DNA from: Spraguea lophii
Lineage: Eukaryota; Microsporidia; Spragueidae
NCBI GenBank assembly: GCA_001887945.1
Contig: LDOQ01000166.1
Location: forward strand, 54,494-118,493
Direction: 5' to 3'
DNA length: 64,000 nucleotides
Position numbers and translations under genes: made by a program. Under the pieces are notes generated by a model. It was given only the letters and a program-made list of their open reading frames with translations. It made no database searches and was not told the origin of the DNA. The first letter of the stretch is position 1; each line of letters starts with the position of its first letter. Of this stretch, positions 1 to 64,000 are shown piece after piece.

Positions 1-18
1 ATAAAATCTCCATTGGGT

Positions 19-279
19 ATGAAAAGAATACGAACGGAAAGAATTCTACCAGTAAAAATATGTGAAGAGAAGAAAAAAAGTTTGGAAGAGAGGTGTTATA
101 AGTGTAAGAAAAGATTGCTTAGTTATTTACAATTTGCATGTAGGTGTGGGAATAAATATTGTTCTATTCATAGATTTTATGATAAGCATGAGTGTACATT
201 TGATTATAAACAAGATAATGTTAAAAAGATGAGTAGGGAAAATGCAAAGATTACATGTGATAAAATTAGTAGAGTATAA
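19..279 (+). CDS. AN1-type zinc finger protein
   Basis: Small protein of about 86 residues with a Cys/His pattern of the AN1 zinc finger: CYKC, then a CRCG pair, a CSIH step and a closing HEC. AN1 proteins are ubiquitin- and stress-linked adaptors; the A20 finger often paired with AN1 is not seen in the visible part. I chose the ATG at 19 because GGG lies directly before it (ATTGGGTATG), the GGG variant of the microsporidian start signal. The frame is open back to base 1, so a longer protein starting outside the window cannot be excluded. The tail after the finger is basic and short. Confidence 0.75.
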   Translation: MKRIRTERILPVKICEEKKKSLEERCYKCKKRLLSYLQFACRCGNKYCSIHRFYDKHECTFDYKQDNVKKMSRENAKITCDKISRV

Positions 280-656
280 ATAAAACATAATTTATAAAAT
301 TGGGAAAAGAAATGATTATGTGATATTAATAAAATAATTAAAATATATTTTTATCAAATTTAATTGAAATAGTAAATTATTATTAATATGATATTATAAT
401 GGTATTATGATTATTATTATTATAATGATATTGTTATGTATAAAGATAGTTGATATTTTTTTATAAAATATATTTCCATTGGAATACCAGGATATACGGG
501 AATCATAAAATGATAGTTAAATTGTTTTATAACAAATTTTTTTGTTTTTCGTTAAAGAAGGGAAAACCTTTCGTTTATCTATTACTAGGATTTTAGGATA
601 ATACATTTCATAGAGAATAATGGTTAAAAGTTTTTATGACAAGAATGCTGATGGAA
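280..656. other. AT-rich intergenic stretch
   Basis: About 375 bases with no open frame of note and no recognisable RNA gene. Short simple stretches of ATT/ATA repeats occur near 370-430. Nothing else is seen before the repeat copy that begins near 657. Confidence 0.6.
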
Positions 657-1108
657 AACTTATTTAACTGAACGTTTATGAAGTGGTAACCAAATCTCAA
701 GCTTAACGGATTCGAATCACTCACTCATCAAGAAGAATTTTCAAAAAACATAAAAAATAGATGGAGGAAGGAAAAAAGGATTTACGTGGGTTTGATAATG
801 TAATATTAACCATGTCTTGTACAACGTTCTCACTATTAGGTTAAGTAGTTTTTAGCTAGTGTAATTGTAATTCCTATATTAATTTGTGATGCAGCCACTA
901 TTATAATAATGAGAAGATCAAAATATTATTAAAGATGATCCAGTGACGATTGTACCATATACAAAGACATAACTCTCCACAACATAAAATAGGATGAGAT
1001 TAATATATATACACGTAAAATTAATTAATACAAGTTTAAGAGGAACCAAAAATCATAAGTTACAACCAACTAGAAAACTTCGATAAATAAAAATCTTATT
1101 AAAAAATA
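657..1108 (+). repeat. tRNA-derived SINE-like element, copy 1
   Basis: Diverged near-full-length copy in + orientation. The head keeps a B-box-like GATTCGAATCA at 709-719, and a decayed A box TAACTGAACG... lies exactly 44 bases upstream at 665. The body is alignable with the reference copy at 15570-16069 (for example, gatgagattaat near 993-1004). The 3' end is gataaataaaaa followed by A-rich sequence at about 1081-1108. No flanking duplication was found. It lies downstream of the RNR2 gene, which ends at 1164 on the other strand. Confidence 0.75.
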
Positions 1109-1163
1109 AAAAATGTTTGAAGAATTAAAAAGAATGGATAAAAATAGCTTATCCGATTTTTAA

Positions 1164-2141
1164 TTAAAAATCTTCGTTGATATCAAATTTCTCGCTTCCT
1201 GCTTGACCTTTCTTTATTCCCACGTATGGTCTCTGGTATTCTGCGACTCTTTTTTCAAAGAAATTGGTTTTTCCTTGTAAAGATATATTTTCCATGAAAT
1301 CAAATGGATTTTCAGTGTTGTAATGTTTAGAGAATCCTAGATCAACTAAGAGATTGTCAGCCACAAATTCTATGTAATTACACATAGATTTACAGTTCAT
1401 TCCAATTAAACTTACGGGTAGACTTTCAGAAACAAATTCTTGTTCAATTGCTACTGCTTCTTTAACTATTTCGATTACTGTTTCATATGGTGCTTTTTCT
1501 TCTAAGTGAGCATTTAAGAGACATGCAAATTCAACATGCACTCCTTCATCTCTACTGATTAATTCATTGGAGAAAGTAAGACCTGGCATTAATCCACGTT
1601 TTTTAAGCCAGAATATGGATGCAAAAGATCCAGAGAAGAAAATACCTTCTACGCACGCAAATGCAATTATTCTTGTAGCAAAACATGATTTTTTATCCGT
1701 TATCCATTTCATAGTCCAGTCTGCTTTATTTTTAATTGTTGGTATTGTAGAAATTGCGTTAAATAAAAAATCTTTTTTCTCTTGTTCTCTAATATATGTT
1801 TCTATTAGCAATGAGTACATCTCAGAATGTATATTTTCTATCATTATTTGGAATCCATAAACACATCTAGCTTCTGGTATCTGAACTTCCGCTGCAAAAT
1901 TTTCTAAAAGATTTTCATTAACAATCCCATCTGATGCTGCAAAAAATGCCAACACATAACTTATAAAATGTCTTTCATCATCATTAAGACCATTCCAATC
2001 GTCTAAATCATTAGATAAATCTACTTCTTCAGCAGTCCAAAACGATGAAAGTGCCTGCTTATATAAATCCCATATACGATCGTATTTTATTGGAAACAAA
2101 ACAAATCTATCTTCAGTTGGTGTCAATAGTGGTTCAGCCAT
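1164..2141 (-). CDS. RNR2: Ribonucleotide reductase small subunit (class Ia R2)
   Basis: A 325-residue R2 protein that carries the di-iron centre and tyrosyl radical for reduction of ribonucleotides to dNTPs. Typical blocks are visible: the FVLFPIKY start block, [10 protein letters not shown], a helix with [24 protein letters not shown], and [12 protein letters not shown], which supply the iron ligands. The C-terminus ends in FDINEDF, the tail that docks on the large subunit (compare FTFNEDF in yeast). The length is shorter than yeast R2 at the N-terminus, as is usual in microsporidia. The start at 2141 is the first Met, preceded by ACTCC rather than a clear CCC. The large subunit is not in this window. 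Confidence 0.97.
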
Positions 2142-2481
2142 GGAGTAAAAAATTTGCGAAATATTTATAGCTAAAAACGGTCGAAAAAATCATAAAAAAA
2201 TAAAAAGACTGGAAATTATAATTGATTTTTATAAAAAATAAATGTTAATTGTTTTAAAAATGAACAAGCAGATTAATAGTGTTTATTGTATTTTATAAAG
2301 TAAATAATATTTTTTTTGTAAATGAATTTTTTTAAGAATAATCAATAATATATTTTAAATTGTTTGTAAATATAAATGTTATATTTTCTATAATTGATAT
2401 ATTTTAATTAATTTATAATTTTTCTAATACTAGAACGATAATTCTATTTTGTTTTTATTTTTATTAATTTGTTTTTAATTT
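2142..2481. other. AT-rich intergenic stretch
   Basis: Upstream region of RNR2 up to the next repeat copy. It is almost only A and T, without an open frame or recognisable motif. Confidence 0.5.
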
Positions 2482-2930
2482 TAGTTGTTTGGTCTAATGG
2501 TCGTGGAGTGGTAACCAAACCCTGAGCGTGCTGCGTTCGAATCACTCCTATAGAAAAATTTTCACAAAAAGAAATAATAGTAAAAGAATAATAGAGTGGG
2601 TGCTCAATAGCGTCGCATTGGTTATGCCTTGTACGATGGCCCTATTACTAGATTAAAGCAATATTTAGCTGGTGTATCACAATCCCTGTATTGATTTGTG
2701 ACCCAACCTATACTATGCCAATAAGAAGATCTAAATATCATTAAAGATGATAGAATGATTATTATACCATACGCAAAATCCCAACTCATTGTAACATAAG
2801 ATAAGATTAGTGTATATCTGTAGTTAACCCAGTTAATACGAGCTTAAATGTGTTTTAAAAATTAAAGGTCATAAATTGCGATATATTACAACAGACCAGA
2901 AAATTTCTATAAATAAAATTTCAATAATAA
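2482..2930 (+). repeat. tRNA-derived SINE-like element, copy 2
   Basis: Near-full-length copy in + orientation with a well preserved head. The A box TGGTCTAATGG at 2490-2500 fits the Pol III consensus TRGYNNARNNG. The B-box region CGTTCGAATCA lies at 2534-2544, giving the same 44-base spacing as in the reference copy. The body includes the gagtgggtg segment near 2593 and an aagataagattag segment near 2806. The 3' end is ctataaataaaatttcaata near 2910-2930. Confidence 0.8.
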
Positions 2931-3172
2931 ACAAAAGTTTTACTTTTTTTAGCATATAAATATTTTATAAAAATAAAATACCTGATTAAAAATGTGTTTA
3001 TTTTAATAAATAAATAACTTATTATATATAATCACATATATTGAATTAACTAACATACTTAACTGGTTAGGTTATAAATTACTTGGATATTTAGATGTTA
3101 TATTATAATCTTGAATATGTTATAGATAATAAAATATATTTTTAATGAAATTCTATAAAAAAATCTACCCTC

Positions 3173-3580
3173 ATGGAAATAAGATTAAGCTCTTTTAAAA
3201 AAAATTATGGCCTTGAACAACTTTTATCTAAAGATGAATCTACATATTGGTATACTGATGGAAGTTTACCTCATTATATAGAAATATCATTCAGAAAAAG
3301 AACGTATGTAGAATATGTACAAATACTTTTTAGTTTTTCAAAAGATGATTCCTACACACCTGATTATTTTGAGGTATTGGTTGGTGATACAAAAGATACT
3401 TTACAGAAATATAAATCTATAACAATGGTTGAGCCAGAAGGATATACGCTGGTAAATATCAACTTACATTGTGTATACATTTATATAAATATATTACGAA
3501 ATTGTCAAGAAGGAAGAGATAGTCATGTAAGACATTTGATAGTAAATACACAACAACCAAGAGATATGCAATGTAAATAA
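3173..3580 (+). CDS. APC10: Anaphase-promoting complex subunit 10 (DOC domain)
   Basis: A 135-residue protein consisting almost only of the DOC/APC10 jelly-roll domain. APC10 helps the APC/C ubiquitin ligase recognise destruction-box substrates. The diagnostic C-terminal block CQEGRDSHVRHLIV corresponds to the NHQNGRDTHIRQ block of APC10, and earlier parts (YWYTDGSLPHYIEISF and the Y-V-Q-I-L-F strand) fit the fold. The start is the ATG at 3173, preceded by CTACCCTC. The C-terminal tail that binds CDC27 in animals (an IR ending) is not evident; the protein ends in QCK. Confidence 0.88.
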   Translation: MEIRLSSFKKNYGLEQLLSKDESTYWYTDGSLPHYIEISFRKRTYVEYVQILFSFSKDDSYTPDYFEVLVGDTKDTLQKYKSITMVEPEGYTLVNINLHCVYIYINILRNCQEGRDSHVRHLIVNTQQPRDMQCK

Positions 3581-4911
3581 AATGTTTTAATTATAAGATT
3601 GTTTCGTATGTTTATATTCTATATATAGATATGTATGTTATATATTGATTTCTATTATATCTAAATTTTATACAATAGGTGTATAATATTAAAATTCATT
3701 ATTATTATAAATATTTCCTTATATTGTCAATAACACCATCTATATATTGATTATAATAAGTAATTAATTAATAATCCAATATCAAAAGTGAATATAATAT
3801 TACGACTATAAACAGTCTATTCTTTATAGACTACCACACTCTAGTCTTTCCGATCTAAAATGATTGGAAAATAGAATATTACATTTAAAACCTTTAAAAA
3901 TCATAATATAATTATGTTTGTAAAATTTGATAAGTTAAATAGAAATGGAATATGGAAGAAATCCAATAAGATAATGCCAAGAAAAATATTTTAAATGAAT
4001 ATATAAACTATTACATAAAAAAGATGGTTGTATTATTAAACTAAATACCGAACATGATGGTAAAAAAATGAATAATTCTAAAACATTAAATTTAAGAATA
4101 ACTAAAAAACCATTAGAATAGATGATTGGGGGATATAAAACACAGTTTCAATTCGTAGATGAAAGTCTATAAAACAATAAAAATACATTAAAAAATGAAT
4201 TATCTTCAAAATATAATGAATTAAAATATCATAAATTATTATTTACGAATTAACATACAAAACAGAATCTTAAATTATGATACAATAATTTTTTTATAGA
4301 AAATAAAAATTAGTAGTAAAACAAACAATGTCTAATGAAAATTTTATAAAAACTAATATTGGTTGGCGTATTTTTATTAAAAAATAAATTTTTAATAAAC
4401 CAATAATTGATTATTTGTATAAATAAAGAGGAATATTTTTATTAAAAATTTTCAGCTTGTCAACAAAAATATTTTTATAGAAAATGAAAATTTGGGAAGA
4501 TAAAATGTATATATCATATAATTATATTTCAATCGTTATTATTATGTCGTGAGAAAGACTATAAATTCCATATGAACAAAAGGATGAAGATCATTTGTAT
4601 ATTAATCTAATATATATTAATTTAAATAGAGAATAAACATGACGACTCGACTTTTATATTGAAACAAGTTAATAGATTATAATTATATGATCAAAAATTT
4701 AAGCATTTTCTCTGATGGGTAAATCCAACTAAATATTTGACTCTAATTATATTTATATAACTAAAAAAAAAGACAAAATTCTTAAAACAATTTTTAATTT
4801 TTTAAACACCAATATTCTTATCGTCTTTTTATTATTCTAAAACATATTGTAAAAATATGTTAAAGTGTATCGTAGATCTAAAGCTTTTTATTCAATTCTT
4901 TCGTTATTTGT
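3581..4911. other. Long AT-rich intergenic region
   Basis: About 1.3 kb between APC10 and the 3' end of the LRR gene. There is no intact gene. One stretch (see 3999-4253) looks like decayed coding sequence. The rest is low-complexity AT-rich DNA with no recognised repeat copy. Confidence 0.5.
3999..4253 (+). pseudogene. Possible decayed coding fragment
   Basis: Read in one frame, about 85 codons contain only two stops, with protein-like composition (for example DGCIIKLNTEHDGKK, then IGGYKTQFQFVDESL). There is no intact start and no recognised family. It may be the remains of a lost gene or of a mobile element, or it may be chance in AT-rich DNA. Confidence 0.22.
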
Positions 4912-7548
4912 TTATTCAGAAAGATAACCCATTGATTTTAAAACTAAATAAGCACCTTCATCTTGTATCCTAAAAATGTAATGTTCAGTAACTTCATCGT
5001 ATTCAAATAAATTATTCAAATCTAAATCTTCTCCAAATATACTGATTAAATACCCTCTTAACCGGTTATATAAAATTAAACCATATTTTTCATTTTTCAG
5101 ATATTCGTTCATTTCATTTATTATTGATTGGAAAGTAAATTTACTGAAAAACTGTTCAAGAATGTATTTTTTATCGTAAAGCTGTCGTATTTTTGACATA
5201 TTACCATGTAAATTTGGTACTTTTTCGAATCCAAGTTCTGCTGATAATATATTTCTCCACATTAAGAATGTTTCTCGTTCTTCACCCTCATCTCTGCCAG
5301 TAGTGATTGATTCAAGTACAGCAAATTTATGATTTGTTATTATTTCTATTATTTTATGTTCAGCACTACTACAGTCATCGTTTAATTTAAGTCTCATATA
5401 TGCTTCTATATATGCTTCACCTTGTCCATCTAAACAATGAATATTATCATTAGTAGTATTTATTTTAAAATTCAATGAGTGTAAAAGTCTGACGAGTGTA
5501 TCATTTACAAATTCTTGTTGTTCTGGTAACAATTCAACCATCATTATAACAACGGCTTCAAAATAATCAATAATTGAATTTGTTTTTTGATACTCCCTAG
5601 GTGCTGATGATTCTTGAAATTGATTCTCATCATAACAATAGTATTGATCTATTCGATTTAACAAAAAGTCTAATTTTTGTTCGCGTTTATATGTTATATA
5701 TTCTGAAATATATTTTAACATATCTTCAACTTGCTTTTTTGTTTTTGTATGTTTTTCTGGTTTAAATGATTTACATAATTTTATCTTATCTAAATTCAAT
5801 TTATTACTAATATTAAGATTGTCATAAAAGTTTTTAACATTTAAATCAAGGTTGATGTATTCAAGTCTTCTTTCTCCATTATATCTGATATTTGTTAAAA
5901 CGTCATTATTTACTTCTTCAATGCCAATCAATCCCGATTCCCAATTGACATAATTCATTTGTCGTTGTAAAGGATTATTAAGTAGATCTATTTGTAAATT
6001 CATATTGCTCATATTATTAATGTTAATTGGGAGAAATACTATACGATTGGTGTATAATCTTAGTTTCTCAAGAGTATTTATATTAAATATACTACCAACT
6101 ATTGTATATATTTGATTATATGATAAATCTATTACTTTTAATGAATTATTTGTTCCAAAAACATTTTCAAGGACAACTATTTGATTGCGGTGTGCTATAA
6201 AAGTCTCTAAGTTGGAAAACTTGAATATACTTTGAGGTATTCTGGTTAAAAAACATGTAGATAAATCCAAATACGTAATTTTAGAATCGGTTGGTACATG
6301 TTCGAATATATCAATATTACCATCAAACTGTTGTTTACAACTGATATTTAATTTGAATATTCTATTGTAATAGAATATGTTCTGTAATACACTTATATCT
6401 TTAAGATATAAATTAAGATATAATGAATCATCGTCACTATAAGGATATTGCTCGATCTCTGTAAACATGTTATTAGATATAATACAAATTCCAACTCGGT
6501 TTAATATTTTAAAAATATTTCTGTCGAGTTTAGAAAATTTATTTTTAGACAAATTAATATGTTCCAAATTTTGTAATGAATTATCAGAAATTGATATTTC
6601 ATGTATTATATTTCCATAAAGATGTAATTTCATCAGAGTATTAAACATTCCATCCATGATAATTAATTTTTCAATATGGTTCAATGACATACATAACACT
6701 TTTAGATTAGAAAAGGATTGTAATGTATGGGGTATTTCTTCAAATAAATTTTGTGTGAGATCGAGTTCTTCTAAATTTATAAAATTTAAAAAAATTCTAG
6801 GTAAATCCCTTAAATTATTACCACAAAGATATAAAAATTTTAAACATTTATAAGTTTCACATTGTAAATCGGCATTAGAATCTTGATTAAACTCTGCTTC
6901 ATTTGGATTAGAAGGCACATCTGAATATTCGGAATGACAAGTGAGGGTATTATTTGGAAATAATGGTTTGTTATATGACAAATCTAAATTTTTCAGATTT
7001 GTTAATCTAAACAAGTTTAGATTAATGCTAATTAGAGTCTCAAAGCAGCTAATAAAAAAATTTTCAAGTGCATTCATTTGGATTATTTCAGAAGGTATTG
7101 TTTCAATCTTATTATCGATTAGATAAAGGACTTTCAATTTCGGTAATAAAAAAAGAACTTTGGGAAATTCTTTAAATTTATTTCCTTTTAAATATAGCTC
7201 TTCTAATTCCTTAATTTTTTCGAATTGAATTGGTAATGTTGATATATTGAGATCATTAAGTTTTAGAATTTTAAGATTATCAATATCACAAAAAAATTTA
7301 GGAAGTATATTATAATATGTTTCTGGATCAAAGTTATGTAAACTTTTTATCTCTATTATTTTACCAGTTGTATTGTGTTCTTGTACTATAAATTTGCATG
7401 AGAAATCAGGATTATTCTTAATGTCACTAAATAACTCGGTTTCATAAGGATGAGGTATTAATTCTTGTACAACATCATAATTCTTAGAACTTATTGTATA
7501 TGTTCTACAGTTCATCAAAGATAAAAATAATAGCAATAGAAAATTCAT
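4912..7548 (-). CDS. Large secreted leucine-rich repeat protein
   Basis: An 878-residue protein. It begins with a hydrophobic signal peptide (MNFLLLLFLSLMNC). From about residue 75 to 545 there are many leucine-rich repeats of the LxxLxLxxNxL type (LEELYLKGNKF, LKVLYLIDNKI, LEELDLTQNLF and so on), interrupted by an acidic Asn/Ser-rich insert near 205-235. The last 310 residues form a helical, LRR-free domain with a candidate functional Cys at 705 (codon at 5434-5436). The C-terminal domain weakly recalls the NEL ubiquitin-ligase domain of bacterial LRR effectors. Upstream is CCCCC then ATG, a clean microsporidian start. A paralogue in opposite orientation starts at 61864. It is a likely secreted or exported protein; its function is unproven. 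Confidence 0.88.
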   Translation of the reverse strand: MNFLLLLFLSLMNCRTYTISSKNYDVVQELIPHPYETELFSDIKNNPDFSCKFIVQEHNTTGKIIEIKSLHNFDPETYYNILPKFFCDIDNLKILKLNDLNISTLPIQFEKIKELEELYLKGNKFKEFPKVLFLLPKLKVLYLIDNKIETIPSEIIQMNALENFFISCFETLISINLNLFRLTNLKNLDLSYNKPLFPNNTLTCHSEYSDVPSNPNEAEFNQDSNADLQCETYKCLKFLYLCGNNLRDLPRIFLNFINLEELDLTQNLFEEIPHTLQSFSNLKVLCMSLNHIEKLIIMDGMFNTLMKLHLYGNIIHEISISDNSLQNLEHINLSKNKFSKLDRNIFKILNRVGICIISNNMFTEIEQYPYSDDDSLYLNLYLKDISVLQNIFYYNRIFKLNISCKQQFDGNIDIFEHVPTDSKITYLDLSTCFLTRIPQSIFKFSNLETFIAHRNQIVVLENVFGTNNSLKVIDLSYNQIYTIVGSIFNINTLEKLRLYTNRIVFLPININNMSNMNLQIDLLNNPLQRQMNYVNWESGLIGIEEVNNDVLTNIRYNGERRLEYINLDLNVKNFYDNLNISNKLNLDKIKLCKSFKPEKHTKTKKQVEDMLKYISEYITYKREQKLDFLLNRIDQYYCYDENQFQESSAPREYQKTNSIIDYFEAVVIMMVELLPEQQEFVNDTLVRLLHSLNFKINTTNDNIHCLDGQGEAYIEAYMRLKLNDDCSSAEHKIIEIITNHKFAVLESITTGRDEGEERETFLMWRNILSAELGFEKVPNLHGNMSKIRQLYDKKYILEQFFSKFTFQSIINEMNEYLKNEKYGLILYNRLRGYLISIFGEDLDLNNLFEYDEVTEHYIFRIQDEGAYLVLKSMGYLSE

Positions 7549-7890
7549 TAAAATAGGGGGTATTTTTGTGTTATATAGTTGTTTAGATCATTTTTTTATA
7601 TAAATAGAAATATCTAAAACAAGATTTTTTATAATTATTTCTCAGAAAACTTCTTTGTTTTATACATGAATGTTATGCTATTGGACTTTGAAAAAAATGT
7701 AATTATTTAAATCTAAATGAAAAATAAGGAAATATATTAAGACGTTTCTAAAATTTTATTTTATTATGTATAATGTAGTTATGAATTTCCTCTAATAATT
7801 TTAATAGTTAATGAAGCCTTTTGTATAGATAAATAAAAGATATTTTTTAATTTTTCAAATATTACTTTTAAAAAAAATTGATCTTAAAAT
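7549..7890. other. Upstream region of the LRR gene
   Basis: AT-rich stretch of about 340 bases between the LRR start and a SINE-like copy. The only motif seen is the CCCCC tract (GGGGG on the + strand at 7556-7560) next to the LRR start codon. Confidence 0.5.
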
Positions 7891-8352
7891 AGAAATTTTT
7901 TTATTTATCGAGACTTCCTGGGCAGTTACAATTTAACCAGGTCTATACCCTTTGATTCCCAAAGCACATCTAAATTTGTACTGGCTAATTTCGCTACAAA
8001 TATGCATTAATTTCATTTCATCCTATGCTCCAGCATATTGGGATTTTGCGTATGGTGCACGCTACTGTCCCCTTAGCTTTTTAAAGATTCCCAACCTTTT
8101 TCTTGACATAGTATTGTTGAGTCACAAATCAATACGGGATTGCAACTACATCAGCCAAACATTACTTTAATCTAGTAATGGCCCATCATACAAGATACAG
8201 CCAATGCTATGTTATCGAACCCTCACCCATTCAACAATTTTTCTCTTCTTTCTACTTTTTTATTTTTTTCTGAAAATTCTTCTAAATGAGGGATTCGAAC
8301 CCGCCATGCTTAGGTTTAATTACCACCTCATGATTACCGGGTTAAGTGGGTC
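7891..8352 (-). repeat. tRNA-derived SINE-like element, copy 3
   Basis: Near-full-length copy in - orientation. The 3' end lies at the left (gaaatttttttatttatcgagacttcctgg). The tRNA-like head lies at the right, with a perfect B box GGTTCGAATCC (complement of 8291-8301) and a decayed A box near 8334-8345. The body matches the reference copy over much of its length. An open frame of 72 codons on the + strand here is a by-product of the repeat. Confidence 0.8.
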
Positions 8353-8698
8353 ATTATAAGTCTGTAAAGTTATTAAATTTTATATGAATTGTTATTTAAA
8401 ATACAAAGTCATTAAATATGTGTACATATTATTATTGTCTACTAATAAAAAATAATTATCACGATTTTTGTTTTAAAAAAGCATATTTAAAAATTACTAA
8501 AAATGGAAATTTAATATTGTTTAAATATAAACTCAAATCTTATTTTTATAAAATAAATAAATTCATATGATTATTATTTTGTTAAAATTAATTTGCAAAA
8601 TATTAATGATTTACCTCTTTGGGATAATAATCTTTATAATATAGATATTTTAATTATTTCCACTTATTTATATAAATATAAACAATTTCAAAAGAAAT
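8353..8698. other. AT-rich intergenic stretch
   Basis: Upstream region of the B56 gene. There is no CCC signal, open frame or repeat that I can recognise. Confidence 0.45.
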
Positions 8699-10453
8699 AT
8701 GACCTTTTTTTCTGTTTTAGGAAAATTACTAACAGTAATGTTTTTTTTTGAATCTAAAGGTATGCAAAATAAGGAAAATAAAAAGGATGAAAATGTCGAT
8801 AATGTATTTGAGCTTTCTTTAAAAGAAAATATGATGATAAATAATATATCTGATGAACTTATTAAAAGAAATAATTTAGCACGTACTTTAAAAGCAAAAC
8901 GAAGACGAAGTGATATCAGTTACACCACAATGCCGAATGAAACATTATATGGCCAAAATGATTCTGATGATTTAGATATCAATATCACAAAAAGACGTAG
9001 AAGAAGTTTGTATAATTTACCTACAAACTTTGGGCTTATGAATAGAACAAATGAAATCAATGAAAAACATAATAATGGGAATAAGAAGATTGAAATGAAA
9101 GATCTTAAAAGCTCTATCAATAATCATTTTAATGATAATATTTTCAATGAAAATTCTAATAAAGGTATGAATGTTGTAGGTCAAAAAATCAGTAGTTTGT
9201 TATTATCGTTTAAACATCAAGAAACAAATTACGATATGACGCCCGATGATATTTATCTTATGTCAAAATTACAAGAATCTGAAAATACTGGAAGTTTAAC
9301 AAATATCGAAGAATGTATATTAGATTCTAATATTTCTTCTAATACAATAAAAGCTATTATCGATTATTTAAAAAGAATGATCAAATTCCCTATAAAATTT
9401 GGAAAAGAAGAAAATGAATTTAGATATTATAATCAAATAAATAATAGCAATGATTATAGCTCTTTGATTCAAAGTCTTAATATTTTAAATAGAACAATAG
9501 ATTACCACGGTAAAAATATTACAAATATCAATAACGTTATAACAGAAAATGACATATCAGGATTTTTCGAGTATACACAACATGAAAACGTTATTGTAAG
9601 AATTTTAATTAGAAGAATTATTGAATCTTTATTTTTAAAGTTTAATGAAGCAAAAGAAAATATAGAGATAGCATTGAAAAACGAAACAGTAAAATACTTA
9701 GAAAGGGAAAGAAATTATAGAGGAATAGAAAACATACTACAACTCTATTCTTTTATAATTTCTAACTCTCAACAATGTAAAGATATTTTTACTTTTAAAC
9801 AGTTTATTTTACCATTATTAAAAAATACCACGATATTTCTTCACCAAGATGATTGTTTACAATTACTGAAAAAATATTGCAGCATAGAAAAAATATTCGC
9901 AGAAGAACTTATAAAATATCTTAGAAAAACATTTCATCATATTAACACACCATCCAAAGTACTTTTTCTTAGAATTGTAATGGATTTGATAGAAGAATGT
10001 TTTGTAGAAATATATCCATATGAAAATGAAATATGTTATTTTATAAATTACTCTATGAAAAATGAACATCATTTGCTGATAGATACAATCAGTCCGTTAT
10101 TTTCTTCTCCACATATTATATCACAATTATCCAATATTTCTAAAACTTTTATAAAAAAAGTATTTTTTAATATCTACAGAGCTTCTAAAAAATATTGGTA
10201 CGAGGCAGAAAGATCTAAAATATTACAAATAATAACAATCTTAATATTTATTGACAAAAATACATTTAAAGAATGTGTTGTTGAATATAATAAAACACAG
10301 TATAAAAAGAAAATAGAAATTAAAACCATAGAAGAAGATATGATGGTAGACTGCCTAGGAGCACAATTAATAAAAAATAAAAATAAATTCAAAAACAGAA
10401 AAGGAAGTGCGATAGAAATGCAACCAATCAATAACAAAGGAAAAAAGAACTAA
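8699..10453 (+). CDS. RTS1: PP2A regulatory subunit B, B56 family
   Basis: Up to 584 residues. An Asn/Lys-rich, poorly conserved N-terminal 200 residues is followed by an all-helical region (about 215-530) with B56 landmarks. These are a helix with RILIRRIIESL then IENILQLYSFIISNS (compare the GIAELLEILGSIING block), the INTPSKVLFLRIV block (compare HSPKEVMFLNELEEIL), and YRASKKYWYEAERSKI (compare YRNSKTHWN). B56 subunits direct protein phosphatase 2A to substrates. The start is uncertain: the Met at 8699 adds a hydrophobic stretch not typical of B56, and the Met at 8762 may be the true start. No CCC lies near either. It converges with the lipase gene, 25 bases apart. Confidence 0.72.
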   Translation: MTFFSVLGKLLTVMFFFESKGMQNKENKKDENVDNVFELSLKENMMINNISDELIKRNNLARTLKAKRRRSDISYTTMPNETLYGQNDSDDLDINITKRRRRSLYNLPTNFGLMNRTNEINEKHNNGNKKIEMKDLKSSINNHFNDNIFNENSNKGMNVVGQKISSLLLSFKHQETNYDMTPDDIYLMSKLQESENTGSLTNIEECILDSNISSNTIKAIIDYLKRMIKFPIKFGKEENEFRYYNQINNSNDYSSLIQSLNILNRTIDYHGKNITNINNVITENDISGFFEYTQHENVIVRILIRRIIESLFLKFNEAKENIEIALKNETVKYLERERNYRGIENILQLYSFIISNSQQCKDIFTFKQFILPLLKNTTIFLHQDDCLQLLKKYCSIEKIFAEELIKYLRKTFHHINTPSKVLFLRIVMDLIEECFVEIYPYENEICYFINYSMKNEHHLLIDTISPLFSSPHIISQLSNISKTFIKKVFFNIYRASKKYWYEAERSKILQIITILIFIDKNTFKECVVEYNKTQYKKKIEIKTIEEDMMVDCLGAQLIKNKNKFKNRKGSAIEMQPINNKGKKN

Positions 10454-10478
10454 ATATTTAACAATTGAAATTTACTTA

Positions 10479-12152
10479 CTAATTTTCTTCGTTCTTTTCA
10501 TTTATAGATTCTATAGCTTTAACTGTTTTTAATAATCCTTTTACCATTGTTGATATCGTATGATGGGTGAAGAAGGATTTCTTTACAATAATTTCATCAA
10601 AATGTTCCTTTTCCACTTTTTTTGCAAGCAGAAAAGATCCTTCTTCTGTGAAAATATTAATTTTTTGAAACAAAGAAAGCTTTTTATCATTCTTATAAAG
10701 ATTTAAATGATATATCTTCCCTGGATGATATAACTTAGGATGGATATCTTTTATTTTCAAATATTTTTTTGTATTATCTACATACTCCGATATTTCTTCT
10801 AGATTATTTTTATATATTAACTTTCCACTGTTGCCTAGAGAAGAACAAAGATATTTTAGGTCTAAAACCGATCCATATGATAATCTAGGAATAATATCGT
10901 CACCTAAAATATAAATTGTTATATTTTTGTATTCTTTAGCCAAATTACGACTAACTACAGGTGGTGGAGAAAAGGCAACTGTTTCAAAATTAATATTTTC
11001 TTTTTGATGAAAATAAAGAGAAACTAATATAGCCATGGCACCACCCATTGATTGCCCGGTAAGAAAGACTTTATCCAATTTATTTGAAATAAGTATGTTT
11101 TTGATTTTCGTTAAATTTTCATCCAGGAATTTTTCTGCCAGATTTTTTAATCCTTTATGTGCGTATCCTGTAAGAAAATTAACATAATCACAATCTAAAT
11201 CATTCATAGCATCAGATGCTGTTTCAGTACCTCTAAAAGATATTATCAATTTTTTCTCATCTATAAACATTACATGTGGAAACGTCTTATGTAGTTCCAC
11301 ACACAATAAATTATCTGGTTCAATACCCGTATATTCTATTACTGTTCTTCTGGCCTTATCGTCTATTTTTACTTCCTTTATTTTTTTAATACTAAATATT
11401 TTTAAAAAATTTATATTGTACGTAGAAATTGAATATCGAAAGTTTTTTAAACATTCCTGATAAAAATCTAAATCTTTTAGTTCATACCCATTCGATAATT
11501 CTACTGATAAATCCAATATATCCATATCGTCTAGGTCTAAGCATTTGCTCATAAAACTGCTCCCTAAAGATTCTTTTGATATTCTTTCTAAAGAATCCAT
11601 ATCACCACTTATATTTCTAAAAGTATCGATTCTTTTTTGCTGTAATTTTTCTTCTAACCTTTCTAAAATAAATAATCCTTGTAAACCATTAATTCTACAG
11701 CTCACGGATCCTTTAAATAATTCATCTATTTTCCTTTTTAAATTAAACAATCTTTCTGGCCATTGAAACAAACCAAATATTCTTTGTCCTATATCTCGTT
11801 TTACAATTTTATTATTTTGAACCGTCTTTCTTTTAATCTCTAATTCGAATTCCCCTATAATTCCGTTATCAATAAAACACTGATAATGATTAATATATTT
11901 TGGATTTATAATTTTAACTTTCATTCTCTTATTCAATGCGTTGTTTCGAATTTCAGAAAATCCTAGTATCTTTTCGTAGAATAACTTCTTTTTATAAAAT
12001 AATATTTGAAAGTATCCTAAATGTATTTCATGTACATTAGGAATATTAAGCTCAAATTCTGATTCTATTTCATATTGCTTGTCCATATAAATCAATTTTT
12101 TATTATAATTAAAAATATCTGGTAAATGATTTATCTTACCATATATGTCCAT
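10479..12152 (-). CDS. Class 3 lipase, diacylglycerol-lipase-like
   Basis: A 557-residue protein with a lipase_3 core: an ISFRGTE strand, the nucleophile elbow TGQSMGGA (Ser about residue 368), GDDIIPRLS supplying the acid, and an LYHPGKIYHL block followed by EHFDEIIVKKSF and a candidate catalytic His. The last blocks resemble sn1-specific diacylglycerol lipases, so a role in lipid scavenging or signalling is plausible. The first 250 residues do not match a family I recognise. I place the start at 12152, where CCCAGCCCATGG shows the CCC signal. The longer frame to 12179 uses a TTG and removes that signal from the leader. Confidence 0.85.
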   Translation of the reverse strand: MDIYGKINHLPDIFNYNKKLIYMDKQYEIESEFELNIPNVHEIHLGYFQILFYKKKLFYEKILGFSEIRNNALNKRMKVKIINPKYINHYQCFIDNGIIGEFELEIKRKTVQNNKIVKRDIGQRIFGLFQWPERLFNLKRKIDELFKGSVSCRINGLQGLFILERLEEKLQQKRIDTFRNISGDMDSLERISKESLGSSFMSKCLDLDDMDILDLSVELSNGYELKDLDFYQECLKNFRYSISTYNINFLKIFSIKKIKEVKIDDKARRTVIEYTGIEPDNLLCVELHKTFPHVMFIDEKKLIISFRGTETASDAMNDLDCDYVNFLTGYAHKGLKNLAEKFLDENLTKIKNILISNKLDKVFLTGQSMGGAMAILVSLYFHQKENINFETVAFSPPPVVSRNLAKEYKNITIYILGDDIIPRLSYGSVLDLKYLCSSLGNSGKLIYKNNLEEISEYVDNTKKYLKIKDIHPKLYHPGKIYHLNLYKNDKKLSLFQKINIFTEEGSFLLAKKVEKEHFDEIIVKKSFFTHHTISTMVKGLLKTVKAIESINEKNEEN

Positions 12153-12451
12153 GGGCTGGGATATATTTTCATATTTCAATAAGATATTTTATTTACAATA
12201 AAAATTTTTATAATTTGATCTAAAAAATGTAAAGAAAACAACATCATTTAATTTTTAGATATTATATTATATCTTTTATAATTTTGAATTTTTCAGAAAA
12301 TACTTTTTCGATTTTAAAAACTAATATAACTTCATCATACTCGGAGGATCATAAAATAGGAATGGTTTGAGTGTAATATCTCTGAATTCAAGTAATAAAA
12401 ACATTATTTCACATCATATTTAATAAAATTTTATATAGTTAACTGCAATAA

Positions 12452-12920
12452 CAGCCTGCATAACTGAATGGTGGAGGATGGGGACCAAATCTCAAGCCTA
12501 GCGGGTTCGAATCCCTCATCCAGAAGAATTTTCAAAAAAAATAAAAAACAGAGAGAAGAGAAAATTTGTTGAGCGAGTGAATGTTCAATAATTTAATATT
12601 AATTGTGTCTTGGGTGATGGTCCGCCATTATATTAAAGTAGTGTTTAACAGGGTAATTGCAATCCCCGCATTGGTTTGTGACGCGCTCAATTCTATGCCA
12701 AGAAAAAAGTTAGCAATCTTTAAGAAACTTGGAAAAAAGCTCGACGTACACCATATACAAAATTTGAATGCTCTGGGACATAAAGTAAGATGAAATTAAT
12801 CCATATCTACAGCGAAAGCTATTGGTACAGGTTTAAAGGCATTTTAAGAACTAAAGGTCATATACCACGGTACGGCAATTGACTAAGAAACTTTTATAAA
12901 TAAAAATTACATTAAAAAAT
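12452..12920 (+). repeat. tRNA-derived SINE-like element, copy 4
   Basis: Near-full-length + copy. The B box GGTTCGAATCC is perfect at 12504-12514. The A-box position (12461-12471) reads TAACTGAATGG, a variant shared with copies 1 and 13. The body keeps gttgagcgagtgaat, tgaaattaatcc and other blocks of the reference. The 3' end is tttataaataaaaattacattaaaaaat. A 70-codon open frame at 12581-12793 lies wholly inside the repeat and is not considered a gene. Confidence 0.82.
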
Positions 12921-13106
12921 ATTTAAAACATTATAGGAAAAATATAAATTTTATATCGGAAAACTTTTTTATAAAAGCATTTCATATTCAATTAACATTA
13001 AAAATTAAAATATTCATTTCCACATAATGTTGCTATAAAAAATGGGAAATAAAAAAATATAAATTTTAAAATAAATAATTTTCATGGTCATAATATTTTT
13101 TTATTC

Positions 13107-13466
13107 TTAAATCTCCAATTTCTTATATAACCAAGCGAATCCTTCATTATTTTTATTCTTATTAAATATTTCTCTTACTCTATTTAATGCAACTGCCTTC
13201 TTTACCTTATCTTCAAATATACTGTCTAAATTATCTAAAGACAATCCAATATCTCTTTTGTATGTTGTTGCCATAATATGCATTGGATTCATTTTCTTTA
13301 AAAATACGATGGTTTTCCTCTTCTTGTTTTTTGGTATTTTTGATACACCAGCAATTATAATTCTGTTATTTTCTAAATCAGTATCAACTATTATACCTTT
13401 GTTTCCAGCAAATCTACCACGATTGAGTAATACGAACATGTTCTTTTCAAAAAGAGTTTCAGACAT
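13107..13466 (-). CDS. RPL27: Large ribosomal subunit protein eL27
   Basis: A 119-residue protein with the KOW-like N-terminus of eL27 (VLLNRGRFAGNKGIIVDTD), the central VSKIPKN segment and the AVALNRVREIF block near the C-terminus. It is part of the 60S subunit. It is shorter than the usual 136 residues, as many microsporidian ribosomal proteins are. The start at 13466 follows CTGCCCT; the open frame continues upstream to 13568 but that part is a Phe/Lys-rich translation of the leader. Confidence 0.92.
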   Translation of the reverse strand: MSETLFEKNMFVLLNRGRFAGNKGIIVDTDLENNRIIIAGVSKIPKNKKRKTIVFLKKMNPMHIMATTYKRDIGLSLDNLDSIFEDKVKKAVALNRVREIFNKNKNNEGFAWLYKKLEI

Positions 13467-13793
13467 AGGGCAGAAAAAAATAAAAAATAAAAAAAATATG
13501 TGAAATAAAAAAAAATATTTTTTAAAAGGAAAAAATAAATTTATACGTATTATAAAAGTTGGCTTCATAAGTTAAAGATAATACGTATAAATTTTATTTT
13601 AGAATAATCTTTATCCGTTCCTATCAGTGGATTATAGAAAATCTACAATTTATATAAATGAATATTTATTATAATACCAAAACATACTAAGATATATTAA
13701 AATCAATCTTCTTCCCTACCAGGATATAGAATGGTATATACCCAATAGATTACAGTAAATTATTTTAGAATTCTTAACAAATAAAATTTATTT

Positions 13794-14756
13794 TTACCTT
13801 CTTCTTTTTTTAAAAATAACGAAATATAAAATAAAAGCAAGAGAGATACCTAAAATCTCCTCATAATAAATAAAAACATTATACACTAATGAATATTTTG
13901 ATTTATATAGAGATTCTAAACGTGCCGATTCATATTCGGATGTTACTAACCTGGCTAAGAAATTTACAGCGTAAATTAATTCATCCACGTTATCTAATTT
14001 TTGATTTAGTTGCACCTTAATAAAGGTTCTTAATCCCATAAACTGTATTTTACCCCAAAGTTTGCATTTTTCACACGCGGTACAATTCAGAACAAGTAAA
14101 GCCTTATCTAACACATCTAAAAGATCTGGATTTACGTAATATTGATCAACATCTAATATTACTGATTGTATATCATATATTTTATTTAATTCAGGTTTTG
14201 TAAACAATTCTTCTATTTTTTCAATATTCATTTTTTTAAAAGAATTTTTTGCGAATTTTAACAATTTCAAAAAGTTTACCTTTCCTTCGGGCTTACAAAT
14301 CTTTCCGAATAAACTTGGATTACAAAGAAATATTCCACCCATTTTTTTATAAAATGCACATATATGCACCGAAATAGAATATTGTACACCTGAAAGTACA
14401 CTTTTATAAAATCCATCATTACTTAAATTCACCAATGCCATCCAAACTTCACGTGCCCCCTCCTTATACCCTGTATATGCTTCTGGAACCTTTAAAAGAT
14501 CAACCAAAGTTAACTTCTCCTCTTTTGATTTTCTTTTATTTTTCAATTTCGCCTTATCCATTATTTTTCCATTAAGAGGTACAGAACAATCCCCATAACA
14601 ATATTGTGCCAATTCAGGAATTTCACAAGGTGTAGACAAATCTATATATACTCTTGAAAATATAGAATGCCTTGATAATTCCAAAACATTAGATCGTAAG
14701 AATGTATCTTTTTCAACCATCAAACAACACAAAGAAAGTGAAAAGAATAAAAACAT
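13794..14756 (-). CDS. ERO1: ER oxidoreductin ERO1
   Basis: A 320-residue ERO1, the FAD-dependent oxidase that recharges protein disulphide isomerase in the ER lumen. Seen are a signal peptide (MFLFFSLSLCC), the CYGDC shuttle-cysteine-like block, the YTGYKEGAREVW block typical of ERO1, and the active-site CTACEKCKLWGKIQ (CxxCxxC). It is much shorter than yeast ERO1 (563 residues), but a C-terminal hydrophobic segment followed by KKRRR could anchor it in the ER membrane. The start at 14756 follows CCCC; the frame open to 14798 lacks support. Confidence 0.93.
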   Translation of the reverse strand: MFLFFSLSLCCLMVEKDTFLRSNVLELSRHSIFSRVYIDLSTPCEIPELAQYCYGDCSVPLNGKIMDKAKLKNKRKSKEEKLTLVDLLKVPEAYTGYKEGAREVWMALVNLSNDGFYKSVLSGVQYSISVHICAFYKKMGGIFLCNPSLFGKICKPEGKVNFLKLLKFAKNSFKKMNIEKIEELFTKPELNKIYDIQSVILDVDQYYVNPDLLDVLDKALLVLNCTACEKCKLWGKIQFMGLRTFIKVQLNQKLDNVDELIYAVNFLARLVTSEYESARLESLYKSKYSLVYNVFIYYEEILGISLAFILYFVIFKKRRR

Positions 14757-15555
14757 AAGGGGAAACAATATTTGTTGTTTATATAGTTGATATATCAAAT
14801 GAGTAAGTTATACAAAATCATAATGAAAAAAGTAATATATCACATATAATAATAAACATCTATGATTCTCAATAATATTTTATTTGTAAATATAAAAATA
14901 TAAGATCTTTGTAACACTAAGATATTAAATAATCATATTAAGAAATCATTATAATGATTGATACATCAAGATGATATATATTAATACATATCATTAAATA
15001 TATTTATTGTTTTTAATAAGAGAAAATAATTACATACATTCAATCTACTATTATTAAAAAAAATAATAGAACCTTGTAATTTTAAAAGAAGAAATATCGT
15101 TAGCTGATCATTCCTCTTGATCTAAGAATGAGAATAATAAAGAATATAAATAAAATATTATCATTATAATAAACATTATTCTTTTTTACAATTAAATGTT
15201 TTCTTAACAACAATGATAATTATATTCAATAATTTACAATTAAATATATATACACATATCAAAAGAATATACAAATATTGATATTAAAGAAAATAGTAGA
15301 GATAATTAGTTTTGATTTTAAAAGATACGGAAAATCAGATATTGAGAATGTAAACTGTGAATAAAAATATCTCTATATGATAAAAAGAGATTAATATATT
15401 TCTATTATAAATTTTACTTTTACATCTTTTTTAAATAAATATTTTTTTTCAATTAAATTTTAAATTTAAAAGAAATTATTCTCTACAATATTAACTGTTA
15501 TTTTATTTTACGTATGGTTACTGGTAATAATAATTGAATAAATAAATATTTATTA
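14757..15555. other. AT-rich intergenic region
   Basis: About 800 bases between ERO1 and the reference SINE-like copy. There is no gene, RNA gene or clear repeat. Confidence 0.55.
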
Positions 15556-15569
15556 TTCTTTACATTATT

Positions 15570-16069
15570 TTTTTTTACGAATGAAACTTTTATTTATCAA
15601 AGCTTCCTGGCCGGTTGCGGCCTACCATGGTCTGTGACCTTCGGTTCCTCGAGCGACATTAAACTTGTACTAACTGGTTTCGCTACGAATATGCATTAAT
15701 CTCATCTTACCTTATGCTCCAGAGTGTTAGGATTTTGCGTATGGTGCGCGTCGCCGCCCCCACTTCCAGCTCTTAAGGAATTCCCAGCCTCTTTCGTTGC
15801 ATAGTATTGGCCGAGTCACTAATCAATACAGGGATTGCAACTACATCAGCTAAACACTACTTTTTTAATCTAGTAGCGGGGCCGTCATACAAGGCACAGC
15901 TATGCTGCACTATCGAAACCTCACCCACTCAACAACCTTTTTCTTCTCTTCTGCGTTTATTATTATTATTTATTTTTTTTTGTTTTGAAATTTTTTTCTG
16001 GATGAGGGATTCGAACCCGCCAGGCTTGGGGTTTGGTTACCACCCCACGACCACTGGGCCAGGCGGGAC
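15570..16069 (-). repeat. tRNA-derived SINE-like element, reference copy 5 with target-site duplication
   Basis: Best-preserved full-length copy, 500 bp, - orientation. The tRNA-like head starts at 16069 with GTCCCGCC, then a perfect A box and B box. The body of about 350 bp has no tRNA similarity. The 3' end is GCTTTGATAAATAAAAGTTTCATTCGT followed by a run of A (T on the + strand, 15570-15576). The 14-base sequence TTCTTTACATTATT stands directly at both sides (15556-15569 and 16070-16083), a target-site duplication. A 94-codon open frame on the + strand is incidental. The local base composition is visibly more GC-rich than the neighbouring DNA. Confidence 0.9.
16007..16061 (-). promoter_or_regulatory. 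Internal Pol III promoter (A and B boxes) of the SINE-like element
   Basis: On the minus strand, TGGCCCAGTGG (16051-16061) fits A-box consensus TRGYNNARNNG at every position. GGTTCGAATCC (16007-16017) fits B-box GGTTCGANTCC. Their start-to-start distance is 44, as in a tRNA gene. The flanking head does not fold into a fully paired tRNA (mismatch in the T stem), so it is read as a promoter rather than a functional tRNA. Confidence 0.85.
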
Positions 16070-16271
16070 TTCTTTACATTATTATATATAAAATATAACC
16101 TCAGTAATAATAATAATTGAAGAATTAAAATAATGATAATATTATTATACGTTGATAAGATAAAAACATTTACAATTTATTCTTATAGAAAATATATAAA
16201 TGTTACTAAACATAAAAATATATTAGTAATCAAATATAAAAAAATATCTAAATATTTTTATAATCCCCTTA

Positions 16272-16961
16272 ATGGTAGAAGAAAATCTTATCGAGTTAGT
16301 ACGTAATTCTAATATTGAAGAAATTATAGATATGTATAATTCTGGTAATATAAAAAAAGAAAATCATAATAAATTATTAGAATTATTAGGAGAAGAAGAA
16401 AAAAAGATGTTTTTAAATTGTATAAAAGAGGATTATTCTGAATATAAAAGTTCTGATAGTAATATAATTTCTAAATATATGAAAAATTCATTTACTGGAG
16501 ATAAAATAATTAAGATATTTTATTCTTCTATTTTAGAAATAGTAGATGATGTTGATTTTGGTATTGCTGCATTTATTTCTTCTAAAATAGAAGAAAATAT
16601 CAGGATGGATGGAAAATTAGACGATGCAAAATTTATTCGTTCTAAACTTTTAAATTTTCGAGATAAAAATAATTCATTGTGTATTGATATTTACAATGGT
16701 CTTCTTTCACCACAAAAATTTGTTAGAATGACATCAGAAGAAATGAAAAGTGATTCTATGAAAAAATTAGAAGAAAAAGTTAGATCGAAATCTGTATTGG
16801 ATTCATCTGTTGCAAAGGAAGAAGCGGAAACTGATATATTTTTCTGTACAAAATGTAAACAACGAAAATGTTCGTATAGGCAATTACAAACAAGATCTGC
16901 AGATGAACCAATGACTACATATGTTTATTGTATTTGTGGAAATACGTGGAAATTTTCTTAA
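16272..16961 (+). CDS. DST1: Transcription elongation factor TFIIS
   Basis: A 229-residue TFIIS, which rescues stalled RNA polymerase II by stimulating transcript cleavage. The central helical domain spans about 75-165. The zinc ribbon (190-229) has CTKC, QTRSADEPMTT with the acidic DE pair that enters the polymerase active centre, and the closing block. The closing zinc ligands read C-I-C-G instead of the usual C-x-x-C-G, one residue short. The N-terminal LW domain seems reduced to about 50 residues. The start follows CCCCTTA. Confidence 0.93.
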   Translation: MVEENLIELVRNSNIEEIIDMYNSGNIKKENHNKLLELLGEEEKKMFLNCIKEDYSEYKSSDSNIISKYMKNSFTGDKIIKIFYSSILEIVDDVDFGIAAFISSKIEENIRMDGKLDDAKFIRSKLLNFRDKNNSLCIDIYNGLLSPQKFVRMTSEEMKSDSMKKLEEKVRSKSVLDSSVAKEEAETDIFFCTKCKQRKCSYRQLQTRSADEPMTTYVYCICGNTWKFS

Positions 16962-17024
16962 TAAAGATTAATATATTAATTATAATGTTTATATTGACTG
17001 AGGTTTTTTCTTTAATAAGCTTTT

Positions 17025-17170
17025 ATTGTAGATGTATATTTTTATGGATTTTTAACTTATTCTATTTTATCGTAGATATTTATTTTTTAATTCATTCTAT
17101 CTTATTATAGATATTTTCAAATAACCTAATTTTATTTTACTGTAAATATATATTTTTAATAACCTAATTT
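17025..17170. repeat. Imperfect tandem repeat downstream of TFIIS
   Basis: Four degenerate units of about 35-45 bases built around tctattttatcgtagatattt and ending in taacctaattt in the last two. An open frame of 60 codons over it is not considered coding. Confidence 0.5.
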
Positions 17171-18050
17171 TCTTATGAGAATTTTTAATCGTATTTTTTA
17201 TAAATAAAAGTTTTATTAAAAAAAATCCAATCTAACAGATTCGCATTGTAATTAAATTAAAACTTAGATATGATTTATTTAATAGGTTTTATAATTAAAC
17301 TCGGAAATATAAAATAGAACAACCATCTTAGATAGTTAATACTATAGAATATATTAAAACTATAAGAGGTTTAAAAATTTCTTATAAACGAGATTATATT
17401 AATAATATTCAAGAAAATATAATTGATAATTTTTAATCATAACTTAAATATTTAACAAAAAAACACAATGTTAAAAGATAAAATATCAATAAATAATAAG
17501 ATGAGTATGTATAAAGAATATGATAGAATAAATAATAAAATATTTTAAATTATATTTATTGAAATAATAAATTTAAAAGAAAAATAATATTATAACCAGC
17601 TAAATAACAATTTTATTTTATTTAAAATAACTTAAACCAGATTAGGTTACCATATTTAGAGTTAGAAGAGTTAGAAAATAATGTTTAAGTGATAATAATG
17701 TAGAGGTTAGGTTAGGTTGAAAAAATCATTTGAAATAATAAATAAATTATATGAATTTTATTTAAACTATTTATTATTTTCATTCTTGATTCAAAGAAGA
17801 TTTCTATAAATTAAATAAATATGATTTAATTTAAATTACAACTGAGCTGTAGAAAAAAATACAATAGATATTATTATATTGATAAGATATACTAACCCTA
17901 TGTTTAACATATCTTATAAATATCAAACGCATAATAAGAATTTAATGTTATTTAAATTTTAAAAATATATTTTTAAATTGTAATAGGACAACACTGACTT
18001 TCTCTTCCTCTTATAGAAAATAAAAAAATGATCTCTATAATATTTACATT
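17171..18050. other. AT-rich intergenic region with a SINE 3' fragment
   Basis: No gene is seen. At 17197-17226 the sequence tttataaataaaagttttattaaaaaaaa matches the 3' end of the SINE-like family and could be a very short 5'-truncated insertion. At 17705-17718 is ggttaggttaggtt, resembling a TTAGG-type telomere repeat. Confidence 0.4.
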
Positions 18051-18653
18051 TTAAAGTTCTTTCTTTACATTTAATAATATTTCATATACCATTTCTCTTA
18101 CATTTCTTCTATCTTCCAATGTACCAGCTATTATCATTTTTTTATTATAATTATCTTTTGGTAATACCATTATCTTAGTATTTGTTATTTCTTGTATGTC
18201 TATTAAATTAATACCATTTTTTCCTATAATTTTATTTATTTTATTATTAGGAACGATGATATAAGAAATTTCCATTTCTTTAAATTCTATTGGAATTTCT
18301 TCTATGATTTCTTTTAGATAAAATTTAAAATCTAAAATATTGGAATATGTTCCTTCGAGTGTGAGTAATATAATATTTTTATCAAAAGATGTATGATGTA
18401 TTTTTATATTGTATTTATTTTCTAAATAATTTATATTTTGTATATTTTTATATTTTTCTTTTGGAATAATAATTTCTTCTGTTATAATTTCTTCTTTTTG
18501 CATGTATTTGTTATATCCTAATCTTTTGTTTTTTAATGGATTTTTTAAATATTCTTTATTATGTTTGGATAATTCTAAGAAGGATTTAAAATCTGTATTC
18601 AAATATTTAATAAATTCTTCATAAGTGAAAAATTGGGTTTTTGGTTCTTTCAT
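18051..18653 (-). CDS. KH-domain RNA-binding protein
   Basis: A 200-residue protein. A clear type I KH domain lies at about 128-197, with the GxxG loop in NKIIGKNGINLIDIQ. A degenerate KH-like repeat without a proper GxxG precedes it (about 58-118, KEKYKNIQNINYLENKY). It could be a splicing or mRNA-binding factor; the family member cannot be fixed. The start is the first Met, with ACCATAA upstream and no full CCC. Confidence 0.75.
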   Translation of the reverse strand: MKEPKTQFFTYEEFIKYLNTDFKSFLELSKHNKEYLKNPLKNKRLGYNKYMQKEEIITEEIIIPKEKYKNIQNINYLENKYNIKIHHTSFDKNIILLTLEGTYSNILDFKFYLKEIIEEIPIEFKEMEISYIIVPNNKINKIIGKNGINLIDIQEITNTKIMVLPKDNYNKKMIIAGTLEDRRNVREMVYEILLNVKKEL

Positions 18654-18839
18654 TTTATGGTTGAAAATATTTATTTTTATTTAAAATACCAATTATCATT
18701 TATCGTTGTAGAAGTAAAATTAAATATAATATAAAAATAAATATTAATTATCGTTGTAAAACAAATATAATCTCAATTATCAATTACCAATTATTGCTGT
18801 AAATTTTTTATTCATAAATAAAAATAAATAATTTAGGCC

Positions 18840-20057
18840 ATGAATAATAATCAAAGAGACGAAGGCACTGATTTTAATTTAAAAGATATTGTACAAGCAA
18901 GATTTCAAAATCCTAAATATGTATACGATGGAAAGCGTATGAGAAGTCTAAGTACTAGAAAATCCTTAGATTATACTACGGGTCTTTTAGATAAAATTCT
19001 TTTTGATAAAAAACCACCTTTGGTAAAAAGAACGATTTTTGATATAAAAGCACCGGATTTTTATAAAAATAGAATAGAAGATGCAATGACAACAGAATTT
19101 GCACATATTTGTTTGAATAAAATAAAATCGCCAGTAAATGTAATAAAATGGACTCCTGATGGAAGAAGATTGGTGTCTGGATCTGCTACAGGGGAATTTA
19201 CGATGTGGGGATGTTTTAATTTTAATTTCGAAACTATTTTACAGGCACATGAATCTCCTATTCGTGCTTTATGTTGGGCGCCCACAGGAAGTTTTTTGGT
19301 GTCAGCTGATACATTGGGGATAATAAAATATTGGCATCCATCAATGAATAATATACAATTGATACAAGGACATAAGGAATCTGTAAGAGATCTTAGTTTT
19401 TCTCCAACGGATACAAAATTTTGTAGTGCTTCTGATGATGGGAAAATTAAAATATGGGATTCTGTTGAAGCTAAAGAAGAAAATGTATTAAGTGGTCATG
19501 GGTGGGATGTAAAGGCCGCAAAATGGCATGGTAGATATTCGTTGATAGCTAGTGGTGGAAAAGATAATTTAATAAAGCTTTGGGATCCTAGAACAGCATC
19601 AGAACTGAAAACGCTTCATTTCCATAAAAATTCACTTTTAAGTTTATGTTGGAGTCTCGATGGTAATTATCTTATTTCCTCAGCAAAAGATAAAATTATT
19701 AAAATGCTAGACATAAGAACCATGAAAGATATAATGACATACAAAAGTCATAAAAAAGAACAGACTACCATAGAAATACATCCATCGATAAAAAATTATT
19801 TTGTAACAGCGGGGTTAGAAGGTGAAATTTTCCATTGGGAATTTTTCAATCCTGAACCTTTAACTTACATAAAGAAAGCACACGAGAGTGCCGTATGGTC
19901 TTTAAATTTCCATCCCATAGGCCATCTATTAGCCTCAGGCTCCATGGATCAAAGTATCAGATTTTGGATACGAGAAAGAAAAGAACGAATCCAAGAACCC
20001 CAAACAAATCCAATTCCAGCAAGAATAACAGGATTGATCTACGACGATGACGCATAA
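18840..20057 (+). CDS. PFS2: Pre-mRNA 3' end processing WD40 protein WDR33/Pfs2
   Basis: A 405-residue seven-blade WD40 protein of the polyadenylation machinery (CPF/CPSF). It helps recognise the AAUAAA signal. The N-terminal block YVYDGKRMRSLSTRKSLDY is the family signature (YDGKRMRK...RKTVDY). The first blades read GEFTMWGCFNFNFETILQAHESPIRA and HKESVRDLSFSPTDTKFCSASDDG, which are near-diagnostic. WD repeats run from about 95 to 385. The Pro/Gly-rich tail of animal WDR33 is missing. It converges with the next gene 18 bases away. Confidence 0.95.
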   Translation: MNNNQRDEGTDFNLKDIVQARFQNPKYVYDGKRMRSLSTRKSLDYTTGLLDKILFDKKPPLVKRTIFDIKAPDFYKNRIEDAMTTEFAHICLNKIKSPVNVIKWTPDGRRLVSGSATGEFTMWGCFNFNFETILQAHESPIRALCWAPTGSFLVSADTLGIIKYWHPSMNNIQLIQGHKESVRDLSFSPTDTKFCSASDDGKIKIWDSVEAKEENVLSGHGWDVKAAKWHGRYSLIASGGKDNLIKLWDPRTASELKTLHFHKNSLLSLCWSLDGNYLISSAKDKIIKMLDIRTMKDIMTYKSHKKEQTTIEIHPSIKNYFVTAGLEGEIFHWEFFNPEPLTYIKKAHESAVWSLNFHPIGHLLASGSMDQSIRFWIRERKERIQEPQTNPIPARITGLIYDDDA

Positions 20058-20075
20058 TGTAAAATAAATTATATT

Positions 20076-20330
20076 TTAATTACAATCTTTTTTACTTAAC
20101 ATTTTTTTAGAGATATTACCTACCATCGCACCCACACAAAATACCCCACTACTTATTATCCAATATCCAGGCTTTTTTTTACTCAAAGGCTGTAATGTTA
20201 TCAAATTATCAAATTCTAATAACGAACCAGAATATAGCAGAGTTAATGTACCCATAATAGAAGTTTTTGTAGAAATTAATCCTTTATATCCAAAAATAAG
20301 TCCTGAAGAGAAAAACAGAAGAGAAGACAT
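20076..20330 (-). CDS. Small membrane protein, possibly TMEM14-like
   Basis: An 84-residue protein with about three hydrophobic segments (3-18, 24-40, 56-73) and a basic tail. The pattern SSGLIFGYKGLISTKTSIMG faintly recalls TMEM14/UPF0136 proteins (small-residue-rich, mitochondrial inner membrane). The match is weak and a lineage-specific membrane protein is equally possible. There is no CCC before the ATG. Confidence 0.5.
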   Translation of the reverse strand: MSSLLFFSSGLIFGYKGLISTKTSIMGTLTLLYSGSLLEFDNLITLQPLSKKKPGYWIISSGVFCVGAMVGNISKKMLSKKDCN

Positions 20331-20649
20331 AAAACAGAAATAAAAATATGTTAAATAATATTTTATATTAAGTAAAGCTGTTTTAGAATAAGATTAGTGA
20401 AACATAAAGGTGATAGATAGGTTATTGGTTTATATATTGACAGCTGAAAATATGAAGATGTAAGTTTGATTGTGTAATTAAGAAAATATTCATGTTTTGA
20501 ATTTTTTTTTAAATAAAAGAAATCAAAAATATTTATTTATATTTTATTTTATAAGAAAAAAATAAACATCCCCCTTTATCCATTACAAATATATTTTAGA
20601 AATTAATTTTTTATATTCGTAGTTCTTACGTTTTGATTGGTAATTTTTT

Positions 20650-21125
20650 AAATAATATTTAATTATTATCAAAGTGTGTTAATTGGTTTGACCGCCAGGA
20701 TCTAAAACCATTGGTTCTTTAGAAATACAAATATCTTTTATTAATTAATTTCGATACATTTATGTATAACTATCATTTCATTTTATCCTTCAAAATGTTA
20801 GAATTTTGTATGTAGTATAATCATCATTTTCCAATCTTTTTTTGGGGGGGGTGAGTTTTTAATCTCCTTCGTGGTATAATACTAATCTGGTATTGAATCG
20901 ATGTAGAGATTGCAACCACATCAACTAAACAATACTTTAACATACAACTAGAATTGTCATACAAAATATAATCAAGTTGCCTTATAAAACCTTTACCCGT
21001 TTGATCATCTCATAATCATCTTCTCTTCTATCTTTTATTTCTTTGTTTTGAAGAATCTTCTGAATGAAGGATTAAAACTTGGTATTTGGTTATTGCTTGA
21101 CTTTACAATCTTTTGATTGATAACA
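20650..21125 (-). repeat. tRNA-derived SINE-like element, copy 6 (decayed)
   Basis: Strongly diverged - copy. The left end ttattatcaaagtgtgttaattgg matches the element's 3' end. The middle keeps segments such as attgcaaccacatcaactaaacaatacttta. The right end retains the remains of the tRNA-like head (gaaggattaaaacttggtatttggttattgc). Both Pol III boxes are destroyed. A run of eight G occurs at 20845-20852. Confidence 0.65.
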
Positions 21126-21139
21126 TGAATGAAAAGAGT

Positions 21140-21222
21140 CAAAGAACTAAGTGTTACAAATTAAAACAAAGAACATTTGGTTAAAGAACTTCTACAAATA
21201 ATTTTTATTAAAAAAAGAAAAA
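21140..21222 (+). repeat. 5'-truncated SINE-like fragment
   Basis: Only the last 80 bases or so of the element, in + orientation. It runs from aaagaactaagtgttac to gaacttctacaaataatttttattaaaaaaag, which aligns with the ggaaccgaaggt...aataaaagtttcatt part of the reference. It abuts the head of copy 6 in opposite orientation and lies 65 bases from the H3 stop. Confidence 0.6.
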
Positions 21223-21286
21223 ATGATAAATTAATATCACGTATAAGGAAATAAAATACTTCAAACGCAGTTTATTGACTATTTTC

Positions 21287-21706
21287 TCATTTTAATGCTA
21301 TTCCTGAAGATAGCTTATATGCTAATTGAATATCTTTAACCATTACTGTAACTCTTTTAGCATGGATAGCACATAAATTTGCTTTTTCAAAGAGATTTAC
21401 AAGATAGGACTCAATTGCTTCTTGCAATGCTGCTAACGCAGAGAGTTGAAATCTCACATCTACCCTATACTCAGATGCTAATGCTCTTACTGTTCTTTGG
21501 AATGGAAGTTTTCTAATTAAAAATTCCGTACTTTTTTGGTAGCGTCTGATTTCTCTGATTGCGACTGCACCGGGTCTATATCTTGGTCTCTTTCCTCCTG
21601 TTTGACTTCCTGGTGCTGCACTCTTTCTTGCTGCTTTGGTTACTAGTTGTTTTCTTGGTGCTTTTCCACCGGTTGATTTTCTTGCTGTTTGCTTTGTTCT
21701 TGCCAT
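21287..21706 (-). CDS. HHT1: Histone H3
   Basis: A 139-residue H3. The N-terminal tail is classical ([20 protein letters not shown]), so Lys4, Lys9, Lys14 and the ARKS context of Lys27 are present. The core has [29 protein letters not shown] and [11 protein letters not shown]. It diverges after [11 protein letters not shown], ending [10 protein letters not shown] instead of RRIRGERA, and has a few extra residues around the Lys36 region. The start at 21706 follows TACCCC; the open frame upstream to 21751 is leader. It is the chromatin substrate for the HDAC and the chromodomain protein in this window. Confidence 0.97.
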
Positions 21707-22339
21707 GGGGTAAATAGAAAATTTTATTATAAAACAATCAAAACATCTCAAACGAATGAAAATTGCCCAAACGCGTAAATCTATATATCATATTATTTTT
21801 TCAAAAAAAATCAAATAGTTACCCTCTAATCTGTATATCTTATACATCTATTTGATTCCTTATCGTATCAATTTGCTTAAAAGAATTATATTAAAACATA
21901 AATACGATTTTCGAAAAAGGAGGGAAATAAAATATAAAAGTTGATTTTTTTGTGAAATGAAAAATAAAGTAAAAAATATTTTTATTGGTATATTTCATCT
22001 ATTTCATAAAAACTAACAAATATAATATATTATAATAGATGTTCTGATTCTCAAAAATATTTAATCTCTAAAATTTTTATATTAAAGAAAGTGTCATAAT
22101 AAATTATAACTGTTTCTAAGTTCCAAAACATTATTTATAACAATCAACAATATATATTCACGATAATTTTAAAATAAATAATAATCTTTTTATTTTCTTA
22201 ATAATATTCAATATTACATTTAAAGTAAATTCTAAAATTAATGATAACAAATAATAAACTATTAGAATATATTTTAAAATATTTTTATATTGAATAAAAT
22301 ATAAAAGTATATTTAAAATAATTATTAGAGAAATTCGTA
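21707..22339. other. AT-rich region upstream of histone H3
   Basis: No gene. An open frame of 76 codons at 22158-22388 on the minus strand is made of Ile/Leu/Lys codons from AT-rich DNA and crosses a SINE insertion, so it is rejected. Confidence 0.5.
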
Positions 22340-22410
22340 CCAAAAAATTTATTGATTTTTTTTTACGAATGAAACTTTTATTTATCAAAGCTTGCCAAAA
22401 AATTTATTGA
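22340..22410 (-). mobile_element. Minimal 5'-truncated SINE insertion with 16-bp target-site duplication
   Basis: The sequence CCAAAAAATTTATTGA stands at 22340-22355 and again at 22395-22410. Between the two copies are only 39 bases: a T-run followed by acgaatgaaacttttatttatcaaagcttg, the exact 3' end of the SINE-like family (compare 15577-15606). This is what target-primed reverse transcription yields when it aborts early. Confidence 0.9.
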
Positions 22411-22517
22411 GTAATTAATTATGTTATTTCATTGTTAAAGAAGTTTTAAAAATAATATATTATTTTTTAATATGTTTTTCATAAAATTATAAATTATTAA
22501 ATAATCATAGAAAATAA

Positions 22518-22965
22518 TTTTTAATAAAACTTTTATTTATCGAAGTTTTCTGATTGATTATAATTTATAATTTTATGATATTTGGTTCTTAAAGCATATT
22601 TAAATTTGTATTAACTGGTTTTATTATAAATGTACATTAATCTCGTTTTATTATATGTTCAAAAGTGTTAAGATTTTGTGTATTATGTACGATCCCCTTT
22701 TTTTAAAGATTCCTAACCTTTTTCTTACCATAATAATATAAAGTCACAAATCAATACAAGGATTGTAACTATGCCAGCCAAACATCACTTTGATCTAATA
22801 ATGGAGTGTCATGCAAGACATAGCTAATATTGCGCTATCAAATACTCATTTACTCAATAACTTTTCTTTTCTATCTTTTATTCTTTTTTTTGAAATTTTT
22901 CGGAATAAGGAATTTGACTCGCCAAGTTTAAGATTTAGTTACTACGATCACTGAACCAAGCAGAT
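22518..22965 (-). repeat. tRNA-derived SINE-like element, copy 7
   Basis: Near-full-length, moderately decayed - copy. Left end: ttaataaaacttttatttatcgaagttttctg. Right end: the tRNA-like head, with the A-box position reading TGGTTCAGTGA (complement) and a damaged B box. Body blocks such as gtcacaaatcaatacaaggattgtaac are well kept. Confidence 0.78.
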
Positions 22966-23158
22966 TGTAAATAATAAATTAACAATCTGAAATCATAATA
23001 AATTATAATTATTCAGATCATTTTGATCATAAAATATTATTTATTATAAGAATATTTATTTAACAGTGTATTTCAATTTAATCTATTGTAATATATTTTA
23101 CCTGTATCTGCTATAATCAAGGATTTAATAAAGAATAATTATTGAACACAATTATTTT

Positions 23159-24571
23159 TTATTCACTTATAAATTTATCTCTCTTATTTAACAGATATTC
23201 AAATACTTCTTCATCTGTTTTATTTTTATTTAATATTTTGAATATAGAACCTTCTTCAATAAAAATCTTTATAAATTTTTTATGAATATTTAATCTTTCT
23301 ATTTTATCCTGTGGTATTTTTATTTTAAATAAATATATTTCTTCAAATCCATTCTGCTTTATTTCATTTATTAATTTATCTATTATTTTTTCATCATCAT
23401 TATTAAGTTTTAAAAATATTTTTATTATTAATAATGTAATTAACCATTCAGCTTTCATTTGTCTTAAAAATCTTAATAATTTATTTTTACATCCAATAAT
23501 ATCATTTACTTTATTTTTTATTTCATCTAAAATATTAATTTCAGATTGAAGTAATTCTGTATATTTCTTAGATTTATAAAATGAATTTATACTAAGATTA
23601 TCACTGCTAGAAAATAATGTGAAATTTTTTTCTATTTGTTGTATTTTATTAATTATTTCTTTAGGATATTTTAATGATTCTCTGCAAATATCTATGTTAT
23701 ATGAATTTTTATATAAAAACGATGAAAATATAAGAATAGAATATAATTTAAGGCAGAATATATCTTTAAATTCATTTTTGTATAAATTTAATTCATATTC
23801 TGTATAATCCAATACTCTAAGATCTATATTTATTTTATATTTGAAAATAGGTTCTATAAGATGATATTCAACCATGTATTTTATTCCTTCTGTATAATTT
23901 ATATTTAATATTTTATCCAATTCTATTCGTATTCTCTCATTTGATACTTTATCTATTAAATATTTTTTAAAAGATTTATTTTTTAATGTATCTACTATTT
24001 CATTATCTATTTTAAAATTATATTTTACAGAAAATCTTATGACTCTAAGAATACGCAAAGGGTCATCTTTAAAAGTTTTCAACGGATGCAAAGGCGTTCT
24101 TATAATTTTATTTTTTAAATCATTTATTCCCTTTGTTGTATAATCTTCTACTTTTTCTGTTAATAAATTATAAAATAAAGAATTAATTGTAATGTCTCTT
24201 CTGAATGCATCTTCTTCCACACTTCCTTCTTTTATAATAGGAATTCTACTATCGGAATAATCTTCTGTTCTTAAAGAAATAAAATCTATAGATTTATTAT
24301 ATATTTGTAATACAACAGTTTCTAGATGTTTACTCTTTTCAGGATTACTTTTTATCACACCGAATGATAAATTGGAATTATCTGCAAAACTTTTTGCAAA
24401 ATTTTCACCACTGATATTATCGATAGTAATATCTATATCATTGGATTTTATACCTAATAATTTGTCACGTACCCAACCACCAGCTACACGTGGGATACAA
24501 GATAGTTTTATAGCATGTGATTTTATAAGCTCAAAAATCTTTTTTTCATCGTCTTCAAGAAATATTTTCAT
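23159..24571 (-). CDS. CCA1: CCA-adding tRNA nucleotidyltransferase
   Basis: A 470-residue class II nucleotidyltransferase that adds CCA to tRNA 3' ends. Motif A is RVAGGWVRDKLLG followed by NDIDITI, with the two metal-binding Asp (residues 45 and 47). Further blocks are EDAFRRDITINSLFYN, a DDPLRILRVIRFS block (binding of flexible loop and helix) and the NERIRIEL block. The long AT-driven Lys/Ile-rich C-terminal half is helical. The start is preceded by CCC about 17 bases upstream. Confidence 0.95.
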   Translation of the reverse strand: MKIFLEDDEKKIFELIKSHAIKLSCIPRVAGGWVRDKLLGIKSNDIDITIDNISGENFAKSFADNSNLSFGVIKSNPEKSKHLETVVLQIYNKSIDFISLRTEDYSDSRIPIIKEGSVEEDAFRRDITINSLFYNLLTEKVEDYTTKGINDLKNKIIRTPLHPLKTFKDDPLRILRVIRFSVKYNFKIDNEIVDTLKNKSFKKYLIDKVSNERIRIELDKILNINYTEGIKYMVEYHLIEPIFKYKINIDLRVLDYTEYELNLYKNEFKDIFCLKLYSILIFSSFLYKNSYNIDICRESLKYPKEIINKIQQIEKNFTLFSSSDNLSINSFYKSKKYTELLQSEINILDEIKNKVNDIIGCKNKLLRFLRQMKAEWLITLLIIKIFLKLNNDDEKIIDKLINEIKQNGFEEIYLFKIKIPQDKIERLNIHKKFIKIFIEEGSIFKILNKNKTDEEVFEYLLNKRDKFISE

Positions 24572-24772
24572 AAAAGGAAAATAGGGAAGAATAAAATTTA
24601 TTTTTGTAAAAATTAAAAATTAAAAATATAAAAAAATGATATTATAATGATATAATGATGTGATATTAAAATATAACAATAGAATAATACATTCTAATAC
24701 ATTATAGTATATACATATCTCATTATAGATCATCTTTTACTGTTTTTTATTTTTATAAAATATATAAACCCT

Positions 24773-25537
24773 ATGATATTTTTTCTTTCCTTTATATTCT
24801 GTAGAAATTTTGCTGTGCTTATTAATACCTCAGTTGGATACACAAATTATAGACACGCCACAAATATTACCGTATTTGATAAAATTTTAAAAAATAATGG
24901 TTTTACTGAAAATGATATAATATTTCTTACACAAGAAAATTTTTCAACTGAAGAAAGATCACCATTACCATATTATCTTCCATTTAACATAGAATGTAAT
25001 TATAAACCTATGAATTTTACTACAAATACAATTTTGAATATACTTTCTGGAAATCATCCTAAATTTATAAATATTAATGATTCTAATCTTTTAATTTATA
25101 TTTGTGGACATAGTTCCAGCGAATATATGAGATTGCATAATAGAAGTATAATCTCTCCTATTGATATAAGAAATGCAATTGCAAAAAGTTCAAAATATTT
25201 TTCTAATATTTTTATTATCTTTGATACGTGCTACGCAGAAATATTTTTTAAAGACAATCTTTATTCAGATTTAAAAAATGTTTATTTTCTCGCAACGTCA
25301 AAAGAAAAAGAAACATCAAAAGCATATAGTAGAGATTATAAATTGGGAATCCCTGCTATAGATTTATTTCCTTTTTATTTCTATAATAAATTTATATTAA
25401 ATTTATCATTAGAAGAATTTTTATCTTCAATAAAACCAGAAGATTTACATGCAAATTTACATTATAGAGTAGATGATAAAACGGTGAGAGATTTTTTTAT
25501 GCAAAGAGACAATCAAAGGAGAGTAACAAAATTTTAG
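24773..25537 (+). CDS. GPI8: GPI transamidase catalytic subunit GPI8/PIG-K
   Basis: A 254-residue C13-family cysteine protease. GPI8 cleaves the C-terminal signal of proteins in the ER and attaches the GPI anchor. A signal peptide (residues 1-14) precedes the catalytic domain. The catalytic His is in YICGHSSSEY (His113) and the Cys in IFDTCYAE (Cys153). The block ATSKEKETSKAYSRDYKLGIPAIDLF corresponds to the ASSK...IGVAVIDRFTYY block of the family. It lacks the C-terminal TM helix found in yeast Gpi8. The start follows AACCCT. Confidence 0.93.
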   Translation: MIFFLSFIFCRNFAVLINTSVGYTNYRHATNITVFDKILKNNGFTENDIIFLTQENFSTEERSPLPYYLPFNIECNYKPMNFTTNTILNILSGNHPKFININDSNLLIYICGHSSSEYMRLHNRSIISPIDIRNAIAKSSKYFSNIFIIFDTCYAEIFFKDNLYSDLKNVYFLATSKEKETSKAYSRDYKLGIPAIDLFPFYFYNKFILNLSLEEFLSSIKPEDLHANLHYRVDDKTVRDFFMQRDNQRRVTKF

Positions 25538-25755
25538 AAATAAAATATATTTTATAATTTTATAATAGAATTTTGTTATTAATTGAATTTTACCATTGGA
25601 ATATTTTTCTTATTAAAAAATTGTTTCATACTTATGACAGTTAAAATAATGACATAAGATTTTAAATGTCAAATATATTCGAATATTTCAACTGTCTTAA
25701 TATTATAATTTTCTTTTAAAATCTTTGATTATACTACACCTAACATTATTAAATA

Positions 25756-25894
25756 AATTATTTAATTGTTATTTATAATATAAAAAATTTATAAATTTAG
25801 AATCAAAACTTTCACAGCATATAACAGATTTTATTTATAAAATATTGGATAATTATTTAATTGTTATTTATAATATAAAAAATCATTATCCAAT
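25756..25894. repeat. 33-bp direct repeat and 10-bp inverted repeat
   Basis: The 33-base sequence starting aattatttaattgttattta occurs without mismatch at 25756-25788 and 25851-25883. The second copy is enclosed by inverted repeats attggataat (25844-25853) and attatccaat (25885-25894), which could form a hairpin with a 31-base loop. It lies between GPI8 and the 3' end of NSF. Confidence 0.65.
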
Positions 25895-26038
25895 AGAATA
25901 AAATAAAATAACAGTTATTATATATTTTTAAAATATTATTTATTTAAAGGAGATGCTGAGATTGTTCCCTTTTTAAAAAATAGTAATAGATGATAAAAAC
26001 AATTTTAAATTTTTAAAAAATATATAGTAACTATTATT

Positions 26039-28108
26039 TTATTCATTAGATTCTATTGGATTTTCTAACATCATTAAAATATCTCTCATAGATATATTTC
26101 CATTAAATTCTATTTTCTCAAAAGAATTATTCTGTCTACAGAGTATTTCATAATCAGTATAAGATAAATTATCCAGTTGCATGGAATTGGTAAATGAATC
26201 TGTTATATCTGCGTTTTTTAGGAAATTTATATTTGATGTTGTTCCAAGTACTAACATTTTATTTCTTTCTTGTCTTTTAACAAATATTTTTATAGCTTGT
26301 AATACAGAATTAGAAAATCTAGGTCCAATGGCAACATAATCTACTAAGGATTCTATTTCATCTAAGATAATACACGATAACTCGGATTTATAGGCGTCCA
26401 TAAAAATATTTTTAATGTAATTAACTCTTTCGTAATCATTTAATCCTACGAGGTTTTTAGGAGAAATTATTTTTATAAATGGAAAATTCGAATTTAGGGC
26501 TAATCGAACGGCAACCGTCGTTTTACCCGTACCTACTGGCCCGTGTAATAAAATGGACGATGTATTGTACAAATTGGTTTTTATCAGTTTCTCGGTTATT
26601 TTTTTCCCATTTTCTAAAGAATTTATTACCATTGGTATTTCGTAATAAACTTTTTTGTACGTAGAAAAATCATTTTCATCTATTCCAAATGCTGGTTTTA
26701 CGTCATTCAATGCTAAATTAAAATCTTCCATGGTTACTAAAATATTATCGTTTCCCACAAATTTTCCGTTGCCATCTTTTTCATTTACATTTCTTTCTAG
26801 AGCGTAGGATACTGCACTTTTTACTACTGCTGTAATTTCAGCACCCGTATAATTTTTTGATAGGGCTGCTAAATCTTTTAGTTTTACTTTATCTTCCAGA
26901 TATTCTGATTTTACCAATCCTGCAGTATGAATGTTAAAAATTTCAGTTCTTGCTTCCTCATCTGGTAAAGGAACTTCAATGTGTAATTCAAATCTTCCAG
27001 GTCTTAATAATGCGCTATCTATCAAATCCAATCTATTGGTCATTCCTATTACAAGTATATTATTTAATGATTCTACACCATCCATTTTTGTAAGTAATTG
27101 ATTTACTACTTGGTCTCCAACACCAGTAGTTGTGCTTCCTCTACTTTTACATATCGCGTCTATTTCATCAAAAATAATGATATGCAACGGTGATCTCTCT
27201 TTTTTGGTTTTCTGATCTTTTTCTGCTTCTGCGAATAATTCTCTGATATTTTTTTCACTCTCTCCAATATATTTATTCAAAATCTCCGGACCATTAACAA
27301 TTTTAGGTGGTTTTGCATTTAATAATGTTCCTATCTGTCTAGCAATCAATGTTTTCCCAGTACCTGGTGGTCCGAAAAGAATTATCCCTTTGACGTGATC
27401 TATTCCCGTCTTTTTTATTATTTCAGGATCAAATGTTCTCTGTACAAAAGCTCTTCTAAACATCGTATGAAATTCTTTTTTCAAACCTCCAATACCCAAA
27501 TCCTCAAAGTTCAAATGCATCTTCAAAAATGGATTCTCTTCGGTCTTCCCTTCAAAATCCAATTCTGGACACCCACTTTCTAAAAACACGTTTGTTTTGT
27601 CAGTAAGAATACCATAATTCATTCCATTTTCCACCAATAATTCCATTACCTCCATTTTTAATGTTACTTCATCTTTTGTGACACAAGCAAACTGTTGATT
27701 TTTATTAAAAGGAAAATTATTATGAATTTTTTTAAAATGTTGCACAATATCGTCTCTGCCAAAACTCTTCTTATTTTTTTTATTATGTAAAGTTACAATT
27801 AATTTTATTGTTGATATAATAGGAATGGTACCATTATAAGATTCAATTTCCACAGAATAATCACTAATACTTTTACCAAGCATTATATCCATACTTGATC
27901 CGTCTTTGCCTATCATCTTAGACATAAATTCTCTCTGTGATCTATTAAGCCATATCTGGTTTGTTCCTACCTCAATATTATCTTGTTGTAAAAACAAATA
28001 TTTTTTATCCAATAAAACATAAGCAGATAGTCCGTGGGATGGATGTACATATACTTTATTTATTAAAGCTAAAGATAAATTATTTAATTGTTGAACAGCT
28101 AATTTCAT
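26039..28108 (-). CDS. SEC18: NSF/Sec18 AAA ATPase
   Basis: A 689-residue double AAA ATPase that disassembles SNARE complexes after membrane fusion. The N domain (1-190) binds SNAP. D1 has Walker A FGPPGTGKT (about 245-253), Walker B IIIFDEIDAI, and a second region of homology with NNILVIGMTNRLDLIDSALLRPGRFE, typical of NSF. D2 has HGPVGTGKTTVAV and CIILDEIESL. The start at 28108 follows ACACCCCC; the frame to 28138 begins at a TTG and is leader. A SINE-like element stands just upstream, so its promoter has at most about 30 bases of unique DNA. Confidence 0.97.
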   Translation of the reverse strand: MKLAVQQLNNLSLALINKVYVHPSHGLSAYVLLDKKYLFLQQDNIEVGTNQIWLNRSQREFMSKMIGKDGSSMDIMLGKSISDYSVEIESYNGTIPIISTIKLIVTLHNKKNKKSFGRDDIVQHFKKIHNNFPFNKNQQFACVTKDEVTLKMEVMELLVENGMNYGILTDKTNVFLESGCPELDFEGKTEENPFLKMHLNFEDLGIGGLKKEFHTMFRRAFVQRTFDPEIIKKTGIDHVKGIILFGPPGTGKTLIARQIGTLLNAKPPKIVNGPEILNKYIGESEKNIRELFAEAEKDQKTKKERSPLHIIIFDEIDAICKSRGSTTTGVGDQVVNQLLTKMDGVESLNNILVIGMTNRLDLIDSALLRPGRFELHIEVPLPDEEARTEIFNIHTAGLVKSEYLEDKVKLKDLAALSKNYTGAEITAVVKSAVSYALERNVNEKDGNGKFVGNDNILVTMEDFNLALNDVKPAFGIDENDFSTYKKVYYEIPMVINSLENGKKITEKLIKTNLYNTSSILLHGPVGTGKTTVAVRLALNSNFPFIKIISPKNLVGLNDYERVNYIKNIFMDAYKSELSCIILDEIESLVDYVAIGPRFSNSVLQAIKIFVKRQERNKMLVLGTTSNINFLKNADITDSFTNSMQLDNLSYTDYEILCRQNNSFEKIEFNGNISMRDILMMLENPIESNE

Positions 28109-28136
28109 GGGGGTGTGTATCTCATAAAGTATAAAC

Positions 28137-28598
28137 AATCTATTTAATCAAATGGTCATTAGAAGGTAACTAAATTAAAGGCATGGTGTGTTCGAATCCC
28201 CCACCCGGAATAATTAAATAAAAAGTAAAAGAGAAGAAGATTGTTGAGTGGGTGAGGTTCGATAGCATAACATTGGTTATACTCTATATAACTTCAATTT
28301 ACTAGATTACAGAGGTATTTAACCAACGTGACTACAATTCATGTATCAATTTGTGGTTCAGCCAATATTATCATAATAACGAGATTAAAAACTTCTAAGA
28401 AGCCGGTATGGAAGTGGCAGCATACATCATATACAAAACCCTAACATTCTTAGCCATAAGGTAAGATGAAATCAATGTATACATGTAATAAAAATAGTTA
28501 ATATAAATTTAAATGTGTTTCAGGAACCAAAGGTTATAGACTACAATAAGCTGTAGTTAACCAGGAAACTCCTATAAATAAAAAATTCATTAAAAAAT
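28137..28598 (+). repeat. tRNA-derived SINE-like element, copy 8
   Basis: Near-full-length + copy between NSF and the next gene. The A-box position (28145-28155) reads TAATCAAATGG. The B box TGTTCGAATCC at 28189-28199 is nearly perfect, and the spacing is 44 as in the others. The body includes gttgagtgggtgaggttcgatag (28232-28254) and aaggtaagatgaaatcaatg. The 3' end is ctcctataaataaaaaattcattaaaaaat. Confidence 0.85.
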
Positions 28599-28621
28599 AT
28601 ATATAATATTAATATCAATAT

Positions 28622-28897
28622 TTATTGTTCAAATATTGTTTTAAATCTATCTTTTATTTCGACAAATGATTCTTGTAATTCCTCCTTTTGTTTTTCTAAG
28701 GCTATTAACTCTTTTATCTCTTTTTCTACTTTTTCTAGTGTATTGGAATTTAATTCATTTAGTTTATGTTGTGTTTTTTCTATTAATTCTTGTACTGTAT
28801 TATAAATGGTTTGTAGATACTCATTTATTTTATTGTTTCTAATTCTTAGAGTTTCTTCTACCTTAGAATATATTTCTTGTATTTGTTCTTCTTTCAT
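28622..28897 (-). CDS. Small coiled-coil protein, unknown
   Basis: A 91-residue, Glu/Lys/Leu-rich protein that is one continuous predicted helix with heptad spacing (EEQIQEIYSKVEETL, IEKTQHKLNELNSN, LEKVEKEIKELIALE). No family is recognised; kinetochore or spindle-pole small subunits look like this but so do many others. No CCC near the ATG. It ends about 25 bases from SINE copy 8, whose 3' end faces the stop codon. Confidence 0.6.
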   Translation of the reverse strand: MKEEQIQEIYSKVEETLRIRNNKINEYLQTIYNTVQELIEKTQHKLNELNSNTLEKVEKEIKELIALEKQKEELQESFVEIKDRFKTIFEQ

Positions 28898-29141
28898 AAA
28901 TATGCATAAAAGAGATATAAATTATTAAAGCTTATAAAATATTTGATTATTAATTATATTTCTGATGAACTGAAATTATATTTTGATTTTATATTTTTAT
29001 TATTTACCAAATGACCAATAAATTTAATATGTGAATATAAATTATTTGTATATTTCTATCCAATATTCTAAAATTTCGTTTTGATATTTTTCATACTTTG
29101 TTTTAATTTTTCTGTTAAAAATATTATATCATCTTTTTAGT

Positions 29142-30977
29142 ATGTCTGAAACTATATTTTCATTATTTAGGTATTATTTATTAGGTTCTCCACTTGAATT
29201 CATTGCACAAAATAGTATTATCCAATCTTTTAAATATCTTATGGAAAAAAATCAACATTTTTTTATAATTGTAGTAAGCTTGTTGTTATTAGGAGTATTG
29301 GCTTTAATAATAGGTATTATGAGATATAATAAGAGTAGAAATGTATATATAGTGTATGGTGTTGCCTGTGTACTTTTATATACGGCTTATTGTTTAGAAA
29401 AATCTTTTGAAGTAGAGAAAAAATTGACAGATGTTGGAATAAAACATTCTGAGAAAGAAAATAATAAAAACAAAAGTGTACCGGGAGATAATATATCTGC
29501 AAGCAAACTTTTTTCAAGTTTCGTATTAGAAAATAAGAATGTTAAATCGTTTTTATCTTTATTTTCAAATGATACAGATAATAATTCGAAATTAAAGGAT
29601 AATGAATCTTCAACCACCGATAATGAAGAATTTGCAGAAAGTACTTCTGAACGAAATGGAAAAATTATAAACAGTCCAGAAATAATAAAAGTAGATCCAA
29701 CGAAAAAATATATTTCTATATTAAAAGAAAGGATTCAGCATACTCAAAAAACAGAAATTGAATATAATAAATATTTAGATGATCTAAAATCCAATAAAAA
29801 AATATTAGCTGAATCTTATAACAAAATGATAAAAACATTTGATGAATTAAATACAGTCTCTAAGCCTATCTATGATGATCTAATTGCAGTAGATATTGTA
29901 ATACCTGTTTATTTTAATATCGCAAAAGATTTAGGTGGAGAAATAATAAATAGATTTACATTTGAAGAAGTAAAGAATATAAAAGAAACAAAATCCACTC
30001 AAGAAGTAAACGTTTTAGGAAATAACTCTGATGCTATTGCAGCATCACAAAAATCGGGACTTTATGTACAAACCATTTTCGAAGATCTACATAACAAATC
30101 TGATATAGTCTCAAAAAGTATTTTGAATGAAAAAGAAAAAGATGTGAAAAACTCAATACCTTTTTTAGAGAGATTACAAAATCTTTTAATTATACAAGGT
30201 ATCCTATGTTTTGTAGTTTTTCTTTTATATTTATTTGAATTTAAAGAAACTATAAAACCTGTAAAATTAATTATACATATTTTTTTATTTATTAATATTT
30301 TGGTTGGAATACTTTCTTTAATATTCTCGCAATCTATTGCAAAAAAATGTATAAAGAAAGATTTTAAATCATGTAAATTCTCACCAGAATTGGATTTAGA
30401 AGAGATAAGTGGTTTATTAGGAAAAAATATAAATACATCGCAATCACACCAACAAATGCTTGATTTTATAAAAAATGAATTTATAAAATCATCAGAAGTA
30501 TTATCTAGAAGAATGAAAAGATTTGAAAATCATCTTGGTATAGTAATTCAAAATCATATCGAACAAAAAATATCTATTTTAGAAAATTTTACAAGAAAAG
30601 TATTATTCCTTGAAGATACATTTGATGATATTATCAAAAAAACAGTCGATAAAAAAGAGTTTTACGATAAAATCTACTTAATTAGAGGCGATTTATACAA
30701 ATTAAAAACAAATATGTCTAAAATAGATACAAACACGATAATCTCTCTTTATAACAATATGATGCAAGATAACTATTTTTTCAGCACTGAAAAAGATAAC
30801 GTAATAGAAAATATAATAAACTTAGAAAAGAATGAAAATAATCAAATAGAAAGAAAATTAAACAACAAATGTAAAGAGTCTTTAGATAAAATATGTGATG
30901 CAAAAGAACAAATGGATCAAATAGGAATGATTATGATAGTATTTGGATTGTTATTCTCGATTTTATTTTTATTTTAA
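29142..30977 (+). CDS. Five-TM membrane protein with two large loops, unknown
   Basis: A 611-residue protein with hydrophobic segments at about 40-60, 68-84, 348-366, 375-396 and 594-611. Between TM2 and TM3 is a loop of about 260 residues, acidic/Ser-rich first and then helical. Between TM4 and TM5 is a second, helical loop of about 195 residues with four to five Cys. This layout (two TMs, big loop, two TMs, big loop, last TM) is that of prominins and of fungal Prm1-type fusion proteins. No sequence motif ties it to either, so the family stays open. The protein ends directly at the last TM. Confidence 0.8.
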   Translation: MSETIFSLFRYYLLGSPLEFIAQNSIIQSFKYLMEKNQHFFIIVVSLLLLGVLALIIGIMRYNKSRNVYIVYGVACVLLYTAYCLEKSFEVEKKLTDVGIKHSEKENNKNKSVPGDNISASKLFSSFVLENKNVKSFLSLFSNDTDNNSKLKDNESSTTDNEEFAESTSERNGKIINSPEIIKVDPTKKYISILKERIQHTQKTEIEYNKYLDDLKSNKKILAESYNKMIKTFDELNTVSKPIYDDLIAVDIVIPVYFNIAKDLGGEIINRFTFEEVKNIKETKSTQEVNVLGNNSDAIAASQKSGLYVQTIFEDLHNKSDIVSKSILNEKEKDVKNSIPFLERLQNLLIIQGILCFVVFLLYLFEFKETIKPVKLIIHIFLFINILVGILSLIFSQSIAKKCIKKDFKSCKFSPELDLEEISGLLGKNINTSQSHQQMLDFIKNEFIKSSEVLSRRMKRFENHLGIVIQNHIEQKISILENFTRKVLFLEDTFDDIIKKTVDKKEFYDKIYLIRGDLYKLKTNMSKIDTNTIISLYNNMMQDNYFFSTEKDNVIENIINLEKNENNQIERKLNNKCKESLDKICDAKEQMDQIGMIMIVFGLLFSILFLF

Positions 30978-31206
30978 TAAAATTTATGTTATAAAAATAA
31001 TTTTTTTTTGAGTAACAGTTTGTTAGTAATATAATAAATATATTTTAGATAATAAAATTATGCTCAAACACCTCCATAAACAGATAATAAAGAAATAAAT
31101 TGATAATAAAATTGTTTATGATATAAATAAAAGGTAACATGTATAAATAAAGAAAGAACACAAAATATTTGCAAAGAACGAAATATAAATAAAAATATCT
31201 AAATTA
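30978..31206. other. Short AT-rich spacer before the transposase relic
   Basis: No gene or clear repeat. Possible terminal sequence of the relic element cannot be delimited. Confidence 0.4.
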
Positions 31207-31890
31207 TCTAAATGTCCGTATGCTTTTTGTTGGCTTAAAAATAATGAACTAATTTCACCTAAAAAGCTCTACCCAAAATATAAAAAGATCATGTTAATTG
31301 AATATAATGATCGAATATAGCTGTTAGATAGAAATATTCTAATGTCAAATGTAAGATAAAAACAATACAACAAGAAAACACAGTTTTTGATGGTTTTAAG
31401 ATTTTTATCTACGAAATATTTCAAGTATTATTGGAAATATGTAATAAATCAACATATAAACACATTATAGAAAGAGAAAAATTAAGTTATAGAATAATAA
31501 ATCCTATAATTAATAAATTAAAAATTATAGCAGCAAAAATATAAAACAGGCGAGTATGATGACGTAGTAAAAATTGATGATACTCTAGATTCAAAAAACT
31601 AAATATAATATAAAAATAGATTTAAAACATAAGTTATTAGTAGTGTTTTCAGGAATACAAAAGAAACGCTGAAGTTATTGAAAAACAATCAAAAACAACG
31701 TTATTATTGGAACGAAAATAATAACAGATGGTTTGAAAACCCAGTAAAAACTATCTGACCTGGGATATATACACGAAACAATTAATTGTACAGAGAAGTT
31801 TGTACATTTACAAAACAAAAAAATACACACTCAAGTCATTGAAATTACGTGAAAATATCTAAAAACCAACTTATCCGTATTGTAAAAAAA
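31207..31890 (+). pseudogene. Merlin/IS1595-type transposase relic
   Basis: Stop-riddled and frameshifted remains of a DDE transposase. Read across frames: a zinc-ribbon-like start with KCPYAFCWLK (31213), the first catalytic Asp in VVKIDDTLDS (31567), then VVFSGIQKK (31640), then TDGL (second Asp) and SDLGYIHETINCTEKFVHL. It closes with IHTQVIEIT and LKTNLS (about 31830-31880), corresponding to the HTNxIE...WxxLK end of ISXO2-like transposases. The last block is interrupted by one TGA where a Trp is expected. Terminal inverted repeats were not found by eye. Not a functional gene. Confidence 0.72.
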
Positions 31891-32147
31891 TTAAAGACTT
31901 AAATATAAATTTATTTTTATTTAAAATATATTAAATATTTATTTATTTTGTTTGTTTTATTCTTTACAGGGTCGTTATTTGCACGTTCTATTTTATCTGC
32001 ATTTCTTATAAAAACATTTTTTCTTAAAAACGAATTGCGGGATAAATGAATATTTAATTATTTAATTGTTACCTCATATATAATATTTTTATATTTATTA
32101 TTAAATTCATATTATTTTTATAATAAAGACACAAATAAAATTGTTAA

Positions 32148-32750
32148 TTATCCTCCACAACACCAATTATTATTTTCTCCTAAATTTACATATCTATCAT
32201 CTACTTGTTTATTTCTTGTTTCTGTTTTATTAATTTCCATCAACTTCCTACTTATTTTTTCAAACATTTCTTTCACTAGAACATCTTTCTTTGCACTAAC
32301 CTTTGCAAAATATTCTTTATCCATTTTATTTTCTTCTAAAAATTTATCTATTGCTTTATCTTCTATTAATATTCTTTCTTTCATATCCACTTTATTTCCT
32401 AAGACAATTTTAAATACATCTTTTGTATGCCTTTCAATTTCTAAAAGCCATGAATTTAATTCATTAAAAGAATCTTTATCTGTAAGATCAAACACCACTA
32501 TTATAGCATCTGCACCTCGATAGTAACTACTAGTTATGGTCCTAAATCTTTCTTGTCCTGCTGTGTCCCATATTTGTAATTTTATTTTCCTGTTATCTAA
32601 TTCTACTGTTTTGATTTTGAAATCAACACCAATAGTACTTATGTATCCTTGATTGTAAATATTATCTATGTATCTATTTATAAGACAGGTTTTTCCTACA
32701 CCACTATTTCCTATCAGGATTATTTTGAAAATGTAATCATAATCATCCAT
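32148..32750 (-). CDS. YPT1: Rab1/Ypt1 small GTPase
   Basis: A 200-residue Rab of ER-to-Golgi transport. G1 is GNSGVGKT, the switch I stretch [16 protein letters not shown] is typical of Rab1, G3 is [21 protein letters not shown]4 is GNKVDM and G5 is VSAKKD. The C-terminus WCCGG offers two prenylation cysteines. The start follows ATACCC. It works in the same pathway as the NSF and Rab11 genes of this window. Confidence 0.95.
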
Positions 32751-34052
32751 GGGTATAAAATTATAAAAAATTTAAAACTATCGAGGAGGCTGATTGATCA
32801 GAATCTAAGTGTTATTCAAAAGAAAATACTTTTTTAAATTTATATCTAAAATAGACATTTCCTAAAAAAATATATGATTGGTATTTTGTTATTTTTCAAA
32901 AAACGGGAATATACAAAATTTAATGCAATTCTTTTATAAAAATTTCATGATCAATTGTAGTATGTGAGTCATTTGCTTCATAATAATATTTTATTACATC
33001 ATGTGTATTAATATTATACTCTATGTCATTGTATGTTTATATATAGGTATAACATTAGTTTCCCTATTTCTTTATGTTTTCTACAATTTCCTAAGACACA
33101 ATAATGGTCGAGTCAATAAACAATAAAAGAATTTTTATAGAGAAACCAGAATTATTCTGATACAACAATGCTGAGTATGTAAGAATACAATATTACTTTA
33201 TTTTTGTCTTTCTTTTCCTTTACAGAAATTACCATTTCATGTTTTTGTTTTTCGCATAGGTTTATTGATTATAGATTCAGATTTAAAATAATCAAATTAT
33301 CGTAATTTTTAAAAGAGGATATTTTAATAAATAGAAAAGTATTATTTTGTTATTTACTTTTTCTTATATACAACTAAATAGATTTGATGGAGTTAAACAT
33401 ATTTTATGAAAATAATAATATCTTTTATCATTGGGATTATTACAGGTTTTCCTATGAAAACATATTTATTAATTTGTTCTTCTTTTTAGGTTATGAATAA
33501 AATTTTTTAATTGTGATTGATAATATATTATAAACTCTACTCGTATTGATATATTTCAATATAACAAATAAATATTAGTTTTTATCTTTATTTCATCTCT
33601 AATAATTTTATTTAATTAAAATTATATATGTTGTTGATCTTTGAAATATGATGGTGTATTAGATGTCAACAATAGGTTAGGTTAACGTGTGATGATTATA
33701 AAAATATAAACAATAGATTTATTTATCGCAACATTATAACGAAAGGGTTGTAATTAAATGAAAGTGTATAACTGTGCTATACATAAGGATAAAATTAATA
33801 TGTTCGGTTATTATGTGGTTTATGTTTAATTGTCTTTTAAGGAAACAAACGTTTAACATTTTATTCATCATCGTTAATACGCGCGAATTCAAATTCAATG
33901 AATGTTTGTAATAACTATATTCTATAAAAACCCGAATAAAGTTTTGAATGGTATTATTCAGAAGGAATATAACGGCGGAATTAAAATTCATCCGTATTTT
34001 TTAAAGTTATACCTTCTAGAACAATTTTATATCATATATCAAATATTTTTTA
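32751..34052. other. Long AT-rich intergenic region
   Basis: No credible gene. Opposed open frames of 70 and 85 codons overlap near 33734-34114 and lack any start signal or family. ggttaggtta occurs at 33675-33684. A stretch near 33090-33140 (acacaataatggtcgagtca) faintly recalls the middle of the SINE-like element in - orientation. Confidence 0.45.
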
Positions 34053-34217
34053 ATGGAAAAAATTGTAGAAATTGTAGAAATTCGATTATCTCATCTTATA
34101 AACATTGTTCTTGACTATTATAATGAACAGGAAATATTTCAAAAATTATTATATTCAAATTCAATACATAATCCTTTGAATTCAATATTTAACAATAAAA
34201 AGTTAAATGTTTTATAA
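34053..34217 (+). CDS. Possible very small protein, unknown
   Basis: A 54-codon frame starting MEKIVEIVEIRLSHL with a helical, amphipathic look and varied codon use. There is no CCC signal and no homology recognised. It may be spurious in AT-rich DNA. Confidence 0.2.
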   Translation: MEKIVEIVEIRLSHLINIVLDYYNEQEIFQKLLYSNSIHNPLNSIFNNKKLNVL

Positions 34218-34365
34218 CAATTTAAAGTGTATTACAAATTCTTTTAAACGTTTAAAACAAAACATTAGTAAAATATTAAAATCATTTTTTAAAAATCAAG
34301 AAATATCATTAAATGTTTATTAGATGTTATATATCAATTTGAAACAATTAATTAATATTTGACCG

Positions 34366-35271
34366 ATGTTACTAATATATCCTATGAAAACATCAACAAA
34401 GATTTTTTTATTTCTTTTAATTCCCGGTATAATAATTTTATCATATGTTTCAGTAATATTCTACGCAAAAAAAGATATTAAAGAAGTAGATCCTATTTTT
34501 AAAGACAGAGCATTTAAATATTCAACTAGTATTAATTTAGATAAAAATAATAATAAAATTATAAAAGATAGTATTTACAAAGACCAAGATGCATCACATG
34601 TATCATGTTTTCCAGATCTTTATTCTCTTTATATTACATTGATTAAACCCAAACTAAAATTTTTATTTAAAGATGATAATATAGAATACAGCCAGTATCA
34701 ATGTAAAATCTGTAACAAGAAGTTTCTAATAAAATATTCAAAAGAACCTATTCCCAACGAAACATTCTTTTTTGATTATTTTATAACAAATCCTTGTAAA
34801 TATACACTCGATAGAATAATATATTACGAGGAAGGAAATGTATATATTTATGAGTTACCCGAACATTCTGTAATGGAATTACAATTTACAGAAATAGAAT
34901 TAAAATTTGTTATAAAACACCTTATATTAGCAATAGAAGAATTTCATAGACGAACCATAATACATAAAAATATCTCAATTAAAAATATATTTAGTTCTAA
35001 TAATGAAATTCAAATCGAAGATTTTTCTAAAGCTATAAAAATTGGACATTTATCTTTATTTCTGAATATTCATAAAGATTGGAAAGATTTAACAAAGGTT
35101 CTAACACATTTTATTCGACATCAAAAATCTTTTGAAAATGATAAAAGACATAAAAATGAATTAAAAAATTTAATAAGCTTTATAGAAAACTATAAAATTT
35201 ATTTTACATGGAAAGAAGATAAATATTTCATAGAAAAATTAAAAAAACAAGATTATTTTATTTTAAAATAA
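34366..35271 (+). CDS. Membrane-anchored pseudokinase
   Basis: A 301-residue protein with an N-terminal signal-anchor (about residues 11-33) and a kinase-like fold behind it. The catalytic loop reads IIHKNISIKNIF instead of HRDLKxxN, so the catalytic Asp is Asn202, while the loop Asn207 remains. The metal-binding DFG reads DFS (219-221). The VAIK Lys could be Lys123 in KKFLIKYSK. The glycine loop is not recognisable and two Cys (CKIC) sit just before. The start could be Met1 or the Met at 34384. It is convergent with the next gene at 32 bases. Likely inactive as a phosphotransferase and perhaps secretory or host-facing. Confidence 0.65.
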   Translation: MLLIYPMKTSTKIFLFLLIPGIIILSYVSVIFYAKKDIKEVDPIFKDRAFKYSTSINLDKNNNKIIKDSIYKDQDASHVSCFPDLYSLYITLIKPKLKFLFKDDNIEYSQYQCKICNKKFLIKYSKEPIPNETFFFDYFITNPCKYTLDRIIYYEEGNVYIYELPEHSVMELQFTEIELKFVIKHLILAIEEFHRRTIIHKNISIKNIFSSNNEIQIEDFSKAIKIGHLSLFLNIHKDWKDLTKVLTHFIRHQKSFENDKRHKNELKNLISFIENYKIYFTWKEDKYFIEKLKKQDYFILK

Positions 35272-35303
35272 AAATAAATAATAAATTTTATAATTAAATT
35301 CCA

Positions 35304-36821
35304 TCATTTTTTATTTTCTTCGAATTGTTCAATCAAATATTTACCATTTTCAAAATCACATGCTATCTCTTCTACCATTTTTTTATTTGTAGAATAAATA
35401 TTTCTTATTTCTTCCAATTTATTATACTTGAGACATAAAGATATAAATTTTCTAGTAATATTTTCTTTATTTCTCATTTTCATTACTTTCTTCAGAAAAT
35501 CAATTGTTTCTTCTTCTCTATTTTCTATTGTTAAAAGATTTATTAAATTTATCAATACTTGATACGATTTATTTTCTATTTTATAAAATACATCTATTGC
35601 ATTTTTAAATTCTTTTAATTTTATTAACACCACACCATAATCATATATCAAAGATTCTCTATTAAAATTTTCTAAAGCAATTTCTAATGTTTTCTTAGCT
35701 TCCAAATAATTTTCATTGGCTATAAAATATTTATATTTCAATTTCAAAGGCTGTAAATCATTATATAATTTATATGATTTATCGTAATATTCACAATTAT
35801 TCTCTAATTCAGATATTATATGGTAAATTTCTCTTAATTTTAATTTCTTAGAAAATAATGATGTATCATCTTTATAAATGAATTCTATTTCTTCTATAAT
35901 ATTTATTGTTTTATTATTTTTTATATTTTCATTGTTTTTTATTTCATTTTCTAAAATATTCATTTCTTCTTTTAAAAATTTTAAAGATTCTAAATTTTTA
36001 TCCATTCCAACATAACAATAAACCATTTCCTTTTTCATTTCCAATTTCTTAAAAATTTTCAATGCACTTTCAAAATAAAAGTTTTTAAGAAATACTCTAC
36101 CTAATATTTCATAACCATCATAATTTAAAATTATAGGTAAATCATAATCTACTTCAAAATCATAAACATTTTTTTCTATTGTTGAAACTTTTTCTATATT
36201 TCCGTTAATCTTAGCATCTATCAAAACAATTGCTCTTTTTAAATTTTTATCATATTCATTATTTTCATAAAGTAATCTTTCTAAATAAATCATAGTTTTT
36301 TCATTAAGTAAATCTTCATTATGTTCGGTTTCCAAAATCAGAAGTAATTCTAATAATATAATTTTTTGTTCTAATACCGTAAGTTTTTGTATTTTAAAAT
36401 CTTTATAAATTCTAGTATCTGTTTCTTTCTGATATTCTTTTTCTATATTATTTTTTTCTCTTTCCAATTCTAGAGCCAATACTAATGTTTCATTATTATA
36501 AAATTTTTTATTTATTGCAGTAGTTCCTATTAAATTTATTTTTATATTATTTTTTACTTTTATATTTTCCAACATTTCCATAGCTCTTTCATATTCTCCA
36601 ATTTCTCTTAAAATATTTACAGAAAGCATATTTTCTTCTAATATCACATATGAACACTCTTCTAATAATTCTATAATATATTCTTTTATCATGTGTTTTC
36701 CAAATATAACAGATTTATATAATAAATATAAATTTAAAATATTATTATTATCTTTTTTAAGTGTAGAGAATATATTATCGATATCAAGACCAAGTTTTAT
36801 ATTTTTTGAAAAATATTCCAT
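35304..36821 (-). CDS. TPR protein, TTC27/Emw1-like
   Basis: A 505-residue helical repeat protein. The middle block FYFESALKIFKKLEMKKEMVYCYVGMDK recalls the TTC27/Emw1 signature (ALEIFEELELWEDVIDCY). It is followed by a segment parallel to the family's YYEKAWELSNHRYARAQRSLG block (CEYYDKSYKLYNDLQPLK) and by TPR helices (LKEFKNAIDVFYKIENKSYQVLINL). Emw1 acts in cell-wall integrity in yeast. The family call is moderate; a generic TPR protein is the alternative. The start is ACCATGG without a full CCC. Confidence 0.6.
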   Translation of the reverse strand: MEYFSKNIKLGLDIDNIFSTLKKDNNNILNLYLLYKSVIFGKHMIKEYIIELLEECSYVILEENMLSVNILREIGEYERAMEMLENIKVKNNIKINLIGTTAINKKFYNNETLVLALELEREKNNIEKEYQKETDTRIYKDFKIQKLTVLEQKIILLELLLILETEHNEDLLNEKTMIYLERLLYENNEYDKNLKRAIVLIDAKINGNIEKVSTIEKNVYDFEVDYDLPIILNYDGYEILGRVFLKNFYFESALKIFKKLEMKKEMVYCYVGMDKNLESLKFLKEEMNILENEIKNNENIKNNKTINIIEEIEFIYKDDTSLFSKKLKLREIYHIISELENNCEYYDKSYKLYNDLQPLKLKYKYFIANENYLEAKKTLEIALENFNRESLIYDYGVVLIKLKEFKNAIDVFYKIENKSYQVLINLINLLTIENREEETIDFLKKVMKMRNKENITRKFISLCLKYNKLEEIRNIYSTNKKMVEEIACDFENGKYLIEQFEENKK

Positions 36822-37086
36822 GGTAGAAAAATTTGTAATTTTTTTAAAAATATAATTTGAAAGAAATTTAGGTTGGAGTAATAAGGAGATAAGGGATTTT
36901 TAATTTTCCCTTAATGAAAAATAATCAGATTAATTTATAAAAAATAATATTTTATGAGATAAAATTTTTATCCTATTAAATAATAGTATCTCCAATTGAT
37001 TTTTCAATTAAAAAAATATTATTACTTTTAAAAACAAATATCTTCTGTCTTATACAATCATAAAATAAAGAAAACGTTAAAAATAT

Positions 37087-37686
37087 TTATTTTTCCTTTT
37101 TTTCGATTGTTTCAATATGTTTCTTTAGTTCATCATCATCCATTTCCAAAATTTTATTTATATCTAATCCATAATCAATCGGAGCTATTTCCTCGTATTT
37201 AAAATTATTATTATCTTTTTCTTGCTTTTCTTTTTTCTTCTGTTTTTTTCTAAGTTTCCTTTCTATTTTATTTTTTTTCTTTTCAGAAATTTCTGTTACT
37301 TCTAAGTTTTCTTCATTTTTATTTGACTCTACACCAACATTTTCTGTATCAGATATATCAATTGTATTTTTATAACGTTTACCATCTTCCTCCTTATTTT
37401 CTCTTTTATTTAATGTATTTTTTATTTCATCTGATTTTTTTGTTAAACATTCACTGGAATTATTATCATGCGATTCTCTATCTGTATCTTCACTATCATC
37501 ATTATTTAGTTTATTTTCAACAGTATCTAATTTTTCATTATCTTCCGTAATATTACTTTTTTGTTTCGTTTTATCAAAATTATCCCATTCTTTACTTTTT
37601 ATATAATTTTTTATAAAATCTATATCTTCTTCTTCTAAAGAAGAATTATCTATGTTATATTTCATTTCTTCTTTTTTCTCTCTCAT
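37087..37686 (-). CDS. KRI1: Kri1-like ribosome biogenesis protein (C-terminal part)
   Basis: A 199-residue, highly charged protein. An acidic, low-complexity first two thirds is followed by a Lys-rich stretch (about 150-170) and a C-terminal block EEIAPIDYGLDINKILEMDDDELKKHI. That block matches the conserved end of Kri1 (FGL-x-x-EEIL-x-ADD-x-ELN). Kri1 is a nucleolar factor for 40S assembly. Much of the yeast protein is missing. The start at 37686 follows CCGCACC; the longer frame to 37746 adds a Phe-rich leader translation. 63 bases separate it from the NAD(P)HX dehydratase gene upstream on the same strand. Confidence 0.6.
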   Translation of the reverse strand: MREKKEEMKYNIDNSSLEEEDIDFIKNYIKSKEWDNFDKTKQKSNITEDNEKLDTVENKLNNDDSEDTDRESHDNNSSECLTKKSDEIKNTLNKRENKEEDGKRYKNTIDISDTENVGVESNKNEENLEVTEISEKKKNKIERKLRKKQKKKEKQEKDNNNFKYEEIAPIDYGLDINKILEMDDDELKKHIETIEKKEK

Positions 37687-37749
37687 GGTGCGGTTAAAAC
37701 AAAAATAAAAATCATTAAAAAATTCCAAAAAAAATGTTAAAAGCACAAT

Positions 37750-38520
37750 TTATTTTAATTCCTTCAGAATATCATCCATTGCTTTACCTACACAATCTAA
37801 TATATCTTGTGGTAGCATAGCTCTTCCATTCTTCTCATAAGCTAAATATGCACTCCTTCTTATAATTTTACACCCTATTTCTAAAACATCCGAAACAACT
37901 TCTCTTCGTTTACGATTCCACGCAGATAGAAGATAAGCTAAAATTCCCGTTAAAATATCTCCCTGTCCACATACTCTTTTTAATGATGTTTTATTTTTTA
38001 CCACCAATGTTCCTTCCTTACATATAATTTTATCCACCTCTCCTTTAGATATTATAAATTCATTTTCCAATTTTTTATTGAGTTTCTTCATTTCATTGTA
38101 ATTTGGTGTTAAAATTATAATTTTATGATATCGGAATTTTATAGATTCAGTAGAAAAAATATAAATACCATCACCATCAAAAATAATCGGTATGTTTATC
38201 AATTCTTCTAAAATCTCTAATATACTATTTTTTACATCATTGTCTATTTTACCTAAACCACAACCTACAATACATGTAGTAACACGATTTAATATCCATT
38301 TATCATTTCTGATATTTGTAACTACGGCTTCCGGCATCAATGTTTTTAATGGTGAAAGGTTTTTAGATGGTGTCATCACATATACAAGTTCCATCCCACT
38401 CATAAACGATGAGCGTGCAGCGAAATATGGTGCACCAGTATACATGTCATTTCCACCAATTACAAGACATATACCACCATCACCTTTATATCTACTTTTG
38501 TAGTTTATCCTGAATGACAT
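37750..38520 (-). CDS. ATP-dependent NAD(P)HX dehydratase
   Basis: A 256-residue protein of the YjeF C-terminal (ribokinase-like) family that repairs hydrated NADH/NADPH. Family blocks are LVIGGNDMYTGAPYFAARSS, a GCGLGK loop, FDGDGIYI, LTPNYNEMKKL, VVKNK and CGQGDILTGILA, with the catalytic Asp in the last. It is compact compared with fungal forms (over 300 residues). The start follows TTGCCCTA. The metabolite-repair role is known from the family. Confidence 0.92.
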   Translation of the reverse strand: MSFRINYKSRYKGDGGICLVIGGNDMYTGAPYFAARSSFMSGMELVYVMTPSKNLSPLKTLMPEAVVTNIRNDKWILNRVTTCIVGCGLGKIDNDVKNSILEILEELINIPIIFDGDGIYIFSTESIKFRYHKIIILTPNYNEMKKLNKKLENEFIISKGEVDKIICKEGTLVVKNKTSLKRVCGQGDILTGILAYLLSAWNRKRREVVSDVLEIGCKIIRRSAYLAYEKNGRAMLPQDILDCVGKAMDDILKELK

Positions 38521-39244
38521 TAGGGCAAAATTTTATAGAATTTAAATATGTTTTCGGATATCGAAAAAGAAGTTATTTTTATTTCCATTTGTATAAAAAT
38601 ACAAAATAAGAAATTACGGATATGAATATTATTTAAATTTTAAAATAACAGAGATCTATATCTGTGAATTTCTAACTTTTTTAGATATAATACGAGTAAT
38701 TCTACTGTAGCATTTATGAAATAGAAATATATCACCTTAGAGAAACGTACTAAACAAACTTATATCAAAAGTATTTTACCACAACATTTTGATGACAATT
38801 AAAAATTGATTTCTAAAAAAGAAATTATGAATATATTTTAATTTACGTGTCATTTTTTATAAAATTTTTTATAACATTTTTACAATTAATAAACATGATT
38901 ACTTTGTTTATATGTTTAATAGTAAGATATAATATTATAATTAATTATTTTATTATTATATAATATGTTTGTTTTAATTATATCAAACAAAATTCTTTTG
39001 TATTTGTTATTAAATTACAAAGCTAATAGATTCAAATAGCAAACTCGGAAAAGTTCAAAACAAAAATACGTAAATGAAACAGAAAAGAGAAAAAATTGTG
39101 TAATAATAGATAACTGATGTAGATGATTTTTGTGCATCATCATCTTTATTTAATGAATACAATTGTTAATTGATTTAATTACAATATATATATTTAAAAT
39201 AAAAGTCTTATAAACATAATTGTTTAAAGTAAACGATAAACTTA
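38521..39244. other. AT-rich intergenic region
   Basis: Upstream region of the dehydratase. No gene. A short imperfect palindrome around tgatgatg/catcatca lies near 39118-39145. Confidence 0.4.
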
Positions 39245-39560
39245 GAGAGGAAAGGTTGTTAAAGTGTAAAAGTTCAGCGTCTTACATAAGGATATCCAAT
39301 CTTTATTGTCTACGAAAAGCAATAATCACAAAATCCTGGTAATGGGCGGGCGAACGGTTTTTATCCCTTTATGAAAACAAAAAAAAACAATTTCTGGAAT
39401 GATCAATAACATAGCTAATATCATATTAAAAATAATGTTGGGATCTCATTATGTTATGAGACGATATTTATGTGTTCTATATTTAAGTTTTTAGGGTTTT
39501 GGAATATATATTAAGATGAGGTTAATATATCTATCAGAATAACTTGTTAATGCGGGCATA
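39245..39560 (+). repeat. Heavily decayed SINE-like copy
   Basis: Blocks of the element in the right order and + orientation: agaggaaaggttgttaaagtg (39245) and, about 260 bases on, ttaagatgaggttaatatatctatcagaataacttgttaatgcgggc, which corresponds to the taagatgagattaatgcatat...gaaaccagttagtacaag block. Head and 3' end are not recognisable. Confidence 0.5.
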
Positions 39561-39846
39561 TTATTTATTTTACAGTATAACATTTTATAATACTGTACTC
39601 GAAATATGTTAAAGCATTTTAACTACAATTAAAATATTACTACTAAAAGATCCCAGAATCGGTTAATTCATTTTTACAATTTCAATTTCATTAAATAATT
39701 AAAAATATTTTTTCTTCTTACATTAAGTATCCCTTTTCGATTTTAAAGTCTGATTCTGTTAGCATATGCTTTGGAATAAATTGAATTAGTTTAATTTAAA
39801 ATTGTTAATTATTTTTTAAAGATCTTATACCCAACAAACTTTTGTG

Positions 39847-39920
39847 ATCTTTTTTTAACGAAACTTTTATTTATAGAAGTTTCTTGACTGCTTGCAGACT
39901 ATTATAGCTTATAACTTTTT
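39847..39920 (-). repeat. 5'-truncated SINE-like fragment
   Basis: The left part reads gatctttttttaacgaaacttttatttatagaagtttcttgactgcttgcagactatta, which matches the family's 3' end in - orientation. It fades out after about 70 bases. No duplication was identified. Confidence 0.65.
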
Positions 39921-40267
39921 TTGTAATCTTATTTTGTTGTTGTATTTTCCTGATTATTTAAAATAACATCAATTTTAATTATAAGCCCCATATAAGTAAT
40001 ATTTTATACTTTTTTATTATTTTCATCCTTGGCTCAAGAGAATTTTCTTCTCTTCTTTTTAAAATAAATAATAATAGAATATAATTAAATATTTTTAAAT
40101 AAGAGTTGGAAGAATTTTGAATAATCGATATATTTTTTTTTAGAAATTTTGAATAATCATATCATATTTTTATAAATCCACACGTATTAATCACCATTGC
40201 AAAATTTTATAATTCATCCTCGTAATAATCTAATTTTGAATTATTTTCCAAAATTTTACCCTTCCAC

Positions 40268-41503
40268 ATGAGTAAGCGTATTTCTTATTTTTACGATCCT
40301 ACAATCGGTGATTATCATTACACTGCTGGTCATCCTATGAAACCACACAGGGTACGTATGGTACATTCACTTATGCTTAACTATGAGCTATATAACCACA
40401 TGGATGTTTTTAAGCCTACTAAAGCTTCTTTTGAAAATCTCACAAACTTTCATTCTATTGATTATATAAATTTTTTACAGAGTGTTTCAAAGAAAAACGT
40501 AAAAGATATGTCTGATGATCTTGTACGTTTTAATGTTGGAGAAGATTGTCCTATTTTCAAAGGATTATATGATTATTGTAAAACAACAACTGGTGGCTCA
40601 TTATGTGCTGCGTATAGATTAAATTCAGGACAGGCTGATATCGCAATTAATTGGTCTGGTGGATTACATCATGCAAAACGAAATGAAGCTTCGGGATTTT
40701 GTTATGTAAATGATATTGTTTTAGGCATTTTAGAACTTTTAAAATATAATGAGAGGGTAATGTATATAGACATAGATGTACATCATGGTGATGGTGTTGA
40801 AGAAGCTTTTTATACCTCCGATAGGGTTATGTCTGTTTCATTTCATAAATATGGAGAATATTTTCCTGGAACGGGAGCTTTGAATGATACAGGAATTTTA
40901 AAAGGAAAAAATTATGCTGTGAATGTTCCATTGAAAGATGGTATTGATGATGAATCATACAAATATATTTTTAATCAGGTGGTTGAAAAGGCAATACAAA
41001 CATTTAAACCCAATACCATTGTACTCCAATGTGGTGCAGATTCATTATCGGGTGACAGACTTGGTTGTTTCAATTTATCAACCAAGGGCCACGCTAATTG
41101 TGTTAAGACTGTTATGAGTTACAATATTCCAATGTTAGTACTTGGAGGTGGTGGATATACAATAAGAAATGTATCAAGAACATGGGCATATGAAACAGGT
41201 GTAATATGTGGTGTTAAACTACCAGAAGATATTCCATACAACGAATATTTTGAACATTTCGGGCCTGATTACAAAATCAATGTTTTATCCGGGAATATGA
41301 AAAATTACAATGATAGAAAATATCTAGATAATATTATTAAAACAGTCACAGAAAATCTAAGAGATGTTATACCTGTACCATCTGTGCAAATCACAGATAT
41401 ACCGCCAGCATTCATAGATTGTGAAAGTGATGAAAAATTACTTTGGAGTAAATTTAAAGAAGATAAAGGAATAGACTCTGATGAAACAACAGAAAATAAT
41501 TAA
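40268..41503 (+). CDS. RPD3: Class I histone deacetylase (Rpd3/HDAC1-like)
   Basis: A 411-residue zinc deacetylase. All active-site blocks are visible: [11 protein letters not shown], the tandem His in [22 protein letters not shown], the zinc ligands in [12 protein letters not shown], the substrate loop with [18 protein letters not shown], and the [18 protein letters not shown] loop with the transition-state Tyr. The C-terminal tail is short and acidic. The start is preceded by TTACCCTTCCAC. It acts on histone tails such as those of the H3 encoded in this window. Confidence 0.98.
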
Positions 41504-41744
41504 AAATAAATAAGTTGTTAAACTTTTTTCTTTGTAAATTTATTTCTAAATTCTCGTATTTTTTATAATTTAAAATAAAATATTTAAAATATTTTTGGTT
41601 AATGAATCTTTGCTTATATTTTCTTTCTGCATTTGAAAAATACATGTAATTGGAAACCAATTGAAAAATAATAAAATAATATTTTTATAGACAATAATCC
41701 TAATACAACAATTAATTTATAAATTATTTAATAGAATAATTTGA

Positions 41745-42248
41745 TTACAATAAAATAATTTCACCATTATCCAAAAATGAATATACATCTTTTATATCAG
41801 CAATAAAAAAATCTCCTCTTTGTATCTGCACTGCATCATTACCATCCAATACAACATATCCAAGATTTTCTACAGCAATAAAACCTACAATATCCCCTTC
41901 TTCTTCTATATTTGTATGATATACATCTATTTCTTTGTATAATTGTATAATTCTATAATAAAACTCTTTCTCTTTATCCGATAGATTTTCAATTATTATA
42001 TTACTATGATACGATTGTATCTTTTTAATTCTTAATTTAAGATATTGAGATATAAAATATTTTACACGTTCTAATTCTTGTTCACATATAGCTTTTATTA
42101 CAGGAAAATTATCTAATGTTTTTACATAATCTTTTTGTACTGTTATCATATCTAAAATATTTGATATTATATTATTTTTGTATTGTAAAATTATAAATGT
42201 AGAATTTTCATTTCTATAAGCATGTATCAATTCTTCTATTACATTCAT
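41745..42248 (-). CDS. SLD5: GINS complex subunit Sld5
   Basis: A 167-residue protein. The A domain has the ICEQELERVKYFISQYLKLRIKKIQ block (compare the QELERVRFLLRSYLRTRL block of Sld5), followed by LSDKEKEFYYRIIQLY. The C-terminal B domain ends VYSFLDNGEIILL (compare RYSxIRPLLLEGKVELL). GINS with Cdc45 and MCM forms the replicative helicase. It is shorter than yeast Sld5 (294). The start follows TCCCCTTTTA. Confidence 0.82.
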   Translation of the reverse strand: MNVIEELIHAYRNENSTFIILQYKNNIISNILDMITVQKDYVKTLDNFPVIKAICEQELERVKYFISQYLKLRIKKIQSYHSNIIIENLSDKEKEFYYRIIQLYKEIDVYHTNIEEEGDIVGFIAVENLGYVVLDGNDAVQIQRGDFFIADIKDVYSFLDNGEIILL

Positions 42249-43469
42249 TAAAAGGGGAATTTTTAAATGAACTTTTTTATAAAAAAATTATTTCAGAAGT
42301 TTATGTTAACACACAGTATAAAAGGTTCTAGATCATGATGAATTGTAATCATATGGGAAATTATTATAAATAAAAGTTTTATTTGTATAAAAACTGTAAT
42401 CAAACAGAATGTGTTATATTTTCATTTTTTTAAATATTTTTAATGATAAATATTATAGTAATTGTATTAATCTTATTTTACATTATGAATTAATTTCATT
42501 GAGTATTGTTAAATATAATTAATAATATCATTTTTTAAAGCTGTATTTTTCTATTAAATTTTATTCTTTACAAATTATTATAAAGTTATATTTTTTATAG
42601 ATCTAAGATGTTTTTGTTCATTCAGAAATCTTCTTTATTTAATGGAAAATAAATTTATAAATAATTTTAATTGAAATTTCAATATGAATTTTAAATTTTC
42701 TTGTTTCTTAGAAGAAATGATAAAGCTAATATAACTTTACATTAATAATAGATGTTGTGTCATACTAAATATTTATTTAAATATTTTCTATATTTTTTTA
42801 TTTCTTGTGACTTTAATTCTAACATAAAATATATTTTGAAATTGTGATTATTCCTTATATATTTTATTTCTAAAGAATTATAATCTTTGCTACATTAATT
42901 TCTTTAAAAATATTAACTACGAAAAAATTTTGAAAAAAAGATGAATATTAGTGTTTATTTACTTTCTTAATTTTCTTTATATTTAGTATAACAAATGGAA
43001 TGGGTAATATTACAGTATCCTCAGAAAATTGAAAGCGTCTCTAAGAAGGATTTATAAAAATTTTATTCTCCAAGGTTTAACCTTTTAGAGCAACCAAATC
43101 CGTCAATTCAATTTACCATTAAACCAGACAATCTAATTTTATGTGATATTTAATATTATTTTAAGGTTACACTGAAAATTACTGGAAATCGAATATTCAG
43201 ATTAGGAGTTGAGTTGAAGAATAGGAAGAATTAATTGAATAGAGTAAAAAAGTAAAAGAGTATCATAAATAAAAATTTCTTATGTTTTAAAAAAATGGAA
43301 ATCGAATATATTACTAGAGATGATATTCCTGTAATAAACACACTCAATTATCACACGAAAGGAATTTAAAGATTTTAAAAGCTGTAGGATATTGAAATAA
43401 TTAATTTTTCAAATCAATAGGAATATTTCCATAAAGATATGTGTATGAGGATTTCATAGAATATCGGCA
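42249..43469. other. Long AT-rich intergenic region
   Basis: No intact gene. At 42364-42395 and near 43262-43290 short matches to the SINE 3' end occur (tataaataaaagttttatt; cataaataaaaatttctta), too short to be sure. Confidence 0.4.
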
Positions 43470-44070
43470 ACTTTACACCGACAAAACAACAGACCATCTC
43501 GGTTTTACTGTAATGTTGTAGACAGTGTTAACAAAACAAGCTATAAGATTTTATAATACATTGTATTTTATAATACAAAGCTACAATACGATGAAATTCT
43601 TAAACATTTTATTAATTTAGCTGGCGAAGAATAATGGCCGATAATATAAAACCTTTTGAACAACAAAAAAATTATTATGTGTTTTTATAATGTATTTAAG
43701 TATAATTCGCTATTTCTTGAAAATATCTCTAAAAACTAGATGAAAATGGAATAATTATACATTTTAATGAAATACAATAGTCGTTAAATGTAAGAATACC
43801 GGAAGTACCAGATATTTTCCGTTCTCCAGATAGTTGATATAATTGATTGATATTTATAACGGGAAATATTTTTATCATTTTTACCAGGGTCCATAATATA
43901 GATACTATTTGCCATATATCATATTTATCATTATCTTCCTTAGAATATAACCATATTATTGTTAACCATTCAAGAAAATCAATACCCAAAACAGAAATAC
44001 ATACCAATTGGATTGAAAATATTTTGGATACACTTAAACAAATTAATAAGAAAATAAACTATAATTAATC
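43470..44070 (+). pseudogene. Merlin/IS1595-type transposase relic, second copy
   Basis: Decayed DDE transposase. An N-terminal piece reads FYNTKLQYDEILKHFINLAG (about 43569-43628), like the SFF-x-x-SKL-x-x-x-x-IL block. The C-terminal piece at about 43925-44060 is the clearest: LEYNHIIVNHSRKSIP and TEIHTNWIENILDTLKQINK, matching GYxHxxVNHSxxFVxPxTGxHTNxIExxWxxLK. The regions with the first two catalytic Asp are not recognisable. An open frame of 73 codons covers the C-terminal part but starts inside the domain. The opposite-strand frame of 92 codons is its shadow. Confidence 0.72.
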
Positions 44071-44459
44071 CGGTGTGGATAATTCAAACATTTTTTTATC
44101 TGAATTTTGTTTTAGATATACATACGATAGCCGGGATAAAAAAGAAGTAATGTTACAATTCCTATATGCTCTAAAACATATTAAGAATAAATTTTATTTT
44201 CTTAAATTTTTAATATATATATATATTTTTTTTAATGGTATCTTATAATGAAAATCTTTAAACGTAAAAACCCCTTTAACACTGATATAAATATAATTAT
44301 TTTTTCCTATTTTGAATAATAAGGAGTTAAAATGAAAAAGAATATTAAATTTATAATCGAAAAAGAAATAAATCCAAGAACATCACATTTAATAAAAGTT
44401 TTTATTAAAAAAAGATTTATTTTCCACTTTTGTATCTAAGATCATAAAAAATTACCCCT

Positions 44460-45161
44460 ATGAGCCAAACTGTTGCGAGAAAAATTGTTTTATCTATGGT
44501 ATCTCCCAAAATATTAAAAACATGCAGTATAATCGCATTTATTTATAAATTGGTAATAGTTATTGCATGTGGAGTAGGATTGGTTTTGATAAAAGAATAT
44601 TTTAAATATTATACTTTAACAATATTTTTAATGGGTATTATGCTTCTAACAATTTTACAAGGAAGTATATGTATGCTTAGAGATATTATAAATACACTTC
44701 CTAATGAATTTGAAATGATGATATTAAGACACATAGGAAAAATATCACAATTTTTTAAAATGATATTTTCAATGTTATGTATTATAGGAATATTAGGAGA
44801 TGAAATAGATATTATTCTTCAACCTAAAGTATATTGGATTGGTATAAGCGTAGCATTATCTACAATGGCTACTTCATTACTTCCATCGCTCGTTTATTTT
44901 TTTATATATTTTATTCTTTTAAAACTCAGGCCTGGGTTTAAAACAGTGCAATTTAAAGAAGGAACAGAATTTAATAATCAATCATGTGGTATATGTCTTA
45001 CAGAATATATGATAGATGATACAATTGTTATATTACCGTGTAATCATGAATTTCATGATGATTGTGTAAAAGATTGGATTGAAAAAGAAGAAAGTTGTCC
45101 TATGTGCAGAGAAAATACATTGAAATTATGGACACTAAAATTTTTCAGTGGTGTGAAGTAA
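44460..45161 (+). CDS. Multi-TM RING-H2 ubiquitin ligase
   Basis: A 233-residue protein. About four hydrophobic helices lie between residues 15 and 155, then a RING-H2 domain at about 176-217 (CGICLTEYMIDD, PCNHEFHDDCVKDWI, CPMC), with all eight zinc ligands present. It is an E3 ligase of an internal membrane, possibly the ER. A similar architecture is encoded at 46799 on the same strand, and an ERAD-type E2 at 47766. The start follows TTACCCCT. Confidence 0.88.
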   Translation: MSQTVARKIVLSMVSPKILKTCSIIAFIYKLVIVIACGVGLVLIKEYFKYYTLTIFLMGIMLLTILQGSICMLRDIINTLPNEFEMMILRHIGKISQFFKMIFSMLCIIGILGDEIDIILQPKVYWIGISVALSTMATSLLPSLVYFFIYFILLKLRPGFKTVQFKEGTEFNNQSCGICLTEYMIDDTIVILPCNHEFHDDCVKDWIEKEESCPMCRENTLKLWTLKFFSGVK

Positions 45162-45262
45162 TACAAATTTATTTAAAGATATTTTTCTAATATCGGTGGA
45201 TAATATTTTACATCTGCGCATTTACTGGTATTTTGTGATTATTATTCGATTTATAAATTTAT

Positions 45263-45622
45263 TTAAAGATATTTTTTTGCTAACTCTTCTACTTCCTGTA
45301 TATTAGTTTCTACTGTTTTTTCTTCTTCAAAAACTATTTCATCAATAACAATATCTTCAAGACATTTTAATATTTTATCTATTTTTTGATTATTGAATGT
45401 TCCATTGTTATAATAAATAAACTTTTCACAATCTAATATTCTTTTAGTTCTTAAAAATATAGTAGGTAATTGAAAATTAGCTTCTTGTGGAATGAAAAAA
45501 TTTTCTTTAGCATCTGATGTAGATGCATAAAAAGAAACAGTATCTAAAATATCAAATATATCGTCAAGCGTAAAACAAGATAATATAGCATCTATACCTT
45601 CTAATTTTTCTGAATATAACAT
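45263..45622 (-). CDS. Conserved-looking small acidic protein, unknown
   Basis: A 119-residue acidic protein with predicted mixed helix/strand (LDDIFDILDTVSFYAS, then QLPTIFLRTKRILDCEKFIYYNN). No family is recognised. The CTACCCTT before the ATG argues for a real gene. Convergent with the RING gene, about 100 bases apart. Confidence 0.7.
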   Translation of the reverse strand: MLYSEKLEGIDAILSCFTLDDIFDILDTVSFYASTSDAKENFFIPQEANFQLPTIFLRTKRILDCEKFIYYNNGTFNNQKIDKILKCLEDIVIDEIVFEEEKTVETNIQEVEELAKKYL

Positions 45623-45667
45623 AAGGGTAGATATTTATATTATTTGTTATTTATAAAATGTATTTAG

Positions 45668-45760
45668 AGGTTAGTATAGGTTAGGAATTTTTATTTTTTA
45701 AAATGATATTAATAGGTTAGTGTAGGTTCGGAATTATTATTTTAATTGAAAATTTAATGA
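45668..45760. repeat. 46-bp tandem duplication with GGTTAG motif
   Basis: The block aggttagtataggttaggaatt at 45668 is repeated with few changes at 45714 (aggttagtgtaggttcggaatt), giving a 46-base period over two units. Confidence 0.55.
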
Positions 45761-45930
45761 TTATAGACCAGTGATAATTTTGTTAAATATAACAATATAC
45801 GTATATTTACTTATTATCATTCATAACAATCAATTATTAAAAGAAATAGAAAGTAATATTTATTTCTTTACTACGGATTAGCGCTTATTTTATAAAATTT
45901 TAATTGAAATATTTCTTCTAAAAAAATAAT

Positions 45931-46308
45931 TTAATTGTTTATCTCTTTGATTATCTTTGATACAGATTTCTGTATATGATTATATCTTTGTTCATTATCA
46001 CAAAATACAACACAAGCTACTACCGGTCTAGAGATATTACAAGCTTTCCCAAGATTATCTTTTCCATTAACATATACGTATGGTACATCCTTCTCTCCAC
46101 ATATAACAGGTATATGTGCCGTAATTTCTATTGGCTCACAATCTGCTGCCAATAAAACCAATAAACCATTTCCTTTGTTAAGAACCTTTGTTACTTCGTT
46201 TGCACCTGTTCTAATAGCATTTGCGTCTTTCATAGCTTTAACAACTTCTAATATTTTATTATTCAATTCACCACTAGCAAGAGGTTGTGCTTTTTCACTT
46301 ATAGTCAT
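45931..46308 (-). CDS. SNU13: Snu13/15.5K snRNP and box C/D snoRNP protein
   Basis: A 125-residue L7Ae-family protein. RTGANEVTKVLNKGNGLLVLLAADCEPIEI and the VPYVYVNGKDNLGKACNISRPVVAC block are closest to Snu13 rather than Nhp2 or eL8. It binds kink-turns in U4 snRNA and C/D snoRNAs. Its presence implies that splicing or at least snoRNA-guided methylation persists in this organism. The start follows CTACCC. Confidence 0.94.
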   Translation of the reverse strand: MTISEKAQPLASGELNNKILEVVKAMKDANAIRTGANEVTKVLNKGNGLLVLLAADCEPIEITAHIPVICGEKDVPYVYVNGKDNLGKACNISRPVVACVVFCDNEQRYNHIQKSVSKIIKEINN

Positions 46309-46798
46309 GGGTAGGAAAATATAAAAAAATATTTTATATTTAAAAATTATAAAGAAATAGAAAAATAATATTTAATTGTAAAAAGAGCACAATATTTTTC
46401 TTTAAATAATATTTTTTCATTCTTAAATCGAAATAATAGATTAATAATAAGAAATTAATAAGAATACATTGATAGATAATAAAAATAAATTAATAGGAAT
46501 ACATTGATCGATGCTGATATTTTAAAATTACAAATAAAAATTATAAAAATATCAAGAACATTAAGCAATATTACAAAATAAAAATATTATAAAATAATTG
46601 AATGGTAATGAATATTTTCTAACGAATAAAAATATTTTATTAATTTTAGAATCAATAGAAAATTTTATTGAAAATAAATCCAATGAGAATAAAGATATTT
46701 TTTTTTCTTCTGATATTCTTTTTTTATTTCTAAAACAGTTGTTTTGATTGGTAACCAATAGATAATTGAAATATAAAAAATATGATAAAGGAAATAAT
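46309..46798. other. AT-rich spacer between Snu13 and the RING gene
   Basis: Divergent promoters with almost pure AT sequence. A roughly 40-base segment (aagaaattaataagaatacattgatagat / aaattaataggaatacattgatcgat, 46449-46512) is duplicated imperfectly. Minus-strand open frames of 129 and 68 codons here run over the start of the RING gene and are rejected. Confidence 0.45.
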
Positions 46799-47533
46799 AT
46801 GGAAGTGCAGGAGCAAAATTTAGGACCGGGCAGAATAACAAGATTTTTAGAAGGATTAACACCTTTAGCATGTATAAGATTTTTTATATCTTTATTTTTA
46901 TCATTCAAATTTTTACAATTAATATGTAGTCTGGTGGTATTGTACATCACAAGAAACGAAATGTGTAAAGCACCTTTAAAATTATTTGTAGGGATTTATT
47001 CTCTGATCATGATTTTACAAGGTTTGGTTTTCTATTTAAAAAATAAAGAATACTTTCATGTTGAAAGATTAGCCGATATTCAAGAAAACGTAGAACTGGG
47101 AATGCTTAGTAATTTTGTAGACGCATTTTCCTTATTTTGGTGTCTTACAGGATTTCACTGGGCACATGAATGTAAATCTTGTCGAATTACCAATCCTATT
47201 TTATATTATACCACGCTGATATACAGTTACTGGGGAATGTTTATAATCATATTCCCGTTGGTAGCAATAGTGCTTATAGTATTTTTCATAACATACGTAA
47301 GATCTAAATTACCAGTGATAGAATATAAAAGTTCAACGGATATAAAAAAACATGATGCCAGTTGCTCAATATGTCTGAATGATTACAATAATTCAGAAAA
47401 AATTAAGATTTTACCATGCGATCATCATTTTCATCAAGCGTGTATAGATGAATGGTTTAATATAGACGATATATGCCCATTATGTAAAAAACCAGTAAAT
47501 ATGTTGTATGATCTGGTAGAAAATAATGTTTAG
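46799..47533 (+). CDS. Multi-TM RING-H2 ubiquitin ligase, second
   Basis: A 244-residue protein with about four membrane helices (within 25-75, 90-130, 145-170) and a RING-H2 domain at about 189-230 (CSICLNDYNNSE, PCDHHFHQACIDEWF, CPLCKKP). Its layout mirrors the gene at 44460, so the two may be old paralogues. The start at 46799 is the first ATG; the frame to 46766 begins with TTG. It lies 230 bases from the convergent Ubc7-type E2. Confidence 0.88.
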   Translation: MEVQEQNLGPGRITRFLEGLTPLACIRFFISLFLSFKFLQLICSLVVLYITRNEMCKAPLKLFVGIYSLIMILQGLVFYLKNKEYFHVERLADIQENVELGMLSNFVDAFSLFWCLTGFHWAHECKSCRITNPILYYTTLIYSYWGMFIIIFPLVAIVLIVFFITYVRSKLPVIEYKSSTDIKKHDASCSICLNDYNNSEKIKILPCDHHFHQACIDEWFNIDDICPLCKKPVNMLYDLVENNV

Positions 47534-47765
47534 AATAATAAAATAAATATTTTATAGAGGTTTAAATATTTTTTACTAAATATGGTAATATACTAAGATA
47601 TAATAAAATATTATACAAAATTATATCATAATTTATTTTATCATATATTATCGTAATGTGATTATATATTTATTTTATTTGAATAAAAATATTTATAAAT
47701 TTATTTTTGTTAAAAATAAAATACAACGTCAACTTTTTAAAAAAAATTATATCTATAAAATATTT

Positions 47766-48269
47766 TTATTCCAATGTTTTTTGCGTTAACCTCATAACTT
47801 TTTTTTTATAAATTTCTGGATTTTCTCTCATTTCCTGCGCAGCATCCAAATTTGCCGGACTTTCACAATTAGGAGCTGACAACAAAGAAATTATTGATAA
47901 AATTACACTCTCTGGATTTCTTACGGGCATCCACCGTTCTTCCATCTTTTCATACCCATACTCATCTTCTCCAGGCTTATGGAGAATAGATATACAAACC
48001 ATACCCCTTTTATCGATATTTGGATGATGCATCTGCGTTTTAAATAAAAACTGAGGAGGTGCTTCTGGATATTCCGATGGAAATACCATATGCGCTTTAA
48101 AAATACCATTTTCATAATGAGTATCTCTTGGACCCAGAATAATAATTTCCCATTTATAAATATTATTATCCACTAATCCTATACTAAAATGTTCATTCCC
48201 CTTCTCTAATATTCTTTGAAACTCTTTTTCTATGAATGCTCTACTCCTAGAATTTTCTGAAGAAGCCAT
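47766..48269 (-). CDS. UBC7: Ubiquitin-conjugating enzyme E2, Ubc7/UBE2G type
   Basis: A 167-residue E2. The HPN motif (HHPNI, 82-84) and active Cys92 (GMVCISIL) are present. The inserted acidic loop HKPGEDEYGYEKMEERW after the Cys is the hallmark of Ubc7/UBE2G/Cdc34-type E2s. Ubc7 works in ER-associated degradation with membrane RING ligases. Two such RING proteins are encoded within 4 kb. The start follows TACCCC about 15 bases upstream. Confidence 0.93.
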   Translation of the reverse strand: MASSENSRSRAFIEKEFQRILEKGNEHFSIGLVDNNIYKWEIIILGPRDTHYENGIFKAHMVFPSEYPEAPPQFLFKTQMHHPNIDKRGMVCISILHKPGEDEYGYEKMEERWMPVRNPESVILSIISLLSAPNCESPANLDAAQEMRENPEIYKKKVMRLTQKTLE

Positions 48270-48417
48270 CTGTTATGGAGGGGTAATTTTTTTAATGATA
48301 ATGATTGTTACAAATATCTTTCAATAGATTTTAATATAAAACTATCTGATTGTTTGTTTCAAATATCATAATCTAATAAAATATAAAATATAAAAAGTAG
48401 AATAAATTTTATATGAC

Positions 48418-48660
48418 AAATAAACAATAAATAGTAAATGATAAAAAATTATAAAATAATTTATAAGTGTTAAATGATAAATAAATAATAATACAAAAAT
48501 ATTTATAGGTGTTAAATGGTAAATAAGCGATATTACAAAATAATTTATAAGTGTTAAATAGTAAATAACTAATATTACAAAAATATTTATAAATTTCATA
48601 GAATAAATAAACAATATTACAAAATAATTTATAAATCTCATAGATACAATTTTTAAATAA
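48418..48660. repeat. 42-bp minisatellite
   Basis: At least five units with an exact 42-base period: the anchor tttata occurs at 48460, 48502, 48544, 48586 and 48628. A consensus unit begins tttataagtgttaaatg and ends with tattacaaaataa. Because 42 is a multiple of 3, the minus strand stays open for 91 codons with a repeating 14-residue pattern; I do not regard it as a gene. It separates Ubc7 and uS17 on divergent strands. Confidence 0.85.
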
Positions 48661-48822
48661 ATATATTTATAACATAATAATAGAAATTATAAATAATTAA
48701 AATAATAATTATTATCTACTAATATTATTTTTTTATTTTATACCGCTTAACCATTATAAAATTTTTTTCTTTATTCTTTTTAGAAATTTTATTTTTTTTT
48801 AATTTTTTTTATTTTACCCTAA

Positions 48823-49290
48823 ATGCTTAACGAGATATCAGTATCAAAGGTTTTCCCAAAACAAGCCGGAGTATTTAACAATCCATATGAAAAAGATAGC
48901 AAAAGAAGAGTCAAAGATGTCAGTGAAATATACAAGGCTCCTGAAAGTGCAAGAAATAGTACTTACATTGATAAAAATTGTCCATTTACAGGAGAAATAA
49001 AAATAAAAAATAATTTTATGAAAGGTGAGGTTCTTAAGATGAAACAGCCAACAACAATAGTAGTGGTTAAGAGATATTTACATTATGTTAAAAAATATAA
49101 AAGATATGAGAGAAGATATAAGAATGTTAGTGTTCATCTATCTCCATGCTTCAAAGGTTTGGTTAATGTTGGAGATACTGTTATTTGTGGAGAAACTAGA
49201 CCATTGTCTAAAACTAAAAGATTCGTGGTCGTAGGATTTGAAAAAAAAGAAATAAAAGAAAAAAAATTGAAGATGTTATCAGAAATATAA
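48823..49290 (+). CDS. RPS11: Small ribosomal subunit protein uS17
   Basis: A 155-residue protein of the 40S subunit. The NCPFTGEIKIKNNFMKGEV block, then VVKRYLHYVKKYKRYERRYKNVSVHLSPCF, and the closing GDTVICGETRPLSKTKRFVV are those of eukaryotic uS17/RPS11. The start is the ATG after TTTACCCTAA. Confidence 0.96.
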   Translation: MLNEISVSKVFPKQAGVFNNPYEKDSKRRVKDVSEIYKAPESARNSTYIDKNCPFTGEIKIKNNFMKGEVLKMKQPTTIVVVKRYLHYVKKYKRYERRYKNVSVHLSPCFKGLVNVGDTVICGETRPLSKTKRFVVVGFEKKEIKEKKLKMLSEI

Positions 49291-49464
49291 AATAAATTTA
49301 TTTCTATAATATATTATTTTATTTTTATAATAAAAAGTATTTTCTATTTTATTTCTCTTTAATAATAAAAAATATTTATTTAAAGAAAATAAATTAATAA
49401 GCAGAATTACTTTAATACATCATTAATTTATTTCTTTACTGCATTTATCATTTACTGTTTATTT

Positions 49465-49815
49465 TTATTCTTCTAATACATCCATTTCTTCATGTATTTC
49501 TTTATTCGTTACACCTCTTATTTCTGCTATCCTTCCCATCAAACTCTGTGCTATATCTTTTATTTCATTATAAACATTCATTTGTTTAATAATATCACTT
49601 ATTTCTTTTTTAATATCTTTAATTCCTAATTTACTTTTCAATTTTTCATTTTCTTCTTCATAAAATTTATCTTCTATTTCACCAAAGCTTACTTTTAAAA
49701 CATAATGATTTTGTTCTATTTCTTCAATAAAATCATTTTCTTTTAAAAATTCAAAGTTTTTTATTTTATCCTTATGTATAATATGTTCTGTTGGCCATGA
49801 ATTAAAAAATACCAT
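49465..49815 (-). CDS. SWI5: Swi5/Sae3-like recombination mediator
   Basis: A 116-residue protein. The C-terminal half VYNEIKDIAQSLMGRIAEIRGVTNKEIHEEMDV matches the Swi5 signature (LHEYNEIKDVxQxLIGxIAxxRGVxxxEVxxEFG). The middle is a coiled coil (EEENEKLKSKLGIKDI). Swi5 with Sfr1 or Mei5 stimulates Rad51/Dmc1 strand exchange. Its presence hints at retained recombination, perhaps meiosis. The start is ACACCATGG. Confidence 0.8.
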   Translation of the reverse strand: MVFFNSWPTEHIIHKDKIKNFEFLKENDFIEEIEQNHYVLKVSFGEIEDKFYEEENEKLKSKLGIKDIKKEISDIIKQMNVYNEIKDIAQSLMGRIAEIRGVTNKEIHEEMDVLEE

Positions 49816-50553
49816 GGTGTAAAATAATAATAAAATAATAAAATTTAATTATAAAATGGTATGATATTTTTTAAATAATATTTTTTTTTATTCTTGATTG
49901 AAAAGGATTTCATTTACTTCTCTTTTTCTTTTAAAACCACAAGGTTTTGTTTAATTATAATACATTGAAGATATACAACTATTTCTTAAGCTCAATCATA
50001 AAATAATAAAATAACTTTTTATTTATATTTATTTTATATCATATTATTTTTTAAATATCATTTGAATATGAATCTATTCAAAATTCGTATTCTCAATATC
50101 AAATCTTTTCTCTATGCTGAAATCAAAATTAATTATTTGTAAATATGAAAAAGTATATTAATTCATTTTCAACTTTGATATATATTTTTTATTATATTTG
50201 ATCATAAAACTATCATTATTGAAATAACTATAATCTTACTCGTAGAAATTAATTTTACTCATTTACTAAGCTATAAATAATAAATAAAATAATATTTCAA
50301 ATATTAAAGAATATACTTCTATTAAGTATTCTATGTAGATATCTTATTCATAATCTAAGCAAGATAATAAATAAAATAAAAGAATATTTATTAATAAACA
50401 AACTAATAAATAAAATAAAACAAGGTAAATTTTATTAATAAGCAAGGTAACACTTAAAATAGGTATTTAATCATATAACAATCATTAATAATATTTTGTA
50501 ATAAAATAACATATTTCTATAAAATATTATTTCTTTTCTAAAAATAAAGACCC
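49816..50553. other. AT-rich intergenic region with simple repeats
   Basis: No gene. From 50270 to 50450 the sequence is rich in aataaataaaata units, a degenerate simple repeat. Confidence 0.5.
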
Positions 50554-51447
50554 ATGAATATTTTAGATCATTTTATATTTTTTTATACATTTTATAATCT
50601 ATTCACTACCATAAAATTTTCAAGAGGAATATTTATTATTATAAATTCTATACTTTTACACCAGACATTCAAATCCTTAAAGATTACTGAGATAATAATA
50701 ATAGGAAGATTAATAGAAAGTTTTTATCCGAAGAAAATATATAATTTTATTTCTATAATTCATTTCATTTATTATGATTGGTTTAATATCTTTTATCTCT
50801 TAGATATAAAAATATTTTATATATTTTTTATTTATTTCATAGAAAATATTATTCTTATTTCGAAATTGACATTAAAATTAATAATTACCAGCATTATGGT
50901 ATTATGGTTAAAACAATATTCTAATATTCCAAATATCCGAAGAAAATTAATTCATTTTCAATTATTATTTCTTTTATATAATATCACTAACAAAGAAATA
51001 GTATTTTATTTTATAATTTTATATTTTTCTATTATTTTTTCTAAATATATAAATCTTAGAAATATATTTTTAGATTTAATTTCTGAAAGAGATAGAGATA
51101 AAATAATACTTTCACATTCATTATTATTAGGTAGTTGTATTATCCCATATTTATTTTTAACCAAAGAAGAATACCATTGTAATATTTTATCTATTACTGT
51201 TTTAGATTCTGTTGCAGCAATAACAGGATGTTTATTACATAAGAAAAAAAAATCTTATATAGGAAGTATAACAGGTATACTCTCTGCTATTGTAATATAT
51301 TTCATATTTTATAAAAATACGTATAATATTTTGTATTTTATATTAATAGGAGTGGTAGAATATAAAACTGAGTATAATGATAATTTAATTATTTCAATAT
51401 TTTCTATTTTGTATTTTAAACATATTAATAAAATTTATAAACATTGA
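50554..51447 (+). CDS. SEC59: Dolichol kinase
   Basis: A 297-residue polytopic membrane protein with roughly eight to nine hydrophobic helices. Family landmarks: IRRKLIHFQ (the RRKxxH block), SERDRDKIILSHSLLLGSCIIPY, the CTP-binding LDSVAAITGCLLHKKKKSYIGSITGILSA (compare DSxASIIGxxxGxxKWxGxxKTxEG), and the terminal VEYKTEYNDNLIISIFS (compare E...Q.DNLxLP). It makes dolichyl phosphate for ER glycosylation and GPI mannosylation, matching GPI8 in this window. The usual Gly/Thr of the KTxEG block is altered (YIGSITGI). The start follows GACCC. Confidence 0.82.
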   Translation: MNILDHFIFFYTFYNLFTTIKFSRGIFIIINSILLHQTFKSLKITEIIIIGRLIESFYPKKIYNFISIIHFIYYDWFNIFYLLDIKIFYIFFIYFIENIILISKLTLKLIITSIMVLWLKQYSNIPNIRRKLIHFQLLFLLYNITNKEIVFYFIILYFSIIFSKYINLRNIFLDLISERDRDKIILSHSLLLGSCIIPYLFLTKEEYHCNILSITVLDSVAAITGCLLHKKKKSYIGSITGILSAIVIYFIFYKNTYNILYFILIGVVEYKTEYNDNLIISIFSILYFKHINKIYKH

Positions 51448-51921
51448 TAATATTACGTATTATTTTCACGTATTAAAAGATAAATTTATATTTCTATATG
51501 ATAGATGTAAGAAGTAAGATAAGTTTTGTGTATTTTTGTACCTATGATTCGTTATATTATTATTATTTCTATTAATAAAAATTATATATAATGAAAATAT
51601 TTTATTTTGTAAACTTTATTTATAGTTTCTGTTTAATTTTGTGATAAATTATACCACGTCTATAATAATCTGAAGAATAATAAATATTTAATTCTTAATA
51701 AATTTAATTTGTCTCTTTATAGATTATCTTCTTTTAATTTAAAATACAAGTCGCTTCCCATATTAAAGATTTTGAAAAGTCTTCAAACAAAAAAATATTA
51801 TATCTTATATATCAAATATTATTGCTTGATAATAATATTCGCAATAAGCTTGAAGTATTAAGGTATAATATATTGTTTAGAGACGGAACAAGATTATTAT
51901 GCGATAAAAAAGGTGTTTTCA
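51448..51921. other. AT-rich intergenic stretch
   Basis: Downstream of the dolichol kinase gene, up to the truncated SINE copy. No gene or repeat recognised. Confidence 0.45.
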
Positions 51922-52092
51922 AAATTCCAACACTCTGGAGCATAAGGTAAGATGAGATTAATGCATATCTGTAGCGAAACCAGTTAGTACAAGTTTAATT
52001 TCGCTCGAGGAACCGAAGGTCTCAGACCATGGTAGGCCGCAACCGGCCAGGAAGCTTTGATAAATAAAAGTTTCATTCGTAAAAAAAAAAGG
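51922..52092 (+). repeat. 5'-truncated, near-consensus SINE-like copy
   Basis: About 170 bases of the element's 3' part in + orientation, nearly identical to the reference copy at 15570-16069. It starts inside the body (caaaattccaacactctggagcataag) and runs to gataaataaaagtttcattcgt, followed by a run of ten A. Few differences over this length make it one of the youngest copies seen. A perfect target duplication could not be assigned because both flanks are A-rich. Confidence 0.88.
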
Positions 52093-52482
52093 AATCCTTT
52101 AGAAAATATATATTTTATATTTTATTTTTTTCAAAAATTTTAACATAAAGATATTTATTTTATTTTATTGGAAAATATAAAATATAAGTTATTGGATCTA
52201 CCACATCTAATAAAATTTATTCTCTATATCATTTAGATTATTTTAAATATGTTCGATATTTGATGACAACAATTGAAACATTATATGGTTTTCCTCTTAT
52301 AAAAAATAAAAAAAACATTATGTGATTATTTAAGTTATACTAAGTATGGAGGGACGCACTTAGTGAAAACATGTTATAATATATTTGAGATCGAACCTAA
52401 ATATAAAAAGAATATAAATATAAATATTTAAGCATCCTTATTTTAAGAATGCTATTTTATTCCATTTTAAAATTTTACACCC

Positions 52483-54144
52483 ATGAAATCAAATATAAAA
52501 AAGATCTCTGGATATACAGAATTTCAGAATGAGCCTTATGTATTTGTTGTATGGGAGGATAGAACTGCTACTTGGGAAAAAATAAATAGTATAAATGCAC
52601 CAATATTACTTATTAACTTTTTATCGAAAGTTGATGAAAAATTTAATCTTTTTGAAAAACAGCAATCTTTAAAGATTAAGAAGGAAAATCAGAAAAATTT
52701 TATTTCATCTTTAATGAGTAAGAGAAATATAATTAAAAGTAAAGCTGAGGTTGAGAGGAATAAAACTTTAGAGGGAATAAAATTAATGAGGAAGAAATAT
52801 GATCCGACGGAAAGTGACATTAGCAAATCTACACGAGAGGATTCTAAAAAACTCAATAAAAAATTTGATAAGAAATTTAAAGAAGAAAAAATAAAAAATA
52901 AAAAAAACGATATGAATCTTGTAACTATAAAAGATTTTAAAAAGAATATAAAACAAATGAATAAAAATGAATTTATAGAAATAAAAAATACAAAAATACA
53001 ACTGGGATATAATTTATTGGTAAATAATGAAAATGTTGGTATGTTTACAATATTACCATTATTTTATGAAAGTGAATTTCCCAAATTAGAATTCCATGTT
53101 CAGTTTACTATCAGTTTTTTAGAAGTAAAAACAATCTTAATTTCATATTGGCAAGGATTATTAGAAGGAATACAATTTTATTCTTTAGTAGAATCCAATA
53201 TTAAGGATAATTTCAGATCCTTAGCTTTACAGTTAAAAGAAGAGGGGAATTGTTTAGTAGACAATACAGGCACAATAATTTATATTTTGGTTCCTAAAAT
53301 ACCTCAGTTTGAGATTTATAATTTAGATTCACAATATTCTCTTATTTGTATAAAAAAAGAATTATTCAACCTTCATTGTGATATAAACTTTCAAAAATAT
53401 GAAAAAAATACAATAAATTATTCTAATACAGATATTTACGAATTATATAAGAATAAACTATTCTATAATTTGCCTGAAAACATTGAGAGTTATGGATTAT
53501 TTATGGATAATTTGAATCCTAACGAAAAAGATCTTGTATGTTATTTAAATAATCTGGGATACGTACAAAAAGATCTTTCGTGTAAAGATATATCGTGTAT
53601 AATTATAAGCGTAGAATATCTACAATACATCCATCGCATTCCAAATTTCAAACATTTTATTGAAAATAATACAAGATTTTTTATATTTGATATCAAAAAA
53701 AATACGGTTCTTACAGAAATATTTATATCGGGAGGTATTATAACCGTAACAGAAAAATTAATAAAAACGCTTGATACTATGGAAGTCATACAAATTTTAA
53801 AATCTATACAAACTGATGATGGAAAATGGAAATTAAAGGTTCCTAGTTATCTTGTAGAAAATTATAAAAAATATCTTGAAGAAAATAACAAAAAGATCAG
53901 ATTTACAGAAATGGTAGAAATATTTAATATTTTAAAAAATTCAGTTGAAGATTTTACTAATGATACGGAAGATAATAAAATCCATTTCTTAAAAGATTTT
54001 AATACTAATTTATATTTGAAAAGATTGCAATCCAAACATTTCATATCAAAAAGACATTTTTTGGCTATGTGTGTTGATGAAACTAAGAAAACATCCACAC
54101 CAGAACAAATATTTTCAAAATATTTTAAAAAATCATCATTATAA
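52483..54144 (+). CDS. Chromodomain-like protein
   Basis: A 553-residue protein. The first 50 residues fit a chromodomain: KKISGYTEFQNEPYVFVVW, then TATWEKINSINAPILLINFLSK, parallel to IVGxRxxxGxxEYLVKWKGxxxxxxTWEPExxLxCPxLIxxF. A Lys-rich coiled segment (60-165) follows. The remaining 390 residues have a folded look but no family I recognise; the stretch YGLFMDNLNPNEKDLVCYL to EIFISGGIITVTEKL could be a BRCT-like or Rossmann-type domain. HP1- or Chp1-like heterochromatin function is inferred. The start follows TACACCC. Confidence 0.68.
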   Translation: MKSNIKKISGYTEFQNEPYVFVVWEDRTATWEKINSINAPILLINFLSKVDEKFNLFEKQQSLKIKKENQKNFISSLMSKRNIIKSKAEVERNKTLEGIKLMRKKYDPTESDISKSTREDSKKLNKKFDKKFKEEKIKNKKNDMNLVTIKDFKKNIKQMNKNEFIEIKNTKIQLGYNLLVNNENVGMFTILPLFYESEFPKLEFHVQFTISFLEVKTILISYWQGLLEGIQFYSLVESNIKDNFRSLALQLKEEGNCLVDNTGTIIYILVPKIPQFEIYNLDSQYSLICIKKELFNLHCDINFQKYEKNTINYSNTDIYELYKNKLFYNLPENIESYGLFMDNLNPNEKDLVCYLNNLGYVQKDLSCKDISCIIISVEYLQYIHRIPNFKHFIENNTRFFIFDIKKNTVLTEIFISGGIITVTEKLIKTLDTMEVIQILKSIQTDDGKWKLKVPSYLVENYKKYLEENNKKIRFTEMVEIFNILKNSVEDFTNDTEDNKIHFLKDFNTNLYLKRLQSKHFISKRHFLAMCVDETKKTSTPEQIFSKYFKKSSL

Positions 54145-54390
54145 ATTAAAGACAATAAAATAAATGGAAATAAACCATTATAAGATATTATTTCCTTCAA
54201 TTTACGTTTGTTTTTATAATTCCTCATTATAATTATAAGATGGTATTTAACATAGGTTGATATTTAATTAAATATACCCAACAAAAATTATTCATCAACG
54301 AGGTGCTATTTATATTTAAATATATTATTTATTATAAAACGTTTCTTATTTATCATTTTCTTTTAAACAACATATTTTTTCTTATTTTTA
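54145..54390. other. AT-rich intergenic stretch
   Basis: Short spacer after the chromodomain gene. No gene seen. Confidence 0.4.
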
Positions 54391-54630
54391 AAATGAAACT
54401 TTTATTTATAGAAATTTACTATTTCCTAACGATTCATCATAATTCATACCTTTGGTTTCTAAAATTTTTTTGCTTCTAATTGTTACATAGTATATACATT
54501 AAACTTATTTACCTTATGCTCAGAATATTATAATTTTATATATGGTATAAATCTTCACATTTTCCTGTTGTATATGATTTTCATTATTGTCATGATATAG
54601 TATTAGCACAGTTAATAATAAACTATTTTT
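54391..54630 (-). repeat. Decayed, 5'-truncated SINE-like copy
   Basis: Left end tgaaacttttatttatagaaatttac matches the family's 3' end. It continues through acctttggtttctaaa, caccttatgctcagaatattataatttt and ends near atagtattagcacagttaataataaac, which corresponds to the middle of the element. The tRNA-like head is absent. Confidence 0.68.
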
Positions 54631-56159
54631 TTTCAATTATAATAAAATAATGAGGAAAAGTTTGTTTTAATATTACATTTTATAAGACAATTCAATATAT
54701 TTTAATTTTTAGATACTCAACTGATGTGAAAAAATTATGCTTACTTATTAGAATATTAGGATTATTACTCTTTACCAACAACAAAGATCAGATACAGATA
54801 TTTTAAAGACATCTTATATTTTTTTTCAGTTTGTATGATTTAGTAGAATATAAATATTATATAATGTAATATAGAATAGGTAATGGATATTTTCATTATA
54901 ATATATTAGGAATAACAATCACATGTATTATAAGTTATATTTAATATAAAACTAAATATTTCTAACCGTGTAAATATATTAAAATAATAAATATCATATT
55001 ATGTTACATTTTTCATAAATAATCATCTAAATAAATTATTATAAACGAGTAATAGAGGATTGCCTTTATGGTTTATTTTAATATTAGTAATCATGTTTAT
55101 AGTATATGATTCTTCAACTGTCAATAAAAATTTTATTTAATAACTTCTTTTATATTTGTAAAGGATAATACATTTATTAATCAAAAATAAATTTTAAATA
55201 AAAGAATCGGTATATTCCATCATCTGATGTTTTAAATATACGTATAATATGATTTATGTATTATTGAACATCGGTAACAACAGCAAAATATATTTTATTT
55301 TTATAAATTATTGTTGATAATTTTTATTCATTATTTTTTGATAATTTAAATACTTTTTTAAAATAAATCATGAGTAATTCAATTATATCCAGTTTTAATA
55401 TTTATCATCAGTTTTTTTGTATTATTGTAATAGTTATAATAAAGTATCTATATTTTAGAGATCATAGAAAAATAAAAAGATATTTTAGGGAATGAATATA
55501 AGATATGATTTAAATAATCTTACTAGATTAATTCAAAAGAATAGATATGATGGATTAAACAGATAAAATAATTATTACTAAAAACGCCCTTTACAAATTG
55601 GCAAAAAAATAAAATTTCAATATTAACATGTAACAACATTTATCCAAATTACAATATCGACTTTTTTTGTAAATGTTGATATTTTTAATCTTATAATAAT
55701 TTAAATATTTATTATCGTATATGAACTTATTATCAATATTATTTTACTCACATATAGTTATTAATAATAAATGTATTAAAAAAGTAAATAATCACGATAA
55801 TTATGATGTTATTAGGAAATTTTACTGTTGAATATAATATTTTTAAAACAAAATACAACTATTTGCTGAATGTTAAAAGTTGTTATATTTTTATTTACCA
55901 GGGAAAAGTGATGGATATGTAGAAATAATAAATATTTCTTTATTCGTTTCTTATATAACTTACCATGTCAGAAATATTCTTGATTAAAATATCATAAAAA
56001 TTAAAAAGGCTTGGCACGTCACCCAACATCACATTGGTCGATAGGACCTTTGATATTTAGAGGTAGAACATTTGAAATTTATAACATCATAAATAATATG
56101 TACGTGAAAGGGAATTTTCATCATTTATTGGAAAACAAAAGTATAAATAACTAATATAT
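54631..56159. other. Long AT-rich intergenic region
   Basis: No intact gene in about 1.5 kb. A GC-richer patch at 56010-56100 (ggcttggcacgtcacccaac) is unexplained; it may be a further piece of the transposon relic that follows. Confidence 0.4.
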
Positions 56160-56700
56160 AAAATATTTATAGCCATCAAATAAAAAGTTATTAGTTTCTA
56201 AATATAATTAATTCTCTATATTGTGAATAGAATGTCTCACGAAAAAGTCATGTTCATTATTGAGTAATTATCAAAAAAAAAATATATCTTCAATTTTTAT
56301 TATTAGGAATAAAATAATCAGATATTTTTGACGGTTTCAAACTGTTTTGGAACGTGGGTCCATCGAAATAATAGTTGGTATTTTCGAAAATCAAATTTTG
56401 AATTTTATTAAACAAATCAGTCTATTTCTACACATTCAGGGAAATTAAAAACATTGTCAACCTTATTATTGATTTTTATTTCACATTTATCATCAATAAA
56501 TATTGTTTCAATAAGTTTTTTTGTTTTTTAATATTTTATTTATGGTTGCAAAGTAAAGCTTAAAACCTCGTACCAGCTCTATATTTCCATTCATGATTTT
56601 TCAATAAACAACGATATTCCTTGGGTTTAACTGTTAATTTTACTCTTTCCGGGTTTTATTTACTCGCTATCTTTCTGAAAAGGTAGATTTTTTGTTCATT
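56160..56700 (-). pseudogene. Probable third Merlin-type transposase relic
   Basis: On the minus strand, fragments occur in the order expected for Merlin transposases: YRCLLKNHEWKYRAGTRF (zinc-ribbon side), then IFIDDKCEIKINNKV and VEID (first Asp block, near 56410), KFDFRKYQ, and finally NEHDFFVRHSIHNIEN (near 56190-56260), like VNHSxxFV...HTNxIE. All are separated by stops and shifts. The similarity is weaker than in the relics at 31207 and 43470. Confidence 0.42.
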
Positions 56701-56986
56701 GTTAACTAAAAAAATAAAAACACATCAATTTTATATGACTAATAAAAATCGAAAAAGTAAAAGAAGCTGGTCAATCTCACCCCATTTGTTTTATATATGC
56801 TTTTTTTAGTGTTTTCCAAATTAACCATGTGTGTTATTGCGGGAGTAAACTTCATTTAATATTTTATTTTCTTATTAGAGAATGAGAAATTATATTAAAA
56901 ATATTTGGTTATTTGAGACAACTTTAATTTAAGAGTGTTAATTTTTTAACAAAATATTTTTATAAAATAAAAAATTTATATAAAAT

Positions 56987-57424
56987 TTATTTTGTATTTT
57001 GTGCTTTTTTTACAAATTCATCATAGTTTGATACAAACATATCTCCCGCTTCTATGTTTAATGCATTATCTCCATTAAATTCAAAAAAAAGTGTTACTGC
57101 TGACACAATGATATTTTGTATACCCAATGCGCAAGTCCATTTTTCTCTTATTATTTCTAAACAAACATTTCCCTCTGAATCTATATTTGGATGAAATATT
57201 GGAGTCATACAAATAAGTTTTGGTGGTTTAAATGGATACTCTATTGGTATTTTCAAATGAAAAACAAACTCTCTGCCATTGTATATCCCATCTCTTATAT
57301 CTATTGTAAATTTTATAATAATAGGATATTTTTTATCGCTTGTGTATATTTTTTCTATTTTGCTATGCATTGTAAAATCCAAATTTTTTATTTCAATGTT
57401 TGTTCTAGTGTCTGCTAGGTTCAT
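56987..57424 (-). CDS. UBC12: E2 conjugating enzyme, Ubc12/UBE2M-like
   Basis: A 145-residue E2 fold. FHPNIDSEGNVCLEIIREKW (Cys88) and the NIIVSAVTLFFEFNGDNALNIEAG block follow the Ubc12 pattern ([22 protein letters not shown]...PLNKEAA). Ubc12 passes NEDD8 to cullins. The N-terminal extension by which Ubc12 docks on its E1 is nearly absent. The Pro of the usual REDWKP block is also changed (WTCAL). A diverged ubiquitin E2 is the alternative. The start follows TTTCCCTT. Confidence 0.78.
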   Translation of the reverse strand: MNLADTRTNIEIKNLDFTMHSKIEKIYTSDKKYPIIIKFTIDIRDGIYNGREFVFHLKIPIEYPFKPPKLICMTPIFHPNIDSEGNVCLEIIREKWTCALGIQNIIVSAVTLFFEFNGDNALNIEAGDMFVSNYDEFVKKAQNTK

Positions 57425-57503
57425 AAGGGAAAGTAATATTTAAATTATAAAAAAATACAAATCAATTGTTTTAAACATTTTAAAACGTTGTATTAAAATT
57501 TAA

Positions 57504-58133
57504 TTAGCAACAAATATTTTTCTTCTTCTTCTTTTTAACTATTTTCACTGGTTCACTTTTTTGAAGATTTTCCGGAATTTTGCTTTTATTACCTAAAATA
57601 ACCTTATTTCTTTCATAAACTTTTCTTACCAAAGCTTCAAATGCTGCATTTACATTATCTCCAGTAAGTGCAGATGTTTCAAAAAAAGACAAGTCGTTTT
57701 TTACAGCTTTATCTTCGGCAATACTTTGTGATATTTCTCTTTCTTCTTCAAGATCTGATTTGTTTCCTACCAACATTATTGTAATATTTTCTGGTGAATA
57801 TAATTTTAACTGTGTTAGCCATTGCTCAAAACAATTATTAAATGATCTTTTTTTTGTTATATCATATACAACCATAGCACCAAGCGTTCCTCTATAATAT
57901 GCTGTAGTTATAGCTCTATATCTTTCCTGACCTGCAGTATCCCATATTTGTGCTTTTACAATGTTTTCCTCAAAGTTGAATGTTTTTGTAGCAAATTCCA
58001 CACCTATTGTTGTTTTTGTATCCTTTGAAAATTCATTTCGAGTCAGTTGTGACAAAAGGTTTGTTTTCCCTACACTTGAATCTCCAATTAAAACAACTTT
58101 AAATAAATAATCATAATGTTCATGTGCTCTCAT
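57504..58133 (-). CDS. YPT31: Rab11/Ypt31 small GTPase
   Basis: A 209-residue Rab of late-Golgi and recycling traffic. HYDYLFKVVLIGDSSVGKTNLLSQLTRNEF and KTTIGVEFATKTF are Rab11 signatures. G3 is [21 protein letters not shown]4 GNKSDL, G5 TSALTGDNVN. The C-terminus is a poly-Lys stretch ending ICC for geranylgeranylation. No CCC is seen before the ATG, unlike the Rab1 gene. It is about 80 bases upstream of the Ubc12-like gene on the same strand. Confidence 0.95.
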   Translation of the reverse strand: MRAHEHYDYLFKVVLIGDSSVGKTNLLSQLTRNEFSKDTKTTIGVEFATKTFNFEENIVKAQIWDTAGQERYRAITTAYYRGTLGAMVVYDITKKRSFNNCFEQWLTQLKLYSPENITIMLVGNKSDLEEEREISQSIAEDKAVKNDLSFFETSALTGDNVNAAFEALVRKVYERNKVILGNKSKIPENLQKSEPVKIVKKKKKKNICC

Positions 58134-58963
58134 ATAAGTTTTTTTTTATGAAAATATTAATACTCTTGTAAAACTATTATAAAACATTGTTTCACTAAAG
58201 CATCATATAAATAATCTGATATTTTTAAAACAAAGGGAATGATATCAGAATCTCAATATTGACTAATCCATTCAGATATAATGTGGAATATGAATTTTAT
58301 GTTATTGTTTTTATAAAAAATAATTTAATAATGAATAATCAAATTATATCAAGTAATAATGATAATAAATTTCCTTATATTCAAAAAATATCCGCTATTA
58401 TTTTCATTATAGACAATAAATAATATCTTTCAAGCATTATTTATAAATAAGTTTACTGTTAATTTTATCGATTTTATTCGTATTTTTTATACACTCAGTT
58501 ATTTTAAAAAAATCTTTATATTTTTATACAAACAAAATAAAATAAAAAAGTAAAAATACGAACCGATTATTTAAAATACAATCGAAAGAAATTCTTGTTT
58601 TAAATTTTTTATTAATAGATAAATTATATTTATATGAATATATATTAAATTTAAAATCTTAATAATATTCAATTTTATATTTATGCAAATGTTTAAAACT
58701 ACCCAAACTTTTTAATATAAATCTTCTAATATTTAAGAATAAAATATAAAAATATAAATTTTTAAAAAATATTTTTTTTATATTAAAGTATTTTTCAGCC
58801 TTGATTTTCTATTTATTTAATATATATCCATTATTGTAAAACTGCATTTATTTAAATATCGTTTATAAGTTTAAAATAACAACAAATACTATATATTAAT
58901 TACATCGAAGTTCAATTTTATTTTTTATTAATTTAATAATAACAACTTCTTTTTGGATAAAAT
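58134..58963. other. AT-rich intergenic region
   Basis: Upstream of Rab11. No gene, RNA gene or clear repeat in about 830 bases. Confidence 0.5.
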
Positions 58964-59443
58964 TTTTTTTATTAATGAAGCTTTTATTTATCAAAGTTCC
59001 CTGGCCGGTTGCAGCCTACCATTGTTTATGACATTTGCATCTAAAGCACATCTAAGCTTGTACTAACTGGTTTCGTTACAGATATGCATCACCCTCATCT
59101 TAGCGTATGATTCGAACGTTAGGATTTTGCGTATGATGCACGTGCCGCTCCTCTCAACTTTTAAGGGAATCCCAACCTCTTTCTTGTCATAATATTAGTC
59201 GAATCACAAATCAATAGAGAGATTGTAATTACACCAATTAAACACTAGTTTAATCTAGTAACGGGACGCCATACAAGGCACAGTTAATCCGTGCTATTGA
59301 ACCCTCACTCGCTCAACAACCTTTCTCTTTTTATCTGTTTTTTTTATTATTTTTTTTGTTTGAAAATTTTTCTGGGTGAAGGATTCGAACCCGTTAGGAT
59401 TGTGGTTTAGTTACCGCCCAGCGACCACTGGGCCAAGTGGACT
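58964..59443 (-). repeat. tRNA-derived SINE-like element, copy 12
   Basis: Full-length, well preserved - copy. Left end: attaatgaagcttttatttatcaaagttccctggccggttgcagcc. The head at the right keeps a perfect A box TGGCCCAGTGG (complement of 59425-59435) and perfect B box GGTTCGAATCC (59381-59391), spacing 44. The body matches the reference closely, including gattgtaattacaccaattaaacactag. No target duplication is obvious. Confidence 0.88.
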
Positions 59444-59772
59444 TAATTTATATTCCATAAGATCTTACATTTTTTATTTGAAATAATATAATCTAATAAC
59501 ATTTTTATTTATTTTACATCCATAAGAAATAATAGTAAAATAAATTGTTGTTTAAAGAAACAATTTATTTCTTCTTTAAACATAGTTTGTCCTTTAAAAT
59601 TTTCAGCATATTTTACGATATATGAAAATAAATTTTCAACTTTTTCCTTTCTAATCGTTCTACTCTAATCTGATTGAAAAGATATAATATTTAAAAGTAA
59701 TTACAAATACAAAAAATAATGTTTGGAAATTATGAAAACGTCAAATCAAATGAAATACGGAAAGATGCAAAG

Positions 59773-60232
59773 GTCCGCTTATAACTGAGTGGTTGTGGGA
59801 TAATAACCAAATTTCAAGCATAATGAATTCAAATACCACACATAGAAGAATTCAAAAAAACAGGTAGAAGTGGAAGGGAAAGATATTGAGTAGGTGAAGA
59901 TTCGATAGAGTAACTTGATTATATTTTACATCACACTCTGCTATTGATTAACTCACTATTTAACTGGTATTAATACAATCGTTCATTGTTTTACGAGTTG
60001 ACCGATAACTATATCAAGAAAGACGTTAGAAATCTTGTTAATAATAGTAAAATGATGATTGCATCATGAGTAAAATTTTAATTATCTGAAACATAAGATA
60101 AGATGGGATTCATACTATCTGTTGTGTAACCAGTTAGTACGAGTTTAAACATACCTTATTAACATAAGAACATAAAGCATTATAGGATGAATCAATTAGG
60201 AAACTTCCAGGAATAAAACTTTTACTAAAAAA
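59773..60232 (+). repeat. tRNA-derived SINE-like element, copy 13
   Basis: Near-full-length, diverged + copy, in inverted orientation 330 bases from copy 12. The A-box position (59782-59792) reads TAACTGAGTGG, as in copies 1 and 4. The B box (59826-59836) is mutated to AATTCAAATAC. The 3' half is clear: acataagataagatgggattcat, taaccagttagtacgagttta, and aacttccaggaataaaacttttactaaaaaatg. Confidence 0.75.
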
Positions 60233-61863
60233 TGTTATTTTGTTATGATTTACATTACATTTATATTTGTTTAAAATAAGAAATAAAATAGTTTTTAGCA
60301 ACATTTTGACTATATCTAAAACTTCTTGATGGTTGTTATTATTATACTCAGAAATAAAGATTCTTTAAGAAAAATATATATAGTTTCAATTAGTTTCACT
60401 ATATAAATATCATAATCTTATTTTATTTCATTCTTCCGGTTTTTTATATATTTATGCATAAAACACAATGATAATTATTACGATGTTTTTTTACTTTAAT
60501 TAATATTTTTTATTTTTTTGAAGAATTTCTATGATATTCTAACTTTCATAATAAGTTAGTATACAACTACCAACCAAGTTTGATTGTTTTTTTGATTTAC
60601 ATGATCAATATATTGTCGTTATATAATATTATTTTGAGAATAAACACGTGTATCATAAATTATAAAGATGATTATTAGTTTTTTAATTGGGAATTCTACA
60701 GTTAATACTTGATTTATCTTCAAAGATTTTTATACATTTAAAAGAAATATTAAAACTTAACAATTAGTTAGTGTTTAATAGATATAAAAAATATAGTAAT
60801 ACAGATATAAATATATTATAATTATTGTCATTGTTGATCATATAAAGTTTTTTAATGAACATTCTTCAAGAAAAGTGGATTTTTATTTAAATTATATAAC
60901 AAGTACAAACCAATAATATTCAACGTTTATAAACAATTATATATCATTTCAAAACAAAATAAAAATATATAACCTAACCTAAATTATAGAAATATTTAAT
61001 TAAGTGTTTCTTCTCATTCTTATCAAGGACAAAAAATAAAAAAAATTCTGAATATAAATCAATTTATATATATTCTTATCAAATAATATTTTATACCAAA
61101 TATATTTTTTATATTATTAATTTATATAAGAAATTCTTTTATACGTATTATTTTAACCATATTATACATATAAATAAAAAGGATTCTCTTCCAACATTAA
61201 TGTATATTTTTTTTATTTTATTATAAATATTATTTTTTTTCTATTATAAAATTTATTGATTTTTTATTCTCAAAAATAATATTAGTAAAACAAAAATAAT
61301 TTCGTAAATCAATAAAAAAATCAAAGAAAATTTTACAGTAAAAATTAAAATAACTTATAAAAAACTATGAATCTTTTAATATGTTTTATTTTTTTTAAGA
61401 CCGTATATAAAAAATATATTTCTATTTTTTTGATAAATATCTTAATAAAATATTCTAGAAAAAATAAAATAAAAAATATTTTTGTATTTCTATTTATTTT
61501 CAAACATGTTTTATTGACTATATTATAATTACAATTATATGTAACACCTTAAACTCTGTAAAATTATTAGAAAAATCATCACTTTTATCTACCCATTTTC
61601 TTATATAGTTAACGTATCTTGCAAATATTACATATTTTTATGTGAAATGTTTGACAGTTTAAATCATTATTTCAGGTACTTCAAAACATTTTTTTATAAT
61701 TTTGTTTTTTGAGTTATTTTTATGTAAATTTGAAACTATCCTAATTTCTCACACTATATTTATGAATTTCTTTTTGGAATTATTCTTATCATTTAAAAAT
61801 ATTTATTTAAATATAAAAAAATTGATAAAAAAACTATATAAGAAAAAGAAAACCCTTACTTTT
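60233..61863. other. Long AT-rich region upstream of the second LRR gene
   Basis: About 1.6 kb without an open frame of interest. aacctaacctaa stands at 60971-60982. The CCC signal of the LRR gene lies at 61853-61855. Confidence 0.5.
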
Positions 61864-64000
61864 ATGAACTTTTTATTAATCTTTCTCACGGTATTGACGA
61901 ATTGTACTGAATATGAAATAACACATAACAATTATGATAGTATTAAGGAATTAATACCCAACGCAAATGAACTTGGCTTGTATGATGAAATTATAAAAAA
62001 CCCATATTTTTCATGTTTTTTTGAAATAAATGAAAATGAATACGACAATAATAAAGAAATTAAAATTATACAATTAGATAATCTTGAAATTGGGTCATGT
62101 AATAATATATTCCCTGCAATACTTTGCGAAATTAGTGATATTAAACGTCTAATACTTAGTAACCTAAAATTATCTAGATTACCCACTCAATTTGAAAATT
62201 TTAAAAAATTAGAAGAGCTATATTTAAGTTATAATGAATTTAAAGAATTTCCTCGGGTTCTATTTTCATTATCAAAATTAAGAATTCTTTATTTAAATGA
62301 TAATGACTTTGAGACAATATCTTTTGAAATTATACAAATGACCAATCTTGAGACATTAAGTCTTCAAGATTGTTATTCTTTAATAAATATCAGTCCAAAT
62401 TTATTTAAATTAGAAAATCTGAAAGAATTAAATTTATCACACAATCCTTTATTATCTAAGAACAATGATTTTATTTCCTGCTCAGTCTATTCAAATGATG
62501 AAACTTCTACAGAAAATGAGAATAATGATTATATAGATTTTGTTTCTTATGAATCCTTGAAAAAAATATATATTATTGATAATGATTTGAGTACGTTCCC
62601 AAGAATTCTCAGTAATTTTATAAATCTAGAAGAATTAGACATTTCCAATAATTTGTTCGAAGAGATTCCTTATGCGATATATTCTTTTACTAATTTAAAG
62701 GTATTAAATATTTCTTATAATCGTATTGAGAAAATAATTCTCAAGAATGGGGTGTTTAATAATTTGTTAAAGTTACATCTTGATTATAACAGAATAACTG
62801 AATTATCAATCTCCGATAATGCATTACAAAATTCGGAAACATTTGATTTATCTAATAATTATTTTTCAAAACTCGATAAAAATATTTTTCAATTAAAACG
62901 ATTAAAAAATATATTGGTATGTGGAAATATATTTACTGAAATCGAGAAATTTCCTTATACAAGAAACGATTTAATAAGTCTTGAGTTAACTCTTAAAGAC
63001 ATGAGTGTATTACCAAATATTTTTTGGTTTAATTGTTTAAGTGAATTAATTGTTAATTGTAAAGAACAAATTAATAGCGAAATTAATATATTCGAGCATA
63101 TACCAACCAATTCCCAAATCACGTATTTAGATTTATCTAACTGTTTCTTAACAAGTATACCTCGTGGTATTTCAAAACTCATTAATTTGGAAATATTTAG
63201 CGCAAGTGATAATGAAATAATTATCTTAGAAAATATTTTTACAGGCATGACTTCGTTAAAATTGCTGGATTTATCTTTTAACCAAATAACGAATATTGAT
63301 GGAAGTATATTTGATATAAATACACTTGAAAAATTAAATCTAAATTTTAATAATATAAAATTACTTCCCTCAAGTATCAATAATACGAAAAATATAAATT
63401 TACAAATTGATTTACGTACAAATCCTTTACGTTTATGGTTAAATGAAGAACAGGATAATCCGGAATTAATCTTTCTTGAACAAGTAAATCATGACATTTT
63501 AAGAAATATTAGGTGTGATATAATACCTCGAATAACAAACGTAAGAAAAAGAAAAGAGTATACCAACATGAACTTAAACGTTAAAACCTATTACGAAGAA
63601 CTTAACATTCCTACCGATGAAAGATTAAATTTAGAAGCGATAAAATTATGCCAAGTTGTTGAACCAGGAAATCATATAAAAAGAAAAAAACAAATCAAGA
63701 AAATATTACGAAATATTTTTAAACAAATAAATACATGTCATAGAAAGGCTAAAATGAACTTTTTAATAAGAAGAATAAACGATTATTACTCTCAAGATAG
63801 GAATATAATTACAATGGAAAAACCAGATGAATTATACAAGAAACGAAATTCCATTATTGATTATTTTGAAGCAATTATCGATAAGATTGATATAATCTTA
63901 AGAGAAAATAAAAAAGAAGAGGCGGGAACGATTATAGATAGTATTGTATTCGGATTAAACTTTAAATTAAATGATAATAAAGATATAGGTGTAAAATGTT
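61864..64000 (+). CDS. Large secreted leucine-rich repeat protein, paralogue (3' truncated by window end)
   Basis: An uninterrupted frame of 712 codons that runs off the window. It starts with a signal peptide (MNFLLIFLTVLTNC) after AACCCTTACTTTT. It is a paralogue of the protein encoded at 4912-7548, alignable from end to end: KELIP near the N-terminus, LEELYLSYNEFKEFP, LKELNLSHNPL, the Asn/Ser/Glu insert, LEELDISNNLFEEIP, then past the LRRs the block RNSIIDYFEA. LRRs cover about residues 75-530. The candidate functional Cys of the paralogue (Cys705) aligns with the Cys whose codon is at 63997-63999, the last full codon in the window. Confidence 0.9.
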   Translation, partial: MNFLLIFLTVLTNCTEYEITHNNYDSIKELIPNANELGLYDEIIKNPYFSCFFEINENEYDNNKEIKIIQLDNLEIGSCNNIFPAILCEISDIKRLILSNLKLSRLPTQFENFKKLEELYLSYNEFKEFPRVLFSLSKLRILYLNDNDFETISFEIIQMTNLETLSLQDCYSLINISPNLFKLENLKELNLSHNPLLSKNNDFISCSVYSNDETSTENENNDYIDFVSYESLKKIYIIDNDLSTFPRILSNFINLEELDISNNLFEEIPYAIYSFTNLKVLNISYNRIEKIILKNGVFNNLLKLHLDYNRITELSISDNALQNSETFDLSNNYFSKLDKNIFQLKRLKNILVCGNIFTEIEKFPYTRNDLISLELTLKDMSVLPNIFWFNCLSELIVNCKEQINSEINIFEHIPTNSQITYLDLSNCFLTSIPRGISKLINLEIFSASDNEIIILENIFTGMTSLKLLDLSFNQITNIDGSIFDINTLEKLNLNFNNIKLLPSSINNTKNINLQIDLRTNPLRLWLNEEQDNPELIFLEQVNHDILRNIRCDIIPRITNVRKRKEYTNMNLNVKTYYEELNIPTDERLNLEAIKLCQVVEPGNHIKRKKQIKKILRNIFKQINTCHRKAKMNFLIRRINDYYSQDRNIITMEKPDELYKKRNSIIDYFEAIIDKIDIILRENKKEEAGTIIDSIVFGLNFKLNDNKDIGVKC

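Follow-up and report, generated by a model that had tools for sequence, protein, structure and literature searches.

The eel pair UnaSINE1 and UnaL2 is an example of a tRNA-class SINE with a 3' tail derived from a LINE, and target-primed reverse transcription (TPRT) is the established mechanism by which LINEs and SINEs are inserted. A family of short elements in the microsporidian Spraguea lophii is likened here to the UnaSINE1/UnaL2 type by its architecture, which appears to combine Pol III boxes at the head, an unrelated body and a 3' hairpin region common with a LINE, along with short target duplications and 5' truncations. It is distinguished from that type by its microsporidian host, by a head that no longer folds as a tRNA and by the spacing of the shared 3' region, in which the LINE has about 100 nt more between core and terminus than the SINE has.

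The sequence-only reading of this DNA had taken the known mobile elements of microsporidia to be LTR elements and DNA transposons. This is contradicted by passages of earlier reports in which LINEs have already been described from S. lophii (PMC3749934, PMC4202319, PMC4948709). The non-LTR retrotransposons of Spraguea and Trachipleistophora in the sections concerned (PMC3749934, PMC4202319, PMC4948709, PMC3486916) come from the same genus or from a relative, have in common the non-LTR reverse transcriptase (RT) and may include the partner LINE considered below. The word 'SINE' is absent from the main texts of PMC3749934, PMC4202319, PMC3486916, PMC4948709, PMC8206274, PMC4435813, PMC7313128, PMC12449221, PMC13174016 and PMC12558613, and no description of a microsporidian SINE is present in the text available for the matches listed from the open literature, which took in few subscription papers and no preprints. 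A table for Nosema bombycis lists a SINE class of 28,669 bp, or 0.18% of the genome (PMC3614468); the label is common to both systems and stands in the table passage without sequence, promoter, duplication or partner. The earlier statement that no tRNA-SINE of this kind was known to have been described from microsporidia stands for characterised families in the literature searched and has to be qualified by this tabulated class, and the Nosema bombycis listing means that the family cannot be claimed as the first SINE in microsporidia. Within the portions of the literature searched, it is a new SINE family of a known type, from a lineage without a characterised SINE.

We conclude with high confidence that the element is a tRNA-class SINE of about 490 nt with Pol III boxes and a 3' part shared with a LINE, inserted by TPRT, long resident and recently amplified. 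The class assignment, already proposed from the letters of the window, is supported by the box geometry, the duplications, the 5' truncations with a fixed 3' end, the absence of inverted repeats, the non-coding nature of the element and the presence of a LINE partner with the same 3' region.

Organisation of the element and its copies in the window

The window, which is the whole stretch of 64,000 nucleotides analysed (C4:54494-118493 in a searched genome of 5.27 Mb and 73 contigs), carries one full-length young copy and a number of older ones (Table 1). The uL3 protein encoded in this genome matches chain LB0 of PDB 7qca along all 392 residues of that chain at 866 bits, against 471 for the next best sequence. 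As 7QCA is the ribosome of S. lophii (PMC10522483), and as the published S. lophii genome, with 23.4% GC and 4.98 Mb assembled (PMC3749934), is in agreement, this one protein and the composition point to S. lophii or a very close relative, a microsporidian very probably infecting fish. The order along the element is a 72-nt head, an A-rich linker, the body, an AT-rich tail and an A-run. A consensus of 492 nt with 45.7% GC has been derived from the full-length young copies, 41 in number. Within it the A box TGGCCCAGTGG begins at position 9 and the B box GGTTCGAATCC at 53, which gives a spacing of 44 nt. The two copies of the duplication AATAATGTAAAGAA that flank the window SINE are identical at 14 of 14 nucleotides. 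The neighbouring frames encode ERO1 (13794-14798) and TFIIS (16272-16961), one on either side, and the copy is therefore intergenic.

Table 1. Coordinates of SINE features and copies in the window
Feature	Position	Strand	Remark
SINE copy, full-length, 500 nt	15570..16069	-	1.4% off consensus of 41 full-length copies
Target-site duplication, 14 nt, 5' copy	16070..16083	-	AATAATGTAAAGAA in element sense
Target-site duplication, 14 nt, 3' copy	15556..15569	-	
Head, tRNA-like, 72 nt	15998..16069	-	no cloverleaf fold, no Rfam tRNA match
A box TGGCCCAGTGG, Pol III internal promoter	16051..16061	-	exact in 41/41 full-length copies
B box GGTTCGAATCC	16007..16017	-	GGTTCGANTCC in 40/41 full-length copies
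3' core, two predicted hairpins	15605..15653	-	common to LINE family 3' UTR
AT-rich terminal tail with GATAAATAAAAGTTTCATTCG	15577..15604	-	similar to LINE 3' end
3' A-run	15570..15576	-	
SINE copy, decayed, 77%	680..1100	+	
SINE copy, decayed, 76%	2488..2925	+	
SINE copy, decayed, 81%	7899..8350	-	
SINE copy, decayed, 76%	12468..12913	+	
SINE copy, decayed, 68%	20690..21092	-	
SINE, extreme 5' truncation	22358..22393	-	last 36 nt only, own 16-nt duplication
SINE copy, decayed, 74.5%	22523..22963	-	
SINE copy, decayed, 72%	28153..28591	+	
SINE, young, 5'-truncated	51920..52087	+	last third, 98% to consensus, duplication not found
SINE copy, decayed, 83.5%	58966..59440	-	
SINE copy, decayed, 73%	59785..60225	+	

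No ATG-to-stop frame in the consensus exceeds 54 aa, the length of one in antisense, and no coding version of the element has been found among the copies examined. The ends of the element are not terminal inverted repeats, with a local score of 5 where the top tenth of 200 shuffles begins at 6. The full copy with its boxes, A-run, perfect 14-base duplication and lack of coding capacity, as described from the letters alone, is thereby confirmed and lies on the minus strand. That description had named inverted repeats, an autonomous coding version and inconsistent 3' ends or duplications as arguments against a SINE; neither of the first two is seen in these comparisons, and the 3' ends and duplications of most copies are consistent.

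A profile search of the window at a threshold of E<=1e-5 gives 11 matches, 10 of which cover at least 413 of the 492 consensus positions, the other being the 5'-truncated copy, matched at 51920-52085. Weaker matches to the SINE tail occur at 39850-39901, 42366-42393 and 54385-54409, and short A-rich matches at 52870-52909 and 60946-60972 have been left out on account of their low complexity. The earlier count of about ten near-full-length copies agrees with this search; of truncated or decayed pieces it had given at least six, and five further pieces have been found. No standout duplication is associated with the relics of the window, the longest word shared by their flanks being 10 nt, a figure taken without a control.

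An imperfect 42-nt tandem repeat in AT-rich DNA (48406-48657) and an inverted pair of 290 nt at 72% (7074-7363 and 62052-62341) have also been observed. The first arm of this pair is inside an LRR gene (4912-7548), which suggests that the two arms are probably related genes. Searches of the window for plasmid sequences, and with ARAGORN and Rfam, gave no match.

Pol III boxes and parentage of the head

In 25 relics of less than 90% identity the A and B boxes, taken as a pair, retain a higher identity than all 408 slid placements after correction for the per-base mean decay. Taken singly, the A box does not rank first in retention, single windows elsewhere scoring as high; the best-retained single 11-nt windows start at 114 and 56, the latter falling within and past the B box. 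The head is followed by TTTT in 29 of the 41 full-length copies, by TTTTT in one and by TTT in five including the window copy, while six were not parsed. As judged from sequence, a run of four T at this place could end Pol III transcription early or limit it. There is no depletion of T runs on the sense strand, one being seen against 0.97 expected.

The description of the head as tRNA-like is borne out by the geometry of the boxes and not by its recognition as a tRNA: it has no predicted cloverleaf fold, it has no Rfam tRNA match at E<=1, and ARAGORN and Rfam run over the window do not match it. A tRNA or Infernal-type search had been proposed for naming the parent tRNA. The head has been compared with 57 host tRNA genes, comprising 48 distinct sequences, with z scores against mononucleotide shuffles, and the best alignments are to Ser(AGA) (z 6.2), Arg(TCG) (5.8) and Ser(GCT) (5.6), with no clear winner. 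The naming of a parent has been dropped, as several host tRNAs stand above the shuffles and none is decisive.

A 3' region shared with a LINE

A search of the genome for RVT_1 gives nine matches, which by eye comprise LTR-type elements, a TERT-like gene, decayed pieces and one LINE fragment (L017) at the start of contig C72. This fragment holds the putative APE and the start of the RT at the contig end, by which the RT is broken off, and its domains remain below threshold (Exo_endo_phos_2 18.7 bits, cut-off 27.4; RVT_1 18.6 bits, cut-off 29.6; both E 0.0016). Its RT part matches LINE-1 ORF2p in PDB at about 1e-9, its nearest protein (P0001) has the endonuclease domains PF14529/PF03372, and the closest database proteins, among candidates of at most 1.75 times the query length, are an ENA protein (31% over 99%) and Smittium culicis proteins labelled Transposon TX1. 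Judged by these similarities the partner LINE is probably of the APE type. Among the other RT frames, L009, L010 and L011 (C73, C48 and C44) have integrase-like parts by eye and are probably of LTR type, and L013 (C2:65028-68276) has long Asn-rich stretches and is TERT-like by eye.

The search for a LINE with the same 3' end, which had been suggested as a check, was successful. On contig C21 a LINE C-terminal frame is followed directly by a stretch that matches the SINE 3' core, and a search with the core pattern, allowing at most three mismatches, identifies eight LINE tails against none with the reversed pattern. Six of the eight stand behind the same LINE ORF C-terminus, at 72-100% amino-acid identity. 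The remaining two start at the core and have duplications of their own of 10 and 12 nt (C8:60800, L096, and C6:95001, L095); these are very short LINE insertions, and the 5' edge of the core may be a preferred stop of the RT. The identity of the core to the SINE is 86-90% over 49 nt in six of the eight tails, 93% over 43 nt in that of C6 and 82% over 62 nt in that of C67; in the commonest LINE form, 41 of the 45 nucleotides at the centre agree with the SINE, as counted by eye. The LINE continues for about 100 nt past the core, and seven of the eight tails end, with small variations, like ATCATAAATAAAATTTTCTTAT followed by an A-run, the terminus of the C61 tail being divergent. The resemblance of this LINE end ATCATAAATAAAATTTTCTTAT to the SINE end GATAAATAAAAGTTTCATTCG is equalled by 25 of 5000 mononucleotide shuffles, for one representative form.

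The same two hairpins are predicted for the cores of the SINE and the LINE (z -3.2 and -2.4, 2/200 shuffles each). Covariation in the hairpins is weak, the paired percentage being reached by 48 of 500 shuffles and the double changes by 15 of 500, in an alignment of 14 rows made up of the SINE consensus, five LINE forms representing seven of the eight tails (C6 left out) and eight hand-picked relic cores out of 21. The terminal tail folded alone is not stable in the LINE (z +0.92) and has a z of -2.41 in the SINE.

No continuous full-length LINE with both APE/RT and the shared tail has been found among the stretches examined. The 5' part is known from C72 and 3' parts with intact frames from C21, C63, C61, C67 and C11, and the APE/RT half is linked to the tail-bearing half by the fact that both match parts of one homologous protein (P0008). 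Next to the tail-sharing LINE part on C21 is another LINE 3' part (L055:1-1140), whose GC-rich 3' stretch is different, and frames there at 2045-3464 resemble by eye a LINE first ORF.

The LINE-like core and tail would also be expected if the whole element, body included, had arisen from the LINE by deletion, gained a Pol III promoter and used the same machinery. We regard this as unlikely, the consensus having no other match in the LINE stretches examined, none of which is a complete LINE; set aside in this comparison were the 3' core and tail, SINE copies and relics (L012, L056, C63), A-rich pieces and one 23-nt match with an E of 0.42.

Family size, age and decay

A genome search in which the best 40 of 433 first-look candidates were scored shows at least 40 places, counting that of the window copy, at which identity to this copy is 96-100%. 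Of those 40 places, 39 span position 1 to 498-500 and one begins at 13; at least three further partial places are listed. The 41 full-length young copies differ from the consensus by 0.2-2.5% and are biased to youth, being mostly the best-scoring places of the search. Density has been sampled in 134 kb, made up of the window plus seven stretches of 10 kb, placed by hand and not at random at round coordinates in four large contigs. This sample has 11 matches in the window and 10 outside it (4620 and 3260 bases), from which about 800 SINE pieces, or about 6% of the genome, are estimated by extrapolation from the hand-chosen 134 kb.

After matches with fewer than 150 aligned positions were dropped, 19 of the 21 sample matches entered the decay counts; three exceed 97% identity and 16 are at 68-91%, so that the majority of SINE copies are old. 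Single relics have decayed by 14-32%, yet 396 of 417 clear-majority positions show the base of the young consensus in the majority of 25 relics. The other 21 positions all differ by C>T, G>A or G>T; consensus positions were dropped where no base reached 50% or where fewer than 12 relics were present. The source has therefore remained nearly constant while its copies decayed towards AT. We put forward, as a rather improbable reading, that the SINE RNA is kept nearly constant over most of its approximately 490 nt and not at promoter and tail alone, which would give the body a selected role, in retrotransposition or in the cell, and that the SINE with its LINE would form an active system that also drives inversions between copies in this reduced parasite genome.

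According to the part of the report concerned, two Spraguea populations have a silent divergence of 3%, about 1.5% per branch (PMC4948709). Among the 41 full-length young copies, which are the best-scoring ones, 25 are at most 1.5% from the consensus, and on this comparison many would have been inserted at about the time of the population split or later. In this family long residence goes together with recent amplification.

The base composition of the element could be taken as a sign of foreign origin, by horizontal transfer from an animal host. The GC of the consensus, 0.457, is about 46% in a genome of about 24%, the 2-kb stretches of the window range from 0.18 to 0.30, and a high GC is likewise found in the LINE fragment L017 (0.433). 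Relics at 68-91% indicate long residence, which bears less on an ancient transfer, and G>A or C>T accounts for 1410 of the 2508 substitutions in the 25 relics, so that copies drift towards AT. A transfer is accordingly rated as improbable, slightly more so than descent of the entire element from the LINE.

Target-site duplications and mode of insertion

Duplications have been analysed in 48 young copies with usable flanks and at least 94% identity to the window copy, after removal of copies at locus edges (less than 40 nt of flank) and of duplicates in overlapping loci. Exact duplications of at least 7 nt flank 38 of the 48 and of at least 10 nt 36 of the 48, against 47 and 1, respectively, of 467 mismatched flank pairs. 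The lengths in these 36 copies are 10-17 nt with a mode of 14. Truncation at the 5' side has left elements whose first base is query position 13, 125, 334 or 465; all of these retain the 3' end and are flanked by duplications. In 13 of the 36 copies the head has an additional A in front of it, and the only target-site preference is an excess of pyrimidine at -1 (29/36).

Five of the ten copies without a duplication of at least 7 nt belong to rearranged pairs (two in L007, two in L008, one in L032); the other copy of L032 has a 7-nt, A-rich match that is probably due to chance. By eye, L003 and L082 have near-duplications broken by a mismatch or by extra bases, and three of the 48 (L004, L042 and the window copy at 51920) have no explained duplication. 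The pairs at L007:1501-2963 (C1:142809 region) and L032:301-1543 (C45:92443-93685) are opposed young SINEs with swapped duplications; flipping the 591- or 250-nt middle restores both duplications, which is probably the result of inversion by recombination between copies. In L008:1501-2557 (C11:44900-45956) a 79-nt SINE head, a 482-nt repeat of another kind and a full SINE follow each other in the same orientation, with similar flanks bracketing the whole block; the 482-nt repeat is dispersed and occurs also in L048, L005 and L061.

A short, non-coding, dispersed and duplication-flanked element might be a MITE-like non-autonomous DNA transposon with tRNA-like boxes by coincidence, and MITEs have been described in Nosema (PMC4405373). 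This has been rejected as very improbable on account of ends that are not inverted repeats by the shuffle comparison given above, a duplication length that varies and, contradicting it further, truncation at the 5' side with a fixed 3' end and an A-run. Contamination or an artefact of an assembly in 73 contigs can practically be dismissed, given the setting of the window copy between ERO1 and TFIIS genes, the duplications that young copies have of their own and the graded decay.

The duplications, the fixed 3' end with 5' truncation and the absence of inverted repeats are the products expected of TPRT. For the tRNA-class SINE preferred here, Pol III would be expected to transcribe the element from the A and B boxes in the tRNA-like head. 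Its 3' part, consisting of the two-hairpin core and the AT-rich tail, would have been acquired from, or be common to, the 3' UTR of a LINE in the same genome, and the LINE RT would recognise this 3' end in the SINE RNA, as the shared 3' end and the TPRT products suggest. Insertion of the RNA by TPRT would then give the duplications of about 14 nt, the 3' A-run and the occasional 5' truncation; these products are observed, and from them we infer the enzymatic step.

Implications

Microsporidia are models of genome shrinkage. One short parasite is estimated to occupy about 6% of this reduced genome of 5.3 Mb and has apparently been active recently. As many young copies are within 1.5% of the consensus, many insertions should be polymorphic between Spraguea populations, and such polymorphic insertions would serve as clean markers for ploidy and sex in these populations. 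The SINE/LINE pair is also a pointer to a small 3' recognition element.
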